Positions 1 through 64,000 of a stretch of 64,000 nt of DNA are shown one piece after another. The first letter of the stretch is position 1. Each line of letters opens with the position of its first letter. The stretch is from Aurantiochytrium sp. KH105 (Eukaryota > Sar > Bigyra > Thraustochytrida > Thraustochytriidae), in assembly GCA_003116975.1 (NCBI GenBank), contig BGKB01000038.1, forward strand, positions 372,001 through 436,000. The letters are read 5' to 3'. A model generated the notes under the pieces. The model saw only the letters and a program-made list of their open reading frames with translations. It was not told where the DNA came from and made no database searches. Both the position numbers and the translations under genes were made by a program.

Positions 1-2117
1 TTGTCAACAACGGGGGCCTTTCTGGCATCATGGAGGCGCTTGACCTCATTGATTTTATCCACAAGACGCGCTTCTCTTTCCATTGCCGTCGGCATCGATT
101 CAAATTCATGCTTTCGCGTGGTGAGTTGACGCGACAGCTCTTCCTTTTCCTCGAGCTCGGCCAATTTGTCAGCTTCTGCGTTCGCAATCAGCGTCTCAAG
201 CTCAGAAATTTCTCGGGCATGGTCCTCTTCGTCCGAGGCGGCGCTCTCCTCGTCGGAAGAGACTTCCGAAGACAAAGACGGAGACGAAGACTCTTCGATT
301 GATGAGCTTTCACAACTCGCGCGACTTGCTCCCTCTATCAGGCCTTCGTCTTTTCCCTCGCCATCACCCTGCTCCTCCTCTTCTTCCCCTTTATCTTCTT
401 CGTTTTCTTTTTCTTCATCATCATCATCCTCCATTTCCAGTCGCTGATTTTGGTTCCTGCCATAGGCCTCTCGAGCTTTTTCCCTGAATGCAACCTGGAG
501 CTGGACCTGCTGCTCAATATTTTCAAGAGAATGAAGCACGTCACCAGAGGCTGCAACCTGCTTGATCAGGACAGCGTTCTTGGCCTGAATGCGATCAAGT
601 TCTTCGAGGACTTCAGCGCTCGCCAAGTCAAGACGAGATTGTTCGGCGCGGAGCTTGTCCTCGATTTCCTGGTTCTCCCCTTTGCTAGGCACTGCGCTTG
701 CAAGCTTACCATCGGCTTCAAGAACTCTCGCGCGCATGATTGCGATTTGGCTTTCTAGAACTGCAATGGTCTCTTGCGTCTGCTGCGATTGAAGAGCCAC
801 AGCATCTGCATCGTAACGAGCAAGCAAAGCGTTGAGCTGTTTCCCTTTGGTCTTGATCTTGTGCAAGGCGTCGCCGAAGCGTTGCAGCTTGGACTCTGCT
901 CGTTGCTCTTTTTCTCGTAGCATGAGCCGGACCGACCGCGAGGCGCCCTCTGCCTCAACCTCTTGTTCTTCAACTTCTTTCATAAGCGTGTAAAACTCCT
1001 TTTCCTCTGCCATGGACTGCTTCCTCCGCCCATGTACCCATTCGCCAACCTCGCTTAGGCTCTCGGAAAACGTCGAGACATTAATCGATGCGGTTAGTTT
1101 CTCGAGACTTTCCTTGGTGAGTCGAAACTCTTCGGCCTCCTCTTCGGTCCAAAAGGAGACCGCCGGTGGGCCCTGCGGCTTCACGGACTCGTCTCCAGGT
1201 CCTAGCAATTGCATGAGGCTTGTGCGGGAAGATTTGATATCTTTTGAAGCTTCGATGGACGGGTCATTGACGAATTTATCTCCAAGTTTCATTGCAAAGT
1301 GCATTTCTGACTTGTTCACCGTCGAGAGCGTGTTGGCAATACGCGCTACAACTTGGTCGACTTGTTCGTAAAAGAAAAAGATTTTTTCAGCTCTTTCTTT
1401 TTGTGCTTGCCGCAAGTCCCTTTCTTCTTGAGCCAGCCGTTTCTTTTCTTCGGCTTGGGTTCGAAGCGTCTCGGCGGTCAAGAAGTCCTGGTCATCGCCA
1501 CCGAAGACGCTACTGTCAAGATCACCATCATCGATGTCCCAGCTTTGTTCTGATGCCCTGCCATCATCAGGCTCTTTGCTTCCTCCCAATACGTTTCGTT
1601 GTGAAGCGCGTAGGTTGTGTAGTCGCATTGACGAGATCCCCGTTGATCTTCGGGTGAGCTGTGAACGTCTGCGCGAGTGGGACTCGGCGTGAGATGCCAC
1701 GGGAAGCTTGGCGGCGAAGTGAGGGTCCTCGAATGCCTGATGTTCATCAAGCACAATATCATCTTCATGGAGATGAACGCCTTGGCGTTGCAAGCTTGTT
1801 TCAAGCGCTTGCTCTGTGGCGTACACGTGGACGTCCTCTCTGATTTGTTGGCGCTTTTGGAGCGCACGCTGACCTCGTTGTTTATCCCACATGAAGCCCT
1901 CTACGCTCTCACGCTCGCCTCTGCGAATCAGAGGCACGCGCTCGTGATACACAGACCCATGCTGCGTTGTGCTTGCTCTCGGCCCAGACTGTGCGCTGGC
2001 TGCCTGCAAGCCCGGTGTCGCGCTCTGGTTTCGCGCTTCCGCCGTCGCCATCTCTACGAATGCTGGGTCTCGTGTTGACCTTTTCTTTGGCGACCATCGT
2101 GGGCTCGTGTCCGGCAT
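1..2117 (-). CDS. Coiled-coil protein with acidic segment, 3' end cut by window edge
   Basis: Reading the minus strand in the register whose triplets begin at position 3, no stop occurs from about 2300 down to the left edge, so at least 705 codons are open. The first ATG is at 2115-2117 (MPDTSPRWSPKKRS); a second possible start is at 2049-2051 (MATAEARNQS). The N-terminal ~200 residues are basic and poorly structured. The rest is Glu/Lys/Gln-rich heptad-like sequence typical of long coiled coils. A strongly acidic Asp/Glu stretch lies near 300-440, followed by more coiled coil running off the window. I see no catalytic motif and cannot name the family. A cytoskeletal or flagellar structural role is a guess from composition only. 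The C-terminus is missing, so a terminal domain could change the call. Confidence 0.7.
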   Translation of the reverse strand, partial: MPDTSPRWSPKKRSTRDPAFVEMATAEARNQSATPGLQAASAQSGPRASTTQHGSVYHERVPLIRRGERESVEGFMWDKQRGQRALQKRQQIREDVHVYATEQALETSLQRQGVHLHEDDIVLDEHQAFEDPHFAAKLPVASHAESHSRRRSQLTRRSTGISSMRLHNLRASQRNVLGGSKEPDDGRASEQSWDIDDGDLDSSVFGGDDQDFLTAETLRTQAEEKKRLAQEERDLRQAQKERAEKIFFFYEQVDQVVARIANTLSTVNKSEMHFAMKLGDKFVNDPSIEASKDIKSSRTSLMQLLGPGDESVKPQGPPAVSFWTEEEAEEFRLTKESLEKLTASINVSTFSESLSEVGEWVHGRRKQSMAEEKEFYTLMKEVEEQEVEAEGASRSVRLMLREKEQRAESKLQRFGDALHKIKTKGKQLNALLARYDADAVALQSQQTQETIAVLESQIAIMRARVLEADGKLASAVPSKGENQEIEDKLRAEQSRLDLASAEVLEELDRIQAKNAVLIKQVAASGDVLHSLENIEQQVQLQVAFREKAREAYGRNQNQRLEMEDDDDEEKENEEDKGEEEEEQGDGEGKDEGLIEGASRASCESSSIEESSSPSLSSEVSSDEESAASDEEDHAREISELETLIANAEADKLAELEEKEELSRQLTTRKHEFESMPTAMEREARLVDKINEVKRLHDARKAPVVD

Positions 2118-2537
2118 CCTCGCCACTGCCGCCGCCAACACCACGAGCGTCGGTCTTGTCTCGTAGCTTGGACACGGGCCGTGCCAGCGCCTGGCCTCGC
2201 AATTGCGGGCTGCCAGAGCCGAGAGTCCCAAGGACAACCCAACTTGAACTTCGAGCTTGAACTGCGAGGAAAATACTTTTACCGGACAAATTGGGCCTTG
2301 TTATGCTAATGTGGTGGGCGCTGCTGCTCGTGTCAGGAAGCCAAAACGGTGCTGCAAAACAAACAAGCTTGCGAGGCGACCGATGACGACGTGTGAGTTC
2401 AAGGCAATAATTACAAATTCGATGCGACAAGCGCAAGCGGTATTGTGCATCTCTGTGCGCTTTCCGAAATTAAAAGTTTCTTCCGGGACTGCATGTATTT
2501 GCTTTGCTATAACACTAACAAGGATAAATAGAAACGA
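2118..2537. other. Intergenic: 5' flank of the coiled-coil gene
   Basis: A 420-base gap between the start of the coiled-coil gene (-) and the stop of the next minus-strand gene. It holds the presumed promoter and leader of the former and the 3' flank of the latter. I see no gene and no clear TATA element. Confidence 0.5.
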
Positions 2538-4346
2538 CTAGACGTCGCTCTTATAGGTGCGTGAAGACGCAAGTTTGGCAATGACGGCAGCCACCCCGAC
2601 CACTGTCAGTGCCAATGTGATTTTCGTTCCGCTTCCTAGAGCAAAAAATGACCGTGTGGAGGACCTGTTTTCAGAATGCATGCGGCTCTTCTCATATCGT
2701 CTGCTACTCCTGTCACCCGATACAGGTCCTGTTGAACTATAAGAACTAGATGGTGCACGCGCGGCAAAGCCTGCTAGCAGGCTGACAAATAGAGGAAAGG
2801 TCGTACTCTCATCCATATGGTAATAAAGTCCCCATAAGGGCTCGAGGATGCGGACCGTCGGAACCATACGATTCGAATCGAAGTGGAGATACAGAGTGGT
2901 GAACTCGAAGTGAGAAATAGACGAAGGAGGATACTCGTCTTTACGAAGAAATAGCGTCCCAATAGCGTGGAGCAGATCGTAAATGAGCTGCTGCTGTTGC
3001 AACGCATCATTGTGATAACTTGTCAGACGCGACGCGTGCACTTCTGCAAAGAGCTTGGCGACTTTTTGAACCATGCGCATGGCTTGCAGACGTTCTGCTT
3101 GGGCTGGAATACGTAGCTCCGGGTGCAATCGGGGTCTCGTTCCATCTGTCCTGGATCGCGCGGGAATAAAATCGCACAAAACGAGCCAGCCCAGGAGGGA
3201 GCCAATATGGTACACGGTTGGCACAAGCATATCATCCACCAAGTGCCGCTCTTCGTGACTTGCCTTTCTCTGCGTGAAATGGAACAGAGCCACGTGAAGG
3301 TCGTAAACGGCTTGATAAAGCCCATTCTGGTAGTATTTGACGAATTTGTACGAGCCCATGGACTCGTCCATTCTAACATAGGGACCACAATCCCGGGAGA
3401 CGAGACTCTGATCATCATCACCACGCCGAGCAGGCAGAAAAAGACCGGGAACACCAACGCGCTTGGGAAAGCCTTGCGCCTGAGGGGGAAGGAGCGCATT
3501 CTTGCGTTCGAAGTTCGCGCCAGCATGCGGGCGCCGCAGAATGGTCAAAAACCGTGACGTGGCTTGCTCGTAGGCCTGCTGAGCGTCAGGGTGTTTGCGA
3601 AGGGCCTCGAGGAACGACTGTAAAAGGTCGTGCTCGCTGTTCATGAGGCTAAGATTAATGAGCGACATGGACGCCCAGTAAAAGATCATTACCTCCGGCC
3701 GATGTTCTGCAACATAGCGAGCAATTTCTGCACCCCGGCAGCAGTGTAAGCAGAGATGCGTCAGGCTGGATAGCTGGACAAGGAACCGGCGCAAGAGTCT
3801 TGCATCCACAAAGGAGAACTCGGGCGCTGACTCGAGGAATGGGTTGCTCCGTACGACAATGACAAACTCGAACGAGGCCAGGCGATCTGCAGAAAATATT
3901 ACTTGCCGACGCTGCTGCCGCGAAGGTCCTTGCACCGGAACGAGATCCCAATCACGGTCATCTGATGCCGGAACTTCGCGGTAGCACTCGCCCAGCACCG
4001 CGAAAGACGCTCCATGGCCACCTTCTCCTCCTTGCGTGGGTTGTGGCCCGATGCCTTCGACGAGGATACACGTCTGTACCACCACAGCGCCGCTTTGCGT
4101 GCCTTGATCATTATTATCTTTGACTCGACGGGAGTCTTTTGAGTTGCTCGCACCGGAGCTAGCTTGTTGGCTGTCTATTGGTCCACGCGCTTTGAGAATG
4201 GCGCGCGTGATTTCAAAGTATCTACGAAGCCATAGTCTGCCCGATTCGGAGGTAAATAGAGTGCTTGCGCCCCAGAACAAGATGAGCGTCCCCCGATATG
4301 TTGTGGGCGAAGGCGGTTGTGATTGCGGTTGCGGCGGCGCCCGCTT

Positions 4347-4389
<43 letters not shown>

Positions 4390-5057
4390 GGTAATTGCTT
4401 TTGCTGCTGCTGCTGCTGTAATTGCTTTTGCTGCTTTTGCTGCTGCTGCTGTAATTGCTGCTGCTGCTGCTGCGGCAGCGGCAGCTCGTGTTGTTGTCGT
4501 ATGCTCGACGTGTCCTGCCGCTCATGCTCTGCTGCGCTCTTTGTTTTGGGCACTGGCAAGGACATTTGCGAGGTAGCTGGAGGAACCCCAGTTTCCGGAC
4601 GTGGTTGCGTAAATGGTGCAGCAGCAGCTGCTGCTACTGCTGCTCCTGGTGCTGGTGCTGATGTCGACGTCGCCTCTGCTCCGCCCTGCTCCCCCTCCAT
4701 TTCAGGCTGGCGCTGTTTTCCCATGGCGTTCTGCGCGCTGCCGTTCGCAAGAAGCTGTGCATTGGTAGCGCTCGCGCTGGACCCCGTTCCCGTCACGCGC
4801 AGGCGCGACGAGCTCGCCGAGGCGGCAGCGGCGGCGGCGGTGGTGGCGTCGTCGAGGCGCTGGTCCTCGAGGTCCTCGGCCGGCGGCTGCTCGTCCTCGT
4901 TGCCGTCCTCCGCGGGCGGCTGCGGCTGCGAGTGCTGCGCGGGCGGCGCCGCGGCGAGGAGGGCGTCGCGCTGGTTGGGCGTCGCGGGTGTGCGCGCGCG
5001 CGGGGGCCGCGGCGGACGGGGTTCCTGGGCGGCACATTGCGTTTCTCTGGAGTCCAT
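2538..5057 (-). CDS. Orphan tail-anchored protein with polyglutamine tract
   Basis: An 839-residue frame. The first ATG is at 5055-5057 (MDSRETQCAAQ); the frame is open 37 codons further upstream but contains no ATG there. Residues 1-250 are low complexity: Pro/Ala/Gln-rich, with a long glutamine run at about 192-239 encoded by CAG repeats. Residues ~255-780 look globular, starting around TLILFWGASTLF and including hydrophobic helical blocks (SLLGWLVLCDF and LLHAIGTLF). A short Ser/Arg linker is followed by one hydrophobic segment at ~808-828 (TKITLALTVVGVAAVIA) and a short basic tail. That is the layout of a C-terminally anchored membrane protein facing the cytosol. I do not recognise the globular domain. 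The gene diverges from the EF-hand gene at 5856. Confidence 0.75.
4343..4482 (-). repeat. CAG/CTG trinucleotide tract encoding polyQ
   Basis: Long uninterrupted and interrupted (CTG)n runs on the + strand, read as glutamine codons by the minus-strand gene at 2538-5057. Lys codons interrupt the run. Tract length is likely to vary between strains. Confidence 0.9.
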
Positions 5058-5855
5058 GGGGCCGCGCTGGTCTCGGACGCCGCGCGGCCGCCCCTTCGCG
5101 CGCCGGGCGGCGCAGGCCGGGCCCGCGCGTCGTGGGGAAAGAAGGCCGGTCTCGCGCGTCGCGGCCAAGAGCGCGCGCAGCGGCGAGCGAGCGGGGCCGC
5201 GGCCAAGAGCGCGCGCGAGAGACGGCCGGGAGAACGAGCGAGATTGAAGGATTCAAAACCAAAAGTTCGACCCGAGCCCGTCGCCCGAGCCAGCCCAGCC
5301 CAGCCCCAGCCGCGGCCCAGCCCGGGCGGCGCGGGCGAGAGCGGGAAGAGCGCCTCGCGAGCCCCGCCGGGGCCCAAGCCCGCGCGCGACGGGCTGCGGC
5401 AGGCGCTGCGCTGCGCCGGGCCGAGCTCTGCGCGCGCGGCCGAGACTCTTGCGGCTTTGCTGACGGCTCCCTGTGCTCTTCCTGCTTGCCGAGTGTCCAG
5501 CGCGCCGGGATGGGAACGCGGCCAGGCGCAGGGTGTGCGCCGATCGTGGGAACGCCGCCGGGACCCCGCGGGCGCGTCCCCCGCGCGGCTGAGAGCGCTC
5601 GCTCGTACGGCGATGTGGCGGCATTCATGGACGAGCGAGCTCGAGAGGGGGTCCGACTGACCGAGCCAGGCCCGGGTGTCGGCGAAGGAGGCGGAGGGGC
5701 GAACGACGCGGCGACGTATGCCTGCGAGCTCTCGTTTCGCGTCCGCGATTGTCTGTGACCGGGGCGAGTCGCAAGCGTGGGGGAAACACCGTCTGCTTTT
5801 GGTGAAAAGGGGGGAAAAGTAAGACGTGAAAGTCGACCTCGGCGTTGGCACCGGC
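5058..5855. promoter_or_regulatory. Divergent promoter region, very GC-rich
   Basis: About 800 bases between two genes that point away from each other (ATG at 5057 on minus, ATG at 5856 on plus). It must carry both promoters. It is dominated by G/C with few A/T runs, so several frames stay open on both strands. Those overlapping frames have Arg/Ala/Pro-dominated sequence and look like compositional artefacts. I see no clear TATA box. Confidence 0.55.
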
Positions 5856-8807
5856 ATGCCCGCACACAGAACGTACCGACGTCAAAAAGAAGAGCAAGTT
5901 CAGGCAAGCGAACTCGAAGATGTGTTGGTTCAAAGGCGAGAACGAAAATGTCGGCGCCAACGACCAACCCAGGGCGGCCTGGTTTCTCCTGTCGGTGAAG
6001 GGCTTTTCGTGCAGCGATCTGTAAAGCTCGCGCCTTTGCGGCGCTCAGACATCTTGCCGCGAGATGAGCCAAACGAACTTACATGGAGTCTTTTGAATGA
6101 GATCCGCGCGGTCGGCATCCGTGAGGAAAAGATCAAATCACTCCGTGACACCGGACCGACACTGCGACTCATTGAGCAGACGCGCTCTTGCGGAAGTCTC
6201 TCAACAACAGTACAATTGCTCAAGGAGAAGACAGCACTCGATGAGAAGGCAGCTGGCCCTGTGGGTCTTGATAGTGATCACAAGGAGTTCCGGCAACAGA
6301 TGCAACGTCTCAAGCAAGAGCTACAGCTTGTGCGTGGCGCTCTCGATGAAGCTGCTCTGGATATGGACACGCGTAAGCTGTTTGGTCAACTCACGCTTCG
6401 GGCACGCTATGTAGATGTGGTATGGGCTTCTCATTTACAACGGATCGAGGAGTTCTGCCGCACGCTAGAGAAAGCCATGTCACAAGATCAAAGTGTCGTG
6501 GCGCAAGGGTATGCACAGCGTCTGCGCGTATTGCAGCTCGAGCAAGAGATGGAGCGACGGCTAATGCAAGAAAAGATGGAGCAGCAATCCAAGGACCACG
6601 CTTACATGATTCAGCTCCTTCGTACACAAAAGCCAGGATCGCGTCCTCAGTCGAGAACGCACCAGGATATAGAAGGAGAGCCAAGCTTTGGGCGCGGTGG
6701 CTGCAAAGTTGAGACTAAAACGGATGAGCTAGACGCCGAGGATGATCCTGGCGCATGGAACAACTGGGGGCGCGCTGATGGCTCAGAGTCTAAAGGAGGG
6801 TTTCGTATTTTGGGAACGATTGATGGTCAATTGCGTGAGCGCATCTGCGAGGACTTGAGCGTGCTTGAGCTTGGAGGCCGCGTGGGCGCGATGGATCGCA
6901 ATGAGCTCATGTATTTGGTGTCGCAACTATCAGACGTCATCAAACAGACGCTCGTGGAGTCACTCTTGCACAGTGCCTCGGGTCCGACCCGGCTTGGTCT
7001 TCTCAAGGAATTTTTATTGGAAAGCGAGGCGCTTCTCGACCTTACAGCAGAAGACAACGATTTGCTTAGTCTTCTTGTGGAAAACATGTCTATTGAAGGC
7101 CGCATGCGCCTGCTCGTTCACCTTTTGCAGGTATCCAACCCGTCTGGCTTTCAAGGCGAGTCCCGCGATCAGTTCGTGACCTTTCAAAACGCAAGTACGA
7201 GGTTTCTTATGGGGTCGGGCCACAGCACAAAGATTGCCGAACGCGAGGAGGGGAAGAGCGATGGCTCACAAGCAGGAAAACGGAGTCGCGAGTTGCCGTA
7301 CGTCTCGATTCACCTGGACGAAGGTTATGTAAACGTGCGGGGCCATGGGACCACAATGGACGCTTGTGTCGGCCCCGATGCAGACCTCGGGGGCAAGAAT
7401 CTCGCCTCCCTCGAAGCGAGACTACGTAATGCATTTGAGGAAGGGCAACCCGACGCATTGATGGCAAATCTCGTCATCAAGCACCCGGAAAAGTATTTAC
7501 AAGTTACGCGTGGGGCTGCGTACAATATCAAAGTGATTGTGACTAGCTGCAAGGAGCACGGCAAAGGGGAAAGATCTCACTTTTGCGCCAAGCCGCATCC
7601 ATGGACCAAGTTTCTGCAGCTATCAAAGCGCAAGCAAGTGCGAGACGTGAGTCTCGAGTCAATTCTTGGTGATGTGTATGCAGCCAAAGTTCTTTTGGAC
7701 CAAGACTTACGCCATCGAGGCGCACGCAAGCCACTTTGCAACGTTGTCATGGACTACTTTACGCAAAAGTATGGCTTGCGTAAGCTTGCACGAGAATACA
7801 CGCTTGGGCTGGTCAAAACTGTGCGTGCGCACGCAGCGACTTCGATTCGGGCAGAAACCTTTGGGATTGCGTGCGGCGTTCTTAACGAAGACAAGTACTC
7901 GCCTATTGTTGGGGACGTGGTAACAGAGTTTATAGCACAGCTGTATGCGGGTAACGCGGACACGGTGGGAAGAGTGTTTTCCAAGAGTGAGGGCACGGTT
8001 TTCCTTCCGCTTTCGGCGGTGCTTTCGACGGTGAGCTCGACCTTTATGGTGGCTGAGCGTCTCGAGAGCCAGGCCACCGTTTCGGCGCTTGCGCTCGCGA
8101 TGCCGTCATATGCTGAACTCACGAGTCGCGATGCGAAAGCTGGTTCGGGCTCGTCGCAAAAGAAGAGCAAAACAGGCAAGAAGGGATCTCTGGTCGGGTC
8201 CGCAACGCCATCGCAGCGCGGCACCGTGTTTGTGAGCGGGTCTCAGCTCGGGGGCGAGGTGAAGCGAAGCTGGAGTATGCCTGGCGCAGTGCGTCAACAG
8301 CTTTCGAGCCAGCTTGAAAGCATTGCTGCGCCCGCAGATGCAATTGAAAATCTCAAGGAGAGCGGGACGGTTCTTTATTGCGATGTGGACCGTGTGATGG
8401 AGATTGTAGTGCGAATGTTCCTCATCAAATTGGAGGTGGATCGCGAGATGCTCATGCACATGTTCACCAAATTTGATGTGGACGGGAATGGGGTCTTGAG
8501 CCTTGACGAGTTCACGCAGCTTCTCACGGAATGCCAGCCTCTGGAGCCTTTGGACGAGCATGGTGTCATTGAGTTATGGAATAAGGTCAACGAGACTGAG
8601 GATGATGACGACGACGCGGATCACGTCACCAAAGAGGGGTTTGCGACAGTATTTATTGCGCAAGGTTTGCAGCTAAACTACTGGCGAATCCCTGAAATTA
8701 AGGAAAAGCTCGACGAGATTCTTGTGGCGCGTGGGGTCCAGCGTGCTCTGGGGTCTGCGTCAGCGTCAGCTCAGGGACCTCGGGAGGAGAATGAAGATCT
8801 TGTGTGA
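5856..8807 (+). CDS. Large EF-hand protein, function unknown
   Basis: A 983-residue protein. The ATG at 5856 (MPAHRTYRRQKEEQ) is the first in frame; the frame upstream opens only on a GTG. Residues ~95-260 are helical and partly coiled coil (MQRLKQELQLV, LEQEMERRLMQEKMEQQ). Residues ~530-720 form a conserved-looking helical block around LCNVVMDYFTQKYGLRKLA that may belong to a family of large protist proteins, though I cannot name it. A canonical EF-hand loop lies at residues 874-885 (DVDGNGVLSLDE), with Asp/Asn/Glu at all calcium-coordinating positions. A second, degenerate acidic segment follows (ETEDDDDDADHVTKEGF), so an EF-hand pair with one active loop is likely. A calcium-responsive structural or flagellar protein is a reasonable inference, not shown. 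Confidence 0.8.
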   Translation: MPAHRTYRRQKEEQVQASELEDVLVQRRERKCRRQRPTQGGLVSPVGEGLFVQRSVKLAPLRRSDILPRDEPNELTWSLLNEIRAVGIREEKIKSLRDTGPTLRLIEQTRSCGSLSTTVQLLKEKTALDEKAAGPVGLDSDHKEFRQQMQRLKQELQLVRGALDEAALDMDTRKLFGQLTLRARYVDVVWASHLQRIEEFCRTLEKAMSQDQSVVAQGYAQRLRVLQLEQEMERRLMQEKMEQQSKDHAYMIQLLRTQKPGSRPQSRTHQDIEGEPSFGRGGCKVETKTDELDAEDDPGAWNNWGRADGSESKGGFRILGTIDGQLRERICEDLSVLELGGRVGAMDRNELMYLVSQLSDVIKQTLVESLLHSASGPTRLGLLKEFLLESEALLDLTAEDNDLLSLLVENMSIEGRMRLLVHLLQVSNPSGFQGESRDQFVTFQNASTRFLMGSGHSTKIAEREEGKSDGSQAGKRSRELPYVSIHLDEGYVNVRGHGTTMDACVGPDADLGGKNLASLEARLRNAFEEGQPDALMANLVIKHPEKYLQVTRGAAYNIKVIVTSCKEHGKGERSHFCAKPHPWTKFLQLSKRKQVRDVSLESILGDVYAAKVLLDQDLRHRGARKPLCNVVMDYFTQKYGLRKLAREYTLGLVKTVRAHAATSIRAETFGIACGVLNEDKYSPIVGDVVTEFIAQLYAGNADTVGRVFSKSEGTVFLPLSAVLSTVSSTFMVAERLESQATVSALALAMPSYAELTSRDAKAGSGSSQKKSKTGKKGSLVGSATPSQRGTVFVSGSQLGGEVKRSWSMPGAVRQQLSSQLESIAAPADAIENLKESGTVLYCDVDRVMEIVVRMFLIKLEVDREMLMHMFTKFDVDGNGVLSLDEFTQLLTECQPLEPLDEHGVIELWNKVNETEDDDDDADHVTKEGFATVFIAQGLQLNYWRIPEIKEKLDEILVARGVQRALGSASASAQGPREENEDLV

Positions 8808-9410
8808 GCTCCAAAACAAGAAGAGCGGCGGAGAGGTGCCAGGAGAAGACAGACATGCATAGAAAGGGGGATGATCACAAAGGTTTATCCATTTTATCTT
8901 TTTGTGTTTTCGCTTTTTTTGTTACTGTTCTGGTCGTCAGTACCCGACAAAGTTGTGAATCCAAGATTCTTTCAGCATTTGTTATCTTAGGAAGAAAACT
9001 CGTCGGGAAGGGTACAAAGCACATTCCTACTCGTGGGAAAGAGGAGAGGGCCCCCACGGCCCAATCAATTGATATCCTGTTTTTTTCTTTCTTTTCAGTC
9101 GAGCGTCCGCCCTTTGAAAAAAGCGAGCCGCGGCGAGATGAAAAGTACGAGGGTTGGCTTTTTCGTCTTTTTTTTGTTTTTTTTTGTCTTTCTTTCGAAG
9201 TCGGCCTCAGCGAACTCCGTGTTATTCATGAGGCACATTTGCTTAGGAAAAGTAAGCAAGCGCGAATGTCTCGGCGGGACAACTCTTGATGAAGGAATGA
9301 AGGAATGGACGAACGAACGAACGAACGAACGAACGAACGAACGAATGGAAATCTTTCACCCATGCATCCATTTGTTTGTCCTTTCTCATTCTCGCATTCG
9401 ACCATCCATC
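8808..9410. other. Convergent 3' spacer with T-rich runs and a GAAC repeat
   Basis: About 600 bases between the stops of two convergent genes. The plus strand is T-rich around 8880-9200, which would suit 3' UTR and termination functions. A tetranucleotide repeat follows at 9311-9345. The short open frames here lack any family signature. Confidence 0.5.
9311..9345 (+). repeat. (GAAC)n tetranucleotide microsatellite
   Basis: About nine GAAC units in tandem, in the shared 3' spacer about 65 bases from the stop of the HIG1-domain gene. The same unit in reverse complement (GTTC) occurs at 62252-62292. Confidence 0.95.
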
Positions 9411-9974
9411 TTAATGGCGGTGGGGCTCGTCGTTGAAGGCGTGGTAGAGAGCAACGCCAGAAAGAATGGCAAGGACCGAGGCCTGGCCCATAACACGAGT
9501 GTGCATGATGCGCTGAGAAAGCGTAAGAGACGGGTCACGGCCCTTGGCAATAAAGATTCCACCAACCACGGGGACACCGACGGCGGCGAGGAAGCCCACG
9601 GGGTTCTTGTCGACCATGTTCATGACGCGCTCCGAAAGAGGCATGTGGGCGTTGGGGTTCGCGGAGACGTAGGACTCGTAGGCCTCCGGGTGTGCGAGGC
9701 GGGATGCGGTCTGCTCCGAGACGAAGGCAAAGGCGAAGACCGGGGGAATGAAGGCCGTGGCGACGCGTCCCGAGACGCCGGTGCTCTTGCGGAACCATGG
9801 CGAGAACTTGAGAAGGGCAAGGGTGGTGGGCACCGAGATGGCGCCGGCAATGCCGAAGGTCTTCATGCCCGCCTTGAGCGAGATCCACTCGACGTTCTTC
9901 TTGCGCTCCGCCGGCGTCATGTTCTTGATCGCGTCAGCCGCGATCTGGCTCTCGAAGATGCCATCTCCACGCAT
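9411..9974 (-). CDS. HIG1-domain mitochondrial inner-membrane protein
   Basis: A 187-residue protein starting at the ATG 9972-9974. The C-terminal part carries the HIG1 type-2 signature QX3(R/H)XRX3Q at residues 154-164 (QRIMHTRVMGQ), followed by a hydrophobic segment (ASVLAILSGVALYHAF). Upstream are hydrophobic stretches at about 38-60 and 68-85 and another near 125-145, so several membrane passes are likely. HIG1/Rcf1-type proteins associate with cytochrome c oxidase and respiratory supercomplexes in the inner mitochondrial membrane. At 187 residues it is longer than typical two-helix members (about 90-160 residues). The extra N-terminal hydrophobic half is not something I recognise. No classical presequence is obvious, which is common for this family. 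Confidence 0.8.
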   Translation of the reverse strand: MRGDGIFESQIAADAIKNMTPAERKKNVEWISLKAGMKTFGIAGAISVPTTLALLKFSPWFRKSTGVSGRVATAFIPPVFAFAFVSEQTASRLAHPEAYESYVSANPNAHMPLSERVMNMVDKNPVGFLAAVGVPVVGGIFIAKGRDPSLTLSQRIMHTRVMGQASVLAILSGVALYHAFNDEPHRH

Positions 9975-12610
9975 GGTCTCTGCCTCGCTGTTGCTCTTGC
10001 TCTCGCTCGCTCGCGCACGGCTTCACCTCTTCCTTGCTCGCTGCTCTCTTGCTCTTGCTCGCTTGCTTTCTTTGCTTTCGATCGCTTCTGCGTTTGCGGT
10101 TTGCCTCAGCCTGAGCCGCACCGCCGCGGCCCGGCCGCTGGGTCGGGTCTGGAGACCTACCTGGCCAGCCGGCCTCGGAGAAATCGCCCGCAGCGCACGC
10201 AGCCTCCTGAACCAGGACGGTTGGCCGCTCCTGGACTTCGTCTTGTCCTTCTCCCGCGCCGCGACCATGCAGCCAGCTGCAGCTGCAGCTGCCACTGCTG
10301 CTTCTCCCGCGCCTCCCGGGCGATTTCTTTTCCCCGCGCTCCGCGCCGAGGCGCCCGCGCGAGGCGCAGCCGGCCGGCCGGCAGCGACTCTAAGTCTCTA
10401 CAAGCTGGCTGCAGTGCAGTGCAGCTGGCTGCCGAGGTTGGAGAAACGAGGTCGGGAGAAAGGAGGAGACCGGAGGAGAGCAAAGGAATGGACGCGGAGA
10501 AACTAAACTCCGCGCGGCCGCCCGGGACCAGGCCCGCCGGAGGACGCGCAGCGGGAAGGAAGGCAAGAGAAAGGAGGCCGAGCGAGGAGAGCAGGCGGCG
10601 TGGGCGGCCTGGGAAACGTCGACCGCGGGTGGCGGCCGCCGACCGAATGGTGGGTGGACTTTGGGGGCGCCGGAGAGATGGAAAGATGCCAGGCAGCCAG
10701 GGGGGGAAGCTAGCCAGCTGCCACTGGCCTAGCTGTAGCTTTGGGGGAGCGAGCTAGGTCGAAAGCCGGGGAGGAAGGAGGGAGCGAGCGATGGGGTGGA
10801 TGTGGACGGACGAGATTGGCATGGCATGGCATGGCATGGCAGCGGGCAGCACCACGACGGGGACGCTCAGGGAGGCGAAAGGCGAATTGCCCGGAGCTCG
10901 GTCTCCGAACGTAGCTGCAGGAAGTGAGAAAGCGACCAACAAAGCGCGGGGCGCTTGGCAATCGTCAATGTATGGTAGTTTTGGCCTACTACCAAATCTC
11001 AGAGACCATTGACGTTGCAGCAGCAGCCACAGCAGCGATGACGATGTCGCCAATGATGACGCTAGTTTGGCCACCATCAACCGAACTAACGACCAACCAG
11101 CAACTATCAACAGCCAGCAAGCTAGCCACTAGCGACCTTGCGATGGTCGCAGCTCAGCCAGCAGCTCGACGTCGCTTCCTGCAAGGCCTCGTTCCGCGCA
11201 CGAGCCCTTCTAAAAATGTCCGGCAAACAAGGGCAATCGTCATCTTGTCTGCAGCGGCCACCATCGCTGGCCATGGTGGATGCTAGACTTGAGAGCCACG
11301 CCATGATGGTCGCAGGCCACCACCGTCACCTCATCCCGTCTCGAGTTGATCCGCCAAGCGCCAAGAAGGCGAATCGAATCGTCGCAGCAGCAGCAGCCAT
11401 GGCAGCAGCAGCAGCAACAACAATTCCGACACCCCTGCCGCTTCGAGCAAGATCGCCAACCACATGGCCAGTGGCCACCAGCCAGCAGCAGCCAGGTCGT
11501 CCAGAGTAGATCGGCAGCCCGCGGCGGCCATGGCCGGCTGGACGGTGTGGCGAGATTGTCCCGGCGCGAAGAGACCGAGCGCGCGCGTGCACGGACGCAG
11601 TGCGAACGTGCAGCGTCCGCCACCGCTGGCCGCAGCGGCCGGCGGAATATCCGCGCGGAGAATGACGCGCTGGGCAGCTAAACCCCGCGAGGCCGCCTCC
11701 GCGCCGCGCGCGCGACCAGCCTTGGCGCCATGGCTGGCCGGGCGAGCTGCGCGGGCGACGCGGCGCGGAGGCGCTCGCACGCCTCGGCGCAGCGCGGCGC
11801 CGACGGCTGGCCGACACTGGCCATGGCGCTGCCAGCCAGGTGATGCTGGGAGGCGAAGAGAGACGCTGAGAGCGCAAAGTGGCACGCGTCCCAGGAGACC
11901 AGATGATGCTTGCCTGGCAGTGGGTTGTTGCAGGCCGCGGAGAGAGACAGACTCTGCCATCGGCCACTACGCAGCCTGGCCGTCTCAAGCAAAAGGGTGG
12001 CGCATGGATGATTTTTCAGAGCGAGAGGTCCTTTCTTGGCCACCAAAATGATCAAACTTGACTCGAGAGGCTTGTCACGCTGAAGCCATCACTGGTAGCA
12101 GCAGCAGCTCGTAGACGGCCAGCTAGATGAATTTCGATTCTCTGACCGTTGCACTTGTAGTTGGAAAGAAAAATGGAGTGAGTCATTAGATTAAAAAAGT
12201 TGTTTGTCTTGAATGAAGGACAAAAAGTTGAGACCCTTGGTTGACTGGTACTGTTCGTCAAAGTGGCAAATGATTATTGATTCGTCCTCTCGAAACCGAC
12301 GTGCATGCGACCACCACCACTGAAAAAAGAATAGTACCCAGTGGTTCGCCGTGCCGTGATGTCTGTCGGCTATGGCAGGTCTTGCATCTCCTCGTGGTTG
12401 CTTGTAGTACGAAAAGAAGTCACTTGGTTGTCAGTCAGCCATGAGTGGCAAAGAGAGCTCTCGGAGTCGTCGGCAACGGAGAAATTGGCCCACGAGTCAG
12501 AACTCTCCTCCACCTTGTGAAGGTAAAGCTTCCCCTGGCTGGGGACGCGGACGCGTTGCTACCAGAGATGAGCGTGCATTGGCCGCCATGCGGGCGAACA
12601 TGATCGAACT
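9975..12610. other. 2.6-kb GC-rich gene-free stretch
   Basis: This lies upstream of the HIG1-domain gene and downstream of the next minus-strand gene. It holds short direct repeats, including (GGCAT)n at 10817-10841, scattered CAG/GCA triplets and CCAxCC/GCTAGC-like words. Several frames are open simultaneously on both strands (for example two overlapping minus frames and one plus frame at 11.3-12.0 kb). Their translations are Arg/Ala/Ser/Pro-rich with no recognisable domain, so I annotate none. The part near 9975 should contain the HIG1-gene promoter. Confidence 0.5.
10817..10841 (+). repeat. (GGCAT)n pentanucleotide repeat
   Basis: About five tandem GGCAT units within the gene-free stretch. 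Confidence 0.85.
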
Positions 12611-13480
12611 TTACGGTGCGTGGAGAGCAGGAGGAGGAGGCGGCGGCGCAAATGCCGCAGGAGGTGGGCCTGCGGCCGAGGGTGCCATCTTGACGATGAG
12701 ACGGCTAATGAGACCGTCGCGACCGCCCTGGCTCGGCACAGAGACACGAATGTAGTCCTTGTAGGCGCCTCCGAGCCCCCCGACAAGGTCGCCCTCCAGC
12801 AAGGTCACGCGTGTTCCTTTTGCGACGCTAATAATGCCGAATTGTTTCATTTGAGCCTCATCCACAAAGTGGTCCGAAGTCAGAACCAACTCGACCGACT
12901 CCGGGGAGCTACTGTCACCACTGACAGGGGCAGCTGCTGCGGGCGGAAAGCTTTCTACCATCGCGCTGCGAAAGAGATCGCGTCCGCTTCCACGGTTCAC
13001 GGGCGCGGCCATTTGTGCAGTCACAGGTGCTGCCACGGGCGGCGCGGCTTCGGCAACTGCAACGGCAGGCTGTGGGGCAGGAACCTGCACAGTGAGACGA
13101 TCCCCAGGCCCCATGCCTTGCGGGCATGTCACACGAAAGGTCTGGCCCTCGTAGCTAATGCTAAAGGCACTTCCGCCGTAAACACCCTGCGGGATGGTCA
13201 CCGTTACAGATCGCATTTCGTTCGTCGCCACAGCCTGCGCCCGTTGTTGATTCCTTTGCTGCTCCTTTTGCATTTCGCGCTGGTGCTCGACGTCCTTTCT
13301 CGCGAGCTCTGCTTGCATTTGAGCCTGCGCCGCGCGCTCATTGGCAGCTTGGACCTCGTGCTGCATCTGGGCTTGCTGTCTGCGGTTCTGTCGCCCGCGG
13401 GCTACGGCGCCGCCCACCAACAGACCCGTCATCACCGGTCTCGGCCTCGGCCGCGCCGGGCCTCGCACAATGAGCACCAT
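12611..13480 (-). CDS. Small protein with VTIPxGVxxG repeat-type motif and SH3-like C-terminus
   Basis: A 289-residue protein starting at the ATG 13478-13480. Residues ~30-85 are Gln/Glu/Arg-rich helix (probable coiled coil). Residues ~90-135 hold the motif pattern V-T-I-P-x-G-V-x-G-G, then G-x-x-F-x-V-T-x-P-x-G-x-G-P-G-D, then V-x-V-P. That pattern is common in stramenopile proteins of unknown function. After an Ala/Pro linker, residues ~195-265 (VELVLTSDHF to LISRLIV) have the alternating hydrophobic pattern and gly/acidic turns of an SH3-like barrel. The last ~25 residues are Pro/Ala. I can place it in a motif family but not give a function. The 5' leader contains a CTG tract. Confidence 0.7.
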   Translation of the reverse strand: MVLIVRGPARPRPRPVMTGLLVGGAVARGRQNRRQQAQMQHEVQAANERAAQAQMQAELARKDVEHQREMQKEQQRNQQRAQAVATNEMRSVTVTIPQGVYGGSAFSISYEGQTFRVTCPQGMGPGDRLTVQVPAPQPAVAVAEAAPPVAAPVTAQMAAPVNRGSGRDLFRSAMVESFPPAAAAPVSGDSSSPESVELVLTSDHFVDEAQMKQFGIISVAKGTRVTLLEGDLVGGLGGAYKDYIRVSVPSQGGRDGLISRLIVKMAPSAAGPPPAAFAPPPPPPALHAP

Positions 13481-13495
13481 TTCCTCGCTCGCTCG

Positions 13496-13496
<1 letters not shown>

Positions 13497-13535
<39 letters not shown>
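13497..13535 (+). repeat. (GCT)n trinucleotide repeat in 5' leader
   Basis: About twelve to thirteen GCT/CTG units immediately upstream of the ATG at 13480 of the minus-strand motif-protein gene. It is in the probable 5' UTR rather than in coding sequence, because the in-frame coding sequence starts downstream of it. Confidence 0.9.
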
Positions 13536-13537
<2 letters not shown>

Positions 13538-14850
13538 GCTTTGCTCTGCAAGCCCGTGACGTGCGTCCGAGAGTCTTGCGGGTCGCTTTCGATGTAGCGC
13601 GCGTCCCCTCTTCGGGTCTGCAAGGCTGCTTGCTTGCTGGCTGGCTGGTGTGGCTGCTTGCTTGCTGCGCGCGAGGTCTTTTGTTCGCTCGCCTGCTCGT
13701 TCGAGTTCTGCTGCCGCTTCTGCTGCTGCTGCTGCTCTGCGCCTTCTTCTCCTTCTTCGTCCCGAGCGAGCTTCTCCTCGGCGTCCTCGCCCGCGTTACT
13801 ATCCTCCCGCTCGCTCTCTCTGTCAGTCCCCGCTCGGCCGAAAAGGTGTGCGCCGCGTCCGGACCTGTCCCGCGTCGGGTGCCTCCGGGGCCCCCGAATC
13901 CGGCGAAAGCCGGCGTCTTTCAGCCCGGGCCCCAGAGCCGGAGCGAGGGCCGCGCTCAGCGCCGCGGCCTCGCGAGGGACGCGCGACTCGTCTCTGCGCG
14001 CGGGCAGGCGGGCGACCGGCCTCCGCCCGCCCGCCCGGCCTCGCGCGCTGCAGGGATGGCGCCGGTTTATGCGACGCGAGCCTGGATCGATGCGAGTGCA
14101 TGTGGAGTGGTATCTTACTCCGTGCCAGGTCGTTCATGCCGTGCCATGGTGTCCGTCCTCGCAGCGAGGAGGAGGGGACGACTTGCGCGATCACTTGCTG
14201 CAGCTGGCTGAGCCGAGGCTCGCTGCTAGGCAGGCAAAGGGCATACAGCAACGGCTGCGCGAGAGGTCGATGCAGGCACCGCTACTACATCAGCGGCAGC
14301 CACTGCCACTGGCGATAAGTCTGGAAGCGAGATCGAAAAAATGAGTGGCCACGAAGATAAAGCATGCCACCGCAGACAGGCCAGCAAATCCTCTTCTTCT
14401 TGAACTCTGGACAGGCAAAGAGCCCGCACGTGCGCGCGCACGGGAGCCCTCGAGGAATACATGTCATGGTGGTTTTGTTCTCACATGACGCGCAGAAGGT
14501 ACGTATACATCGCAGCAGTTGAAAATGCCGTCTTTGGGCGCGACGTTTGTTTCTTGCTTCAAATTCAGGCTCCTTGGGCTTTTTTTACACACCCGAGGAG
14601 ACCCTACGTCGAAGCGCATAACTCAATCCCACCCGGGGCTACAGAGACGGGCCCACGCAACCTGCCGTGGGCTTGTCTTCAATACGGAAACCGGGAAAGT
14701 CTTACACACGTCCATGCCTCGCGCAAAGATATTATCGATTGCAAGGAGAAAGAAAGAGGAAAACGAACAAAAATTGACTAACTTCGCTTTCTCACTCGAA
14801 ATCTAAATAATAGGAACCTTCTTACAGACGAGGCCAAGAGAAATGCCATT
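13536..14850. other. Intergenic, GC-rich 5' flank; no gene seen
   Basis: About 1.3 kb between the motif-protein gene and the stop of the sterol glucosyltransferase gene (both minus). The left half is GC- and CTG/CTT-rich and presumably holds the promoter of the 12611-13480 gene. Three overlapping plus-strand frames (about 13560-14344) are Leu/Cys/Arg-rich low-complexity translations and I reject them as genes. The right part (14460-14850) is more AT-rich and shows nothing recognisable. Confidence 0.45.
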
Positions 14851-17800
14851 CTAGATAAATTCCGCGCCAGCAGAATACGCCGTGTGCCCAACCATCGTCG
14901 TCGGTCCGCGACGCCAGGAATAGTGGGTATGCCCTGGCGGAATGCGCGAGGCAAACGACGTCGAGGGCATTCGTCGCTTCAGCAAAGTCGGGGACCGACC
15001 CTTCTCCGATGCAGAATTCTCGAATGACGACGCCTCCTTAATCTGATCCTCGGCCATTTTCGGCCTTTCTTGAAGCTCCACACCGGGCGGCTGCAAGGCC
15101 ATCTTGTTGCGCGTTCCCACTGTGCCTCGAATTGCAGAGCCAGCCACCTTGATTTGCCTCCCAATAGAATTTATCGCGCGCAATGGAGCTGGTGTCTTGC
15201 GCTCCGCAGCCTTGTCCGTCATTTCGACATAGGGCCAGAACCGCCAGAAATCGCTTTCTTCAATGTAGCGCTGCGTCCACTTGGTATCTTCATCTTGCGC
15301 GATGGTCGCCAGCTCCTCGCCAAAACCACCGGCGACCTTGTTCAACGCTTGACTGCGCGCCACGCGATCCTCCCGTGCTTGCTCGCCAGGATGCCGCACA
15401 ATGATCTCCATGCCCCGCACGCCTTCCATGCGCAGCAAACGCTGCTCAATAAAGGCGATCGCCGTCTCCGTCCCGTTTTCGCGGGCAATGGATGCAGCAA
15501 GGACTTGCGCGCGCATACGCATGCCGGCGCCGAGCGCCTTTTCGATGGCCACGCAGAGCCGCTTCGCTGTGAGCTGCGTGTAGGGTAAACGCACGCCCAC
15601 GCGCACGGCATCCACTTGGCGAGCCCAAAAGAATTGGTCTCCGAAAAAAGGAACCACCACCGTCGGTTTGCCCGCGCGGAGACCCTCTGCCGTTGTCCCC
15701 GCCCCGCCGTGGTGAATCACGCACTTGCAGCGCTCAAAAAGCCAACGATGCGGCGCGGCCCCAATCTGCAGCACACGCTGTTCCCCTTGCGAGGCCCCAA
15801 GCAAATCGCCTACATTGACGTCGGCCCAACCAGCCTGTACAATGAAGCGGTGAGCCTTGGACATTGCGCGAAGCGTGTCTGCAATGATAGTCGACAATTT
15901 GCGCGGATCCTTGACCACGATCGAGCCAAATCCAATAAAGATGGGCGGGTCTTGAGACTGGGCCAAAAAGTCGCGCAATTCGGCCGGAGGTTCGTATACT
16001 GCCGGCACGCTTTCTTTGGCCATTTCATCGTCGAGAAACCAGTAACCCGGTATACAAATGTGCGATCCCCAATCCTTGGGCTTGGGCAGCATCTGCGGAC
16101 TCCATGGATACAGCACAGGCGTGCGGTTATCGTGCGCAAGACGATGCCCGCGCGCAGACATGGTCCAAATTGGAGCAAGACGTAGTGTCTGCACGCGCCA
16201 TCGGTTGATCAGGTCGCCGGCGCCGAGCCACATGAGACGGTCCACGGCGCCGTACGACATCCAGTTCAGTCTACCGCTTGAGCTTTCGCCCCTGGTGCTG
16301 GTAAAGGGCGAAGGAAACTCTGTAGTACGTGACCAAGGCATGGGGAAACTCGTAAAGAAGGGCACGCCAAGTGCTTCGGCAATGTGCCAGCCCGAAAATG
16401 CTGGCGGATTCGCCATAACCACATCGGCGCGAAAGCTTGACTCGCGTGCAGCAAATGCGACTCCAGGACCCTCGCCGACCGACGGCCGCACAGGTTCACG
16501 CTCTGGACGCGGTCCTTTCTCGGGCCCGTCACGAAGCTCGTGCTCCGGCAACGTACATGCGTCCCAGGCGTCGTCGAGAATGTGTGAAATCCATGTTCGG
16601 TGTGAGGCCACGCCCTCGCGGACAAAAGAGTATGAAAACATGCTATTCTCTGTCACCATGCGCAACAATTCCTTTGGATCACCGGCCAAGGGCGCAAAGC
16701 CAAGATTGGCGTCGCCCACAAAACCCCGGAAACACTCGTGCGCAGCAATTCGAACATAGTGGCCTTGCCGCCGCAGTGCCATGCCAAGTGCAACGTACGG
16801 CTGAACGTCGCCGCGAGACCCCACAACAATAATGACAAAGCGCAGACGTGGCAAGAGGGACTGGGCGCCCGCGGTTGGCGTTGTCGCGCCGCTACGAGGA
16901 GCGGACGCGCCCAGGTGCACCTGGTCTCCTATGTACAGTCGATGTGGGTCTCGCATGTCCTCCGTATCGGCTCGGACAGCGCGTCGGTCCGCTGCCATGT
17001 CCAAAGACGGGTCTGGAGCAGGCTGACCCGCGTACCATTTGTAGATTCCCGGCATGAAACTTGAGCAAGCCTTGACCATGACGCCGCTCTCGTCAGGATC
17101 GCTATCCGGGGCGTCAGATTCTTCAAAGTCTGCCTCTGGCAGATAGATGCCCTCGCGCGCAAAACTGCGTTGTAGGTCTTCACACGACGTCAAGATTATG
17201 CGCCCTTGTACATCGGCGATGTCCGAGGCTGCCTGACGCACAAGGTCTTCCTCACTCCTTTGAGCGGGAGGTGAAGTTGGTGGTTGGGGGGCGGGACTCG
17301 AGGGTAACGAGACGCAGCCTTCGTCTAGCTGAAAAAGCGTTTGTCCATTATCAGCATCTTCCATGCTAAAGGTTGCCATTGAATCGCTTGTTGCGCGATC
17401 GCCCGCGGGGCTGTTGCCGAGGAGGGGCGTGCTTGGCAACATGCTACGCGTTGGCGGCACGCATACGTTTGACCAAAGAAATTCATGTACAGGACGCAGC
17501 GCACAAAGCGCAGGACTGGATGCAAGCTCCCAGAGAAAAACGGAAAGCCCATGCGCTCGAGCTTTGACAAACTCGGGCTCCAGATTGCCGAAATACTTTT
17601 TGCTTGGCAGTTGCGGTGCGGTTCCGTGGTGCCGCATGATCGCTTGCTGCACTTGCCAAAAGTCTCGGTACCGTTTCCGCACGTACCAGAGCCGCTGACC
17701 TCCGTCACGGAGCGCTGCTTCGCTGCTTTCCACGGCTACGCGCACAAAGTACACCGTGTAGCCCTCGTCCTTGAGGGTCTCGAACCCGCTCAATCGCAGC

Positions 17801-17856
17801 ACGTATTTGAGCGGTTCGACGGCGCCACGACGCGCACGCGCGCCTCTGGCTTCCAT
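14851..17856 (-). CDS. PX-domain sterol 3-beta-glucosyltransferase (UGT80/Atg26-like)
   Basis: A 1001-residue protein from the ATG at 17854-17856 (MEARGARARRG). The frame is open upstream but lacks an ATG, and a TATATA element lies about 155 bases upstream of this start. Residues ~10-135 form a PX phosphoinositide-binding domain with the RYRDF motif and a Pro-Ser-Lys segment. Residues ~335-790 form the GT family 28/1 core: VGSRGDVQPYVALG at the N-terminal acceptor domain, then the donor-site hallmark HHGGAGTTAEGLRAGKP and FFGDQFFWA near residue 714-740. It should transfer glucose from UDP-glucose to the sterol 3-OH at a phosphoinositide-containing membrane. Fungal Atg26 carries GRAM/PH domains; here a PX domain appears to do the membrane targeting. 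The ~200-residue C-terminal tail is basic and Ser/Pro-rich. The next gene upstream, on the same strand, is a PDR-type ABC transporter. Confidence 0.92.
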   Translation of the reverse strand: MEARGARARRGAVEPLKYVLRLSGFETLKDEGYTVYFVRVAVESSEAALRDGGQRLWYVRKRYRDFWQVQQAIMRHHGTAPQLPSKKYFGNLEPEFVKARAHGLSVFLWELASSPALCALRPVHEFLWSNVCVPPTRSMLPSTPLLGNSPAGDRATSDSMATFSMEDADNGQTLFQLDEGCVSLPSSPAPQPPTSPPAQRSEEDLVRQAASDIADVQGRIILTSCEDLQRSFAREGIYLPEADFEESDAPDSDPDESGVMVKACSSFMPGIYKWYAGQPAPDPSLDMAADRRAVRADTEDMRDPHRLYIGDQVHLGASAPRSGATTPTAGAQSLLPRLRFVIIVVGSRGDVQPYVALGMALRRQGHYVRIAAHECFRGFVGDANLGFAPLAGDPKELLRMVTENSMFSYSFVREGVASHRTWISHILDDAWDACTLPEHELRDGPEKGPRPEREPVRPSVGEGPGVAFAARESSFRADVVMANPPAFSGWHIAEALGVPFFTSFPMPWSRTTEFPSPFTSTRGESSSGRLNWMSYGAVDRLMWLGAGDLINRWRVQTLRLAPIWTMSARGHRLAHDNRTPVLYPWSPQMLPKPKDWGSHICIPGYWFLDDEMAKESVPAVYEPPAELRDFLAQSQDPPIFIGFGSIVVKDPRKLSTIIADTLRAMSKAHRFIVQAGWADVNVGDLLGASQGEQRVLQIGAAPHRWLFERCKCVIHHGGAGTTAEGLRAGKPTVVVPFFGDQFFWARQVDAVRVGVRLPYTQLTAKRLCVAIEKALGAGMRMRAQVLAASIARENGTETAIAFIEQRLLRMEGVRGMEIIVRHPGEQAREDRVARSQALNKVAGGFGEELATIAQDEDTKWTQRYIEESDFWRFWPYVEMTDKAAERKTPAPLRAINSIGRQIKVAGSAIRGTVGTRNKMALQPPGVELQERPKMAEDQIKEASSFENSASEKGRSPTLLKRRMPSTSFASRIPPGHTHYSWRRGPTTMVGHTAYSAGAEFI

Positions 17857-18400
17857 CGCGGCAGATTGCGGCGGCAGCGCGCTCGCTCGTAGACGTCGGA
17901 GCTCCCCGCGCAGGGACGTCCAAACCTGAAGTTTCGGCCCGACCGACGAGGTCGATGGGATCAGGACTGTGTCTCTGCCTTGGTGCTGCCTGCCCTCGGA
18001 GGTGTTGATGTATATACTCTGTCGCGAAACTCCTAAAACCTTGAGCGGCCGGAAGAGAAGTGCTCTCGCGCTGCCCCACCCGTGCCCCACGCCGCGGCAA
18101 GCGGCCCCGTCGTAAGGCGGCACGCGGCACTGCAGTGGTGGCGGTCGCCCAGCAGTTTGAGTTTTCGTCCCGCGGATTCAAGGTCTCCAGGAGGCCCCAA
18201 ATTTACACACTGCCTGAAGTTGTAGTAGAGTACTTGGTCGAGCAAGACGCATGGCGCTCCGAGATTCTGCTACATCTTGTCCGAGCAAGGCTCATGCTTA
18301 TACTTAACACAATTTTCTCGAACGATCGCGATGGAGGAGCTCAAGTGTTTCGTCTTGGTTTTTGCTTGTTGTAAATGCTTATGTAAAAAAGAGGTAAAAT
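17857..18400. other. Intergenic between sterol glucosyltransferase start and ABC transporter stop
   Basis: A 544-base gap that contains the TATA-like element and, towards 18400, an AT-richer 3' flank of the transporter gene. No gene seen. Confidence 0.5.
18011..18016 (-). promoter_or_regulatory. TATA-like element for the sterol glucosyltransferase gene
   Basis: TATATA about 155 bases upstream of the ATG at 17856. The spacing would give a 5' UTR of about 120-130 bases. This is sequence pattern only; no transcription start is known. Confidence 0.4.
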
Positions 18401-21400
18401 CTAGCGCTTGTTATGATTGACCGTGGCAGTAACCACAACGCCAAGAACGCGAACCACAACAATGAGAAGAACCAGATAGATGACATCGTACCACCGCCAG
18501 TCATAGTGGTAGCCGTGCTCTCCACCGAGAAATTCAGGCCCGAGAACATAGTCACGAGGCGTCGTACCTGTGCTGCCAGCAGGGCAGCAGAAGTCGCCCG
18601 TGCCCACATTGTAGACTGTCGTGTTGTCCGAGCAAGTGCCCGTATCCGTCATGGTCGGTGTTCCGGACGGATTGCACATGGGATTCGTCATAAAGTTGAA
18701 CTGCGTAGCAATGAGGCCTTCTTGCGCCCAGCGAAAGGGGCTAATGTAGTAGATCCAAATGAGCCAGTTCGGAATCACCGAGGGGAGAATGAGCACACCC
18801 GAGGCCAAGCCAAGGACCTGCGTCGTAAGTGTTCCGAGGACCTGCGCGGCGGCAGGGTTCGACATGATGGCCGAGTAAAAGACGCCAAGGTACGTCATGA
18901 GACTCACAAAGAGCCAGTTGATGAACCAGTAGTAGAAGAAGGCCCAGATCGGATTGCTCACGAAGCCAATGAGCCAGTAAAACGGAATCACCGTGACGAA
19001 AACCTGCACGAAAATGTAGGGGTCCTCGGCAAGGTTCAGCGCCAGTCCATACGCATAGGAGGAGTACATGCGCGAGGAACTCTCACGATAAAAGAGCGCG
19101 CGATGCGTAAAGAGAAAGGGGACAATCGTCGTCACATTCATGCTGGCAGTCACGTTGATGAGAATGTTGATGCAACTCACTCGAGACTGGACCGCAGCAG
19201 CGTTTGTCACGTCGCCATTCACAAAGACAAGACCAATCATAATGGCGAGGCCACAAAGAATGATCATGCGCGTGGTCGAGTAACTTGGTGTGCGCCAATA
19301 TTCGGCCTGGTTGCGAAGGTTTAAAAGACGGAGCTGGAGCCCAAACGACGTCACAAAATGCTGCTGGGCATCGACAGCACTACCGTCTTCAATGAGATTG
19401 CGTGTCTTGTCGTCCTGCAGCGCATCAAGAGCCGCATCGTCATCGGCAGCGTCCCCGGCAGCTGCCCAATCGACGGGCATGAGCTCATCAAGCTCGTTGA
19501 GAACGCGCTTATACATGGAACTCTTGCGGTACTCTTGAGCGTAATCCCTAACACTGTGTCCGCTGACACCAGCGCCAATCACCGTAAGCATCCATGTCGC
19601 AGGATTAAAGTTGGAAGGACAAGGCTCCACGCCTGGAAAGCTTTCAAAGTAGTCGAGGAGGTTCTTAGACTTGTCGCCGAGGTCGTCAAAGAAGACAACC
19701 TCACCACCCCGCCGCATCAAAAGCAAGCGATCAAACATGTTGAAGATGGCAACATTGGGCTGGTGCACCGTAACGATGACGGTGCGTCCGGTCGCGGCAA
19801 CGTTTCGCAGGGCCTGCAAGACATTGAGTGCAGCTCGACTCTCGAGACCGGAGCTCGGCTCATCGGCAAAGATTGCCGACGGATTGGCGACCATCTCTAC
19901 AGCAATGGTCAGTCGCTTCGTCTCCTCGAACGAAAGACCCGTCTCTTCGTCGCCAATGACGCGATTCGCGATCGGTTCGAGCTCGAGAATCTCCATAATA
20001 TGGTCCACCACATCCTTGAGGCCCTCCTTCGTAGCTACCGTGCCAGGAAGGCGGAGAGCAGCACTAAAGTCGAGCGACTCGCGTACCGTTGCCGCCGCCA
20101 GATGTACGCCAAACTGCTCGACATAACCAACCTGCTGGGCGAAACGGGCATTGTTCTTGGGGCGGCCATTGACGTAAATTTCTCCAGTGAGTTTACCCAC
20201 AGTCTTGCGTCCAGCCAGAACATCGAGTAAAGTCGTCTTGCCAGCACCACTGCTGCCCATCAAGGCTGTCATCGTGTACGGCTTGGCGTAGGCATCAATT
20301 CCATTGAGGATCGTCAGGGTTTCGGTCGACCTTTGCCGAGCCGCGTCGCGGTCCATGCGCGTTCCAGGCGTCGCCTTGGCCTTGGCGTCGTCCTCGCCGC
20401 CCTTGGCTTGAATTTCAACCGAGTAGCGAAGATTCATAAAGGAGAGTGTCACCTGCTCGAACTCGAGACCCTTGCTCGTCTGCGCGCGCTGGTTTTCGAT
20501 GTCGCTGCCGTGCGCAGAGGGGTTGACGGGAGGCGCCGATACATCCATGATCTCAGACTGCGCCTTGAGCGTGCGCTCGCGCATTTTGACGCGAGTCTTT
20601 TCATCGTCCATGCGCATGAAATCGACCGTCTTGCGGACGACATCACTATTGAGACCACCGCGCCGCTCGTCCCACCGCAAATAGGTAAGCGCGACACTTG
20701 CCAGTACAAGGTAGAGGGCCGTAATGCCCAGCACGTACGCCACTCCGTACCAGAGGTATGCGGGATCCGTGATGAACTGGCGCGCTTCCAAAAAGTACTC
20801 ACCGCAGTTCATCTGTGGATAGGGGGTGTCGCAGTCCGAGGAGCCGCAGTACATGACGCACTCGCCGTCGACTGTCTTGGGGGCAGCCGTGTAGGTTGCA
20901 CTGTAAAACTCATTCTGCACGAGCGACGTGTACGCCCATGACAGCGGGTTCCACCAAAAGATCCAAATATAGTATGCTGGGAGCGTCAAACGTGTGGCAA
21001 GGGCACCGGAAAAGATGACCATGAGCATGATCAATCCGATAAAACCAGCAAAGGCGGCCCCTTGATCTGGCATGCCAAAGGCGAGCAGACGAATGAGCGC
21101 AGAAACATTGAGACCAAAGCAGAGGACGATAAAGAGAAAGATGAAAAAGTGCTTGCCGTTGTCATCCAGACTGAGACCCGTCATAAAGTAGACCAGTATA
21201 CCAAGAAGTAGGGCGTCTTGGAGCAAAAGCGGAATGCCCACGAGGAACTCGGCAGACACGAAAGAAGTTGCATGGAAAAAGTTTTCGCGAGCTTGCTTGT
21301 AAAATACGTTGCGCTGCGCAATGACGTCGTTGAGAAGGGGCGCGGAGCCAACACCGACAAACATGAGCATAAAGTAGAGCACGGCTGTCTTGATGTAGTA

Positions 21401-23431
21401 CTGGTTGAAAGGAAGCTGAAGCGTGAAGAGACCCATGAGTAGACCCATGACGACGTTCTGGATGATGCGCGCGATCATAAATGTCTTGTTCCGCGAGAGA
21501 ACCTTGAATTGGCGCCAAAACACGACGCCTGTGAGCTCGGGCCAGCTCTTCATGAACTTGGGGGACTTCATGATTGCAGACTCAACGTCGTGCAGCGAGG
21601 GGTCGTTGTACTTCTTGCTCGGGGCATTGGAGTAGTCTCGCATATTCGCAAAGTGCTCGGACTCGCGGAAGCAGGCCGCGAACTCTTCCGAGGTGCGGGG
21701 CACTGAGGCTCGGTCGACGTCTTCGCGAATGTAGTTTTCGCCAAGATTGGTCGGAAGCTCCTGCAGATAGTCGGCTGGGTCTTTGTATTTGGGGCAAGCG
21801 TAGCCCAGCTTCTCAAAGTACTCGAGAATCGTAACGCGCGGTCCATGGTAGATGACACTGCCTTCGCTCATGAGCACGATCTGATCAAAGAGATCAAAGG
21901 TCTCCGGGGGCGGCTGCAGCAGCGACACGACGGCAGTAGATTTGAAAATCTTGCACATATTCTTGATTGTCTTGGTAATGTCGTAAGTCGCAGCGGAATC
22001 AAGGCCCGTGGAAATCTCGTCGAGCAAAAGCACCTTGCTTCCCACGACCAGCATCTCGCCCAGCGTGACACGACGGCGCTCGCCACCACTCACACCCTTG
22101 AGCGTAGCGTTGCCAATGACCGTGTCTGCGGCGCGCGTGAGTCCGAGGAGAGCCATGCAGGTTTCAACATTATTGTCGAGATGCTTTTGTGCTCGCTCGC
22201 GATCATTCACCTCCCTTCCGCGAATCTCCTGGACACGATCAAGCCAATTTTTGCGAGAGCGGCACTTGCTGGCAAACTCGAGTGTCTCCCTCACCGTGAG
22301 CACGGGAATGTGGCGATCGACCTGCGAAACGTAGGTAGCAAGGTTCGGGACGTTGATGTCCTTGGTGTCGTAGTCGTTAAAGCGAACCTTGCCTGAGAAA
22401 GTCTGCGTCGCGTTGTCTTTCAGACGATCGTTGATTGCGTACATGAGCGAGGTCTTACCGCTTCCAGCGGCGCCCAGGAGGAGCGTCATGTCACCGGCCT
22501 TGAAAACGCCACTGGCTTTATTGAGCACAACCTTTGTCTCGCCGCGATCGTTCCCAGCGCAGCAGCGCCGCTTGATGCTGTCGTAAATACCAACGACGGG
22601 AAGGGCAAAGATGTTGACAAAGTTTGTCACGACCGTACTCTTGCCACGGAGCCACTGCGGCAGGGAAGACTCTGTCTCCTTGACTTCGAAGTGAAGATCT
22701 TCAAAATGCACATCGATGGCGACGTGCTCGTCCTCGTCAAAAATGAGACGGTTAATCTGGCGAAAGTGCTCTTCGACGCCCATGCGCAAAAGCTGCTGGA
22801 TTTCGAACTCAGATGCCATTCTGGAGCCATGCGTTGAGAGAATGCGACTGGCGCGCACCTGGAGACCGTCTTGAAGCCGTTTGGCGCGGTCCGCGCGGAA
22901 GTCGCCCTCGAAATCCTCGCTCTCGTCGAGGATCGAGCTGAAGCGTCGGGCGACGGCATTGAGGTACCTTTCTAATTTTGCTTTGTTGCGCGACGAGATG
23001 TCGTCGAGGCGAATCTTGCCTTCGAGCTCGATGAGGAGCTTGCTTGTGGCAAGTTGCTCGAGGAGATCTGCCGAAAGGTCCAGCGATTGCATCGCCCGAT
23101 TGAATTCGGCCACGCAGGTCTGGTCTGGTCCTCCCATGAGGCGCATTCTCCCTTCGACCTCGGGCTTTACGACGTGTTCACCTTCATCCTCGTCTTCGCT
23201 GCTCAGCTCTGCAGCGGGATTGTGCGTGTCATTCTCCAAGGGCATGACCTTGTCACCTGCCTCCTTGTCGACTACGCTCTCGGGATCGAGGTCGCTTTCG
23301 CTCAGCGTGCGGTCCTCTCGAATTTCCGCCTGCGCGGCTGCGTTGTCGGCCCTGGCCGGCGTCTCCATGCCAGGCGCGAGGCCGGCGTCGGCGCCCCCAG
23401 CGGCGGCCGCGGCGTCCGAGGTGGGGAGCAT
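18401..23431 (-). CDS. Full-size ABCG/PDR-type ABC transporter
   Basis: A 1676-residue protein; the first ATG is at 23429-23431 (MLPTSDAAAAAGG). The layout is NBD1-TMD1-NBD2-TMD2, the reverse order typical of PDR/ABCG full transporters. NBD1 has Walker A GAAGSGKT (Lys ~326), signature VSGGERRR and Walker B LLLDEISTGLDS, all canonical. That differs from fungal PDRs, which usually have a degenerate NBD1 Walker A. TMD1 follows with about six hydrophobic helices and a cysteine-containing extracellular loop (CVMYCGSSDCDTPYPQMNC). NBD2 has Walker A GSSGAGKTTLLDVLAGRKT (Lys ~1065), a weak signature LSFEETKRLT and FADEPSSGLES. TMD2 ends with a long cysteine-containing last extracellular loop and a final helix. 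The N-terminal ~170 residues are acidic and cytosolic. It is likely a plasma-membrane exporter of lipids, sterols or xenobiotics; the substrate cannot be read from sequence. Confidence 0.95.
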   Translation of the reverse strand: MLPTSDAAAAAGGADAGLAPGMETPARADNAAAQAEIREDRTLSESDLDPESVVDKEAGDKVMPLENDTHNPAAELSSEDEDEGEHVVKPEVEGRMRLMGGPDQTCVAEFNRAMQSLDLSADLLEQLATSKLLIELEGKIRLDDISSRNKAKLERYLNAVARRFSSILDESEDFEGDFRADRAKRLQDGLQVRASRILSTHGSRMASEFEIQQLLRMGVEEHFRQINRLIFDEDEHVAIDVHFEDLHFEVKETESSLPQWLRGKSTVVTNFVNIFALPVVGIYDSIKRRCCAGNDRGETKVVLNKASGVFKAGDMTLLLGAAGSGKTSLMYAINDRLKDNATQTFSGKVRFNDYDTKDINVPNLATYVSQVDRHIPVLTVRETLEFASKCRSRKNWLDRVQEIRGREVNDRERAQKHLDNNVETCMALLGLTRAADTVIGNATLKGVSGGERRRVTLGEMLVVGSKVLLLDEISTGLDSAATYDITKTIKNMCKIFKSTAVVSLLQPPPETFDLFDQIVLMSEGSVIYHGPRVTILEYFEKLGYACPKYKDPADYLQELPTNLGENYIREDVDRASVPRTSEEFAACFRESEHFANMRDYSNAPSKKYNDPSLHDVESAIMKSPKFMKSWPELTGVVFWRQFKVLSRNKTFMIARIIQNVVMGLLMGLFTLQLPFNQYYIKTAVLYFMLMFVGVGSAPLLNDVIAQRNVFYKQARENFFHATSFVSAEFLVGIPLLLQDALLLGILVYFMTGLSLDDNGKHFFIFLFIVLCFGLNVSALIRLLAFGMPDQGAAFAGFIGLIMLMVIFSGALATRLTLPAYYIWIFWWNPLSWAYTSLVQNEFYSATYTAAPKTVDGECVMYCGSSDCDTPYPQMNCGEYFLEARQFITDPAYLWYGVAYVLGITALYLVLASVALTYLRWDERRGGLNSDVVRKTVDFMRMDDEKTRVKMRERTLKAQSEIMDVSAPPVNPSAHGSDIENQRAQTSKGLEFEQVTLSFMNLRYSVEIQAKGGEDDAKAKATPGTRMDRDAARQRSTETLTILNGIDAYAKPYTMTALMGSSGAGKTTLLDVLAGRKTVGKLTGEIYVNGRPKNNARFAQQVGYVEQFGVHLAAATVRESLDFSAALRLPGTVATKEGLKDVVDHIMEILELEPIANRVIGDEETGLSFEETKRLTIAVEMVANPSAIFADEPSSGLESRAALNVLQALRNVAATGRTVIVTVHQPNVAIFNMFDRLLLMRRGGEVVFFDDLGDKSKNLLDYFESFPGVEPCPSNFNPATWMLTVIGAGVSGHSVRDYAQEYRKSSMYKRVLNELDELMPVDWAAAGDAADDDAALDALQDDKTRNLIEDGSAVDAQQHFVTSFGLQLRLLNLRNQAEYWRTPSYSTTRMIILCGLAIMIGLVFVNGDVTNAAAVQSRVSCINILINVTASMNVTTIVPFLFTHRALFYRESSSRMYSSYAYGLALNLAEDPYIFVQVFVTVIPFYWLIGFVSNPIWAFFYYWFINWLFVSLMTYLGVFYSAIMSNPAAAQVLGTLTTQVLGLASGVLILPSVIPNWLIWIYYISPFRWAQEGLIATQFNFMTNPMCNPSGTPTMTDTGTCSDNTTVYNVGTGDFCCPAGSTGTTPRDYVLGPEFLGGEHGYHYDWRWYDVIYLVLLIVVVRVLGVVVTATVNHNKR

Positions 23432-25749
23432 TCTCTTCCGATCTCGATTTGCTCGTTGCGCTTGATGATTCTCTCTGATCACCTCACTCAGTCGCTGGTC
23501 GACAGTCGGAGAGTGGACTCACCAGGTTACTACCGGAGTGGACCCACCAGCGAGCGAGCGAGCAAGCAAGAAGAGCAGCGATCTGTCGCTGCGTCCCCGC
23601 GATCCCCTAGCTCGCGGCTCTGTGGCTCTGCGGCTCTGCAGCTCGTCCGCCGTCCACCTTGTCGTCCGCGATGCAACTCGCGTCCCAGACCCGCCACGGG
23701 CGCTGACTTGAGGTTCTGCTTCCGGAGCGACGCCTCGTCCTTCGACTCGCAGTCCACCGATCCAACCTCGGCCCCTCGCGCGTATGCGCGTACACGTCCC
23801 AGGCCGAGTACACGTCGGCGCCCTTCCTTCTCCAACCTCGCCCCGCCTCGCGTCGGCGCCCTCGAGTTCGGGTTCTGCCTCTGGCCGCGGCGTGCTCAAG
23901 CGAGGCGTCCGCCTGGCTCTGCTTTGCTCTGCTTCGCCTTCTTGCATACGTGCAGGCGCCTGCAGCCAGCCAGCCCGCCAGCCAGCTGCAGCTGCTGCTG
24001 CAGGTGGAGAGAGGCGACCGGCGGAGGGACGGACGTCGGGCGGCCCGTGCCGCTCGCCGTCGCCAGCGCCGCGCCGCGACTGGCGCCCTCGCGCGCGGTC
24101 CCTGCGCCGGGAAGCCCGAGGGCTCCGCTGCGTCGCCCTGCTGGCTGAGCACAGTCAACGGGAAAAAGGAAAGACGGGAGAAAGAGGAGAGAGGAAGGAA
24201 GGACGAGGGAGAAAGAGAAGGAAGGAAAAACAAGGGGTTCAGACGCCGCGCGGAAGGGCGGCGCGGGCGCGCGCACCTGCGTCCGCCCCAGAGCAGGAGT
24301 TCAGGGAGGGAGCGGCGGCGGTTTTGCGACGTTGGGGAAAACCGCGGCAGTTTCATGCATGCGTGCGTGCTTTCTTGACTGGCTGTGAGCGGGGATGAGG
24401 GAGCTTGACGAGGAGGGGGAGAGCGTCGGGTTCGTGGAGCGCGCGGCGAGGAAGGGAGGGCGGGTGCCTGGCTGGCCCAGCTCGAGGAGGGCGCGCGACG
24501 GGTGGACGCGGAGGAGATGAAGATGCAGGTGCAGGTGCAGACGCAGATGTGGATGCGAGTGCCGATGCGAATGCGAATTTGCGGCCTCGATGGCGAAGGG
24601 GAGAGCCCGACGTCGGACGCAGAGACGCGGGTCCCCAGCCGGCGCTGGCTGGGACGATGCGCTCAGCTGCGAAGAAAGAAGTTCGCGCGATCGATGCGAC
24701 TGCAGCCAAGTGATCCGCACGGAGCTTGAACTGACACAGTGCCGGTGAGTGAGGAGTGGCCAGAAAGCTCTCATATGATACCCGCACGTTCGTCGGTATG
24801 GGCTGGACGAAAACATGAAATTCGTGACGCCACGGACACGTGGACAGAGGTGTCATGATGGGTGTGGCACTGGTGTTGTTGTCGTAATGCAGACACTTTC
24901 ACGGGGCTCCGACTCCGGGGAGCCAAATCGGTGGCGAGAGGCGAGAATTGCTTGCTTCCTCGCTTGCTTGATGCTGTTACTCACGTGCCTTGCTGGCAAA
25001 GCGTCATGGCTCCGTCATCAGTCAATCGATTGGCGACTTTCTGAAGAGTTCTCAAAGCTGAAGAAACTAGCCTTTAGCATAGCAAACTCGAGCCTGCGTG
25101 CGCGAATTGCAACTGGGTGCGAATGTTGACGACTCCCAATCGATCGCAGCAGCGGCTGCAGCATGCATGCACGCATGTATGAATGCGTGAGTGAGCGAAC
25201 GCATCGTCGTCGCCTCCTCGATCGTGCATGGTCTCTCTTTCCTCACCATGAATGCATTGAAAGGACTTGCTTGCTTGCTTGCTTGCTTGCTTTCTTCTCC
25301 TTCGCGATGCCGACGTGCTCACTTCACTCCTCTCGACTCCTGTCGGTCATCACATCGCAAGTCCATTTCAGGCCATCTTCGACCTCGAGGTTCAAGTTGT
25401 CATCCCAAGCCAAATCCGCGCGGTGAACGAGTGAGTAGGTGACTGAGTGAATGAGCGAGTGAGTGAATGCGTGCGAGAATGACGACGGCCAGTGGCAGGT
25501 GGGTCACTTTGTTATCTTACTGTAGTGAGCCATGCATGCAGTGGGCCACGATCGGATCGCACCACCTCGAAGTGGTGCCTGTAAAATCGGCTTTGCCGCA
25601 AACAAAGCCGCGGCGCGCGCGAGGGCGGGCGCGGGCGAGGGCAGGGTAGGGGCCCGGAGCGGCGCAAGGCAGCGCGCGCGGGCCTTCCGTCCCCCCACGC
25701 AGGCCGCTCGCAGGCGGAGATCGCCGGGGAAAACTGTAGCAAGACCAAG
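23432..25749. promoter_or_regulatory. 2.3-kb divergent, GC-rich spacer
   Basis: This separates the ABC transporter (-) from the deacylase-like gene (+) and must contain both promoters. The left 1.2 kb is very GC-rich, with Arg/Ala-type open frames on both strands that show no domain. 24510-24580 holds degenerate (GCAGAT/GCAGGT) hexamers. 25266-25292 holds a (CTTG)n repeat. No gene is supported. Confidence 0.5.
25266..25292 (+). repeat. (CTTG)n tetranucleotide repeat
   Basis: About six CTTG units in the divergent spacer. The reverse-complement unit CAAG forms a much longer array at 46632-46679. Confidence 0.9.
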
Positions 25750-27642
25750 ATGACCACCACGGCGAGCGACCTGCCCTCGCGAAAACGGCGGCAGAGGTTT
25801 GGGAAGGGGCAGAGCCAGCGGCGCGCAGGGACTCTGCGGCTATGCACGTACGTGCTGGGCATTCTCATCGCCTGCGATGCCGCTCTGCAATTTTATCTCA
25901 CGTGGGAACCGGCAGTAGACAAGGAGCCGCTGCGCATGTTCGACGCCCTGCCGGACCTCGAGACGCTCGTGACCATGTCTTCCTCTCTGAGTTTTTCCTG
26001 GGACGGCACCGGGTCATCACATGGCAGGGACCCACAGGGCGCTGGGCCCGCGCTTGTCTTTACGCCGGTCTCCTCAAGGTCCTATGAGCTCAACCTTAAC
26101 TCGCGTCCCAGCGATCAAGTGGCCATTACGCTCCGGGACGAGGAAAGCTGCTTCAAGTCCTTTGTCCCGCGTGCCCTCGTGTTTTCCCCACAAAACTGGG
26201 CCTCTCCGCGCCTTGTTCAGGTACAGGAAGACACTGCCAAATTCTTGGCTGGATGCTCTTCGCACGTTCTGCATGAGGTCTTCAGCACCGACCAAGCGTA
26301 TCATGGTCTACACGTGCGCACGCAACCGCTCGCAGGCTTCCGTCCCATTTCAGACATCGGCGCTGGACTCTCGCCAGCAGGCGATGCTCGTAGCAATGAT
26401 GCGGTGGGCTCCATGTCCGAAAATGCGCCTCGCTCCGAAAATCTCGAACCAAGCGCAGACGGCGCTGCAGCGGCCACCGTTACAGAGCAGCAAGAGGACG
26501 GAAGTGCCGTTCAGCAGTCCAAGGACCTCGACTCTGAATCTGCGGACAAAGCGGGCGCATTAGCGAACAGCGCAAGCTCTTCCTCGTCGCTTCGGTCCGA
26601 GGCAATGCACGTTCCACCATCTCCACCTACAGTTACTGGGATTCCTCCAATCGAGGTGTACACGAGCGACACCGATTTGTCGGCGATGCTTCGCGAGCAC
26701 CGGTGCGTGCGGACTGCTTTGTCCAATGGTGCAATCAAGTGCGAGTTCGCGATTGACACACCATGGGCCTCTAGCTTTTATATTATTAGCGCGCCCGCCT
26801 TGCAAGATGACTTGAGCGTGCCTGCACCAATGGCCTTGATCGTGTCAGGCGTCCATGGCAAGGAATTTGCTGGCTTTGGGGCCGGTGGTACCATCAAAAC
26901 GTGGCAGCCAGCACAAGGGCGCCTCATTGTCATTGATCGTATGAATGCCCGCGGCATCGACAAAAGAACCCGGTATGTGCCGCGATTTTCGAAGATGAGC
27001 TCGCACCTCGCCACCGCTTCCGCAAGTACGGGTCCACAGCCGCACCATGACGACCTGAATCGCGATTTCCCCGCAGACGTTTCTGTGCTTCCGGACAAGG
27101 TGTTGCCGGCGCACATATGGGACCTGGTGACCAAGCTCAAGCCCAAACTCTTTCTTGACCTTCACGAAGGATGGGGCTACTACGCACAACTCAAATCGCA
27201 CGAAGCAAAGGAACCAAATGTCCTCGTAGGCAACCCTCGCTTCTCAAAGGGCTCTTCAGTCATTGCCACAGAAAACAGCCTCGACCTGGCGCAAATCATG
27301 GTTGACGCCGTCAACGTCAACGTCAAGGAACGCTTGCATCGTTTCGAGGTTCTTTCGCCACCCATCTCGGGGGGGCTCGCGCGTCGTATTCACAACGCAT
27401 TCGGCGCGCAATCCTTTGTTCTTGAAACAACGCAGCAGAATCAGGCTTTGGAAAAACGCGTTTCGCAACACCTTCACATGGTCGCCGCGGCACTTCAGCG
27501 GATCGGATTCCTTGATCTCACTTTCAAGCCTGCAAAAGTTGTCAAAGCTCGTAAAACCGCTGCACAAGCGGCCGCAGCCTTCTCGGGGTTGGGGGCAGCA
27601 TCGGGCGGGCCGTCGAGCGCGCAACATCCGCACAAAAGGTAG
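25750..27642 (+). CDS. Membrane-anchored M14/AspA-type zinc hydrolase with beta-sandwich N-terminal region
   Basis: A 630-residue protein from the ATG at 25750. A basic N-terminus is followed by a hydrophobic segment at ~27-46, a signal anchor placing the rest outside the cytosol. Residues ~98-165 resemble Calx-beta-type extracellular repeats (L-x-F-S-P-x-N-W-x-x-P). Residues ~170-300 are a low-complexity linker. The catalytic domain (~305-615) has the zinc carboxypeptidase/succinylglutamate desuccinylase-aspartoacylase pattern: zinc ligands in HGKE (His369, Glu372), the DLNRDFP substrate-binding motif, the third zinc ligand in LDLHEG (His472), and the likely general base in FVLETT (Glu559). 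All expected catalytic residues are present. A secretory-pathway or surface amidase/peptidase is the best inference. The substrate is unknown, and DUF2817-like peptidase is an alternative label. Confidence 0.85.
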   Translation: MTTTASDLPSRKRRQRFGKGQSQRRAGTLRLCTYVLGILIACDAALQFYLTWEPAVDKEPLRMFDALPDLETLVTMSSSLSFSWDGTGSSHGRDPQGAGPALVFTPVSSRSYELNLNSRPSDQVAITLRDEESCFKSFVPRALVFSPQNWASPRLVQVQEDTAKFLAGCSSHVLHEVFSTDQAYHGLHVRTQPLAGFRPISDIGAGLSPAGDARSNDAVGSMSENAPRSENLEPSADGAAAATVTEQQEDGSAVQQSKDLDSESADKAGALANSASSSSSLRSEAMHVPPSPPTVTGIPPIEVYTSDTDLSAMLREHRCVRTALSNGAIKCEFAIDTPWASSFYIISAPALQDDLSVPAPMALIVSGVHGKEFAGFGAGGTIKTWQPAQGRLIVIDRMNARGIDKRTRYVPRFSKMSSHLATASASTGPQPHHDDLNRDFPADVSVLPDKVLPAHIWDLVTKLKPKLFLDLHEGWGYYAQLKSHEAKEPNVLVGNPRFSKGSSVIATENSLDLAQIMVDAVNVNVKERLHRFEVLSPPISGGLARRIHNAFGAQSFVLETTQQNQALEKRVSQHLHMVAAALQRIGFLDLTFKPAKVVKARKTAAQAAAAFSGLGAASGGPSSAQHPHKR

Positions 27643-27906
27643 GCGTAGGCCTCCCAATGTTTGTGCTGATTGGTTCAGGGGTTTCATGAATGCTATCATG
27701 GTATTAGAAACAAATGGAAAAAATTGAATACAAAAAGGTTTAAATCTGCTGTCAAAGCGTGCTGTGCGAAGGAGAAAGGACACAATTTTTCCTCACTCTA
27801 TGACGGAGAATATTGGTGATACAATTTTATGACGTGCTCGCAGTGCAGTGCCGGGGAATGTGCCTTGAAGCAAAATAAAAAGGAAACCAGGCAGGCAATG
27901 AATGCA
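27643..27906. other. Short convergent 3' spacer
   Basis: 264 bases between the stops of two convergent genes. AT-richer than its surroundings, which fits 3' UTRs. Nothing else seen. Confidence 0.4.
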
Positions 27907-28596
27907 TCAGGAGGTGTTGAGATCATTAGTTGCATCATCATCAGAGCTTGCCTTTGATTTTGAAGGAGGTGTGATCGTGTATCCAAAACTCAAGAGAAGT
28001 TTGAGCGTCTTCATTGCGGTGATTCGATCGTACTCCTTCTCTTCGTCCGTGAGCTCGCTATAGGGAACAAGACATGGATGCAGTTTATGCTCGTCATCTC
28101 GGGACATGCCATAGGTCCATCCTTGCTGCGTCCGCTGCAGGGCCCACTCCTCGTGTGTATTTTCTGCCAAGAGTTCCGTCAGGTCAACCAAATCCTGCGA
28201 AAGCTCAATATTATCTGTATTCTGCGGATGAGGGACGTAAACAACTCGCGGAAGAGACTGTTGCTCTTGAGTACTTCCATTCTGGTTCTGCTGTCCTGGC
28301 TGCGGCCCCTGCTGCCGGACGAGCTCTTCCACGGTAGCCATGATCAGCATGAGCTGTGCTTCATCGTTGACATTGCATTTAATACGAATCAATGCGCACA
28401 TCTTACTCCGCATCTCGTCGTCTCGGGCAAGACCATCTTCGCTTTCGTCGTTGGTCTTGGTTTGCGCGCAGTCGGCGTGCAATTCGGTATGCGCTCGTTC
28501 AAGCGAGTTGTGATGTTGTTCCATGGTCAACACATGCTCATTGTGAACGCCCGCAACGCGCAGCCTGTCGGCGACGACGCTTGGCGAAGCTCCCAT
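27907..28596 (-). CDS. Stand-alone ryanodine-receptor (RyR) domain protein
   Basis: A 229-residue protein from the ATG at 28594-28596; an upstream extension opens only on a GTG, and a TATAAA lies 75 bases upstream. Residues ~140-216 match the RyR domain of ryanodine receptors: LAENTHEEWALQR, GWTYG, K-x-H-P-C-L-V-P-Y, L-T-D-E-E-K-E-Y-D-R and TLKLLLSFGYTI. These are the family's most conserved blocks in the expected order. The protein has no channel domains, no membrane segment and only one RyR copy. The start MGASPS fits the N-myristoylation consensus (Gly2, Ser6). The middle (~60-100) is helical with two cysteines. Single RyR domains outside ion channels are known in protists and prokaryotes, but their role is poorly defined. 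It lies 723 bases from, and on the same strand as, the large STAND protein gene. Confidence 0.85.
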   Translation of the reverse strand: MGASPSVVADRLRVAGVHNEHVLTMEQHHNSLERAHTELHADCAQTKTNDESEDGLARDDEMRSKMCALIRIKCNVNDEAQLMLIMATVEELVRQQGPQPGQQNQNGSTQEQQSLPRVVYVPHPQNTDNIELSQDLVDLTELLAENTHEEWALQRTQQGWTYGMSRDDEHKLHPCLVPYSELTDEEKEYDRITAMKTLKLLLSFGYTITPPSKSKASSDDDATNDLNTS

Positions 28597-29319
28597 GCTT
28601 GCGCGTAGCTCGCAAGCAGTAGCTTTCGAGGTCTGAGCACGCACGCTCACGCGTGAAAAGGAGCAGTCGGTTTATAAAAATCGAAATGTATGCTTTTGAG
28701 TTTTAGGCCAAGACCTATAGGGGCCTATACCGCAAGGTAACGTCACGGTACGATATCCGTTACGATTTTTGGCGGACCGCCGAGCGGCCGCCGGGGACTC
28801 CGACGCGGAGGCCGCTTGGGCCCGCGCTGCTCGCGACCACCGGCTGCGGCGGGCCAGGAGGCGCCGCAGCCGGAAGCTCACCAGTGGTATAATAGGTATA
28901 GGGGAGAGCTGACGATTCGTTTTTCTTCCCGTTCTTGTTGGGTGGAGCGTAAATTCTTTACTTTTGCAAGTTTGGGGTCTGTGAATTGATGTTTTTGCGT
29001 TGTACACAAGGCAAGGTGGGGCCGCACGCAGCTCGGACGGACATGTTCTAGGCTTTTTGTCCAAGCTGGGTGGTATTCACGCCAACTGTGTGAAGAAAGC
29101 CAAATCTAGAGGCACCTAACGGAGCACGTTGGTTGGACAACCATGAAATAGAATAGGTAAGTCCTCCAAATATAAAATTGTTCGCGAGGCAGACTGCCTT
29201 TCCTTGTCAAAAAAGAACAACAGAAAACCAAATAGCTAGCCAAAAAAGTACCATTTGCGATCATGAATGATTCTTCTTTTGCAATCAAAACCGTTTTCCT
29301 TCTGATTTTTCTTTAAAAT
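28597..29319. other. Intergenic between RyR-domain gene start and STAND gene stop
   Basis: About 720 bases. The part next to 28676 holds the TATA box and short inverted words around a CRE-like ACGTCA at 28741-28746. The right part (29100-29319) is AT-rich and is the 3' flank of the large gene. A 130-codon minus frame here has no family signature and overlaps the promoter, so I do not call it. Confidence 0.45.
28671..28676 (-). promoter_or_regulatory. TATA box for the RyR-domain gene
   Basis: The minus strand reads TATAAA 75 bases upstream of the ATG at 28596. This implies a short 5' UTR of about 45-50 bases and supports the chosen start. Confidence 0.5.
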
Positions 29320-32300
29320 CTACGGACTGTTTGGCTGTAAAAGTTCATAAAGATGCGTGTGTTCCTCCTGCATTGCAGCGTGAATAGGCAGGTGACCCGA
29401 GTCTGATGGCAACGTGCGACTTGCACCATGCTCGATTAAAATTTGGCAAAGCTCGCCATTTCCATCAAAAGCCGCGTTAAAAAGGCACGAGGTGCCGTCG
29501 TATGAAGCGTCAGGGTTAGCCCCATGCTCAAGCAAAAGCTTGACGCAAGCCATTTCCTGCTCATATGCTGCTTGGTAGATTGCTTCGCCGCACTGACTCG
29601 CGTCGTTCGCGTCGAGCTTGGCGCCATGCTTGAGCAACAAGCCCAAGCAACCCGCTTGCCCCTCCTCAGCTGCGAGTGAGAGGGCCGTCTCCCCATACGG
29701 AGAAACGTGATCGAGAACTGCACTGCGTGTGGCCTCAGAAGTCGAGTCGAGGAAATCGAGTATTACGGAGAGAAGCGCAATCTCCCCTCGTCGGGCGGCC
29801 ATCATGATTGGCGTGTACTTGTTGGCCTCAATGTGCGCAAAAATGGGCACGGCGAGCTGGTCCAGCGTCAGATTGAAAGCCGCAACATTCTCTTTCAGCA
29901 GCTTGAGCAAATTCTGGAACAAGACCAGGTCGCCGTTTCGCACAACATATCGCACGTACTTTCCAAGTTGCGCAGGAAATCTTGCTGGGCCGAGGAGCTG
30001 CGAAAAGCTAATGAGCAGTCGCGCGTCAATTGAACCAGTCACGTCCAGCGGAACAAGCATTTTCTGTACAAGGTAATAGACTGGCTGCCACCGGTGGTCC
30101 GAGAGGAGCTTGATCTTTCGGACCCTGTAGCGTTCCGCATTGCGAGCGTCCGCAGAAAGTACGCTCAACGTGTCTTCATCGTTTTCTGCATCGTCGTCTT
30201 CAGACTCGCTCAAGGACGGATCTGAATAAAGGTCAGCGCGTTCGGAGTCTGGGTTGTCAGATTCCTCGTCCTCTGTGCACCCTGTCTCGTCACCCGACGC
30301 TTCGACTTCCCAGTCTTCATAAAGAACATTGCGACCGCAAGATTGCAACAGGTTTCCAGATGAAAATTCAGGGCAGGGCTCTTCTGCGGAGGAAAGGTGT
30401 ATGTGGTCCTTGGCGGTCAGATTGAGCTCGAATATAAAAGCTTTCAGCTCACTAGGATCGATCTCTTGCACTTCGCGGACTACATATGCCGCGACGAGAT
30501 ACTCTTGAAGAACATGAATTGCAAATCGAGCATGACGGTCCATCCAGAGCTTATTATGGTCTGTGGCATCTGCGTGGAACAAGGGCAAACTGGCGTTGCG
30601 AATAAGCGCCGAGATCGCATTAGCGATTCGGGCACCGCGCGAGTACGCGTCTGCTTCGGCTCCGCCCCGCTTCGCGTACATGGTCAGAGCTTCAGCGCAC
30701 CACACGCCAAGCGCTCGTCTGTTGTGACGCTGCAGGTGGAGAGCGAGTGCCATACATTCCATGAACGACTGACCCTCCTCGCTCTGACAGAGCTGCGAGC
30801 ACTTGGCTAGGTGGCGAGATGGTTGTATAGCAACCGGCGACTTGAGTAAATGGCGCACTGCGTACGAGAGGATCTTGGGAACACCCCAGTCAAGATCTTC
30901 TGCAGCTTCTTGATTGGCATGATTGCTAAAACTTCGTCTGAGGTCCAACTCACTTTCCACGAGGCCGCCCGTGTCGACGCTCGGGGTATATTCAGTTGTT
31001 CCGTTTGAACCTGCTGTCAAGTCCTGCTGTCCTTGTGCTCCCGTGCTCATATCTTTGAGCAGATTTGCTTCGTTGCTGGCCATGTGCATCGTCGAGTGCC
31101 AGTGATTCGTCAAGGCAAACACGAGCATTTTCACAAGAACAGGTGTGCCTGAAACAATCTCCTTGAAGACTGGTTTGCGAATTTCCGTGAGAAGAAAGCG
31201 CTCGAGCTCAGCAATGTTCAATTGACCGTCTTCAAGTCGATGTTGCACAAGGCGAACGTGCGACTTCACGAGTGTGCTAACGTGGTCCTGTGAGAGAGGT
31301 TTGACATGCACAAAGGAGACTTGTGAGAGGCAGACTTTGATATCCCGCTCACGTCTCGCCGTGAGGATAGCAATGACATCCACCTGACTTTCGATCCAGG
31401 CAAGGAGATCAACGCGCGTCTCGGGCCGCATATCGTCGAGGCCGTCGACAAAGAGAAGCATTTGTCCATTTTCGAGTGCCTTGAGCAGCAAATTGAACAT
31501 GGGCGATCCTTCTCCATAGCGATGCGCCCAAAAGAGCTCCATTACACCGAGCATCAGTCCTGCGTGCACTGGCGACTCGATCATGCTTCTCACTTGCTGC
31601 GAGTATGTAGATGACCGTGTCGACATCTCGCCCGAGCTCTTGTTCCGCTGCGGGTGCTGCTGCTGGTGATGCTGGTGGGAATGGGATGCGCCTTCTTTGT
31701 CTTGTGCATTCTTCAGTCGCCTTCTACCGGCTTTGTCGCTAACACTCGAAGAACGAGCTGCCCGACCGCCCGACAAGACCATACTTCGTCCGTTTGGACT
31801 CGTCATCAGCTCATGATGATGCATGCGTAAAAGGTCACGCTGTTGAATGCCCGTTGTTCGTGCAACAGACTCTCTCACCGTGCCTCGTTTCCGGCGACCT
31901 GTAGATGTCATAGGGCTCGCACTGGCTAAACTTTGACCGCTGCCATCATTTTGATCCGCAAAGAAATGCGCCGCGCGCGTGATCGTGCTCAGCGGACGTG
32001 AATTGATCGAGCTCAAATGTCTCGTTGACTCGCCGAAAGTGAACTTTGACTTTGCTTGGGACAGCTTCATGGATCCCAACCTGCTCGAGTCCGTGCTCTC
32101 GTTATTGCTTTGCATGATAAATTCAATATAATCACTTGCCGTGCTCTCTGTCGACCTGGACCGAGTAGAGCGGGCAATTTCGACGCGTTGCCGCAAAAAT
32201 TTGCAAATTTCGACTGCGTCGACCAAGACGGGCATGTAATAGTCTTGTTCTGCCAAAGCATGCGCGACAAGCTTCTTCATCACGATTGTCTTTCCCGAAG

Positions 32301-35300
32301 AACTCGGCCCACAGATGGCGACACGTCGCGCTTGAATGAGGTCTACTCCGAGCTGCTGTTGCACAAGGTCAAAGAACCGCGTGCTGCGCTCATTGATGGC
32401 CACGTTCGTGCACGTTGATCCAAGCTGCAGCGGCGGCGGTCTCGACTTTCGCTGCATGGAACGACTTCTCGCCGGTGCGCTCGTCGCAAGCGCAAAACTA
32501 TGTTCGTTTCGTGGCATTTCTGATAACGTGCTTGACTGCGAAGAGATCGAATCTTCGCCTTCCTCTTGCTGTTTCTGCTGCTGTTGCTGCTGTTGCTGCA
32601 AGCGTTTCTTGGCAAGACTCTTGGTGGCAGCTGACTCAACGTCGAGGTCCAAGGTGTCCCCAATGTTGAACACCTCGCCGGAAATAGGATCAAAGTGGTG
32701 ACCACATTTGAGAGCAATACGATTGAGGTATGAGCGCATATGTACCTCGTCCCGCAGACGATTCGTGACCACCAAACCTGGAGTGAGCGGTACCGTCTGT
32801 GGGGAGAATGACGACTTCTGTGGCACCGATCGCTTGCGAAGCCCCATGAGCTCGCCCGCATGCAAAAGGAGACCTGCAAGGGCTAGCTGTTTGTGCGCCG
32901 TGCTTGTGTCACGATAGCTCACGGCGCGGGCGGCGTAATAGGCCATTGCAGCGTGCCATTGCCGAATGTCTGCGGCATCTCGAGCATACTTTGCGCAGTA
33001 CCCGCGCAAGAGCTTGCAACATTGCCAAGCAAACTGCAGGCGACCGATCTTCTCTTTGGCTTCGCGAATATCCCGTTCGGGCTGGTCTTCGGAAGCCTTG
33101 ACGAGAGGATCAAGCACGGTCCGGTCAAGATCATCCGAAAGTGGTTCCTGCAGGCTCGAATACCCAGAAGAGAGCGCCTCGAGCATGAGCACTGCAGCTT
33201 GCATCTCTTCATTTGACTCGAGACTGAGGTACTCGAAGAGAATGCAGGACGTCATTTTGCACAAGTCCTGCAGCACGTGGTGCTTGCCACTCTGCGCAAA
33301 GTCGATCAGCCATGGAATACTCTGCGCGTCGATGACGATGTTTGCTGCATTCAGGTCTCCGTGACCCATACCCTCATAAAACTCGATGGTTGTTTCTTCG
33401 GCAACCTCGTCGCTGTTGATCCAAAAGGAGAATTTAAGTAGAAAATCAAAGAGTGCGCCCGCAGAGTCGCTCGCCCGCGACCTTGCGCGCGGCGCCTCAC
33501 GAAGGCCGAGTAATGACCAAAGGTGGGCTTTGCTGGCGACCAGAAAAGGGTCCCAAACCGAGTCTGCAATGACCTTGGCACGCTCGGGGCTCAGCACGCA
33601 TTTCCGGAGGGCGCCTTCGATGTCGTAGAGTGCGCGCACATCTCCAGAGGATTTGTCCTTGCCAGACATGGAGCTCTGCACCGTGCACTTTTCAAAAATT
33701 TCCCCAAAACACTCCAGCAGCACGTTATGAACAGAATGCATTGCACAAGCGTTTCGGTGGGCCATGGAAGCTCGCATTGGCTTGGCATTCTGCATTTCTG
33801 ACAAGAGCGTTGCGGCCTGCTCTTGTCGTTGCAGGCGGTCGAGGCAAATAGTTTTAAGCTTGTGGTCATGCCGAAAGTCGATTTGCTTTTGCTCGTAAAG
33901 GTAGAGGTCCTTGAGAGTGATGAGCTGGTTGTTTGTATTCTGGCCCGTCACGCCGCGAAACACGGACTGCCCTCCTCCGGCCAATGAAATTTTAATACCT
34001 CCGCGATTGTCTTCCGAGCTCAAAAATTTGCCGTGGAGTTGCGGCGCATGATCTCCCAGGTACGCGAGCATAAGTCGATGGCGGAATTCCTCTTGTTCGA
34101 TCGCTTGGAGAGTGTCGAGCTTGAGCACGGTAGCGTCCTGGACGCGTCCCTCGACATCAATGCAAATAGCATGGAGAACAAGCGAGCCTGAAAATCCGCC
34201 CGCAAGCTTTCGAATCCGAACAGAGCAACAATCTGGGCAGAGGCCTCGAATCACGCGAAGGTCAGCCTCGCTTAAGGAATCCGTCTCCTCATCATTGTCC
34301 CAGGCAATCATGACATCTTCCAAAACAGCAGCGAGCCAGTGAACTTCCTCGAGGGTGATGCAAATCTTGTTTTGGTCGATCCCGCTTTTGAAAAAGGCGT
34401 CGTCAATTTGCGATGTCGTGAATCGACATTTATATGCAAGGATCTTCCGAAGAACATCGATCCTAATCTCATCCTGTTCTGCTTGCGCTTTCATTTCTTG
34501 CAACAAGAAGGGCAAGAACGAAAAGAGTGTGGCAACGGAATCGCTGGTATTTAGATTCCTTGACAAGCTTCGCGCACGTTTAAAGGATTTGTTGGCAGAG
34601 ATGCATCCATCGGCAGAAGAAGAAGAAGAAGCTTTGAATGCTGTTGGCGAAATCCACTCCCAGCAAAGCCGAAGACGGGCAGGGCAGCGTTCCACCTGGG
34701 TTCGATAGACGGCTAGTGTCGGAGACTCCTTGACGCGATGTATGCTCGACCGAATATACGCCACGCGCGACTCGATGTCCAGTCCGTGGATCTTTGCGCG
34801 AAAAGCGTACGTATAAATGCTTTCGCGGTACGGCTGGAAGCGAGATTTACTTTCGCGTAGCTCGTGCGTCGGGGCCTGCGTAGGGTGAGCTCGTACCGCA
34901 AGCAAATATTGTCCGTCTTGGTCGGGTTCCTCTTCGTCGCTGGCGGTCGTATCTGTATCATTGCCAGCCGTCTCGATTTCAGCCGAGTCGCCCTCTGCAG
35001 AGCTGTCTTTTGTTTCATTCTCGGCGCCAGATACGCTCTTCGTGGTGACCGATGAGTCTGTGGTACTGATACTTTCGCTTCGTGACCTCATTGTCGTTTC
35101 GTCATTCGTAGGATCAATGTCTTGACCATTGCGATTCTTGTCTACTCTGTCGCATTCCTCTGGCGCCGCTCCGCAATCGCTCTTCGTTTCGGTTTTATCA
35201 TGTTCAAGGTCACCATTCGTGCCATCATCGTCATCATCCTCGCGCTCATCCTCAGCAATCTGATCTGCAACCCCAAATTTTGCAATGGGGGGAAGAGTTC

Positions 35301-36123
35301 GAGAGTTTCTTCGCGGTGGTCGTCCCAAGAATGATGCGGACTTGGAATGGAAGCTCGATGTCATGCGATGCAAGTCTCGTGAGATAGGCAAGACTTGAGC
35401 AATTTGTGGCGGGGCGGCCTCTGTCCCTGCGTCTGACTCCGACTCGGAATTGTTGCGTTCTGCGATACTACCAAAGTCGTCAAAGGAAGTACCTCGCGTT
35501 TCGACAGAGTTTTGGCGACTCGATTGTTGAATACGAAAATGAAGCCCTTCTAGGAACCATTTGTTCAGGCTCTCCTCGACAAAGTTACGCGCGTCTTCCC
35601 AGGTCCTGACTGCCGTGGGGATAAGAAACGAAATGCCCGTGCCCTCGCTCCAGGCTTCGAGGGACCCATCAGGAAGAATCATGTGCGTTGGGGCCAACAT
35701 CATCCCATTCAATCTACGACTTTCAATCTCAACGTACGCAACGCGAGAAACGAGGTCGCAGCTCGCAGGGTCGAGGTCGTCGCTAGACACGGTGGCATCT
35801 GAGCCGTCAGGCTTCATTTTGCCAATAAGACCCTTGCGTAGTAGTTCAAATAGTTCGGCTCTTTCGGCGGACCCATGAAGCTTTTTCAAGAGCTTTCGTT
35901 CGGCAGATGCGCGCGGCGAGCAAGGTTTACGCTCGGATGCTGGTTCCGTATTGTTCATTTTGGCATCAATTTTTTGCATACTGCTGATGCGGCTGCGTAC
36001 TGAGCTCTCGGATGCATCTTTGGATGAGGCTTGTTCTCTGGGATCAGCATTCGATACACTTTCTGTCTCTTCTGTCGCTGACTCGGAAGCATTGCTGTTG
36101 GCGTGAGGGGGAGATTGTAGCAT
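29320..36123 (-). CDS. Giant NLR-like protein: APH-type kinase domain + NACHT/STAND NTPase + ankyrin repeats
   Basis: 2267 residues; the first ATG is at 36121-36123. Residues 1-600 are Ser/Asp/Glu-rich with two patches of possible globular sequence (~60-200 and ~440-600). Residues ~620-1010 carry a phosphotransferase fold of the aminoglycoside-kinase type: gly-rich loop GGFSGS, Lys668 in VLKLD, catalytic HGDLNAAN (His921, Asp923, Asn928) and the metal-binding Asp941 in LIDF. All key residues are present. A polyQ tract follows (~1175). Residues ~1264-1780 form a STAND NTPase: Walker A GPSSSGKT (Lys1278), Walker B MLLFVDGLDD (Asp1560), then a sensor-type LTARR. Residues ~2088-2265 hold four to five ankyrin repeats. 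Effector/NTPase/repeat order is that of NLR-type immune or death-signalling switches. What it senses and phosphorylates is unknown; immune function is inferred from architecture only. Confidence 0.85.
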   Translation of the reverse strand: MLQSPPHANSNASESATEETESVSNADPREQASSKDASESSVRSRISSMQKIDAKMNNTEPASERKPCSPRASAERKLLKKLHGSAERAELFELLRKGLIGKMKPDGSDATVSSDDLDPASCDLVSRVAYVEIESRRLNGMMLAPTHMILPDGSLEAWSEGTGISFLIPTAVRTWEDARNFVEESLNKWFLEGLHFRIQQSSRQNSVETRGTSFDDFGSIAERNNSESESDAGTEAAPPQIAQVLPISRDLHRMTSSFHSKSASFLGRPPRRNSRTLPPIAKFGVADQIAEDEREDDDDDGTNGDLEHDKTETKSDCGAAPEECDRVDKNRNGQDIDPTNDETTMRSRSESISTTDSSVTTKSVSGAENETKDSSAEGDSAEIETAGNDTDTTASDEEEPDQDGQYLLAVRAHPTQAPTHELRESKSRFQPYRESIYTYAFRAKIHGLDIESRVAYIRSSIHRVKESPTLAVYRTQVERCPARLRLCWEWISPTAFKASSSSSADGCISANKSFKRARSLSRNLNTSDSVATLFSFLPFLLQEMKAQAEQDEIRIDVLRKILAYKCRFTTSQIDDAFFKSGIDQNKICITLEEVHWLAAVLEDVMIAWDNDEETDSLSEADLRVIRGLCPDCCSVRIRKLAGGFSGSLVLHAICIDVEGRVQDATVLKLDTLQAIEQEEFRHRLMLAYLGDHAPQLHGKFLSSEDNRGGIKISLAGGGQSVFRGVTGQNTNNQLITLKDLYLYEQKQIDFRHDHKLKTICLDRLQRQEQAATLLSEMQNAKPMRASMAHRNACAMHSVHNVLLECFGEIFEKCTVQSSMSGKDKSSGDVRALYDIEGALRKCVLSPERAKVIADSVWDPFLVASKAHLWSLLGLREAPRARSRASDSAGALFDFLLKFSFWINSDEVAEETTIEFYEGMGHGDLNAANIVIDAQSIPWLIDFAQSGKHHVLQDLCKMTSCILFEYLSLESNEEMQAAVLMLEALSSGYSSLQEPLSDDLDRTVLDPLVKASEDQPERDIREAKEKIGRLQFAWQCCKLLRGYCAKYARDAADIRQWHAAMAYYAARAVSYRDTSTAHKQLALAGLLLHAGELMGLRKRSVPQKSSFSPQTVPLTPGLVVTNRLRDEVHMRSYLNRIALKCGHHFDPISGEVFNIGDTLDLDVESAATKSLAKKRLQQQQQQQQKQQEEGEDSISSQSSTLSEMPRNEHSFALATSAPARSRSMQRKSRPPPLQLGSTCTNVAINERSTRFFDLVQQQLGVDLIQARRVAICGPSSSGKTIVMKKLVAHALAEQDYYMPVLVDAVEICKFLRQRVEIARSTRSRSTESTASDYIEFIMQSNNESTDSSRLGSMKLSQAKSKFTFGESTRHLSSINSRPLSTITRAAHFFADQNDGSGQSLASASPMTSTGRRKRGTVRESVARTTGIQQRDLLRMHHHELMTSPNGRSMVLSGGRAARSSSVSDKAGRRRLKNAQDKEGASHSHQHHQQQHPQRNKSSGEMSTRSSTYSQQVRSMIESPVHAGLMLGVMELFWAHRYGEGSPMFNLLLKALENGQMLLFVDGLDDMRPETRVDLLAWIESQVDVIAILTARRERDIKVCLSQVSFVHVKPLSQDHVSTLVKSHVRLVQHRLEDGQLNIAELERFLLTEIRKPVFKEIVSGTPVLVKMLVFALTNHWHSTMHMASNEANLLKDMSTGAQGQQDLTAGSNGTTEYTPSVDTGGLVESELDLRRSFSNHANQEAAEDLDWGVPKILSYAVRHLLKSPVAIQPSRHLAKCSQLCQSEEGQSFMECMALALHLQRHNRRALGVWCAEALTMYAKRGGAEADAYSRGARIANAISALIRNASLPLFHADATDHNKLWMDRHARFAIHVLQEYLVAAYVVREVQEIDPSELKAFIFELNLTAKDHIHLSSAEEPCPEFSSGNLLQSCGRNVLYEDWEVEASGDETGCTEDEESDNPDSERADLYSDPSLSESEDDDAENDEDTLSVLSADARNAERYRVRKIKLLSDHRWQPVYYLVQKMLVPLDVTGSIDARLLISFSQLLGPARFPAQLGKYVRYVVRNGDLVLFQNLLKLLKENVAAFNLTLDQLAVPIFAHIEANKYTPIMMAARRGEIALLSVILDFLDSTSEATRSAVLDHVSPYGETALSLAAEEGQAGCLGLLLKHGAKLDANDASQCGEAIYQAAYEQEMACVKLLLEHGANPDASYDGTSCLFNAAFDGNGELCQILIEHGASRTLPSDSGHLPIHAAMQEEHTHLYELLQPNSP
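32565..32602 (-). repeat. CAG tract encoding polyQ between kinase and NTPase domains
   Basis: A run of glutamine codons in the linker of the large STAND protein, interrupted by Lys/Gln-Lys. Confidence 0.85.
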
Positions 36124-37370
36124 TAGTGCGTCTTTTCTGCTGTCTCCGCGGATCGTAAAGCACGATGATTCTGGCAGCCTCGCCTGTGCTGACGCCAAGC
36201 GTGGGTCCAATCAGCGTCTCGCTTCCTTGAGTGAGGCTGAAAGTCCAGATGTTGTCGTCGTCGTTCGAGCAGAGGTTCACGGCCCTCGAATTGCGCAAAT
36301 TCTGACTGTTCACCTTACTAATGCCGCTATCGTTGCCTCTTTCGTCTTGGTTGCCCGCTTGCCCTTCAGCCCGTCCTTCTGGCCGGCTGGCCGTCCGTTC
36401 GTTCACGATTTGCGAAGACTCCTCTCGGTAGCGTCGCGACCTGCTTCGAGGCGCACCTGCTAGCAGGAAGGGTGCGCGTGCTCCGACCGCGCCGCAACCA
36501 GAGTGTTTTGATGAATGATGTGCTCGGCTTGAAATTGGCTTGGCGCGGATCCAGCGGAAATGGAGAACCGCCGAATAGACAACCAAACAAAACCTTCCTG
36601 CTTCTTCTGCTCGTTAAACCTCGGCAAACATGCGTGTGCAGTAGTCCGGAACAGTCCGGTTCTACCACCTGCGTATACCCACTTTCTGTCTAACACCTCC
36701 AATAGAAGCGTATTATGCCAATCGATATGCAAGCAAACTCTTCAGCGCCGCAGAAGAAAAAGCACTGGCACGTCCGTCTCACAGTGCGCTGGCTGACACG
36801 GGGCTTTCGGGTAGGCTTCTTCGATGCGCCTCACGTAAGTCCTTGTAAACGCTAGCCGTCGCGCTGCAAAGAGCGCACAACAGGTGGTAAGAGGGGCTGG
36901 GGTGGGGAAAAGATTGATCAGATGCAGCACGCGTCACATCATCTTTTGCCAACTGCAGACCCTTGCTACTTCCTCTTACTTGCCTGCCTAGCTGTCAGGC
37001 TACCTGCTGATGGAAATGTAAAACCGAATTCCGACGCCGAAGCAAGGCGACAAAAATCTGAGTCGATGCGGACAACAAAGCTCGAACTTGAGGACGTGTG
37101 GCCGGCGCGGCCGGCGTGAACGGCTCTATACGCCCCTTTTCCCCAGGGCCTCGTATCTGCACTTGGGCCTCTTTTTCACTATAATCTCCTTGTCCAAGAG
37201 CAGAAAGGGACTCACATGTCAGGCGTCGTGCTTGTCGTGGGCGGCGGTGCAAGCAAGCGAGCGAGCGAGCAAGCGCACAAACAAGCAAATAAGGATTCTG
37301 GGGCGTCCGCGCTGGGGACCCGCGCAGATAGCCGCCGCGGGAAGGACGCCCGGGCCAAGCCTCTGCCGCC
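36124..37370. promoter_or_regulatory. 1.25-kb divergent spacer between STAND gene and PDZ gene
   Basis: This contains both promoters. A run of AGCGAGCGAG-type tetranucleotides occurs around 37256-37275. Short open frames here (each under about 180 codons, on both strands) show no recognisable domain. Confidence 0.5.
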
Positions 37371-40300
37371 ATGGCGCTCGGCGCAAGATGGTGGACCCTA
37401 AGGCGGCTTGTGCAGCTTGTTGTCTTGGTCTACCTGGCGACAATAGGGCTCACAGCCAGGTCGGCGCGTGCAGCTCCGACGGGTCGACGCGAAGACGGGA
37501 GATGTACGGAGAGGGTCGTCTTTGAGGAGCCCATGGGTGCAGGACTGGGCATGCGGCTCAAGGCGTTGGCTGACAATCGCGTCGTTGTGCAACACGTCAA
37601 GCCTCGCAAACCGGCGGCAAAACTCGGCGTGCGCACCAACGACGAAATAGCGACCATCGGCGGCGAGTCCGTGTACGGTTTTCGCATGGACGACGTCACA
37701 AAGCTCTTGCGAAGGATACGAAATGATAACAATGGTCACGTGGAGTTCGAGTTCTTTGTCGAGTGCCCACCCGATGAAGATCACGATAAACAAAACGACC
37801 AAGACGACGGCATTAATAATCGCGATATTGACGACAACGCTGAAGACAGGGACGTAGATGCTCACGAGGACAATCTTCCCGATGCGGATACGGAACGCGA
37901 CGCCTCCGATGTCAAAACTACTGACTCAGATGCGGAACTTGAAAGGAACGACGACCAGCCTACGCTTGCAATGCCAGTCGTTCAAGAGGAAGGTTTCCGA
38001 CTTTCCAAAGCAGTCAACGAGCTGGCAGACGTCTTCTCGTCGGTGCAAACAAATGAACTTCAGCATATCGTTACGGTTGAAAAGTGCGAAAGCGATTCAT
38101 TAGGTTTGAAAGTTGGCAAAGCCAAGGACGGCTCAGGTCTCTATGTAAAGGCAATCAAGATGGACGCGTGGAGCCAAACTGCAATCGCTGATGGGGATGG
38201 CCTTGTCTCGGTGAATGGCCACCTCGTGCCTTCCGCTCCATCCCTCCAAGAGGCGCTTGCTCTAAACAGTCGTCACGTTTCAGTCGTTCTCGGGAGAAAG
38301 GCAGGCAAGTCTCCTCCACGCTATGGATTCGTGTTTGCGGTAGACCTTCCGGTTCTCCCCAAGGAAATCGTGTATGGAAAGGCCGTTTTCGCGCTGCATG
38401 AAGGTGCTCTGCGCGTTGTCGACCCCAACGCCTTTCAGCTCGATGACGGCTTGATTGAAGAGGGTGACATTTTGCTTTATGTGAACGGTCAGGATGAAAG
38501 CGAGGATATCTACCGTGCCTTTCAGGAGCGCGTCTTGTCAGAAGATCCCGATATTCGTCTTATTCTTCTTCGTGCGGACGACATCTTTGCATTTTGGCGC
38601 ACAATACAACTTAGCTCCCCATCATCTTGCGGGTCAGCAGATGATGACAATAGCACCGCCAAAGCAAACGCCGGTGAAACCGCAGTGACTCCAGACAATA
38701 TTCCATCTGATTCTGAACCTAAGCCTGAATTTGAACCACACCAGGAAGGCCAAAAGGATCGTCAGAATGTGGCAAGGGATGAGAATGAAGAGAATAATAC
38801 CTTTGGAACATTTGCACCCATGCCACCAGACGAGACTAGATCCGCAGATGATCATCATCTGAGCGGGACCGATGTTACCTTGGAGGGAGCTCCTAATCAA
38901 CATTCTGACGAGGAGAGCGAGAGCTTTGTCGAGTATCCTTCAAGTGTTGGGGATAACGACGAAAGAGTCAGCGATGGCGAGCACCTTTCTAATAGTCATG
39001 CGACGGCGAGCACGTTGGTTGACAGGCACGAGGGAACAGAGGTCGATGCTGTTGAAGCAGACAAGCCCGAGGAGGAGCAACAGCACCAGCCTGATGAGGA
39101 CACACTTGAGCCTGATGAGGATGATATGTTCAGCAGTGGTGATGACTCTGTACCAGCTGGGGAAGTCAGTGCTGATGATAAAGACAACGAGGACGGCTCT
39201 GCTGCAAGTGAAAACAATGCACAGGATTCGTCTGATCTTTCCTCTGAAGATTATTTGCAGACTGTTGAGAACGTCACAAGCGTGGATGAATCTTTGAATG
39301 AAGACGATATGGAAAGCATTAGTGATGAAGAGGAAGAAGACGAAGAAAAGAATGGGGGAGAGAATGATGCGAACAATGAAGTTGGCGATGATGGGGATGG
39401 TCAAGAAGGGGAAGATATAGTGGTTCAAGCCGAAGAGGATAATCTGGAATCAGAGGGTGGGGGATTTGCCGAAAAGACAGAAGAAGATGAGGACGATGAT
39501 GATAACGAGCAAATCGTAGACATGGATGGTGAAGAAAAAGATGAGAAGGTAGAGGAAGAGGCCAGTGCAAGCGAAAGCGATATTGAGAGCCAGACAAAAT
39601 CTATAGACGGAACCGACGACACGGACGAAGAGATATGTCAGGATCCCGAAACATTTGACGACGTAGATGAGGAGTTCGACATTGCAGACAAAAAGTCAGG
39701 AGGAGGAAACGAGATGGAAGAATCAGAAGTGGAGAATATGGGTGAGATTCATGATGAAACTAGTGACGACCAAGAAGAACTAGAAGAAGAAGGAGAAGAA
39801 GAAGACGATGAAGGAGCTTTATACGAAGCGGAGGTGCGTGCGGAAGAGGCTTTGCGAGAGTCTCTGCTGAAGCCGATCAGTGCGAGCACCGCTGCGTTCG
39901 AAGTGCGAGCGCTCAACAAGTGTGAAAACAATCCACTCGGGCTGCGAATGGGCAAAACCAAGAAGCGAGATGGATTCTACGTGAAGGAGATCATGAACGA
40001 CGCATGGCTTGCCACCGGGGTTCATTTAGGAGACTTCGTTTCTCGGGTAAATGGGCGGCGTGTAGGGGATGCAGAGGCGCTTCGCGATGCGTTGCAGACT
40101 GCACAGAATGCAGTATCGATCGAGTTTCAACGTGAGTTTGCGTCGCAAGCTGTCGCGGATCGATCATTGTATTTCCAGGTCATCGTCGAAGGTGCGGCGA
40201 TGCGTGTGGAGGATTCGGTCATTTGGAGCGCTGCAGACTACTTGCGCATCGAAGAGCTCGAGGAGGACGCATTTGAAGCAGGCCTTCGCATTGGGGATGT

Positions 40301-40799
40301 GCTTGTGCGCGTCGATGATGTGTCAATCAAGCACGAGGCGGATCTCTTGGATGTGTTGCGCTCGTATGGGAGTGAGCGCGCGCGTCTGGCGCTGACCATT
40401 CGCCGAGGCGCGATTGGAAGCTTTGCCGATGAAGTCCTGCTGCAAACCGATAGCGAGTGTGAAGTTTCTCCCAAGGAAGAGGAAGAAGAGGAGAAGGAGA
40501 AAATCAAGAATAAGAGGAAGGTTGCAGACGCAAATGCAGATCCTGCTCCGGCGAATTTCAAGGGTGATGCGGCTCAAGACGGCGTGTCCACGAGTGGAGA
40601 GCAAGAAGACAAGGTTTCTAGCGCGTGTGGCACGGAAGCTGACTGCAAAGAGGACACAAGTACGGATCGCGACGATGGGAATATTGCGAAGGGCTCGCTC
40701 GACATCCCGGCGCTGGTTGCAGACGTTTTGCAGGATGAAGAATTCCAAGCAGCTCTTCAAGTGGCGCTCCAGCGTGCCCTAGCGCGCACAGCAGTTTGA
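37371..40799 (+). CDS. Secreted or ER-lumenal protein with five PDZ-like domains and acidic linker
   Basis: 1142 residues from the ATG at 37371. A signal peptide is visible: basic start, hydrophobic core LVQLVVLVYLATIGL, Ala-rich cleavage region near residue 35. Five PDZ-like units follow. PDZ1 is at ~49-130 (GAGLGMRLKA, the carboxylate-binding loop region). PDZ2 is at ~234-310 (SLGLKVGKAKDGSGLYVKAI). PDZ3 is at ~334-403. PDZ4 is at ~842-922 (PLGLRMGKTKKRDGFYVKEI). PDZ5 is at ~932-1015 (AGLRIGDVLVRVDDV). PDZ2 and PDZ4 are clearly related to each other, suggesting internal duplication. Between PDZ3 and PDZ4 lie about 420 residues of Asp/Glu-rich low complexity, which could bind calcium loosely or act as a spacer. 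No protease or other enzyme domain is present. PDZ arrays outside the cytosol are unusual. I see no transmembrane helix after the signal and no clear ER-retention tail. Confidence 0.85.
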   Translation: MALGARWWTLRRLVQLVVLVYLATIGLTARSARAAPTGRREDGRCTERVVFEEPMGAGLGMRLKALADNRVVVQHVKPRKPAAKLGVRTNDEIATIGGESVYGFRMDDVTKLLRRIRNDNNGHVEFEFFVECPPDEDHDKQNDQDDGINNRDIDDNAEDRDVDAHEDNLPDADTERDASDVKTTDSDAELERNDDQPTLAMPVVQEEGFRLSKAVNELADVFSSVQTNELQHIVTVEKCESDSLGLKVGKAKDGSGLYVKAIKMDAWSQTAIADGDGLVSVNGHLVPSAPSLQEALALNSRHVSVVLGRKAGKSPPRYGFVFAVDLPVLPKEIVYGKAVFALHEGALRVVDPNAFQLDDGLIEEGDILLYVNGQDESEDIYRAFQERVLSEDPDIRLILLRADDIFAFWRTIQLSSPSSCGSADDDNSTAKANAGETAVTPDNIPSDSEPKPEFEPHQEGQKDRQNVARDENEENNTFGTFAPMPPDETRSADDHHLSGTDVTLEGAPNQHSDEESESFVEYPSSVGDNDERVSDGEHLSNSHATASTLVDRHEGTEVDAVEADKPEEEQQHQPDEDTLEPDEDDMFSSGDDSVPAGEVSADDKDNEDGSAASENNAQDSSDLSSEDYLQTVENVTSVDESLNEDDMESISDEEEEDEEKNGGENDANNEVGDDGDGQEGEDIVVQAEEDNLESEGGGFAEKTEEDEDDDDNEQIVDMDGEEKDEKVEEEASASESDIESQTKSIDGTDDTDEEICQDPETFDDVDEEFDIADKKSGGGNEMEESEVENMGEIHDETSDDQEELEEEGEEEDDEGALYEAEVRAEEALRESLLKPISASTAAFEVRALNKCENNPLGLRMGKTKKRDGFYVKEIMNDAWLATGVHLGDFVSRVNGRRVGDAEALRDALQTAQNAVSIEFQREFASQAVADRSLYFQVIVEGAAMRVEDSVIWSAADYLRIEELEEDAFEAGLRIGDVLVRVDDVSIKHEADLLDVLRSYGSERARLALTIRRGAIGSFADEVLLQTDSECEVSPKEEEEEEKEKIKNKRKVADANADPAPANFKGDAAQDGVSTSGEQEDKVSSACGTEADCKEDTSTDRDDGNIAKGSLDIPALVADVLQDEEFQAALQVALQRALARTAV

Positions 40800-40936
40800 G
40801 AAATAAAGAAAAGGTTGATTATCGATTTGGGATCAGCCCAAGTTGGAGTGGGCTGGGCTAGCTACCGTACTACGTTGGGAGGAGTGAGTGGGTGAGTGAG
40901 CCTGAGCTTGGTCGAGGGTTCATTGCGCACGCCCCC
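40800..40936. other. Short convergent spacer
   Basis: 137 bases between convergent stops, with an AATAAAG word at 40801-40807 just after the PDZ-gene stop that could act in 3'-end formation. Confidence 0.35.
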
Positions 40937-41230
40937 TCATATCTTATTGAAGAGGTAGGCAAGAACGGCCGCCGAGAGGATCGCGACCGCACCGGAGGGC
41001 ATGATCTTCCCGCTCCTGATGGCGCGCACGGACATGATGACAGTGAGCGCGCCCGAGAGTGCCTTGCAGTTGACCTCGTGCGCCTCGTTCATCTCCGAGG
41101 CGGCGAGCATAAAGTAAGTTCCCGAGAGGCCACCCGCAAGCAGCGACATGAGGGAGCCCTTCTTTGCGAAGCCCATAGCCCCGCCCGCCACGAGCAGGCC
41201 TCCGTACGCGAAGAGCGGCGTGTCCGTCAT
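40937..41230 (-). CDS. TMEM14-family small membrane protein
   Basis: A 97-residue protein from the ATG at 41228-41230. It has the TMEM14/UPF0136 layout: GGLLVAGGAMGFAKKGS at the first helix and the following conserved G-x-x-K-K-G-S-x-x-S-L-x-A-G. Three further hydrophobic helices follow (LMSLLAGGLSGTYFML, ALSGALTVIMSVRAI, AVAILSAAVLAYLF). Length and four-helix topology match the family. In animals TMEM14C acts in mitochondrial porphyrin transport, while plant FAX-type members export fatty acids from plastids. Which of these applies here cannot be told from sequence. A weak TATA-like word lies about 400 bases upstream (minus strand, 41624-41633). Confidence 0.9.
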   Translation of the reverse strand: MTDTPLFAYGGLLVAGGAMGFAKKGSLMSLLAGGLSGTYFMLAASEMNEAHEVNCKALSGALTVIMSVRAIRSGKIMPSGAVAILSAAVLAYLFNKI

Positions 41231-41690
41231 GGCCTCTTGTGTGCTGATACTTGTACACCGTTTGTTTGCTCTTCGACTCTCCTCCTCAAGTTCTTCTTTT
41301 GCTGCCGTGTCGGGGCATGTCTGTGCCGGTCCGGTCTAAATCTGCGACGCCGAGCGCGATCTTGAGCTTCGCCTCACTCTTTGCGTTGCGCATCTCCTAG
41401 ATGTTCTCGCGTCCCTTGTTTGGGAAACCGCCGATAATTCGTTGCGCAGGTTCCAGAGACTCCTGTGCTGGTCTCTCCTTTGTTTTCCCCACAGCGAGGT
41501 ATTCTTGGCGCCCGCAGCGCCAGCGCGTGCCGCGGAGCCCGCGCCTGTAAGGGGCGAGCGCGGGGACTCCTCTGCCTCCTACGTGCGCAGTGGTCGTGAG
41601 GAAGCGGTGTTTCCTTTTCCTGGCCTTTTTATAACTATAAAAACAATCTAGCTGGCCAGCGCTTGGGCCCGCTGCAGCTGGCGGTCCCAC

Positions 41691-41720
41691 GCCTCGCCTC
41701 GCCTCGCCTCGCCTCGCCTC
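41691..41720 (+). repeat. (GCCTC)n pentanucleotide repeat
   Basis: About six tandem GCCTC units. Confidence 0.9.
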
Positions 41721-42502
41721 CGTCCCTCTTCGCGCCTTGCTGCTGCCCGCACGAGACGCGCGCGCGTGGACGTCTCGCCGCCGCCGGTGCTGCTCGAGAA
41801 AGCCCCGGGAGCTGCGACGGAGGCATGTCGCAGTGGCTGTGGCAGTGGCGTGCCGCCACCGCAGACAATTTTGCGGAATTCTTGCGGCACGTGCAGCGGC
41901 TGCAGCGGCGGCAGCGGCGGCTTCAAGTTGGGTTGGGCTGTGAAGCACTCACCCGCCGCCGCTCGCCGCAATTGCCGGCAGCAGTGGTGTGGCACGAGCT
42001 GCAGCAGCAGGTATCCGCGACTCATAATGAAGCTAGTTGGGACGGCGGCGCGTTTTTCAAGTCGTGTATAGTAATTAGTGTGACGTGAGGCGCTGCTCTT
42101 GAGCGTGCGCCCACAATCGGTCACCCCGCGGCGTGGCGTGCCGTGCCGTGCAGCGCCGTGCCATTTCATGGCAGCGCGCCACGCCAAAACCATGTTCATC
42201 TCCGGGCTGCCGCCCGCCCCGAACAGTTTGTTGCATGACAGTGTATAGAAAACGTGAACGAACGTGTGTGCAAGCCAGGGGCTGGGGCCGGAGGGGAGGA
42301 GGAGAGGGGGTGTGCGCGAGTGCCCCCTTCTTCCCCTTTTTTGGCGCGTTTTGGCAACCGTGGCAAGTGCTTTTCTACTTTCCATTCAAACATGCGTTCA
42401 CACTACCTTTTCGGGCCGCGCTCTCCCCACTGGCGGCCAGCCTGATGCGGCGTTTCATTCATTCTTTCAATCAATCATTCATTTCTCTGTTCTTTCCCTC
42501 TA

Positions 42503-42534
42503 TCCTACTAGTAGCCTAGGCCTAGGCCTAGTAC
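42503..42534. repeat. CCTAGG-centred palindrome
   Basis: Near-perfect palindrome built from three overlapping CCTAGG/GGCCTA units flanked by TACTAGTA-like arms. It could fold as a hairpin or be a binding site; nothing else is known of it. Confidence 0.6.
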
Positions 42535-42774
42535 TACTTTCTTTCATCTTCACTCACTTTCATTCCTTCCTTTCCTTCCTTTCTCCTTCTCTCCTCCTCC
42601 CTCTCTCCCTCTTTCTTTCTTTTCTTCTATTTTTCTTTCTGCGTCAGCCTGTCGAGTAGCAGTACGCTAGGGGCCTCCTAGAGGCCGGCGGGTGTGTGCA
42701 GCGCAGCGGGAGAGAGGGTGTTTCGATGTTTTTGGCTTGTTCTGCCAGCCAGAGCACACCGGCAGCCAGACTGA

Positions 42775-42804
42775 CAGACTGACAGACAGACAGACAGACA
42801 GACA
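42775..42804 (+). repeat. (GACA)n tetranucleotide repeat
   Basis: About seven GACA units, followed at 42845-42866 by (GCAC)n. Confidence 0.85.
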
Positions 42805-43248
42805 CGCAACACAACAAACACGCAGCACGCGCGACGCAGCAGCTCGCACGCACGCACGCACGCACGGGGCAGGCACGCGGGCGCGGCGGCCGGCGCGGCG
42901 AGGCAGGGCAGGCGCGGCGAGGCGCTCTCGCGCGGCGGCGCGGGGCTCCGGGCGGCCGGGCGGCGGGAGGCGAGCGAGCGCGCGAGCAGGCGCAGGGAGG
43001 GAGGAGCTTGGGCGGCGGGGCCGGGCTCTCGAGATAAGTATCGCGGGATAACGCGGACGGGCCGCGCCCGCCCGTCGGCGCACGCGCTCGCTCACTCGCT
43101 CGCGCGTACACACACGTGCAGACGTCGAATCGCGCGCGCGTGAGGCCAGGGCGCCGGCGCGGACGGACGAGGGGAAGGGGCGGACGCGCGCGGGGGCGTG
43201 GCTGCGTACGCGTAGAAGAGAGGAAGGAAGGAGAAGCAGCGCGGCAAG

Positions 43249-44313
43249 ATGGGCAACAAGTTGACGAGCGAGGAGTCCAAGTCCAAGCGGCTGAGCTTGA
43301 GCTTGAACAAGTCCAAGGCGCAGGCCCAAAAGCAGATCAAGCTGCTCCTGCTGGGCTCGGGCGAGTCTGGCAAGTCCACCATCTTCAAGCAGATGAGGCT
43401 CATTTACGGCGCAGGCTACCCTGAAGAGGAGTGCATCAAGCTGCGCCCCTTCTTGATCGGAAACGTGATCGAAGGTGCGCAGGACATTATCAATGCCGGC
43501 GAAGCCCTCGGCATCGACATCACGGACGATCGGGCCCAAGAGGCGGCCAGCCTCGTTCTTGGGCTCGATGATAAGCGCGCCTTCTCTGACGAAGTGGTCG
43601 AAGCCATCCTCTTGCTCTGGGAAAACCCTGAGTTTAAAAACATCTGGGAACACCGGAGCCATTTCCAGCTCCAGGACACTTGGCACGAGTACGTGGAGGA
43701 GCTTCGCAACTACCCGAAGTGGGGCGGCCCGGACTGGATTCCCTCCAAGGACGATATCCTCAAGTCGCGAGTGCGAACAACCGGTGTTGTGGACGAAGAA
43801 TTTGTCGTCAAGGACATCAAGCTGCGCATGCTCGATGTCGGCGGCCAGCGTAACGAGCGCCGCAAGTGGATCCACTGCTTCGAAGGCGTCACCTCGGTCA
43901 TCTTTGTGACGAGTCTCTCCGAGTACGATCAGGTCCTCTTTGAGGACGCCTCGAAGAACCGTCTCGAAGAATCGCTCGAGCTCTTCAACGAGATAATCAA
44001 CTCGGAATGGTTCGTTACATCCGCCATGATTCTCTTCCTCAACAAGAGTGACCTTTTCACGGAGAAGTTCATCGTTCGCGGTATTCCACTAAACGAGTCT
44101 GGGCTATTCCCCGATGCCCCGGTCGAGAGGGACTTTGATGCCGCCATCGAGTGGTTTTCTGAACGCTTCAAGGGCGAGTGCTTGGATCCCCAGAGGGAGA
44201 TCTACGCGCACGTCACTTGCGCTACGGACACTCAAAAGGTGGACACCGTCATGCGTACGTCGAGCCAACATGTGCTCCGCATGAACCTTCGTGGCTCGGG
44301 CGTGCTCATGTAG
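43249..44313 (+). CDS. Heterotrimeric G-protein alpha subunit 1 of 3
   Basis: A 354-residue protein, the normal G-alpha length. It starts MGNK, with Gly2 available for N-myristoylation and no early Cys for palmitoylation. The GTPase motifs are all canonical: P-loop GSGESGKST (residues 36-44), switch I arginine R174 in RVRTTG, switch II DVGGQRNERRKW with catalytic Gln200, NKSD for guanine, and TCATDT. The helical domain lies between the P-loop and switch I. The C-terminus LRGSGVLM lacks the pertussis-toxin Cys of Gi/o. It should cycle normally between GDP and GTP and couple a receptor to effectors at the plasma membrane. It is the first of three same-strand G-alpha genes; the twenty bases around its ATG are identical to those of G-alpha 2. 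Confidence 0.98.
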   Translation: MGNKLTSEESKSKRLSLSLNKSKAQAQKQIKLLLLGSGESGKSTIFKQMRLIYGAGYPEEECIKLRPFLIGNVIEGAQDIINAGEALGIDITDDRAQEAASLVLGLDDKRAFSDEVVEAILLLWENPEFKNIWEHRSHFQLQDTWHEYVEELRNYPKWGGPDWIPSKDDILKSRVRTTGVVDEEFVVKDIKLRMLDVGGQRNERRKWIHCFEGVTSVIFVTSLSEYDQVLFEDASKNRLEESLELFNEIINSEWFVTSAMILFLNKSDLFTEKFIVRGIPLNESGLFPDAPVERDFDAAIEWFSERFKGECLDPQREIYAHVTCATDTQKVDTVMRTSSQHVLRMNLRGSGVLM

Positions 44314-44716
44314 ACGCGCTACCGTGACGGCCTCCCCTCGCGGCCACCCCGGTTCAATTCATGTAGAGCGCAGGCCAGCTGTTCTTCCCCAAAGCCCCGC
44401 GTTTCACTTTTCCGGCGTGGCGAGCGAGGAGACTCGTCTCTGTTTGGCAGCTCGAGCGCTCTTCTGACCACGCACAAGAGCATTCGCGACCATACCAAGA
44501 TAGTGAGGCCTTTCTGGCTTGCGACGCATTGCATTCATGCTGTGGGTCTATCCACGAGCAAGTGCAATGCACCTTTTCCCGAGAAAGGCCACGCCAAACG
44601 AGGAAAGGCCTCATCCTTTTTTGCTCCAATCTGAGACGATGCGCCATTTTCAGTGTCTATCTCCACTCGTGCTGGTTCCTTCTCGTGCAAACACGCGCGA
44701 AAATGAGAAAACAGCC

Positions 44717-44742
44717 ATCATCATCATCATCATCATCATCAT
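44717..44742 (+). repeat. (ATC)n trinucleotide repeat
   Basis: About nine ATC units downstream of G-alpha 1. Confidence 0.9.
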
Positions 44743-45778
44743 TTGTGTTACTTACATGCAAACCTTTGTGTTCCGACTTGTCCGGGTTGCCCTTTGCGTT
44801 TCCTCACTTCCTTGCTCTCGCTCTCGTGTACATACATGAAAGCTCTCTTGATCCATTGCGTGTCTACTCTGTTGCTGCCAGCGGTCTCTGACTGCTGTCG
44901 CGCCGCGAGCATGCTGACTGGCTGGTGAATACGTCTTTGCTCCTCCTCCTTATTTATTCTCCCCCATGTTCGGGTCACCACCACGCCCACTGCAGTAGTC
45001 TATGGGCACGCACACCAGGCTAGGCCGCTCCAAATGCTCGATTTTTGGATCGAGCCGCAATTGCGGTCGCCGTGCCGCTGCCCGTTGCGGGGCTAATTTT
45101 CCGATCCGCGTTTCCGACCAGCCGGAGACGCACGAGAAGTAATGCAAGTAAGTATGACAAAACCTAGCAAAAGCAAGCTCGGCAGCGCAGCGACCACAGC
45201 TCGAGGTTCATCGACCTGGCTGAAGCGGGCAGCGGTTGTAGAAATGGAGAGCAAGTCTAAGAAAGTCTTTTTGGGCCATGCCACTGACATCCGCCAAACA
45301 AACCACGCCTTGTCTCGTCTTGTCTCGCCTTGCTCCGCTCCGCTCGGCAACGGCGTGCAGCACCTGGCTGCTCCGCTCTGCTCCGCGCTACTTTTGCGCT
45401 GCCTGCACCAAGGCGCTGTCGGTGCACCTGGCCGGGGCCGCGCCGACGGTGCAGACCTCGTCTTCCAAGGGCGGGGTCTTCCGCGGCCACCGGCAGCTGG
45501 ATTGCGTCCAAGAGCGAGATCATAGACGAGGTGCGTACCGTTTCGTCATCGTCGTCCTCAAGTTGCTATGCGTGGTCGGTCGTCCACGCTGCGGTGGCAC
45601 GAGGCGGCGAGGCGCGAGCGCCCTAAAAAAAAGCCAAAAGCTAAGACCAAGCTAGCCTGGTCACTTCACTTCGCCCCCCGCTCTGCACCGGCCGTGCAGC
45701 TGACCTGGCCTGGCCCGCCTGGCCTCGCCGGGCCGCAACGCGCCGCGACGCCGCGCCCGAAACGAGCGCTCGTCGCCT

Positions 45779-45807
45779 CGCGTGGCGTGGCGTGGCGTGG
45801 CGTGGCG
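45779..45807 (+). repeat. (GTGGC)n pentanucleotide repeat
   Basis: About five to six units in the G-alpha spacer. Confidence 0.85.
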
Positions 45808-46466
45808 AGCGCGGGCTGGGGCTGGGGCGGCGAGTCCAGTCTGCGGCTTCCTGGCTTCCCGGCCACACCAGCCAAGTCAAGCCACGTCGAGTCGACTCGA
45901 GTCAAGCCGCACGGCTCAGCGCGGCTCGCGCCTCCTGGGGGCTCGCTGCCGGCGAAGCGAGTGGTCGCGGCGCGAGCGCGAGCGCGAGCGCGTGCCGCCG
46001 CGCCGCGACGCGACGCGACGCGTCGAGGCGAGGCGACGCGAGAAAGAGGCGAGGCGCGCGAGCGAGGCCGGGTCGAAAGAAGTGCCCAGCTGTGGAGACG
46101 GCGCGAAGCCGTAGCCGCGGCCTAGGACGGCCTACGCTTCTCGCCGGAAGAGAGAGACAGCGCCGGCACGCGCGGCACGCGCCGCGCCTCCTCGCGCGCC
46201 TCCTCGCGCGCCTCCTCGCGCCCTCCTCGCGCCCTCCTCGCCCTCTCTCCCTCCCCGCGAGACCGACGTGCCCGCGCCGCGTTTCTCGCCGCGTTCACCC
46301 ACCCAACGCGGGCGGCGTCTGCGGCTCGAGTGGAGGGGCGCGGTGTCCTGGTCCGGGGTGCGTGTGCGGGAGCTTGCAGCTGCAGCAGCAAAAGGCGTGC
46401 GAGGCCGCCAGCCCTCTCCCTCCACCAAGGCGCCACAACACTCGAGCCGCCACAGAAAACATAACA

Positions 46467-46529
46467 TCCCTCCCTCCCTCCCTCCCTCCCTCCCTCCCTC
46501 CCTCCCTCCCTCCATCCATCCATCCATCC
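46467..46529 (+). repeat. Compound (TCCC)n-(ATCC)n microsatellite
   Basis: About eleven TCCC units grade directly into about four ATCC units. Confidence 0.95.
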
Positions 46530-46631
46530 CAGCCAGAGCTGCTGCACGCGCTGCACGGGGCAGAGGTGCCGCGTGTGCAGCGCGCTCGCGCCACGACGCG
46601 CGTCAGGGCGGCCGCGCCGAAGCTAGCAACT

Positions 46632-46679
<48 letters not shown>
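46632..46679 (+). repeat. (CAAG)n tetranucleotide repeat
   Basis: About twelve uninterrupted units, the longest simple array in the window, 480 bases before G-alpha 2. Confidence 0.95.
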
Positions 46680-47155
46680 AGCGACTTGAAGCTAGCGAGC
46701 AAGCTAGCTATACCTCGCTTGCAGACGAAAGCTAACGCAAGCTAGCCGCGGCCACGCTTGCTAGCTCGCGGCGGCCACGAGTGTGTGCGGTACGGTGCGG
46801 CGAAAAGCCTGGAGTTGGCGAGGCTGGCCGGCTGCGTTTGGCTGGTCGCTTGCTTGCTTGCTTGGTGAATCGGCGTTGCTTCTCTGTCAAGTCAAGTCGC
46901 CTGCCGCTGTTGGGTGGGTGTCCACTGCCAGGGCCAGGAAGCTAGGCGCGAGAGAGGAAGTAGCGGCCAGCCAGGGCTGGGGAAGCCGCGCCGCGGTGAC
47001 CAGGGGAGAGAGAAAGAAAAGAAAGCCTTGACCCTGCGCAAACCCGGAACGCAGAGCGGCAGCTAGCGGGCAGACAGGCGGGAAGGCAGCCGAGCGCGCG
47101 TGCGAACAAGCAGCGAGAGCGGCGGAGACGGAGCCACGGGGCCCAGGGCGGCAAG

Positions 47156-48223
47156 ATGGGCAACAAGGTCTCGGCCGAAGAGGCCAAGTCGAAGCGGCTG
47201 AGCCTGCGGCTGCGAAGGTCGCGCAAACATGCCGAACAAGAGATTAAGCTGCTTCTACTGGGCGCCGGCGAGTCGGGCAAGTCGACGATTTTCAAGCAAA
47301 TGCGACTCCTGTACGGCGAGGGCTATTCCGACTCGGACCGCGCAAGGCTTCGACCCTTCCTCATAGGGAACGTGATCGACGGCGCCCTGGTGGCGCTGAG
47401 CGCCGGCGATGCGCTTGGCATCGAGCTCACAGACGATAGTGCAAAAGAGGCCGCAAAGGTCATCCGAGGGCTCGACAACACGCGCTCGCTCACCGAGGAC
47501 GTGGCCAGCGCCATCACCACGCTCTGGGACGACGAGGATTTCAAGAGAATTTACAAAGAACGCAGCACCTTTCAAATCCAAGACACTTGGAGCGAGCTCG
47601 TCGAGAAGCTCCGCGACTTTCCCGAATGGGGCGGGGCGGAGTGGGTTCCATCCATGGAGGACGTCATCCTCGCACGCGTGCGTACCACCGGCGTGGTGGA
47701 CGAGGAGTTTATTGTCAAGGACGTCAAGGTGCGCATGCTCGATGTTGGCGGACAGCGTAATGAGCGCCGCAAATGGATTCATTGCTTCGAGAATGTGACT
47801 TCCGTCATTTTCGTGGCCAGTCTCTCCGAGTATGATCAGGTGCTTTTCGAGGATGCCACGCAAAACCGACTCAAGGAGTCCCTGAGTCTCTTCAAGGAGA
47901 CGATCAACTCTCGATGGTTCAAGTCTTCCGCAATTATCCTTTTTCTCAATAAGGTCGATCTCTTGGAAGAAAAGCTCGTTAAGCGCGGCATCCCCCTCAA
48001 CGAGTCGGGGCTCTTTCCCGGAGCGCCTTCCGGCAAAGACCTCGATATGGCCATCGAGTGGTACACGGACGAGTTCGAAGCCCAGCGTTCCAATCCGCGC
48101 AAACAGCAAATTTTCACGCATGTCACGTGCGCAACGGACACGGAACAGGTCGACACGGTCATGCGTCTAACCAGTGAGCATGTGCTTCGCGTAAACCTTA
48201 ACGCTGCGAACATGCTCAGATAA
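47156..48223 (+). CDS. Heterotrimeric G-protein alpha subunit 2 of 3
   Basis: 355 residues, closely similar to G-alpha 1 throughout, including the MGNK(L/V) start and the SKSKRLSLxL-type N-terminal helix. Motifs are canonical: P-loop GAGESGKST with Gly38, switch I RVRTTG, switch II DVGGQRNERRKW with Gln200, NKVD, TCATDT. Myristoylation at Gly2 is likely. The C-terminus LNAANMLR differs from G-alpha 1, and since the last residues set receptor specificity, the two probably couple to different receptors. The N-terminal helix is more basic (RLRRSRKH). It is a tandem duplicate of G-alpha 1 that has diverged mostly in the helical domain and tail. Confidence 0.98.
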   Translation: MGNKVSAEEAKSKRLSLRLRRSRKHAEQEIKLLLLGAGESGKSTIFKQMRLLYGEGYSDSDRARLRPFLIGNVIDGALVALSAGDALGIELTDDSAKEAAKVIRGLDNTRSLTEDVASAITTLWDDEDFKRIYKERSTFQIQDTWSELVEKLRDFPEWGGAEWVPSMEDVILARVRTTGVVDEEFIVKDVKVRMLDVGGQRNERRKWIHCFENVTSVIFVASLSEYDQVLFEDATQNRLKESLSLFKETINSRWFKSSAIILFLNKVDLLEEKLVKRGIPLNESGLFPGAPSGKDLDMAIEWYTDEFEAQRSNPRKQQIFTHVTCATDTEQVDTVMRLTSEHVLRVNLNAANMLR

Positions 48224-48802
48224 GGCAAATGACCGATCGATTCATCGATCCACGGATTCATTGACCTCGCTGATGAATTCTCTTCTTTTGTTTTGTGATT
48301 CAATCGCAATCGACCAATCACCCACTGATCCACCAATCCACAATTCCCTGGTATACAGTTTTACATTTCCCCGTTTTTGATTCGTCTCTGGACCTGCGCT
48401 TTTCAAGATTTCTTTTGGGGGATTTTATCCATCAGCGCTCATTCGTTCAAGAGATTTCATCAGATATATTTTTCTCAATCAGGTTCTGCTCTGTGTTTTC
48501 TACCTAAACTCTTCTTTCATTCGTTTGTTGGTGTAATCCTTGCAACAAGGACAGAAACAAACACCCCAAAACAGAAGGAAAAAATCACACGAATCTGGTC
48601 AAAATAATACGCGCGGAAAAGAAAAGGTTCTTCATAGTTTCCAATTTTGGGTGGGGTGTGTGCGCTTCGCACCTGCGGTTCCCATGGGCTCGAACCCCAG
48701 AAAAACAAACAAAGCTTGAAACGGGGGACGAGAGATACGCCAGACGTGTTGAGTGCACGAGCGCGCGTGCGTGCGAGCGAGCGAGCGAGCGAGCTGGCGA
48801 CA
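48224..48802. promoter_or_regulatory. Spacer and presumed promoter of G-alpha 3
   Basis: 579 bases, clearly more AT-rich than the other gaps (48240-48610). A (GAGC)n run at 48773-48793 lies directly before the ATG. An in-frame ATG at 48647 would add 52 residues with no G-alpha similarity, so I do not use it. Confidence 0.5.
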
Positions 48803-49894
48803 ATGGGCAGTTGTTGCTCGAAGAAACCCGGGCGACTGAGTCTCGCTCTTCAGCAAGACCGACAAGACGACATGAAGAAGTTCAGAATCCTCCTGCTCGG
48901 CACCAGCGAGTCCGGCAAGACCACCCTCTTCAATCAAGCGCGCATCGTTATGGGCGCTGGCTACCCACCAGAGCTTGCGGCCCGCATGCGATCCGTTCTC
49001 ATCGCAAATGTGATCGTGGGTGCCAAAACAATACTCGACGCTGCCGACATGTTCGACCGGACTTTTACTGATCCGCAAGCACAAAGCGCTGCAGATCTTG
49101 TACTCAACGCCGAAGCCACGAACGACCTTTCCGAAGACCTTGCACATGCTATCATCACGCTCTGGGACGACGAGGACTTTCGCGCGATCTGGGATCAGCG
49201 CAGTAACTTCCAACTTCAGGACGATTGGGACGAACTTGCTGAAAAGCTACGCGCATATCCGGCATGGGGCGGCCCGGACTGGACCCCTTCTCAAGAAGAC
49301 CTCCTTCAATGCCGCACGCATACAATCGGCATAGAAGAGGAAGAGTTTTTGCGAAGTAAATGGGGGGTGAAGGTTCGTCTCATTGATGTCGGTGGCTTGC
49401 GTGGCGAACGCCGCAAGTGGACTCCATACTTTGAGGGAGTCGATTTAATTATTTTCGTGGTCAGCATTTCCGAATATGACCAAGTGCTCGCTGAAGATCA
49501 GACCAAAAATCGTCTGCAAGAGTCCTTGGAACTTTTCAATGAGATCGCCAATGCCAAATGGTCGTCCAAATCTAACATTCTCATTCTCTTCAATAAGGTA
49601 GATGTGCTCAGGGACAAGCTTCTCTCGCAACATATTCCGCTCAACGTCTCTGGTCTTTTTGCTGATGCACCCAAATGTGATGGGTACCAGAACGACCCCG
49701 AAAAAGCAGAAAGATTTCTTTCGAATGCCATATGCTGGTTCCATACGAGATTTCTGGCAGAGTGTAGGGACACCAAGTTTGTCTTGGTGCAGGTCGCCTC
49801 TGCTGTGCACACCGAGCAGGTTGACAATATTTTCCGAGCTGTGGGCGAAATCATTCTACGAAGAAACCTTCATGGTAGCGGATATTTAAGGTAA
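48803..49894 (+). CDS. Divergent G-protein alpha subunit 3 of 3, predicted GTPase-defective
   Basis: 363 residues. I chose the ATG at 48803 because it gives MGSCCSKK, a classic dual myristoyl (Gly2) and palmitoyl (Cys4, Cys5) signal. The fold is clearly G-alpha throughout (P-loop, helical domain, switch II, NKVD at 264-267). Three catalytic features depart from the family. The P-loop is GTSESGKTT, so the residue equivalent to Ras Gly12/G-alpha-i Gly42 is Ser35. Switch II reads DVGGLRGERRKW, so the catalytic Gln (G-alpha-i Gln204) is Leu199. The TCAT guanine-binding motif is replaced by ASAVHT (332-337). Arg171 of switch I is kept. In studied G-alphas a Gln-to-Leu change at this site abolishes GTP hydrolysis. 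The gene otherwise looks intact, with no stops, so the changes seem selected rather than decay. Confidence 0.95.
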   Translation: MGSCCSKKPGRLSLALQQDRQDDMKKFRILLLGTSESGKTTLFNQARIVMGAGYPPELAARMRSVLIANVIVGAKTILDAADMFDRTFTDPQAQSAADLVLNAEATNDLSEDLAHAIITLWDDEDFRAIWDQRSNFQLQDDWDELAEKLRAYPAWGGPDWTPSQEDLLQCRTHTIGIEEEEFLRSKWGVKVRLIDVGGLRGERRKWTPYFEGVDLIIFVVSISEYDQVLAEDQTKNRLQESLELFNEIANAKWSSKSNILILFNKVDVLRDKLLSQHIPLNVSGLFADAPKCDGYQNDPEKAERFLSNAICWFHTRFLAECRDTKFVLVQVASAVHTEQVDNIFRAVGEIILRRNLHGSGYLR

Positions 49895-50498
49895 AAGTCA
49901 CCATGTTCTGCGAAATAGTCGAAGAAATTTACTTTCGCCAGTCAACGGGTCGATAGACCGCTTGAGATAGCAAAAAAATTGCCGCAAACTTCTGCTCAAT
50001 ACCTAGCTAGATATCGGGTGAGAGAGTTGCCCGAATTTTCAGGGGAATCAGTTTTGCCAAAGTTGCGACAGGCTTGGGCAAAAAAGGTCACCCAATCAAC
50101 CATTCGATGCGTTAACAAATTTACTACGGATCAGGCCAAATATTGTCTGGCATGCCTCCGCCTCTTGCTGCAGGCCCGCAAGATATTTCACCAGGCAGAG
50201 CTTTTGCGTTTGATCTGCAACCTTGACCAGGACAAATGACCATTATAATGAGAGGCACCGTCAAACTCTTCCGCCTCTCAGCGTTTGACCGAAAATGCTT
50301 CTGAGAGTCTCGAACTTCGCAAATGACGAGTGAAACTTTGCCCTGGACTGATTTGAAATTTCAATAAGCATGATCTGGACGGAGCTTGGCCCGATCGCGC
50401 GAGCAAGATTTCCAGAAAATTCATGTGGCTAGCCAGAGATACAATACGAATTTCTTTTTCTTTTGGGGAAATCTTCACTTCAAACATCTCACGAGTGC
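49895..50498. other. Convergent spacer after the G-alpha array
   Basis: About 600 bases between the stops of G-alpha 3 (+) and exportin-5 (-). AT-richer, consistent with 3' UTRs. An 86-codon plus frame (49979-50239) begins on TTG rather than ATG and has no family match by eye. Confidence 0.45.
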
Positions 50499-53400
50499 TC
50501 AAGACGAAAACGACGACGAAGACGAAAAGAGTGACTGCACGCCGAGATCACTCGCATCGGCTGCGTTCACCCATTGTGAAGCGCGATCGAAAAAAGCATG
50601 CTGTTCGTGCTTCTTCCGCGCGCTCTTTGCAGCATCGACCCCGCCAGACGCGCCCCCAAGGTTCTGAATCTCAATTTCGCCCCCGCGAGCCTTGCTGTTG
50701 AAAGGGTTCTGTGTCGGATGCGGCCGCATTGATTCAGGCTGAACTTCAAAAATGCACTTCCATACAAAGTCCTTGCATCGCTGACGACGAGCTTTGTCCG
50801 TTGACGGTGCTGCAATGGCCTCCTCGGCCTTGCGAATCGTGTCATGGTCCATACCTGGAACGCCGTCCAGCAAATGCTGGTGCACGTCCTGCAGGGTCGC
50901 GCGACTGTAGTCAAAGATTGTCTTGGAAAACTCATCCGGCATTACTCCATTTGGTGCCCCCGCGAGGACCCAGGCGTTGGTGAGCACCTGCAAGATAACT
51001 TGGGCCGCGGACTCAACGTGCGTCGTGCGCGGACGAAAAAGGGCTCCAAAGCATGCGCAAAAGAGTTCATTCGCAATAAACTTGTGCAGCCGCGCTCGTG
51101 GAGACAGGCACGCAAAGAAAATCTGACGAAGCAAATTGGCTGCGCGCGAACAGCAAACGGCGTGGGTACTTCCCAAACACCCTGCCAGAGACAAGAGAAC
51201 AGGCGCCGCAACCTCGTCGCGGTCAAGCAGTCTGTTCGCCAATGGCGACGCGCGCACCTTGCGGGGATCATCTGTCGTAGTTTTTCCGATTGTTTTCAAA
51301 AGCGGAGAGAGGACGTCCACAAGGCCTGTCGAGAGCGCGCGAATCGTCGCGTCCCGCAGAATGTCCGACTGTTGGCACCGAGGGCAAATCCCACACGTTC
51401 GCGAAGAGCACGCCGTCTGCGACGTGGCTGGCGCGTCGGGCGCGTCCGTTGCAAAGTCAATCGTCACATCCAGCGTGGCGTGCCAATGTGGATCAACCGC
51501 GACACGGGGCTGCTCGCCCTGTAAGAGAGGCCACGAACGGTCCAAGCGCATGAACAGATGGCTCACGAAGCGCTGCACGACCGGCAATAGAAAACCGTCG
51601 ACGTACTCATCCGGACAGTGCATAATGCAAGGGACGACCAGCCCTTGAATGAGTCGGTAGACAGCGCGATTCTCGAGCACTTCCAAGTTGGATAGCATTG
51701 CCTCGCTGAGCAACTCCGAAGCTTGCGGCAGCGCGAAGACGCCAACATTACGGTACTTTGCCGCTCGCCCGAGCCCCGAGTACAAGACCTCGCGTAGTTG
51801 GCTCATGGCGTGAAGCGTATGCAGATTGTTTGCGCTATCAGGCCACGAGCAATTCGTGCCCCCGAACTTGCCCATGAGGACGCGCATTTCGTCAGGATGC
51901 ACGTAGAGTACATCCTGGTACTTTTCACGCTCGCGCGAAAGGCCGTGCAGGGACCGCAGCATCGTGAACATGTTGGGAAGCACATCGCGCCAATAACGGG
52001 CAAAGGGGCGCACGTGGTCGCTTCGTCCCTTCGAGCGACGTGCCATGGCCAGCATTAACGCAAGCGCACGTCGACTTTCCTGCACCAGGTCGTCTCCAGT
52101 GCCGCACTGCCGCAGCGCCGCCGCCAGTCGCTCGGGAGAAGAGGCCATTTGCGTCACTTCCGGCGATGTCCACACGCGCAGGGGCTGCGCCACGAGTTCA
52201 CCCACAAACCGATCTTGCTCCTCGCCGCTCGGAAGCGTGTTGCTCACCACGACTAGGACCTCGTGCAAAACGATTTTCTCCTGGTTCTCGATGCGCGTCC
52301 CGCTCTCGTTCAGAACCTGTAGCACATTCTCACAAAACTTGGGCAGCAAGGTCGCCATGTGAGCGCGAATTTCGGGAGAGGACGCTCCGCCCTCTGAGAG
52401 CTGCGTGCAAATCTCGAGTAGAGCGCTTCCAGCACGCCGGCGAATGCTCAAGGTTTCCACCGAGTAGGGCTCACTCCCCTGCTCCGTTGCCTTGTGAAAG
52501 GTGGCACACGAAAACATCTTGTTCAGCACAGGAAACAAGAAAAGCGACGGGCCGTCTGGGACAGCTGCGTAGCATTTGCTTAAACGCGAGAGCACGTGCA
52601 GCACGCCTAGTGCGTCGCCCACGGCTCGCTCGCTAAAACCCAGCACCGTTTCAAGCCCGAGACGAAGCTCGACAGCACCCTGGCCTGCACGTGTTGCGCT
52701 TGCCTGCCCTCCCAGCTGATTGAGATGGCCAAACTGCTCAAAAATCTTTTTCGGGACGTCGCGCAAAATGCCGTCCACCAACCAGACCAGCGTCGATGTC
52801 ACGTAAGCCTGACGAGGGCTTTCCAGCTCTGGCTGTTCCACAGAGGCCCCGTTGGACCCAGCGAAAAAGGTTGCATCATCGAGTTGTACCTGCAGAGCCC
52901 GAACGCCGGCACCCAGCGCCGCTGTATCTGGTGGCGAGGAAGGTGGCACGCATGCCAAGCTCACACGTAGACGCCAGAATTGTAACGCTTGCTCTGGACA
53001 GAGCTTGGTAAGTGATTGCATCACAAGTAAGGTCTGGGTGCGCATGCCATCCAAGGCGCTCATGAAATCCTCGTGATCATCAAAAGACTCGAGCGCAAAG
53101 GCAGCTGCTGGCCACAATGACGACGCAGGTGAGTCAGGGGCGCCAAGGGCAATCACATGATCTGCAAGGCATCGCCATGAAAGCATCAGGTAGGACTCGA
53201 GGAGCGCACAGCCCTCTCTACCTGTGGAGCATGGCGCCAGTTCCTGCGTGGAATTATCCGAAGAAAATAAAGCCACATGTGCGCTCCATGCCCGGACCGC
53301 CGCCAGCATGCCATTGACGCACGCTGCGCGTACGCGCACGCCAGGTTGGCAGAGCATTTGAAGCAGCATGCGCATAACTGACTCTAGTGCCTCGCGGGCG

Positions 53401-54563
53401 CGAGGCCCGTCATTGGCACGATTTGCATCCGCCTCCGTGAGCAGCTGTGCAAAGTACTGCGAGGTGATTTGGGTCACTGCGCGAGCTTGCAAAAAGTGCA
53501 CATCTTCATTCTCCAAGAGAGTCGTTTCCGCATCGCCAGTGCTATCGTCATTGGCAAGAGCAAAGAGCGGCCACACAGCATCTAAGGCTGCGCAGTCGCG
53601 CTGAGATTGAACAGTCCCGCGCAGAGGTACGAGCTGGAACGAACCCTGGAGCACGTTGGCCACCGAACATGCGTAGCCCAGCATGTCTACCGTCGTGTTG
53701 CGGTCAGAGGTCGACTTTTCCGCAAGCGCCGCGACACATTGCCACGCGGCCTTTTGCACACCGCGAGCGCTGTCTGAAGCTGGAATGCCAGCAATAGGAT
53801 GAGCAAAGGCGCTTACCGCGCTCACCAAATTGTGATTCATAAGTGACTGGACGGGCGCAAGGTCCGCTAATAGCTGTAGCGCACCGAGCGTTGCCGTCGC
53901 GAGCGCCATATTCTCCTCGAGAGCCGTGCCTCCGCCTTGCGAAGCGGCCTCGCGCGCTCCAGCATGAGCGCTCTCGAGAAGTCTGAAAACGAGCTGAAGC
54001 AACTCATCAAGCGCAGCACGCAATCCTTGCATAATGTCCGACCTACGACCCGGAGACAGAGAAGAGTTAAAGTCTGAATTTGTGCAGTCTTCCGTCAGGT
54101 CTCGCAAAGTACGAAGAACAAGCTCGGCGCGCCCGATGCTCTTGGCGGCTGCATTCTCAAGAACACTTAGAAAATTGGTCCATTCCTGCGGCCACGATCG
54201 CTTCGCGAGCTCCACCAGAATGGATGACACTTTGGCTTTGATGAATCTCGCCTCTTGGTCCTGCAGACCCTCCCAAAGGATCTCGAGCGCGGCCTCCTTA
54301 ACTTGCTCACGATCTTGCTGGCCCAGCGCCTTCCAATGTCCACAAATTGATCGCAAACTTGCATTGAGAGCAAACAGTCGCACGCTGTCGGGCTGCCGTT
54401 CGCGTGTAGCCATTGCGTAGAGCATCAGCCCCTCCAACGCTGCGCGTGGTCGATCTGCGAACTGATCCAGAAGAGCCTGGGCTTGCTGCCTCGCAGCTGT
54501 CTGCGTGGCTTTATCATAGACAGTTTGCAAAGCCTGCACCAGCACACTAGGATCTCCTTGCAT
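50499..54563 (-). CDS. XPO5: Exportin-5-like nuclear export receptor
   Basis: 1354 residues from the ATG at 54561-54563 (MQGDPSVLVQALQTVYD); the frame extends 41 codons upstream without an ATG. The N-terminal ~100 residues are an importin-beta N-terminal region (ALNASLRSICGHW). Residues ~100-250 are an Xpo1-type HEAT region with the hallmark block KAKVSSILVELAKRSWPQEW and ELVLRTLRDLTEDC, best matched by exportin-5/HASTY. The rest is a long series of HEAT-like helical hairpins to the end. It is somewhat longer than animal exportin-5 (about 1200). Exportin-5 carries structured RNAs (pre-miRNA, tRNA in some lineages) and proteins out of the nucleus with Ran-GTP. Exportin-5 versus another exportin is judged from the N-terminal blocks only. 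Gene start is divergent from the XPA_C-like gene. Confidence 0.85.
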   Translation of the reverse strand: MQGDPSVLVQALQTVYDKATQTAARQQAQALLDQFADRPRAALEGLMLYAMATRERQPDSVRLFALNASLRSICGHWKALGQQDREQVKEAALEILWEGLQDQEARFIKAKVSSILVELAKRSWPQEWTNFLSVLENAAAKSIGRAELVLRTLRDLTEDCTNSDFNSSLSPGRRSDIMQGLRAALDELLQLVFRLLESAHAGAREAASQGGGTALEENMALATATLGALQLLADLAPVQSLMNHNLVSAVSAFAHPIAGIPASDSARGVQKAAWQCVAALAEKSTSDRNTTVDMLGYACSVANVLQGSFQLVPLRGTVQSQRDCAALDAVWPLFALANDDSTGDAETTLLENEDVHFLQARAVTQITSQYFAQLLTEADANRANDGPRAREALESVMRMLLQMLCQPGVRVRAACVNGMLAAVRAWSAHVALFSSDNSTQELAPCSTGREGCALLESYLMLSWRCLADHVIALGAPDSPASSLWPAAAFALESFDDHEDFMSALDGMRTQTLLVMQSLTKLCPEQALQFWRLRVSLACVPPSSPPDTAALGAGVRALQVQLDDATFFAGSNGASVEQPELESPRQAYVTSTLVWLVDGILRDVPKKIFEQFGHLNQLGGQASATRAGQGAVELRLGLETVLGFSERAVGDALGVLHVLSRLSKCYAAVPDGPSLFLFPVLNKMFSCATFHKATEQGSEPYSVETLSIRRRAGSALLEICTQLSEGGASSPEIRAHMATLLPKFCENVLQVLNESGTRIENQEKIVLHEVLVVVSNTLPSGEEQDRFVGELVAQPLRVWTSPEVTQMASSPERLAAALRQCGTGDDLVQESRRALALMLAMARRSKGRSDHVRPFARYWRDVLPNMFTMLRSLHGLSREREKYQDVLYVHPDEMRVLMGKFGGTNCSWPDSANNLHTLHAMSQLREVLYSGLGRAAKYRNVGVFALPQASELLSEAMLSNLEVLENRAVYRLIQGLVVPCIMHCPDEYVDGFLLPVVQRFVSHLFMRLDRSWPLLQGEQPRVAVDPHWHATLDVTIDFATDAPDAPATSQTACSSRTCGICPRCQQSDILRDATIRALSTGLVDVLSPLLKTIGKTTTDDPRKVRASPLANRLLDRDEVAAPVLLSLAGCLGSTHAVCCSRAANLLRQIFFACLSPRARLHKFIANELFCACFGALFRPRTTHVESAAQVILQVLTNAWVLAGAPNGVMPDEFSKTIFDYSRATLQDVHQHLLDGVPGMDHDTIRKAEEAIAAPSTDKARRQRCKDFVWKCIFEVQPESMRPHPTQNPFNSKARGGEIEIQNLGGASGGVDAAKSARKKHEQHAFFDRASQWVNAADASDLGVQSLFSSSSSFSS

Positions 54564-55645
54564 AGTTTCTCTCTGCCTCGTCGGCAGCCGGTCTCCACGT
54601 CCTTGCGAATGTATCGCCAAGGAAGACAACACGTAGCCAAGGTTTTTTAGTGATCGATGCTTGTTCAATGAATGGTTCTTGTCCACGTTACTGCCGCTAT
54701 TGTGGCTAACGCGTCAGCCTGGCAGCAGACCTTGAGGCCGCCTTCTTTTCCACCCGCCGTCGCCGCCGCAGCAGTCGTCGCCGTCGTCGTCGTCGCCGTC
54801 GTCGTCGTCGCCGCCGCCGCTCGCGCCTAGCCCAGCCCAGCCCGGCCGAGTCCAACCCCAAAGCGAGCCGCTGATCTCCCGCGCGAGCTCCAAGGAGAGC
54901 GCTGCGGCTCACCGCAGGAGCTCCTGCGCAGCGGCGCGTCTGCGGCCAAGGACGCGCGCTCCGCCCTCCCGCTCGATCGCGACCTCGCGCGCGTCCGCCC
55001 TCGCGCCGCCACGACCTCCCGTTGCGAACTGCTCGATCGCTCGCGCGTCCCAATATCTAGGGCCCCGGAGACCCTCAAAGCCAGCCGAGGAGCGACTTTT
55101 GAGACACTCTTCGGGGGTTTATAAAGACCCTTTGCCGAGCACACGAGGCATCTGTCCCTTATCTATAAGGGTGATACGGAGGACATGTGCCGCGAAGGAT
55201 GCTCTCGTCTGTAAGGTACCCCCCTGGATGGTCTGAAAGTGGCGAGGATTGCCCATAGTAATGTTAGGGGCGACGTTTTTTTCCCTCCCCCCTCTATTTT
55301 GCGCCTATTTCGCGCCGGGATGGTCGCGGGCTCGAGGACGCGCGCAGGCAATGTCACGCGACGAGCAGGAAACTCGAGACTTGGGAGCCGCGCGCGTCGG
55401 GGGCGAGACGCTCGAAGCGCCGAGGGCGACGGAAGCGTGCGTCTGCACAGACGCGCATCTACGTATAACGTTCGCAGCTGGCCGACTGACCGACTGACCC
55501 TGCGTCGTACAACGGCGAACGAGGACCAAGGCATCGAGCATCGAGCATCAGCTGCGCGCGAGAGCTTGCGTAGGAAGGTCTTGAATAGCACAAGAGGTCA
55601 ATACGAGGACGCCTCGCGGAGTCGACCGCCCGAAAGCACGACAGG
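54564..55645. promoter_or_regulatory. Divergent promoter region, exportin-5 / XPA_C-like gene
   Basis: About 1.1 kb. It holds a (GTC/GCC)n triplet array at 54764-54820 and a symmetric TTTATAAA at 55118-55125 that could serve either strand. It lies more than 500 bases from each ATG, so long leaders would be needed. No gene seen. Confidence 0.5.
54764..54820 (+). repeat. GTC/GCC trinucleotide repeat array
   Basis: Interrupted GTC and GCC triplets upstream of the exportin-5 gene, outside coding sequence. Confidence 0.85.
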
Positions 55646-56626
55646 ATGAGCAGCCGAATCCCTGAACTCGCAAATGTCTACGTAGTGTCGACGGTCGATG
55701 CACGCAAGATGTTCTGGCTTGACAGCAACCATTTGCGCCGCCTTACACCCGAAGTGCAAGGCCAAAGCGCATTTGGCGTCGGACGCGGCACGACCTACTA
55801 CAAGGTGTCAGATCTCGAGCGCCTCGCCATATCTGTGCATGGCAAGGATAACTTTGAGGCCAAGGTCCAGAAGCGCCAGCGTAGAAAGGAGCGAGCGAAG
55901 GAAATGAAGGAGGCCGTCGACCGTGCGGCAGAAAAGGCTCGCGAGGAGCTCCTCGCAAAGCGCAAGCTCGCTATTCGTGAAAAAGAGAATGAGCTTTCCA
56001 AGGCCCGCCGCGTTCGTGAAGGCGAAACTGCTCGCACAGCTCTCGGAGCTAGCGCAAGTGCCAACGTTTCGAGCGCAAACACTATGACATCTTCGTCGTC
56101 ATCGTCTGCGGCCCACCCTCTCTCTTCTGGTTCTTCCTCGTCAAGTTCAGCTTCGCTGGCGGCTGCCAAGGTGGCAGCGCAGCAAGAAGCTGCAGGTTAT
56201 GAACTCAAGCCAAAGCTGCGCGCAGACCTTGTCAAGGCGCTTCGCAGTCAACTCCGTCGTATGATTCGCAACGGGCTGTCGCTCTCCCCCTCGTCGATTC
56301 CACAAGCAATTCTCGTCGAAGCGACTTGTGTGCTCCCAGAGGTCTTTGCGTCCCTTCTTGGGCGTCCCGAGGACCCAACCCTCCGCACCTTTTCGCAGAT
56401 TGGTCAAACCATTTCTCTTGAGGCGACGTGCGAAACGGTCCTGGGATGCTCAGGCAATGATGTTCGTCGCTCGGCTGGCGGTAGCTGGCTTGTGATCGAC
56501 ACGACTGAGGGAGGCCTCATGCTGGAGTACCTTCCCTCCAAGTTTCTTCTCCGGATCAAAACCCATACGGGCCACGGCGACATTGATGAGCGATATTTGA
56601 CGACTCCGATTGGTCGATGGAAATGA
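55646..56626 (+). CDS. XPA_C-like domain protein, no zinc finger
   Basis: 326 residues from the ATG at 55646. Residues ~10-75 match the pattern of the XPA C-terminal domain: V-S-T-V-D-A-R-K (T-x-A-K/R), then L-x-x-x-x-L, then a G-x-x-T-Y-Y-K-V-S-D-L-E-x-x-A segment followed by H-G-x-x-x-F/L-E. The XPA zinc finger is absent, so this is not XPA itself. Residues ~70-130 are a highly charged helix (likely coiled coil), ~130-180 a Ser-rich linker, and ~190-326 a globular C-terminal domain (LVKALRSQLRRMI to TTPIGRWK) that I do not recognise. A nucleic-acid or chromatin role would fit the XPA_C-like module but is unproven. The family match is made by eye and is moderate. Confidence 0.6.
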   Translation: MSSRIPELANVYVVSTVDARKMFWLDSNHLRRLTPEVQGQSAFGVGRGTTYYKVSDLERLAISVHGKDNFEAKVQKRQRRKERAKEMKEAVDRAAEKAREELLAKRKLAIREKENELSKARRVREGETARTALGASASANVSSANTMTSSSSSSAAHPLSSGSSSSSSASLAAAKVAAQQEAAGYELKPKLRADLVKALRSQLRRMIRNGLSLSPSSIPQAILVEATCVLPEVFASLLGRPEDPTLRTFSQIGQTISLEATCETVLGCSGNDVRRSAGGSWLVIDTTEGGLMLEYLPSKFLLRIKTHTGHGDIDERYLTTPIGRWK

Positions 56627-56902
56627 GTGAACCGCAATGGCGTCACCAACAAATCTCGGAATACAGAGAACACAAAAAGCAAGAGGTTTCTCCAATACAT
56701 CCCAAAGCCGTTCTCGAAGATTAGGATCAAGTTGGGTAAAATAAACTTGCTTGCTTGTGTCCATTTCCGTACCTTGGAAAATCGGCAGGCACCACCGAAG
56801 TGTGAAAAGGCGCATTCAGATCGCATGTCTGCACATTTGAAACGAATAGCCAAGGTAAAAGGAATAAGATGTTTGCTGTCTTAGAACTCGACGGCTTGCA
56901 CT
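56627..56902. other. Short convergent spacer
   Basis: 276 bases between convergent stops. AT-rich, no gene. Confidence 0.4.
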
Positions 56903-59185
56903 TCACAAAGACATGCGGCGACCCAATTTTGAGCGATACGAGCTCGTTGCGTCAAACTTGGAAATGCACACACCGAAGGCCTCGAATGGCGAAAAGGGGT
57001 AGCGCACAAGCGCAAAGAAGCGCTCTTTGCCAATCCTTGCCAGTCCGAGCTCTGGGGCCGAGGATGCATTTGTTGGAGCGCGACAAACCTCAAAGTTCTT
57101 GATACTAGGAGCAACAGGGAATCTTGACTCGCTCGAGATAGCGAGTCGCTTTTTGTTACCCATGGGAATACTGTGCGTTGCCAACATGGTCTTCTCGGCT
57201 GCTTGCAAGAACGGATGATGTTCGAGATCTTCCTCGTCTTCCATGATTCGCTCCTGAATGGAAAAGTTGTGACATTTGCTCAAACTCTTGAATTGCGTCT
57301 TCAGAGGATCCATGGAGGGGTCCACCTCGTCTTCTGGGACGTGCGACATCTTCGGAAGCGCCACTGTCATTTTGAGGTCCTCGGGGATGCCCTTGGTATC
57401 CTCGTAGATGACAGATGCCAGCAGCTTGCGCGAGAACCCGACAGGAGGCTCGCCGCGGGAGCCGCCAACGCGATTAGGGTTGTACCCATCATCATAAACG
57501 ACGTATTGCATCGGCCCAGAGAGACCGAGGGCGTCAGAGCCTTTGATGAGCTGTACTTTGCCGAAGTAGCGCTCCGATCGCTGCGCGCAGCGTTTCTTGA
57601 AGTCGATTGGCTCGAGCGAGATCACGTATGTTGGCTTGAGCGTCACGCCGGTCCTGCACTTGGCAATCATAAGTGTCATGCGCTTGTCGCGCATGCCATC
57701 GCCGCGCTCGACGGGAAGAATGAAAGAGTAGTACACGCTTCCCGAATGATCATAGTGGCGATCGATTTGGGCTTTGAGTGTGACGCCCTCCGGGACTGGG
57801 CCATACAGGAGCTTTCGCAGCTTGCGAATACGGTGCGACATTTCCTGCGAGGCATCTTGCACATCGGAGAACTCGTCAACGTAGAGATCATCACGTATTT
57901 CTGAAGGCAGCGACTGGTTCCACGCCGAGTGCTCATTCTCTTCATCCATCTTGTGGCCTCCAGACTTGGCCTCGTTCTCGTCGTCCTCATCCTCATCCTC
58001 ATTCTCTTCTTCTTCTTCTTCTTCCTCGTCATCTTCATATCTGCTTACATCGTCCTCGTCCTCGTCGGTACGATCAGCGTCGTGCGCATCAAGTTCATGT
58101 TCTTCGAGGTCGTCTTCAAGGAGGACTCGATTGTCTTCGGCGTCGTCGCTCGCGTCCTCCGCTCCTTTTGACTCGATTTGCAGGCCAGACATTGCGCTCT
58201 CGAGCGCGGCAAAGCCATCGTCTCGACCGCGCACTCCGAAACCTTCGTCTCTCGCACTGTCAGTTTCATTGTCTTCGATTGCGTCGTGCGTGCCGTTGTC
58301 AGCGCCTGCAACCTCTTGATTGTCCAAATGGCTACTCGATCGGTGCTTCTTACTCGAGTGTTTTGAGGAGCCGTCCTTCTTCTCCTTTTCCTTTTCCTTG
58401 TCCTTGTCCTTCTTCTTCTTCTTCTTCTTCTTCTTGGATGACGACTCGTCCGAAGACTTGTGCGACTTTTTGTCGCCGTGTCGATGAGAGCGTCGATGAT
58501 GGTGGTGTTTCTCGGAAGCATCAGCGTCTTCCTCGCCATCGCTGGCGTTCTTGTATTCTTCTTCGATGTCTCGGTCGTCCTCATTCATTTGCTTGAGCGC
58601 GTCGTCATTTTCACCGGCATCGGCAAGGATGTCGATGTTGTCGCTGCTCGCGTGGCGCCGTTTGGACTTGTGTTTTGATTTTTTCGAGCTCTTCGACGAC
58701 CGGCGACCCTCATCGTCTTCGCTATTTTCGTCCGCTTTGTCGCTGTGCTTCTTCTTGCGTGTTTCTCTGCGTGCAGCGCGACGAGCAGCGGCTTCCTCAT
58801 CCTCCTCGTGATCTCCTTCGTTTTCATCATGGGAGTGTTTCGATCTGCGAGAAGACTTTTTAGATTTTTCCTTCTTCTCCTTTTTCTTTTTCTTGCTGCT
58901 CTTCTTTGCATTCGTCTCTCCCGTATCGGTAGCGTCCTCGTCTACGCTCTTGTCATCGCCAATGCTGCCACGGTCTTTGTCCTTGCTGCTCTTTTTGGAC
59001 TTTTTCTTCTTTTTGCTAGTTTTCTTTCTTTTCTTGCGCTCGGCATCCGAGTCAGCGTCCGAGGAGTCGTGCTGCGATGCGCCTGGGACTGGACTCGTAG
59101 GAGAAACTGCAAGGGGAATTTTGCGAGCACCAGCACGCTCCAACGACAGGCGCGTGTCCTCGTGACGCTCTTCGACGTCCTCCAT
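56903..59185 (-). CDS. Tubby-like protein with long charged N-terminal region
   Basis: 760 residues from the ATG at 59183-59185 (MEDVEERHEDTRLS); an upstream extension opens only on TTG. Residues ~50-445 are extremely charged: Lys-rich runs (KKRKKTSKKKKK), Ser/Asp/Glu repeats and His-rich stretches, probably disordered. Residues ~450-743 form a Tubby C-terminal domain: the opening blocks LKAQIDRHYDHSGSVYYSFIL and TYVISLEPIDFKKR, then GKVQLIKGSDALGLSGPMQYVVYDDG, then SIKNFEV and the hallmark close YPFSPFEAFGVCISKFD. A normal Tubby domain ends almost at FD; here a further basic tail of about 15 residues follows. Tubby domains bind PI(4,5)P2 and, in animals, act in ciliary membrane protein traffic. 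Internal loops are longer than usual. Signals for an F-box are not seen. Confidence 0.88.
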   Translation of the reverse strand: MEDVEERHEDTRLSLERAGARKIPLAVSPTSPVPGASQHDSSDADSDAERKKRKKTSKKKKKSKKSSKDKDRGSIGDDKSVDEDATDTGETNAKKSSKKKKKEKKEKSKKSSRRSKHSHDENEGDHEEDEEAAARRAARRETRKKKHSDKADENSEDDEGRRSSKSSKKSKHKSKRRHASSDNIDILADAGENDDALKQMNEDDRDIEEEYKNASDGEEDADASEKHHHHRRSHRHGDKKSHKSSDESSSKKKKKKKKKDKDKEKEKEKKDGSSKHSSKKHRSSSHLDNQEVAGADNGTHDAIEDNETDSARDEGFGVRGRDDGFAALESAMSGLQIESKGAEDASDDAEDNRVLLEDDLEEHELDAHDADRTDEDEDDVSRYEDDEEEEEEEENEDEDEDDENEAKSGGHKMDEENEHSAWNQSLPSEIRDDLYVDEFSDVQDASQEMSHRIRKLRKLLYGPVPEGVTLKAQIDRHYDHSGSVYYSFILPVERGDGMRDKRMTLMIAKCRTGVTLKPTYVISLEPIDFKKRCAQRSERYFGKVQLIKGSDALGLSGPMQYVVYDDGYNPNRVGGSRGEPPVGFSRKLLASVIYEDTKGIPEDLKMTVALPKMSHVPEDEVDPSMDPLKTQFKSLSKCHNFSIQERIMEDEEDLEHHPFLQAAEKTMLATHSIPMGNKKRLAISSESRFPVAPSIKNFEVCRAPTNASSAPELGLARIGKERFFALVRYPFSPFEAFGVCISKFDATSSYRSKLGRRMSL

Positions 59186-59740
59186 CGTCGCTTTCTCCCC
59201 GTGGCTGGATTTGCCTCGATTCGACTCTTCACTTCGCTCCACTTCTCTCCGGTTGTCCTCTCCGCCCGAGCGTTGAGCTCTTGCTCTCGACGACCGGAGG
59301 GCCGTGCTGGTGAGTCCTGCCCGATGGCTCGTCCACGGCGCCGATCGACTCTGATCGCCGATCAACTCTGATCGCCGATCGATTTTGCCAGTTCCAGACG
59401 AGCGTTTGCTCTGGCCACGATCGAGGCTGCCTCATGGTGCGACAACTACTACTAGCCGCGAGAGCCGCTGCGCTCTCAAAAAGAGCAGCAAGAGGAGCAA
59501 GAGGGGCAGATCGCAAGAAACATCGGAAATTGTTATGATTTTTTTTTGAATAATGCGATGAAATGGTAAGAGTCGTTGTAAAAAGTTATAAAGTACCCCA
59601 AAGTATCCGTTGTTGAAATTTCAATCCGATCGGATGACTGCAAAGTTCTGGGTGGAGAAAGGACGTTGCAAGATTGCGACAATGGCGAGAAAAGTGTACG
59701 GATGGTATAAAAGTAGAGGATGAAGAGGGACTTCCTATAT
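59186..59740. other. Intergenic between Tubby-like gene start and methyltransferase gene stop
   Basis: 555 bases. The left part is GC-rich and should hold the Tubby-gene promoter. 59520-59740 is AT-rich. A plus-strand TATAAAAG at 59706-59713 points into the antisense of the next gene and is probably chance. Confidence 0.45.
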
Positions 59741-61888
59741 TTATTGTTTGTCAGCGTTTGAGCGCCGCTTCTTCTTGTTCTTGGCAGATTTAGGTTTGCG
59801 CTTCTTGGGCTCTTCCTGCAGCACGATGGTTGCCCTGCGTTTCAGGCCAGGCCGAGACTTGGTCTTTTTGCTGCTCTCGTCATGTAAAATAAGCGGCCGC
59901 TTTAACTTTGGATGTGACATCCCTTTGGACTTTATGTGGGAATCAGTTGAGCAGTCGGCAGAACTTGGAGCCTGGACGCATAGATTTTGGTGTTTGCGGT
60001 TTGGACGGCGAGAATCTGACGATGCAAGCAGTTGTTTGCTGCAGCGAGCTGACATAAAGGATGCTTCACGTGGGACTGTGTAGTTTTGAAAGCGTGCTTC
60101 GCGTTTCTCCTGCAAATTTGGCCCTGGGCGGCTTACAAAAGGCCATAACAATGAGTCGAATGCGGTCATGAAAAGCGTATCATCGTTGGAAGGGTCTGGA
60201 CATGGGAGTCCTCGAGCCAGTAGCTCGAGATGCCAGGCAAATCTGCCACGGTGAAAGCAACGTGTAGAACAGAAGCAAATGGCACGTGTGAGAGCGCAAC
60301 GTCGCAGCTCGGCACCTTGTCCAAGAGCACTGGCGCAAACCTCGCATGTAAGAGCCTGCATGGGCACAGGCTGTGGCGCGGCAATGGCCTTGTCACGTCG
60401 ACGCCAGATGGTCAGAGTGTACGCTGTGTTGGGCCAGTTTGGAAGATGCACAGTTTTGCTCAGGATGAATTCGCGCTGCAGGGAGACCTCAAAGGGCTGG
60501 GTGGCTGTCGTCCCGATCCACTCGCCCACGACAGCGACATGTTGACCTTGAAAATCTGCAAGAGCGTTCTCTGCCATGGGTGTGCCTGGTGGGGGATAGC
60601 ACAGGAAGAGTGCATCGCGCTGAGCCCACGAGGCATCAAGAGAGCCACCCTTGCGACCACGAGGCATAGCTTCGATGCGCGTATATGCGGGGAGCTGACC
60701 ATGATACTCGTTTGCGCGCGTATGCGCACCCCCTCGATTGTTTCGCTTCTTGCCATTGCTTCCAGCACTCGTAGATGTATCCATCTCAAGCGGTGCAATA
60801 TCTGCCGCCACGACATTGGCACCCATCGTCCTGAGGTGATAAGCCCAATATCCTGTTCCGGCACCAACTTCAACAATGGAGCCCAGGTTGACAATTTCCT
60901 TGAGTGCGCCCCGAGTCGGCACGGCGTAGGCATAAATATGGGCGGGCCAGTTGCGCATGAGATCAAACCATGTCTGCGCAGACAAGGTCTGCAGCGGTGG
61001 GCGGCCTCGGCCAGCCCATTCTTCCTTTGGGACGCGGCGCCGTTCTTTCAGCACGGAATCGAAATTGGCAAGATTCTTTCCACGTCGTAGCTGCTCGTGC
61101 ATGCGCGCAAGCCACAAACGAAAGAAATCTGTCTCGGCTTGGTGGTCTTGCGTCATGACAATGCCATACAAGGGATGCTGCGCAACAGTGGGCGCCACGG
61201 GTGGTGTCTTGTCGTTGGCGTCGGCGTCGTCATTGTCATCGTCTGCTGCCCCGGAAATCCTACGGGCATACCACTCGCGCTCTACACGGTGGTAAAACGC
61301 ACACGGGCTCCATCGTTTCTGATCAATGCGAAGCCGTCGAGAGCGCGCCTCGTAAAAGAGGGAAAAGTAGGCCTCGTCCAACTTCTGGGTCAAGCATAAA
61401 GAATCTCTCGAGTGCAATGACGCAGCGACCTCATGCAATTTGTTCTCTGGCACGCCTAGAGGCGCAAGGCGAGGCAAATTGCGCCAGCAAGAGGCCCCCA
61501 AGCGTACGAGCCAGCCGTCATCGAGGTCAGTCTCTTTCTTCTTATTTGTCCTGCTTGCCAGCTTGCGAGTGGCCTCGAGCAGGGCTAGTGCATCACGAAG
61601 CGCGTCCGACGCTTCCGCGTGAGGACGCGATCGCTTGCGTTGTTTGCTGTGGCCTGCTAGTACGCGTGCATCGCGTTTCCATCGCACCGCGAGCGCGTGG
61701 GCCCCGAGAGCGGCGCCGCAGACCTCGCAAGAGGTGGTGAGACCTTGGTGGCCAGCAGGTAGCACCTGTCCGTAGGACGTCGCGTCGCTTACCGCCGGGG
61801 CAAACGCGTGGTCACGGTTGTCCACAGTCGCGACGAAGACATCTGCAGGGAAGAGGCTCTGAAGCAGCGGCTCGACCGCGGGCGCCAT
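59741..61888 (-). CDS. SAM-dependent methyltransferase-like protein with MYND-like cysteine cluster
   Basis: 715 residues from the ATG at 61886-61888. Residues ~337-347 read IVEVGAGTGYW, the SAM-binding motif I of class I methyltransferases. A motif II-like Asp follows (VVAADIAP), and a catalytic-region LFLCYPPPGTP lies at ~426-436, with a final VVGEW strand. This set is typical of a family found in plants and protists with no settled substrate. Residues ~513-560 hold clustered Cys/His (CEVC, then C-x-C-S-x3-C and a later His), in the order of a MYND-type zinc finger but with degenerate spacing. A further C-x2-C pair lies at Cys54/Cys57. The C-terminal ~100 residues are basic and nuclear-localisation-like (KKRKPKSAKNKKKRR). 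A nuclear methyltransferase acting on protein or RNA is the best inference. Confidence 0.75.
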   Translation of the reverse strand: MAPAVEPLLQSLFPADVFVATVDNRDHAFAPAVSDATSYGQVLPAGHQGLTTSCEVCGAALGAHALAVRWKRDARVLAGHSKQRKRSRPHAEASDALRDALALLEATRKLASRTNKKKETDLDDGWLVRLGASCWRNLPRLAPLGVPENKLHEVAASLHSRDSLCLTQKLDEAYFSLFYEARSRRLRIDQKRWSPCAFYHRVEREWYARRISGAADDDNDDADANDKTPPVAPTVAQHPLYGIVMTQDHQAETDFFRLWLARMHEQLRRGKNLANFDSVLKERRRVPKEEWAGRGRPPLQTLSAQTWFDLMRNWPAHIYAYAVPTRGALKEIVNLGSIVEVGAGTGYWAYHLRTMGANVVAADIAPLEMDTSTSAGSNGKKRNNRGGAHTRANEYHGQLPAYTRIEAMPRGRKGGSLDASWAQRDALFLCYPPPGTPMAENALADFQGQHVAVVGEWIGTTATQPFEVSLQREFILSKTVHLPNWPNTAYTLTIWRRRDKAIAAPQPVPMQALTCEVCASALGQGAELRRCALTRAICFCSTRCFHRGRFAWHLELLARGLPCPDPSNDDTLFMTAFDSLLWPFVSRPGPNLQEKREARFQNYTVPREASFMSARCSKQLLASSDSRRPNRKHQNLCVQAPSSADCSTDSHIKSKGMSHPKLKRPLILHDESSKKTKSRPGLKRRATIVLQEEPKKRKPKSAKNKKKRRSNADKQ

Positions 61889-62315
61889 CGTCTGGTCTCT
61901 CCTGCTTTCTGCTTTTTTGATTTTGTCCTTTTGTCAACCAACGCAAGTAGCCAGTAGGCCGAACTCTGACAGCGAGTGATTTTTTTCATTGATTTTTTAT
62001 TTAGCCTGTTTTTTGCTTTTGGCTCGTTTTGGCCTGAAAGATGCAAACGAGGAGTGCGGAGCAGAAGAGAGACGCGACGACCCATCTGCGGAGCTTTACT
62101 GTAAGTCGAGGAATGAAAAGCCGCAGCTCGATGGGACACGCTGCGTCGTAGCAGTCAGTATATGATGGGTTAGAGACCACGATTGTTTGTTGATATTTTA
62201 GAAAATCTGTTAATTTGCATGGATACATGCATTCGTGGCGGGTGCAACGGAGTTCGTTCGTTCGTTCGTTCGTTCGTTCGTTCGTTCGTTCTACAAAGTT
62301 GGTGAGAAAAGAAGT
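61889..62315. other. Intergenic with GTTC repeat
   Basis: 427 bases between the methyltransferase start and the TPH-protein stop (both minus). AT-rich in 61920-62240 and ending in a tetranucleotide repeat. No gene supported. Confidence 0.5.
62252..62292 (+). repeat. (GTTC)n tetranucleotide microsatellite
   Basis: About ten GTTC units, only about 24 bases beyond the stop of the TPH-domain gene. It is the same repeat family (reverse complement) as 9311-9345, which also sits just beyond a stop codon. Confidence 0.95.
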
Positions 62316-63791
62316 CTAAAAGTCGTCCTCATTCTCGAGATCGGCGGGCCCGCCCCGGATGCCGAGCTTTGTACGCTTCTTGGCCTCGGCCGCGACCTTG
62401 CACTTGTCAATGCGATGCGCAATGGCCCCAACAACTTCCTCGTCAGAAATGAGTTTGCGAATGTGCGGAAGATTAATGAGCTTCTCCTGCGGGCTCATGG
62501 CTGTCGGGTCGGTCTCGGCGGTGCGGTGGAGCTTTTCCTGGATCTGACGCTGGAGCTCGGCCTTGTGATCAAGAGCGCGCTGCTGACGAAGACGCTGCTG
62601 GCGCTTCTCTTCAGCAAGGGCGTTCTCGGCATCAGCCTTGTAGGCGACGGCAAAGATGGCCTGTGCCTCGCGCTCTTTGTCCTCGCGGGCTTTGAAGACG
62701 CGAATTTGTTCGGCGAGGGCCTCGTTGAGCTTGACCTTTTCGCGTTCACGGTGCTCGAGCTGGGCTTGGTAGCGTTCTTCAGCTTCGCGGGCGAGCTGCT
62801 GCTGGTAAGCGAGTGCGCGGGCCTCGACCTCGCGGTCGTGAGCATCCTTGGCGGCAGTGGCGGCAACGTACATGGCCTGATTGTTGCTGGACTTGGCCTT
62901 CATGCGAGCATAGGTCTCGGCGCGCATGCGCTCCTGCTCATCGAGACGGTGCGCGTACTCCTTCTGGAGACGCTTTTCCTCCTCTTGCTCGCGGGCGCGC
63001 TCTTGAGCGCGGGCGATTTTGTTCTTTTCGTTTTCGGCCTGAACGCGCTCCATGTATTCGCGCTGCTCGCGAATCTTCCTGCGCTGGTTCTCCTCTTCGC
63101 GCTTGATGTCGGCGAGTGCATTGGTAATGAGCGCGGCCTCCTGGTCGCGTTCGCGTTGGGCAGCGCGTTCACGGCGTGCGACGAGCTCTGCTAGCTGGCG
63201 ATCGCGCTCCTCCTTGATGACGCGCTGGCGTTCAATCTCCTGCAGGCGCTTGTTCTTCTCGCCATCAAGATGAGAGGCGTACTGCGAGCGTACGTGTTGT
63301 GCGTAGTCTTCCTCGATGCGGATGTGCTCTGAGTTCTTGTTGCGCGAGGCCTCAACCTGAGCATCGAGTTCCTCCTTCATCTTGCGCTGCTTTTCGCGCG
63401 TGCGGCGGATCCTCTCGCGCTCCGACTTTTGGTGCTCAAACTCGGACGCGGTGGCAAAGACCAAATAGCTGTCGAGGGGAATGTCGGGGTTTTCCTTGGA
63501 TTCCTCCTCGCTGCGTGTATCGGCCTGGTTGCGCTCGTTGGCGAGAACAACATCCTCCTTGACTGCCTCGCCGCGCTCGCGGGCCTCGTTTGCGCGCTTG
63601 AGCTGCTTGATACCAGCCTCAAGCTTGCGCTCGAGCTGTTGAATGTCGGAGGCGCACAGCTTGCGACCCGACTTGGACGCAAGAAATTTGCGCGTCTCCT
63701 TGACAATGTACTCTGTGGACTCGGCGTCGCCCTTGGCGTAGCGCTCCGCGAGCTTGTTGGCGAGAACGTCTTCTTTCTTGGTGGCGCTCAT
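62316..63791 (-). CDS. TPH-domain coiled-coil protein, flagellar-associated type
   Basis: 491 residues from the ATG at 63789-63791 (MSATKKEDVLANKLAERY); the frame extends upstream only to a GTG. Nearly the whole protein from ~55 to 430 is continuous charged helix rich in Arg/Glu/Gln/Lys, with the ERxRRxREKQRKMKEELDxQV and REYMERVQAENEKNK style of trichohyalin-plectin-homology (TPH) proteins such as CFAP45, CFAP53 and MNS1. These are microtubule inner or axonemal proteins of flagella, which would suit a zoospore-forming protist. The C-terminal ~60 residues are a compact non-coiled segment (LINLPHIRKLISDEEVVGAIA). The exact orthologue cannot be assigned by eye. The gene is complete in the window. 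Confidence 0.75.
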   Translation of the reverse strand: MSATKKEDVLANKLAERYAKGDAESTEYIVKETRKFLASKSGRKLCASDIQQLERKLEAGIKQLKRANEARERGEAVKEDVVLANERNQADTRSEEESKENPDIPLDSYLVFATASEFEHQKSERERIRRTREKQRKMKEELDAQVEASRNKNSEHIRIEEDYAQHVRSQYASHLDGEKNKRLQEIERQRVIKEERDRQLAELVARRERAAQRERDQEAALITNALADIKREEENQRRKIREQREYMERVQAENEKNKIARAQERAREQEEEKRLQKEYAHRLDEQERMRAETYARMKAKSSNNQAMYVAATAAKDAHDREVEARALAYQQQLAREAEERYQAQLEHREREKVKLNEALAEQIRVFKAREDKEREAQAIFAVAYKADAENALAEEKRQQRLRQQRALDHKAELQRQIQEKLHRTAETDPTAMSPQEKLINLPHIRKLISDEEVVGAIAHRIDKCKVAAEAKKRTKLGIRGGPADLENEDDF

Positions 63792-64000
63792 GATGGCGAT
63801 GTTTGCGCTTGCGCGACTTGGTTCAAGTCTTGGGGAGCTGAGACCTTGCCTGCTGTCACGTTGCGAGAGAGGAGCACGCACCGTCGGCGAGGAGCACGCT
63901 GCGTCGGGGCGTCGCGAGGTCTTGAGATGCACTGCGCTTCGAGCGATGCGAGCGGTGAGCTCTGCGTTGCTGCTATATTTGCCCTCGACTGCCTGCTTGC
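63792..64000. promoter_or_regulatory. 5' flank of the TPH-domain gene
   Basis: 209 bases to the window edge, upstream of the minus-strand gene. A minus-strand TATA-like word (ctatatttg on +, CAAATATAG on -) occurs at 63972-63980, about 180 bases upstream of the ATG. Confidence 0.35.

Follow-up and report, generated by a model that had tools for sequence, protein, structure and literature searches.

A Single Reading Frame Encodes a Kinase, an NTPase and an Ankyrin Tail

The window, a stretch of 64,000 nucleotides from the thraustochytrid Aurantiochytrium sp. KH105, carries on its minus strand a TCAD9-NACHT-ankyrin gene (29320..36123, with the ATG at 36123 and the stop at 29320) encoding a protein of 2267 aa. 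The 2267 codons form one frame with zero interruptions. Since the probability of a stop-free run of 2267 random codons of the same composition is ~2e-43, and since the five other frames over the same gene contain 54 to 98 stops each, the frame is not due to chance. A second copy of the locus lies on contig C160, where the frame is open too and encodes a protein of 2271 aa with 97.4% identity. From this pairing, we infer that contig pairs such as C38 (the window copy) and C160 represent both haplotypes of a diploid genome. A protein database search with the kinase region returned four matching proteins, P0002-P0005. P0002 is a Hondaea fermentalgiana (Labyrinthulomycetes) protein identical to the window protein at 1859 of 1868 aligned residues, while the frame is also open in P0003, P0004 and P0005, whose kinase regions are 60, 43 and 36% identical to that of the window protein and which are orthologs as judged by similarity and layout.

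The public Hondaea model P0002 starts at the equivalent of residue 103 of the window frame and skips residues 472-552, 869-903 and 1304-1484 in an intron-like manner. The window frame is open across all three stretches and these align with P0003 (40/77, 23/35 and 63/172 residues identical, respectively), and they were therefore read as coding; optional splicing, chiefly of residues 1304-1484, is possible. The dropping of three internal stretches as if they were introns is what speaks for a gene-model artefact, in which two adjoining genes would have been read through as a single frame. However, the same Hondaea model still unites kinase, NTPase and ankyrin repeats in one protein, as do P0003-P0005, and in three paralogs described below (C51, C10 and C19) a single frame likewise runs from TCAD9 through an NTPase to a repeat tail. 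An artefact is thus highly improbable and already close to refuted, and the presence of two separate genes was rejected because both copies, and the relatives too, show a single open frame.

The Kinase Belongs to the TCAD9 Family and Retains Its Catalytic Residues

Near the N-terminus, a conserved block without an assigned domain (residues 130-210; 35494..35736, minus strand) showed 37/81 identical residues with P0003 and 27/67 with P0004; P0005 starts near the kinase and has no sequence here. The kinase itself spans residues 615-1085 (32869..34281, minus strand; Pfam TCAD9, 3.3e-20). It scored 73.1 bits with the TCAD9 model (PF19974) against a gathering score of 40 and is thus a family member, with a match made up of two stretches, the better of which places residues 910-1066 on profile positions 290-426. 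P0002-P0005 gave TCAD9 scores of 71.5-90.9 bits. The generic APH model gave 17.4 bits on the window protein, below its cut-off of 23.2 (E 0.004), and a PDB profile search with the kinase gave a weak match to Rio2 kinase (E 0.009). Active kinases of the APH superfamily have a G-loop, an ATP-binding Lys, an HxDxxxxN motif and a metal-binding Asp. All of these are present in the window protein, as the G-loop GGFSGS at 642, the ATP-site Lys668, the catalytic loop HGDLNAAN (residues 921-928; 33340..33363, minus strand) and Asp941, and G642-S647, K668, E678/E679, H921, D923, N928 and D941 are invariant in a 5-row alignment. Together, these data indicated that the window kinase has an APH fold, that its catalytic residues are intact and that it is predicted to be active. 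A viral source was considered and rejected, as a scan of viral contigs with the kinase alignment and two peptide patterns yielded no relative among 31 pattern matches.

The kinase is followed by a conserved linker (residues 1120-1165; 32629..32766, minus strand) that bears a DPxS-type motif and is 70, 61 and 46% identical to P0003, P0004 and P0005, respectively. By eye, linker-like stretches were also seen in C51, C10 and C19 and in L024 and L027, the latter two having no TCAD9 match.

The NTPase Is Best Read as a NACHT-Type STAND Module

Residues 1241-1905 (30409..32403, minus strand) form a module that matched Pfam NACHT at 6e-4, below cut-off, and that would comprise a nucleotide-binding part and a winged-helix/helical region. 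The NACHT clade is marked by a Walker A motif, a Walker B of the form hhhhDG-D[DE] and a sensor of the form [TS]xR. The corresponding motifs in the window protein are GPSSSGKT (residues 1272-1279; 32287..32310, minus strand), LFVDGLDD (residues 1557-1564; 31432..31455, minus strand) and the sensor-1-type LTARR (residues 1587-1591; 31351..31365, minus strand). P0003-P0005 have matching NTPase motifs, with LFIDGLND as the variant in P0004. Against a NACHT cut-off of 26.7 bits, the window protein scored 20.1; P0003 (28.4) and P0005 (27.9) were over it and P0004 (25.6) and P0002 (21.6) under it, i.e., two of the four relatives passed, and P0005 passed the generic AAA cut-off as well (22.1 vs 21.2 bits). 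The weak score of the window protein fits the presence of a low-complexity insert of ~190 aa that separates Walker A from Walker B (residues 1320-1510; 31594..32166, minus strand). Its identity to P0003, P0004 and P0005 is 33, 23 and 10%, respectively, and most of it is absent from the Hondaea gene model. P0002, without most of the insert, matched the NACHT profile over positions 1-163, yet was still under the cut-off. A profile comparison by hhalign of the window-type NTPase (four sequences) with the NACHTs of paralogs C51 and C10 gave a probability of 98.7% (E 3e-16) over 308 columns, the match covering approximately residues 1526-1886, from before Walker B to past the NACHT core, with the Walker A side outside it. 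A PDB profile search with the window-type NTPase yielded P-loop matches (RecA, dynamin-like) and found no NLR structure, and the same search with the paralog NACHTs gave weak unrelated matches (G-alpha, vps75). On the strength of the orthologs and the hhalign match, and not of its own Pfam score, the window NTPase is best read as a NACHT-type STAND module.

The C-terminus is an ankyrin array (residues 2096-2267; 29323..29838, minus strand; Pfam Ank_2, 5.2e-18), with Pfam repeats at ~2143-2262. Both TCAD9 and ankyrin were over their cut-offs in all of P0002-P0005, and the array is 54, 39 and 38% identical to P0003, P0004 and P0005 as compared with 62, 49 and 40% for the kinase. The window protein thus unites a putative N-terminal effector, a central STAND module and C-terminal repeats in one chain, which is the architecture of an NLR.

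These results bear out the observations of an earlier note made from the sequence alone, and its interpretation in part. The complete kinase residues, Walker A and B motifs, LTARR and ankyrin array that it had described are all at the residues it gave, and the joining of an APH-type kinase, a STAND/NACHT-type NTPase and ankyrin repeats in one polypeptide is supported by Pfam, by the orthologs and by hhalign. The protist host it had proposed agrees with the near-identical Hondaea protein, and the link to the TCAD class that it had tentatively suggested was confirmed when the kinase block was checked against profiles. Its placement of the NTPase in the STAND/NACHT clade stands on the orthologs and hhalign and was not reproduced by the module's own Pfam score. 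The note had named separate transcripts for kinase and NTPase as a refuting outcome, and both the frame and the relatives argue against these. The role in infection or self-recognition that it proposed for the kinase is at most a candidate one.

Four Divergent Genes of the Genome Combine TCAD9 With Different Tails

A TCAD9 search of the same genome (76 Mb in 367 contigs), which gives minimum counts for large families, identified eight loci, which pair into four divergent genes of two near-identical copies each. These are the window gene (C38/C160; TCAD9-NACHT-ankyrin), C51/C123 (2193 aa; TCAD9-NACHT-ankyrin), C10/C7 (3882 aa; TCAD9-NACHT-HEAT-type tail) and C19/C185 (1925/1920 aa; TCAD9-P-loop-ankyrin, the P-loop being a sub-threshold AAA_16 match), so that three tails are ankyrin and one is HEAT-like. 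With the NACHT model, C51 scored 24.9 bits by hmmscan and 30.5 by genome search, and C10 33.8 and 24.5, respectively, the C10 hmmscan covering the part of C10 contained in L012; no NACHT was found in C19 by hmmscan. C51 was also over the NPHP3_N cut-off (29.6 vs 24.8), and the HEAT matches in the C10 tail were under theirs. By eye, the C10 tail appears to hold another P-loop region. Each of the four kinases retains the catalytic motifs, as HGDLN..N or, in C19, HNDLNGNN. Identity between matching stretches of the genes is mostly 23-31%, and the duplications therefore look old; C51/C123 and C19/C185 share one 110-residue kinase piece that is 43.6-44.5% identical. When tail was compared with tail by BLASTP, the ankyrin tails matched weakly (E 0.002-0.007) and the C10 tail gave no match, while the kinase and NACHT stretches of the paralogs do match each other. 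The expectation of the earlier note that paralogs with variable repeats would be found was half borne out: four old paralogs with differing tails exist, but each of them is a single locus in two copies. The three other paralog types were not returned by protein database searches in which at most 8000 candidates were scored.

A related NACHT (31-32% identity) also occurs in a fifth gene pair, C26/C252, in which no TCAD9 was found by the genome TCAD9 search; by eye, this pair retains the post-kinase DPxS-type linker. Of the other NACHT matches in the genome, two read by eye as DUF4062-like-NACHT proteins whose tails resemble WD40 or TPR repeats and one as an AAA protein, and further matches lie at C131/C20, C74/C178 and C26:1132707.

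The Kinase and the Ankyrin Array Are Under Strong Purifying Selection

Selection was assessed from the ratio of Nei-Gojobori proportions (pN/pS) between the C38 and C160 copies. The whole gene showed 150 synonymous and 54 nonsynonymous differences (pN/pS 0.111). The kinase (residues 600-1085) had 38 synonymous and 4 nonsynonymous differences (0.032), the linker 8 and 0, and the ankyrin array (residues 2131-2267, 137 codons) 9 and 1, a ratio of 0.034 with a wide error owing to the small counts. NACHT from Walker B onward gave 0.059, the N-terminus 0.271 and the NACHT insert (residues 1320-1520) 0.248. Among the paralogs the ratio was 0.094 in C51, 0.179 in C10 and 0.274 in C19. Four likely true neighbor genes on three other contig pairs gave 0.00, 0.19, 0.30 and 0.38; the remainder of this 14-row comparison, in which none of the rows comes from the window gene's own neighbors, consisted of antisense or overlapping ORFs (0.12-1.57, one without a synonymous difference) and of family genes. 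The results showed that the kinase and the ankyrin array are under strong purifying selection, although the counts per domain are small, and the direction is clear in that neither resembles a fast-evolving, arms-race part of a receptor. As to the variable repeats that the earlier note had expected, the ankyrin array of the window gene is among its most constrained parts. The idea that the kinase is a pseudokinase or an integrated decoy was likewise rejected, as the catalytic residues are kept and the kinase ratio is so low.

Bacterial TCAD9 Kinases Are Joined to Several Kinds of Regulator

A scan of genome contigs with the kinase alignment yielded no relative among 98 pattern matches. The kinase-alignment profile reached one bacterial-type protein, P0006, a Clp_N-TCAD9 protein, and a contig scan with P0006 gave one locus, in an Anaerolinea assembly, from 14 pattern matches. 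A plasmid tblastn search with P0006 returned 16 records, whose listed best places all fall in query positions 2-158, the Clp_N end. Among 301 genomes of the same phylum as the P0006 relative, 81 gave matches with an E of 1e-3 or better, and in 10 a match exceeded the TCAD9 cut-off. Domain scans were made of the best matches, namely 8 of the 30 listed loci (L029, L037-L043) together with L030 and L031, which represent 8 of those 10 genomes. These ten comprised four REC-TCAD9 proteins (one REC just under cut-off), two Clp_N-TCAD9, one TCAD9-NB-ARC and three with no other domain. The REC-TCAD9 and Clp_N-TCAD9 proteins (Chloroflexota) have the same kinase family as the window protein, with a nearly full profile in L029, L037 and P0006, but have no STAND module or repeats by Pfam. 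This range of partners suggests that TCAD9 is a general output module placed under several regulator types, such as REC and Clp_N in bacteria.

A TCAD9-NB-ARC protein of 1142 aa is encoded at L068 (4021-7449), and its kinase region, used as a query, matched 797 proteins at E 1e-3 or better. Of the 120 listed, which are those closest to the fused query (short stand-alone kinases fall outside the length limits), 119 carry NB-ARC, the exception being P0104, and the majority also have a TPR model, so that the kinase-STAND-repeat layout is present in many bacterial proteins. Where a protein among P0007-P0126 bears a name, it is of the type "predicted ATPase" or "NB-ARC domain-containing protein", and the named organisms are Anaerolineales or Anaerolineae. 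Like the window protein, these bacterial proteins (L068 and P0007-P0126) have in one chain an N-terminal TCAD9 with G-loop, Lys and HGDLN, a central STAND NTPase and, in most, C-terminal repeats. They differ in having NB-ARC rather than NACHT and TPR rather than ankyrin, in being mostly about 1130-1260 aa long and in their very divergent kinases.

The thraustochytrid-type kinases formed one group with a support of 100/99 in a 24-row tree and 100/100 in a 17-row tree, the latter leaving out the long-branch rows L042, L038 and L043, row P0005 and the near-copies P0047, P0055 and P0104. The 24-row tree, whose set included five bacterial rows without a match to the G-loop pattern, kept the thraustochytrid and NB-ARC-fused kinases apart, and their union was rejected (AU p 0.0009). 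In contrast, the 17-row tree united them at 97/95; of the alternatives tested on it, thraustochytrids with REC and L040 were not rejected (p 0.088), with p values of 0.035 for ClpN and 0.042 for REC as partner. The trees thus conflict, and the placement relative to the NB-ARC-fused kinases varies with the long-branch rows kept. The difference between NACHT and NB-ARC favors separate fusions or a swap. The thraustochytrid NACHT fusion may have descended from the bacterial NB-ARC fusion or may have arisen independently.

The Protein Is Probably a STAND Switch That Turns on a Kinase

STAND proteins in general pass from an autoinhibited ADP state through ligand-driven exchange and oligomerization to activation of an output. 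In the window protein, the kinase, the NACHT-type NTPase and the ankyrin tail are kept together under purifying selection, and we propose, by analogy and with a probability of roughly 60%, that it is a single-chain STAND switch turning on an APH-fold kinase, its input most likely being a conserved internal cue. At rest, an ADP-bound NACHT module would keep the protein closed. A protein or peptide ligand at the ankyrin end would then lead to the swapping of ADP for ATP and to ring assembly, and the clustered or released N-terminal kinases would transfer phosphate to a small molecule or a protein, passing the signal on. The sister proteins would run the same kinase-NTPase engine with different tails, and the input would be a cue such as stress, damage or a hub protein of the host, and not a molecule of a pathogen that changes quickly.

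An immune or self/non-self receptor analogous to NLRs, in which the kinase would be the effector and the ankyrin array would sense either a product of a pathogen or a guarded protein of the host, is possible but rather unlikely, and the selection data do not favor it. It would agree with the effector-NTPase-repeat order, with the Pfam name of TCAD9 ("Ternary complex associated domain 9"), with the different tails of the paralogs and with the few active APH-superfamily kinases that two papers list as effectors of bacterial conflict systems (PMC7159879, PMC8195603). Against it, only four genes were found, without a sign of expansion (counts of large families again being lower bounds), and the ankyrin array is almost unchanged between the two copies and shows 54, 39 and 38% identity to P0003, P0004 and P0005, against 62, 49 and 40% for the kinase. 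These points are not decisive, since helper or guard NLRs can be conserved too. On the immune reading, the kinase might phosphorylate a metabolite that is toxic or acts as a signal, or start a protein-phosphorylation cascade leading to cell death. Less probable still is a kinase-regulated scaffold, in which NACHT and ankyrin would place or assemble a complex and the kinase would act mainly on its own protein, the Ser-rich N-terminus and NACHT insert being its natural targets, a role that we consider improbable in its turn. These two long, weakly constrained stretches are indeed Ser-rich by eye, but many large proteins of eukaryotes contain stretches of low complexity. The preferred reading remains the kinase switch answering to a conserved internal cue. 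A more far-reaching and speculative proposal, which we hold to be unlikely, is a kinase-armed STAND system for defense or quality control in thraustochytrids, with a conserved TCAD9-NACHT engine of bacterial conflict-kinase origin, exchangeable sensors and, as the alarm, phosphorylation of a small molecule or protein triggered by ligand-driven NACHT assembly. If true, the bacterial TCAD9-NB-ARC family would have a counterpart among eukaryotes, and TCAD9 would gain a role in a eukaryote.

In bNACHT proteins and animal NACHT NLRs, a NACHT core is preceded by an N-terminal domain and followed by a C-terminal sensor, and the usual effectors are domains other than this kinase. The window protein shares with them this layout, with a core that is best read as NACHT-type, while the window-type and paralog NACHTs have no close sequence match among solved structures. 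No NLR- or STAND-type family of thraustochytrids, labyrinthulids or stramenopiles was recognized among the matches listed from the open-licence literature. What we describe is, on sequence grounds, a real and well-conserved family of thraustochytrid TCAD9-NACHT-repeat proteins, which has an analog in the bacterial TCAD9-NB-ARC proteins. It links a kinase family of bacterial conflict systems with a switch of NACHT type in a lineage of protists. Four natural tail exchanges and a bacterial look-alike make the idea of a kinase as STAND effector testable, and the activity of TCAD9 would inform both groups.

Regarding known kinase systems, PMC10910872 expands TCAD9 as associated with vWA-MoxR-VMAP, where it deals with genes in the vicinity of type III CRISPR loci. 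The three neighboring ORFs scanned here were RyR, AstE/AspA-like (sub-threshold) and PDZ, with none of the vWA, MoxR or VMAP partners of the ternary conflict system among them. According to PMC8195603, STAND-FGS proteins have S/T/Y kinases among their N-terminal partners, and the effectors of ternary systems include small-molecule kinases; the term TCAD does not occur in the main text of PMC7159879. The combination of a kinase, a STAND module and repeats is not unique to the window protein, being found in the bacterial TCAD9-NB-ARC family and in fungal kinase NLRs. The latter resemble it in combining a kinase, here PKinase (PF00069), with NOD/NACHT and repeat tails, according to PMC4986451 and PMC12258605, but their kinase is of another family. 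A kinase domain is listed among fungal NOD/NACHT proteins with repeat tails in the former, and in Sordariales, according to the latter, PKinase occurs in 12 NLRs only, nine of them with the domain at the C-terminus, under a heading on putative integrated decoys.

Open Frames Flanking the Kinase-NACHT Gene

A stand-alone RyR domain frame of 254 aa (27907-28671, minus strand; PF02026, 1.5e-33) is a direct neighbor of the kinase-NACHT gene, sharing its strand and lying some 650 bases beyond its stop; it is also kept beside the second copy of the gene on contig C160. Genome-wide, RyR domains were located at three loci, each present in two copies, and at the remaining two loci the domain lies within open frames of 2132-2185 aa. 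The domain scan, which covered three neighboring ORFs, also gave two flanking plus-strand frames, one with a sub-threshold AstE/AspA-type hydrolase match (25585-27642) and an acidic frame of 1155 aa with PDZ domains (37332-40799).

Related NACHT Proteins of the Same Genome

A relative of the family NACHT is encoded on C26 (348198-348914) and C252 (22904-23617) in frames of 1545 and 1560 aa, respectively, which gave no TCAD9 match in the TCAD9 search of the genome; by eye, the DPxS-type post-kinase linker is retained immediately upstream of the P-loop. In the tail of the largest paralog (C10, 3882 aa), residues ~2880-3350, which had no Pfam match at E 0.01, seem by eye to comprise another P-loop NTPase, the second in this protein, together with a stretch resembling DUF4062. 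Two more NACHT proteins (L018/L019 and L020/L021), which we take to be similar to the NWD1/NPHP3 type, carry an N-terminal 'SSTF.D...ER' stretch that is DUF4062 in appearance, and their tails look WD40- or TPR-like by eye.

Bacterial TCAD9 Loci

At the bacterial locus L068, a 256-aa ORF (3254-4024, minus strand) lies immediately after the TCAD9-NB-ARC gene and overlaps its end by a few bases; the two possibly form a single operon. One of the 120 listed relatives of the TCAD9-NB-ARC protein, the bacterial P0104 (1324 aa), represents a further TCAD9 signaling fusion, in which TCAD9 is combined, with NB-ARC absent, with TPR models and PF00211 (adenylate/guanylate cyclase).
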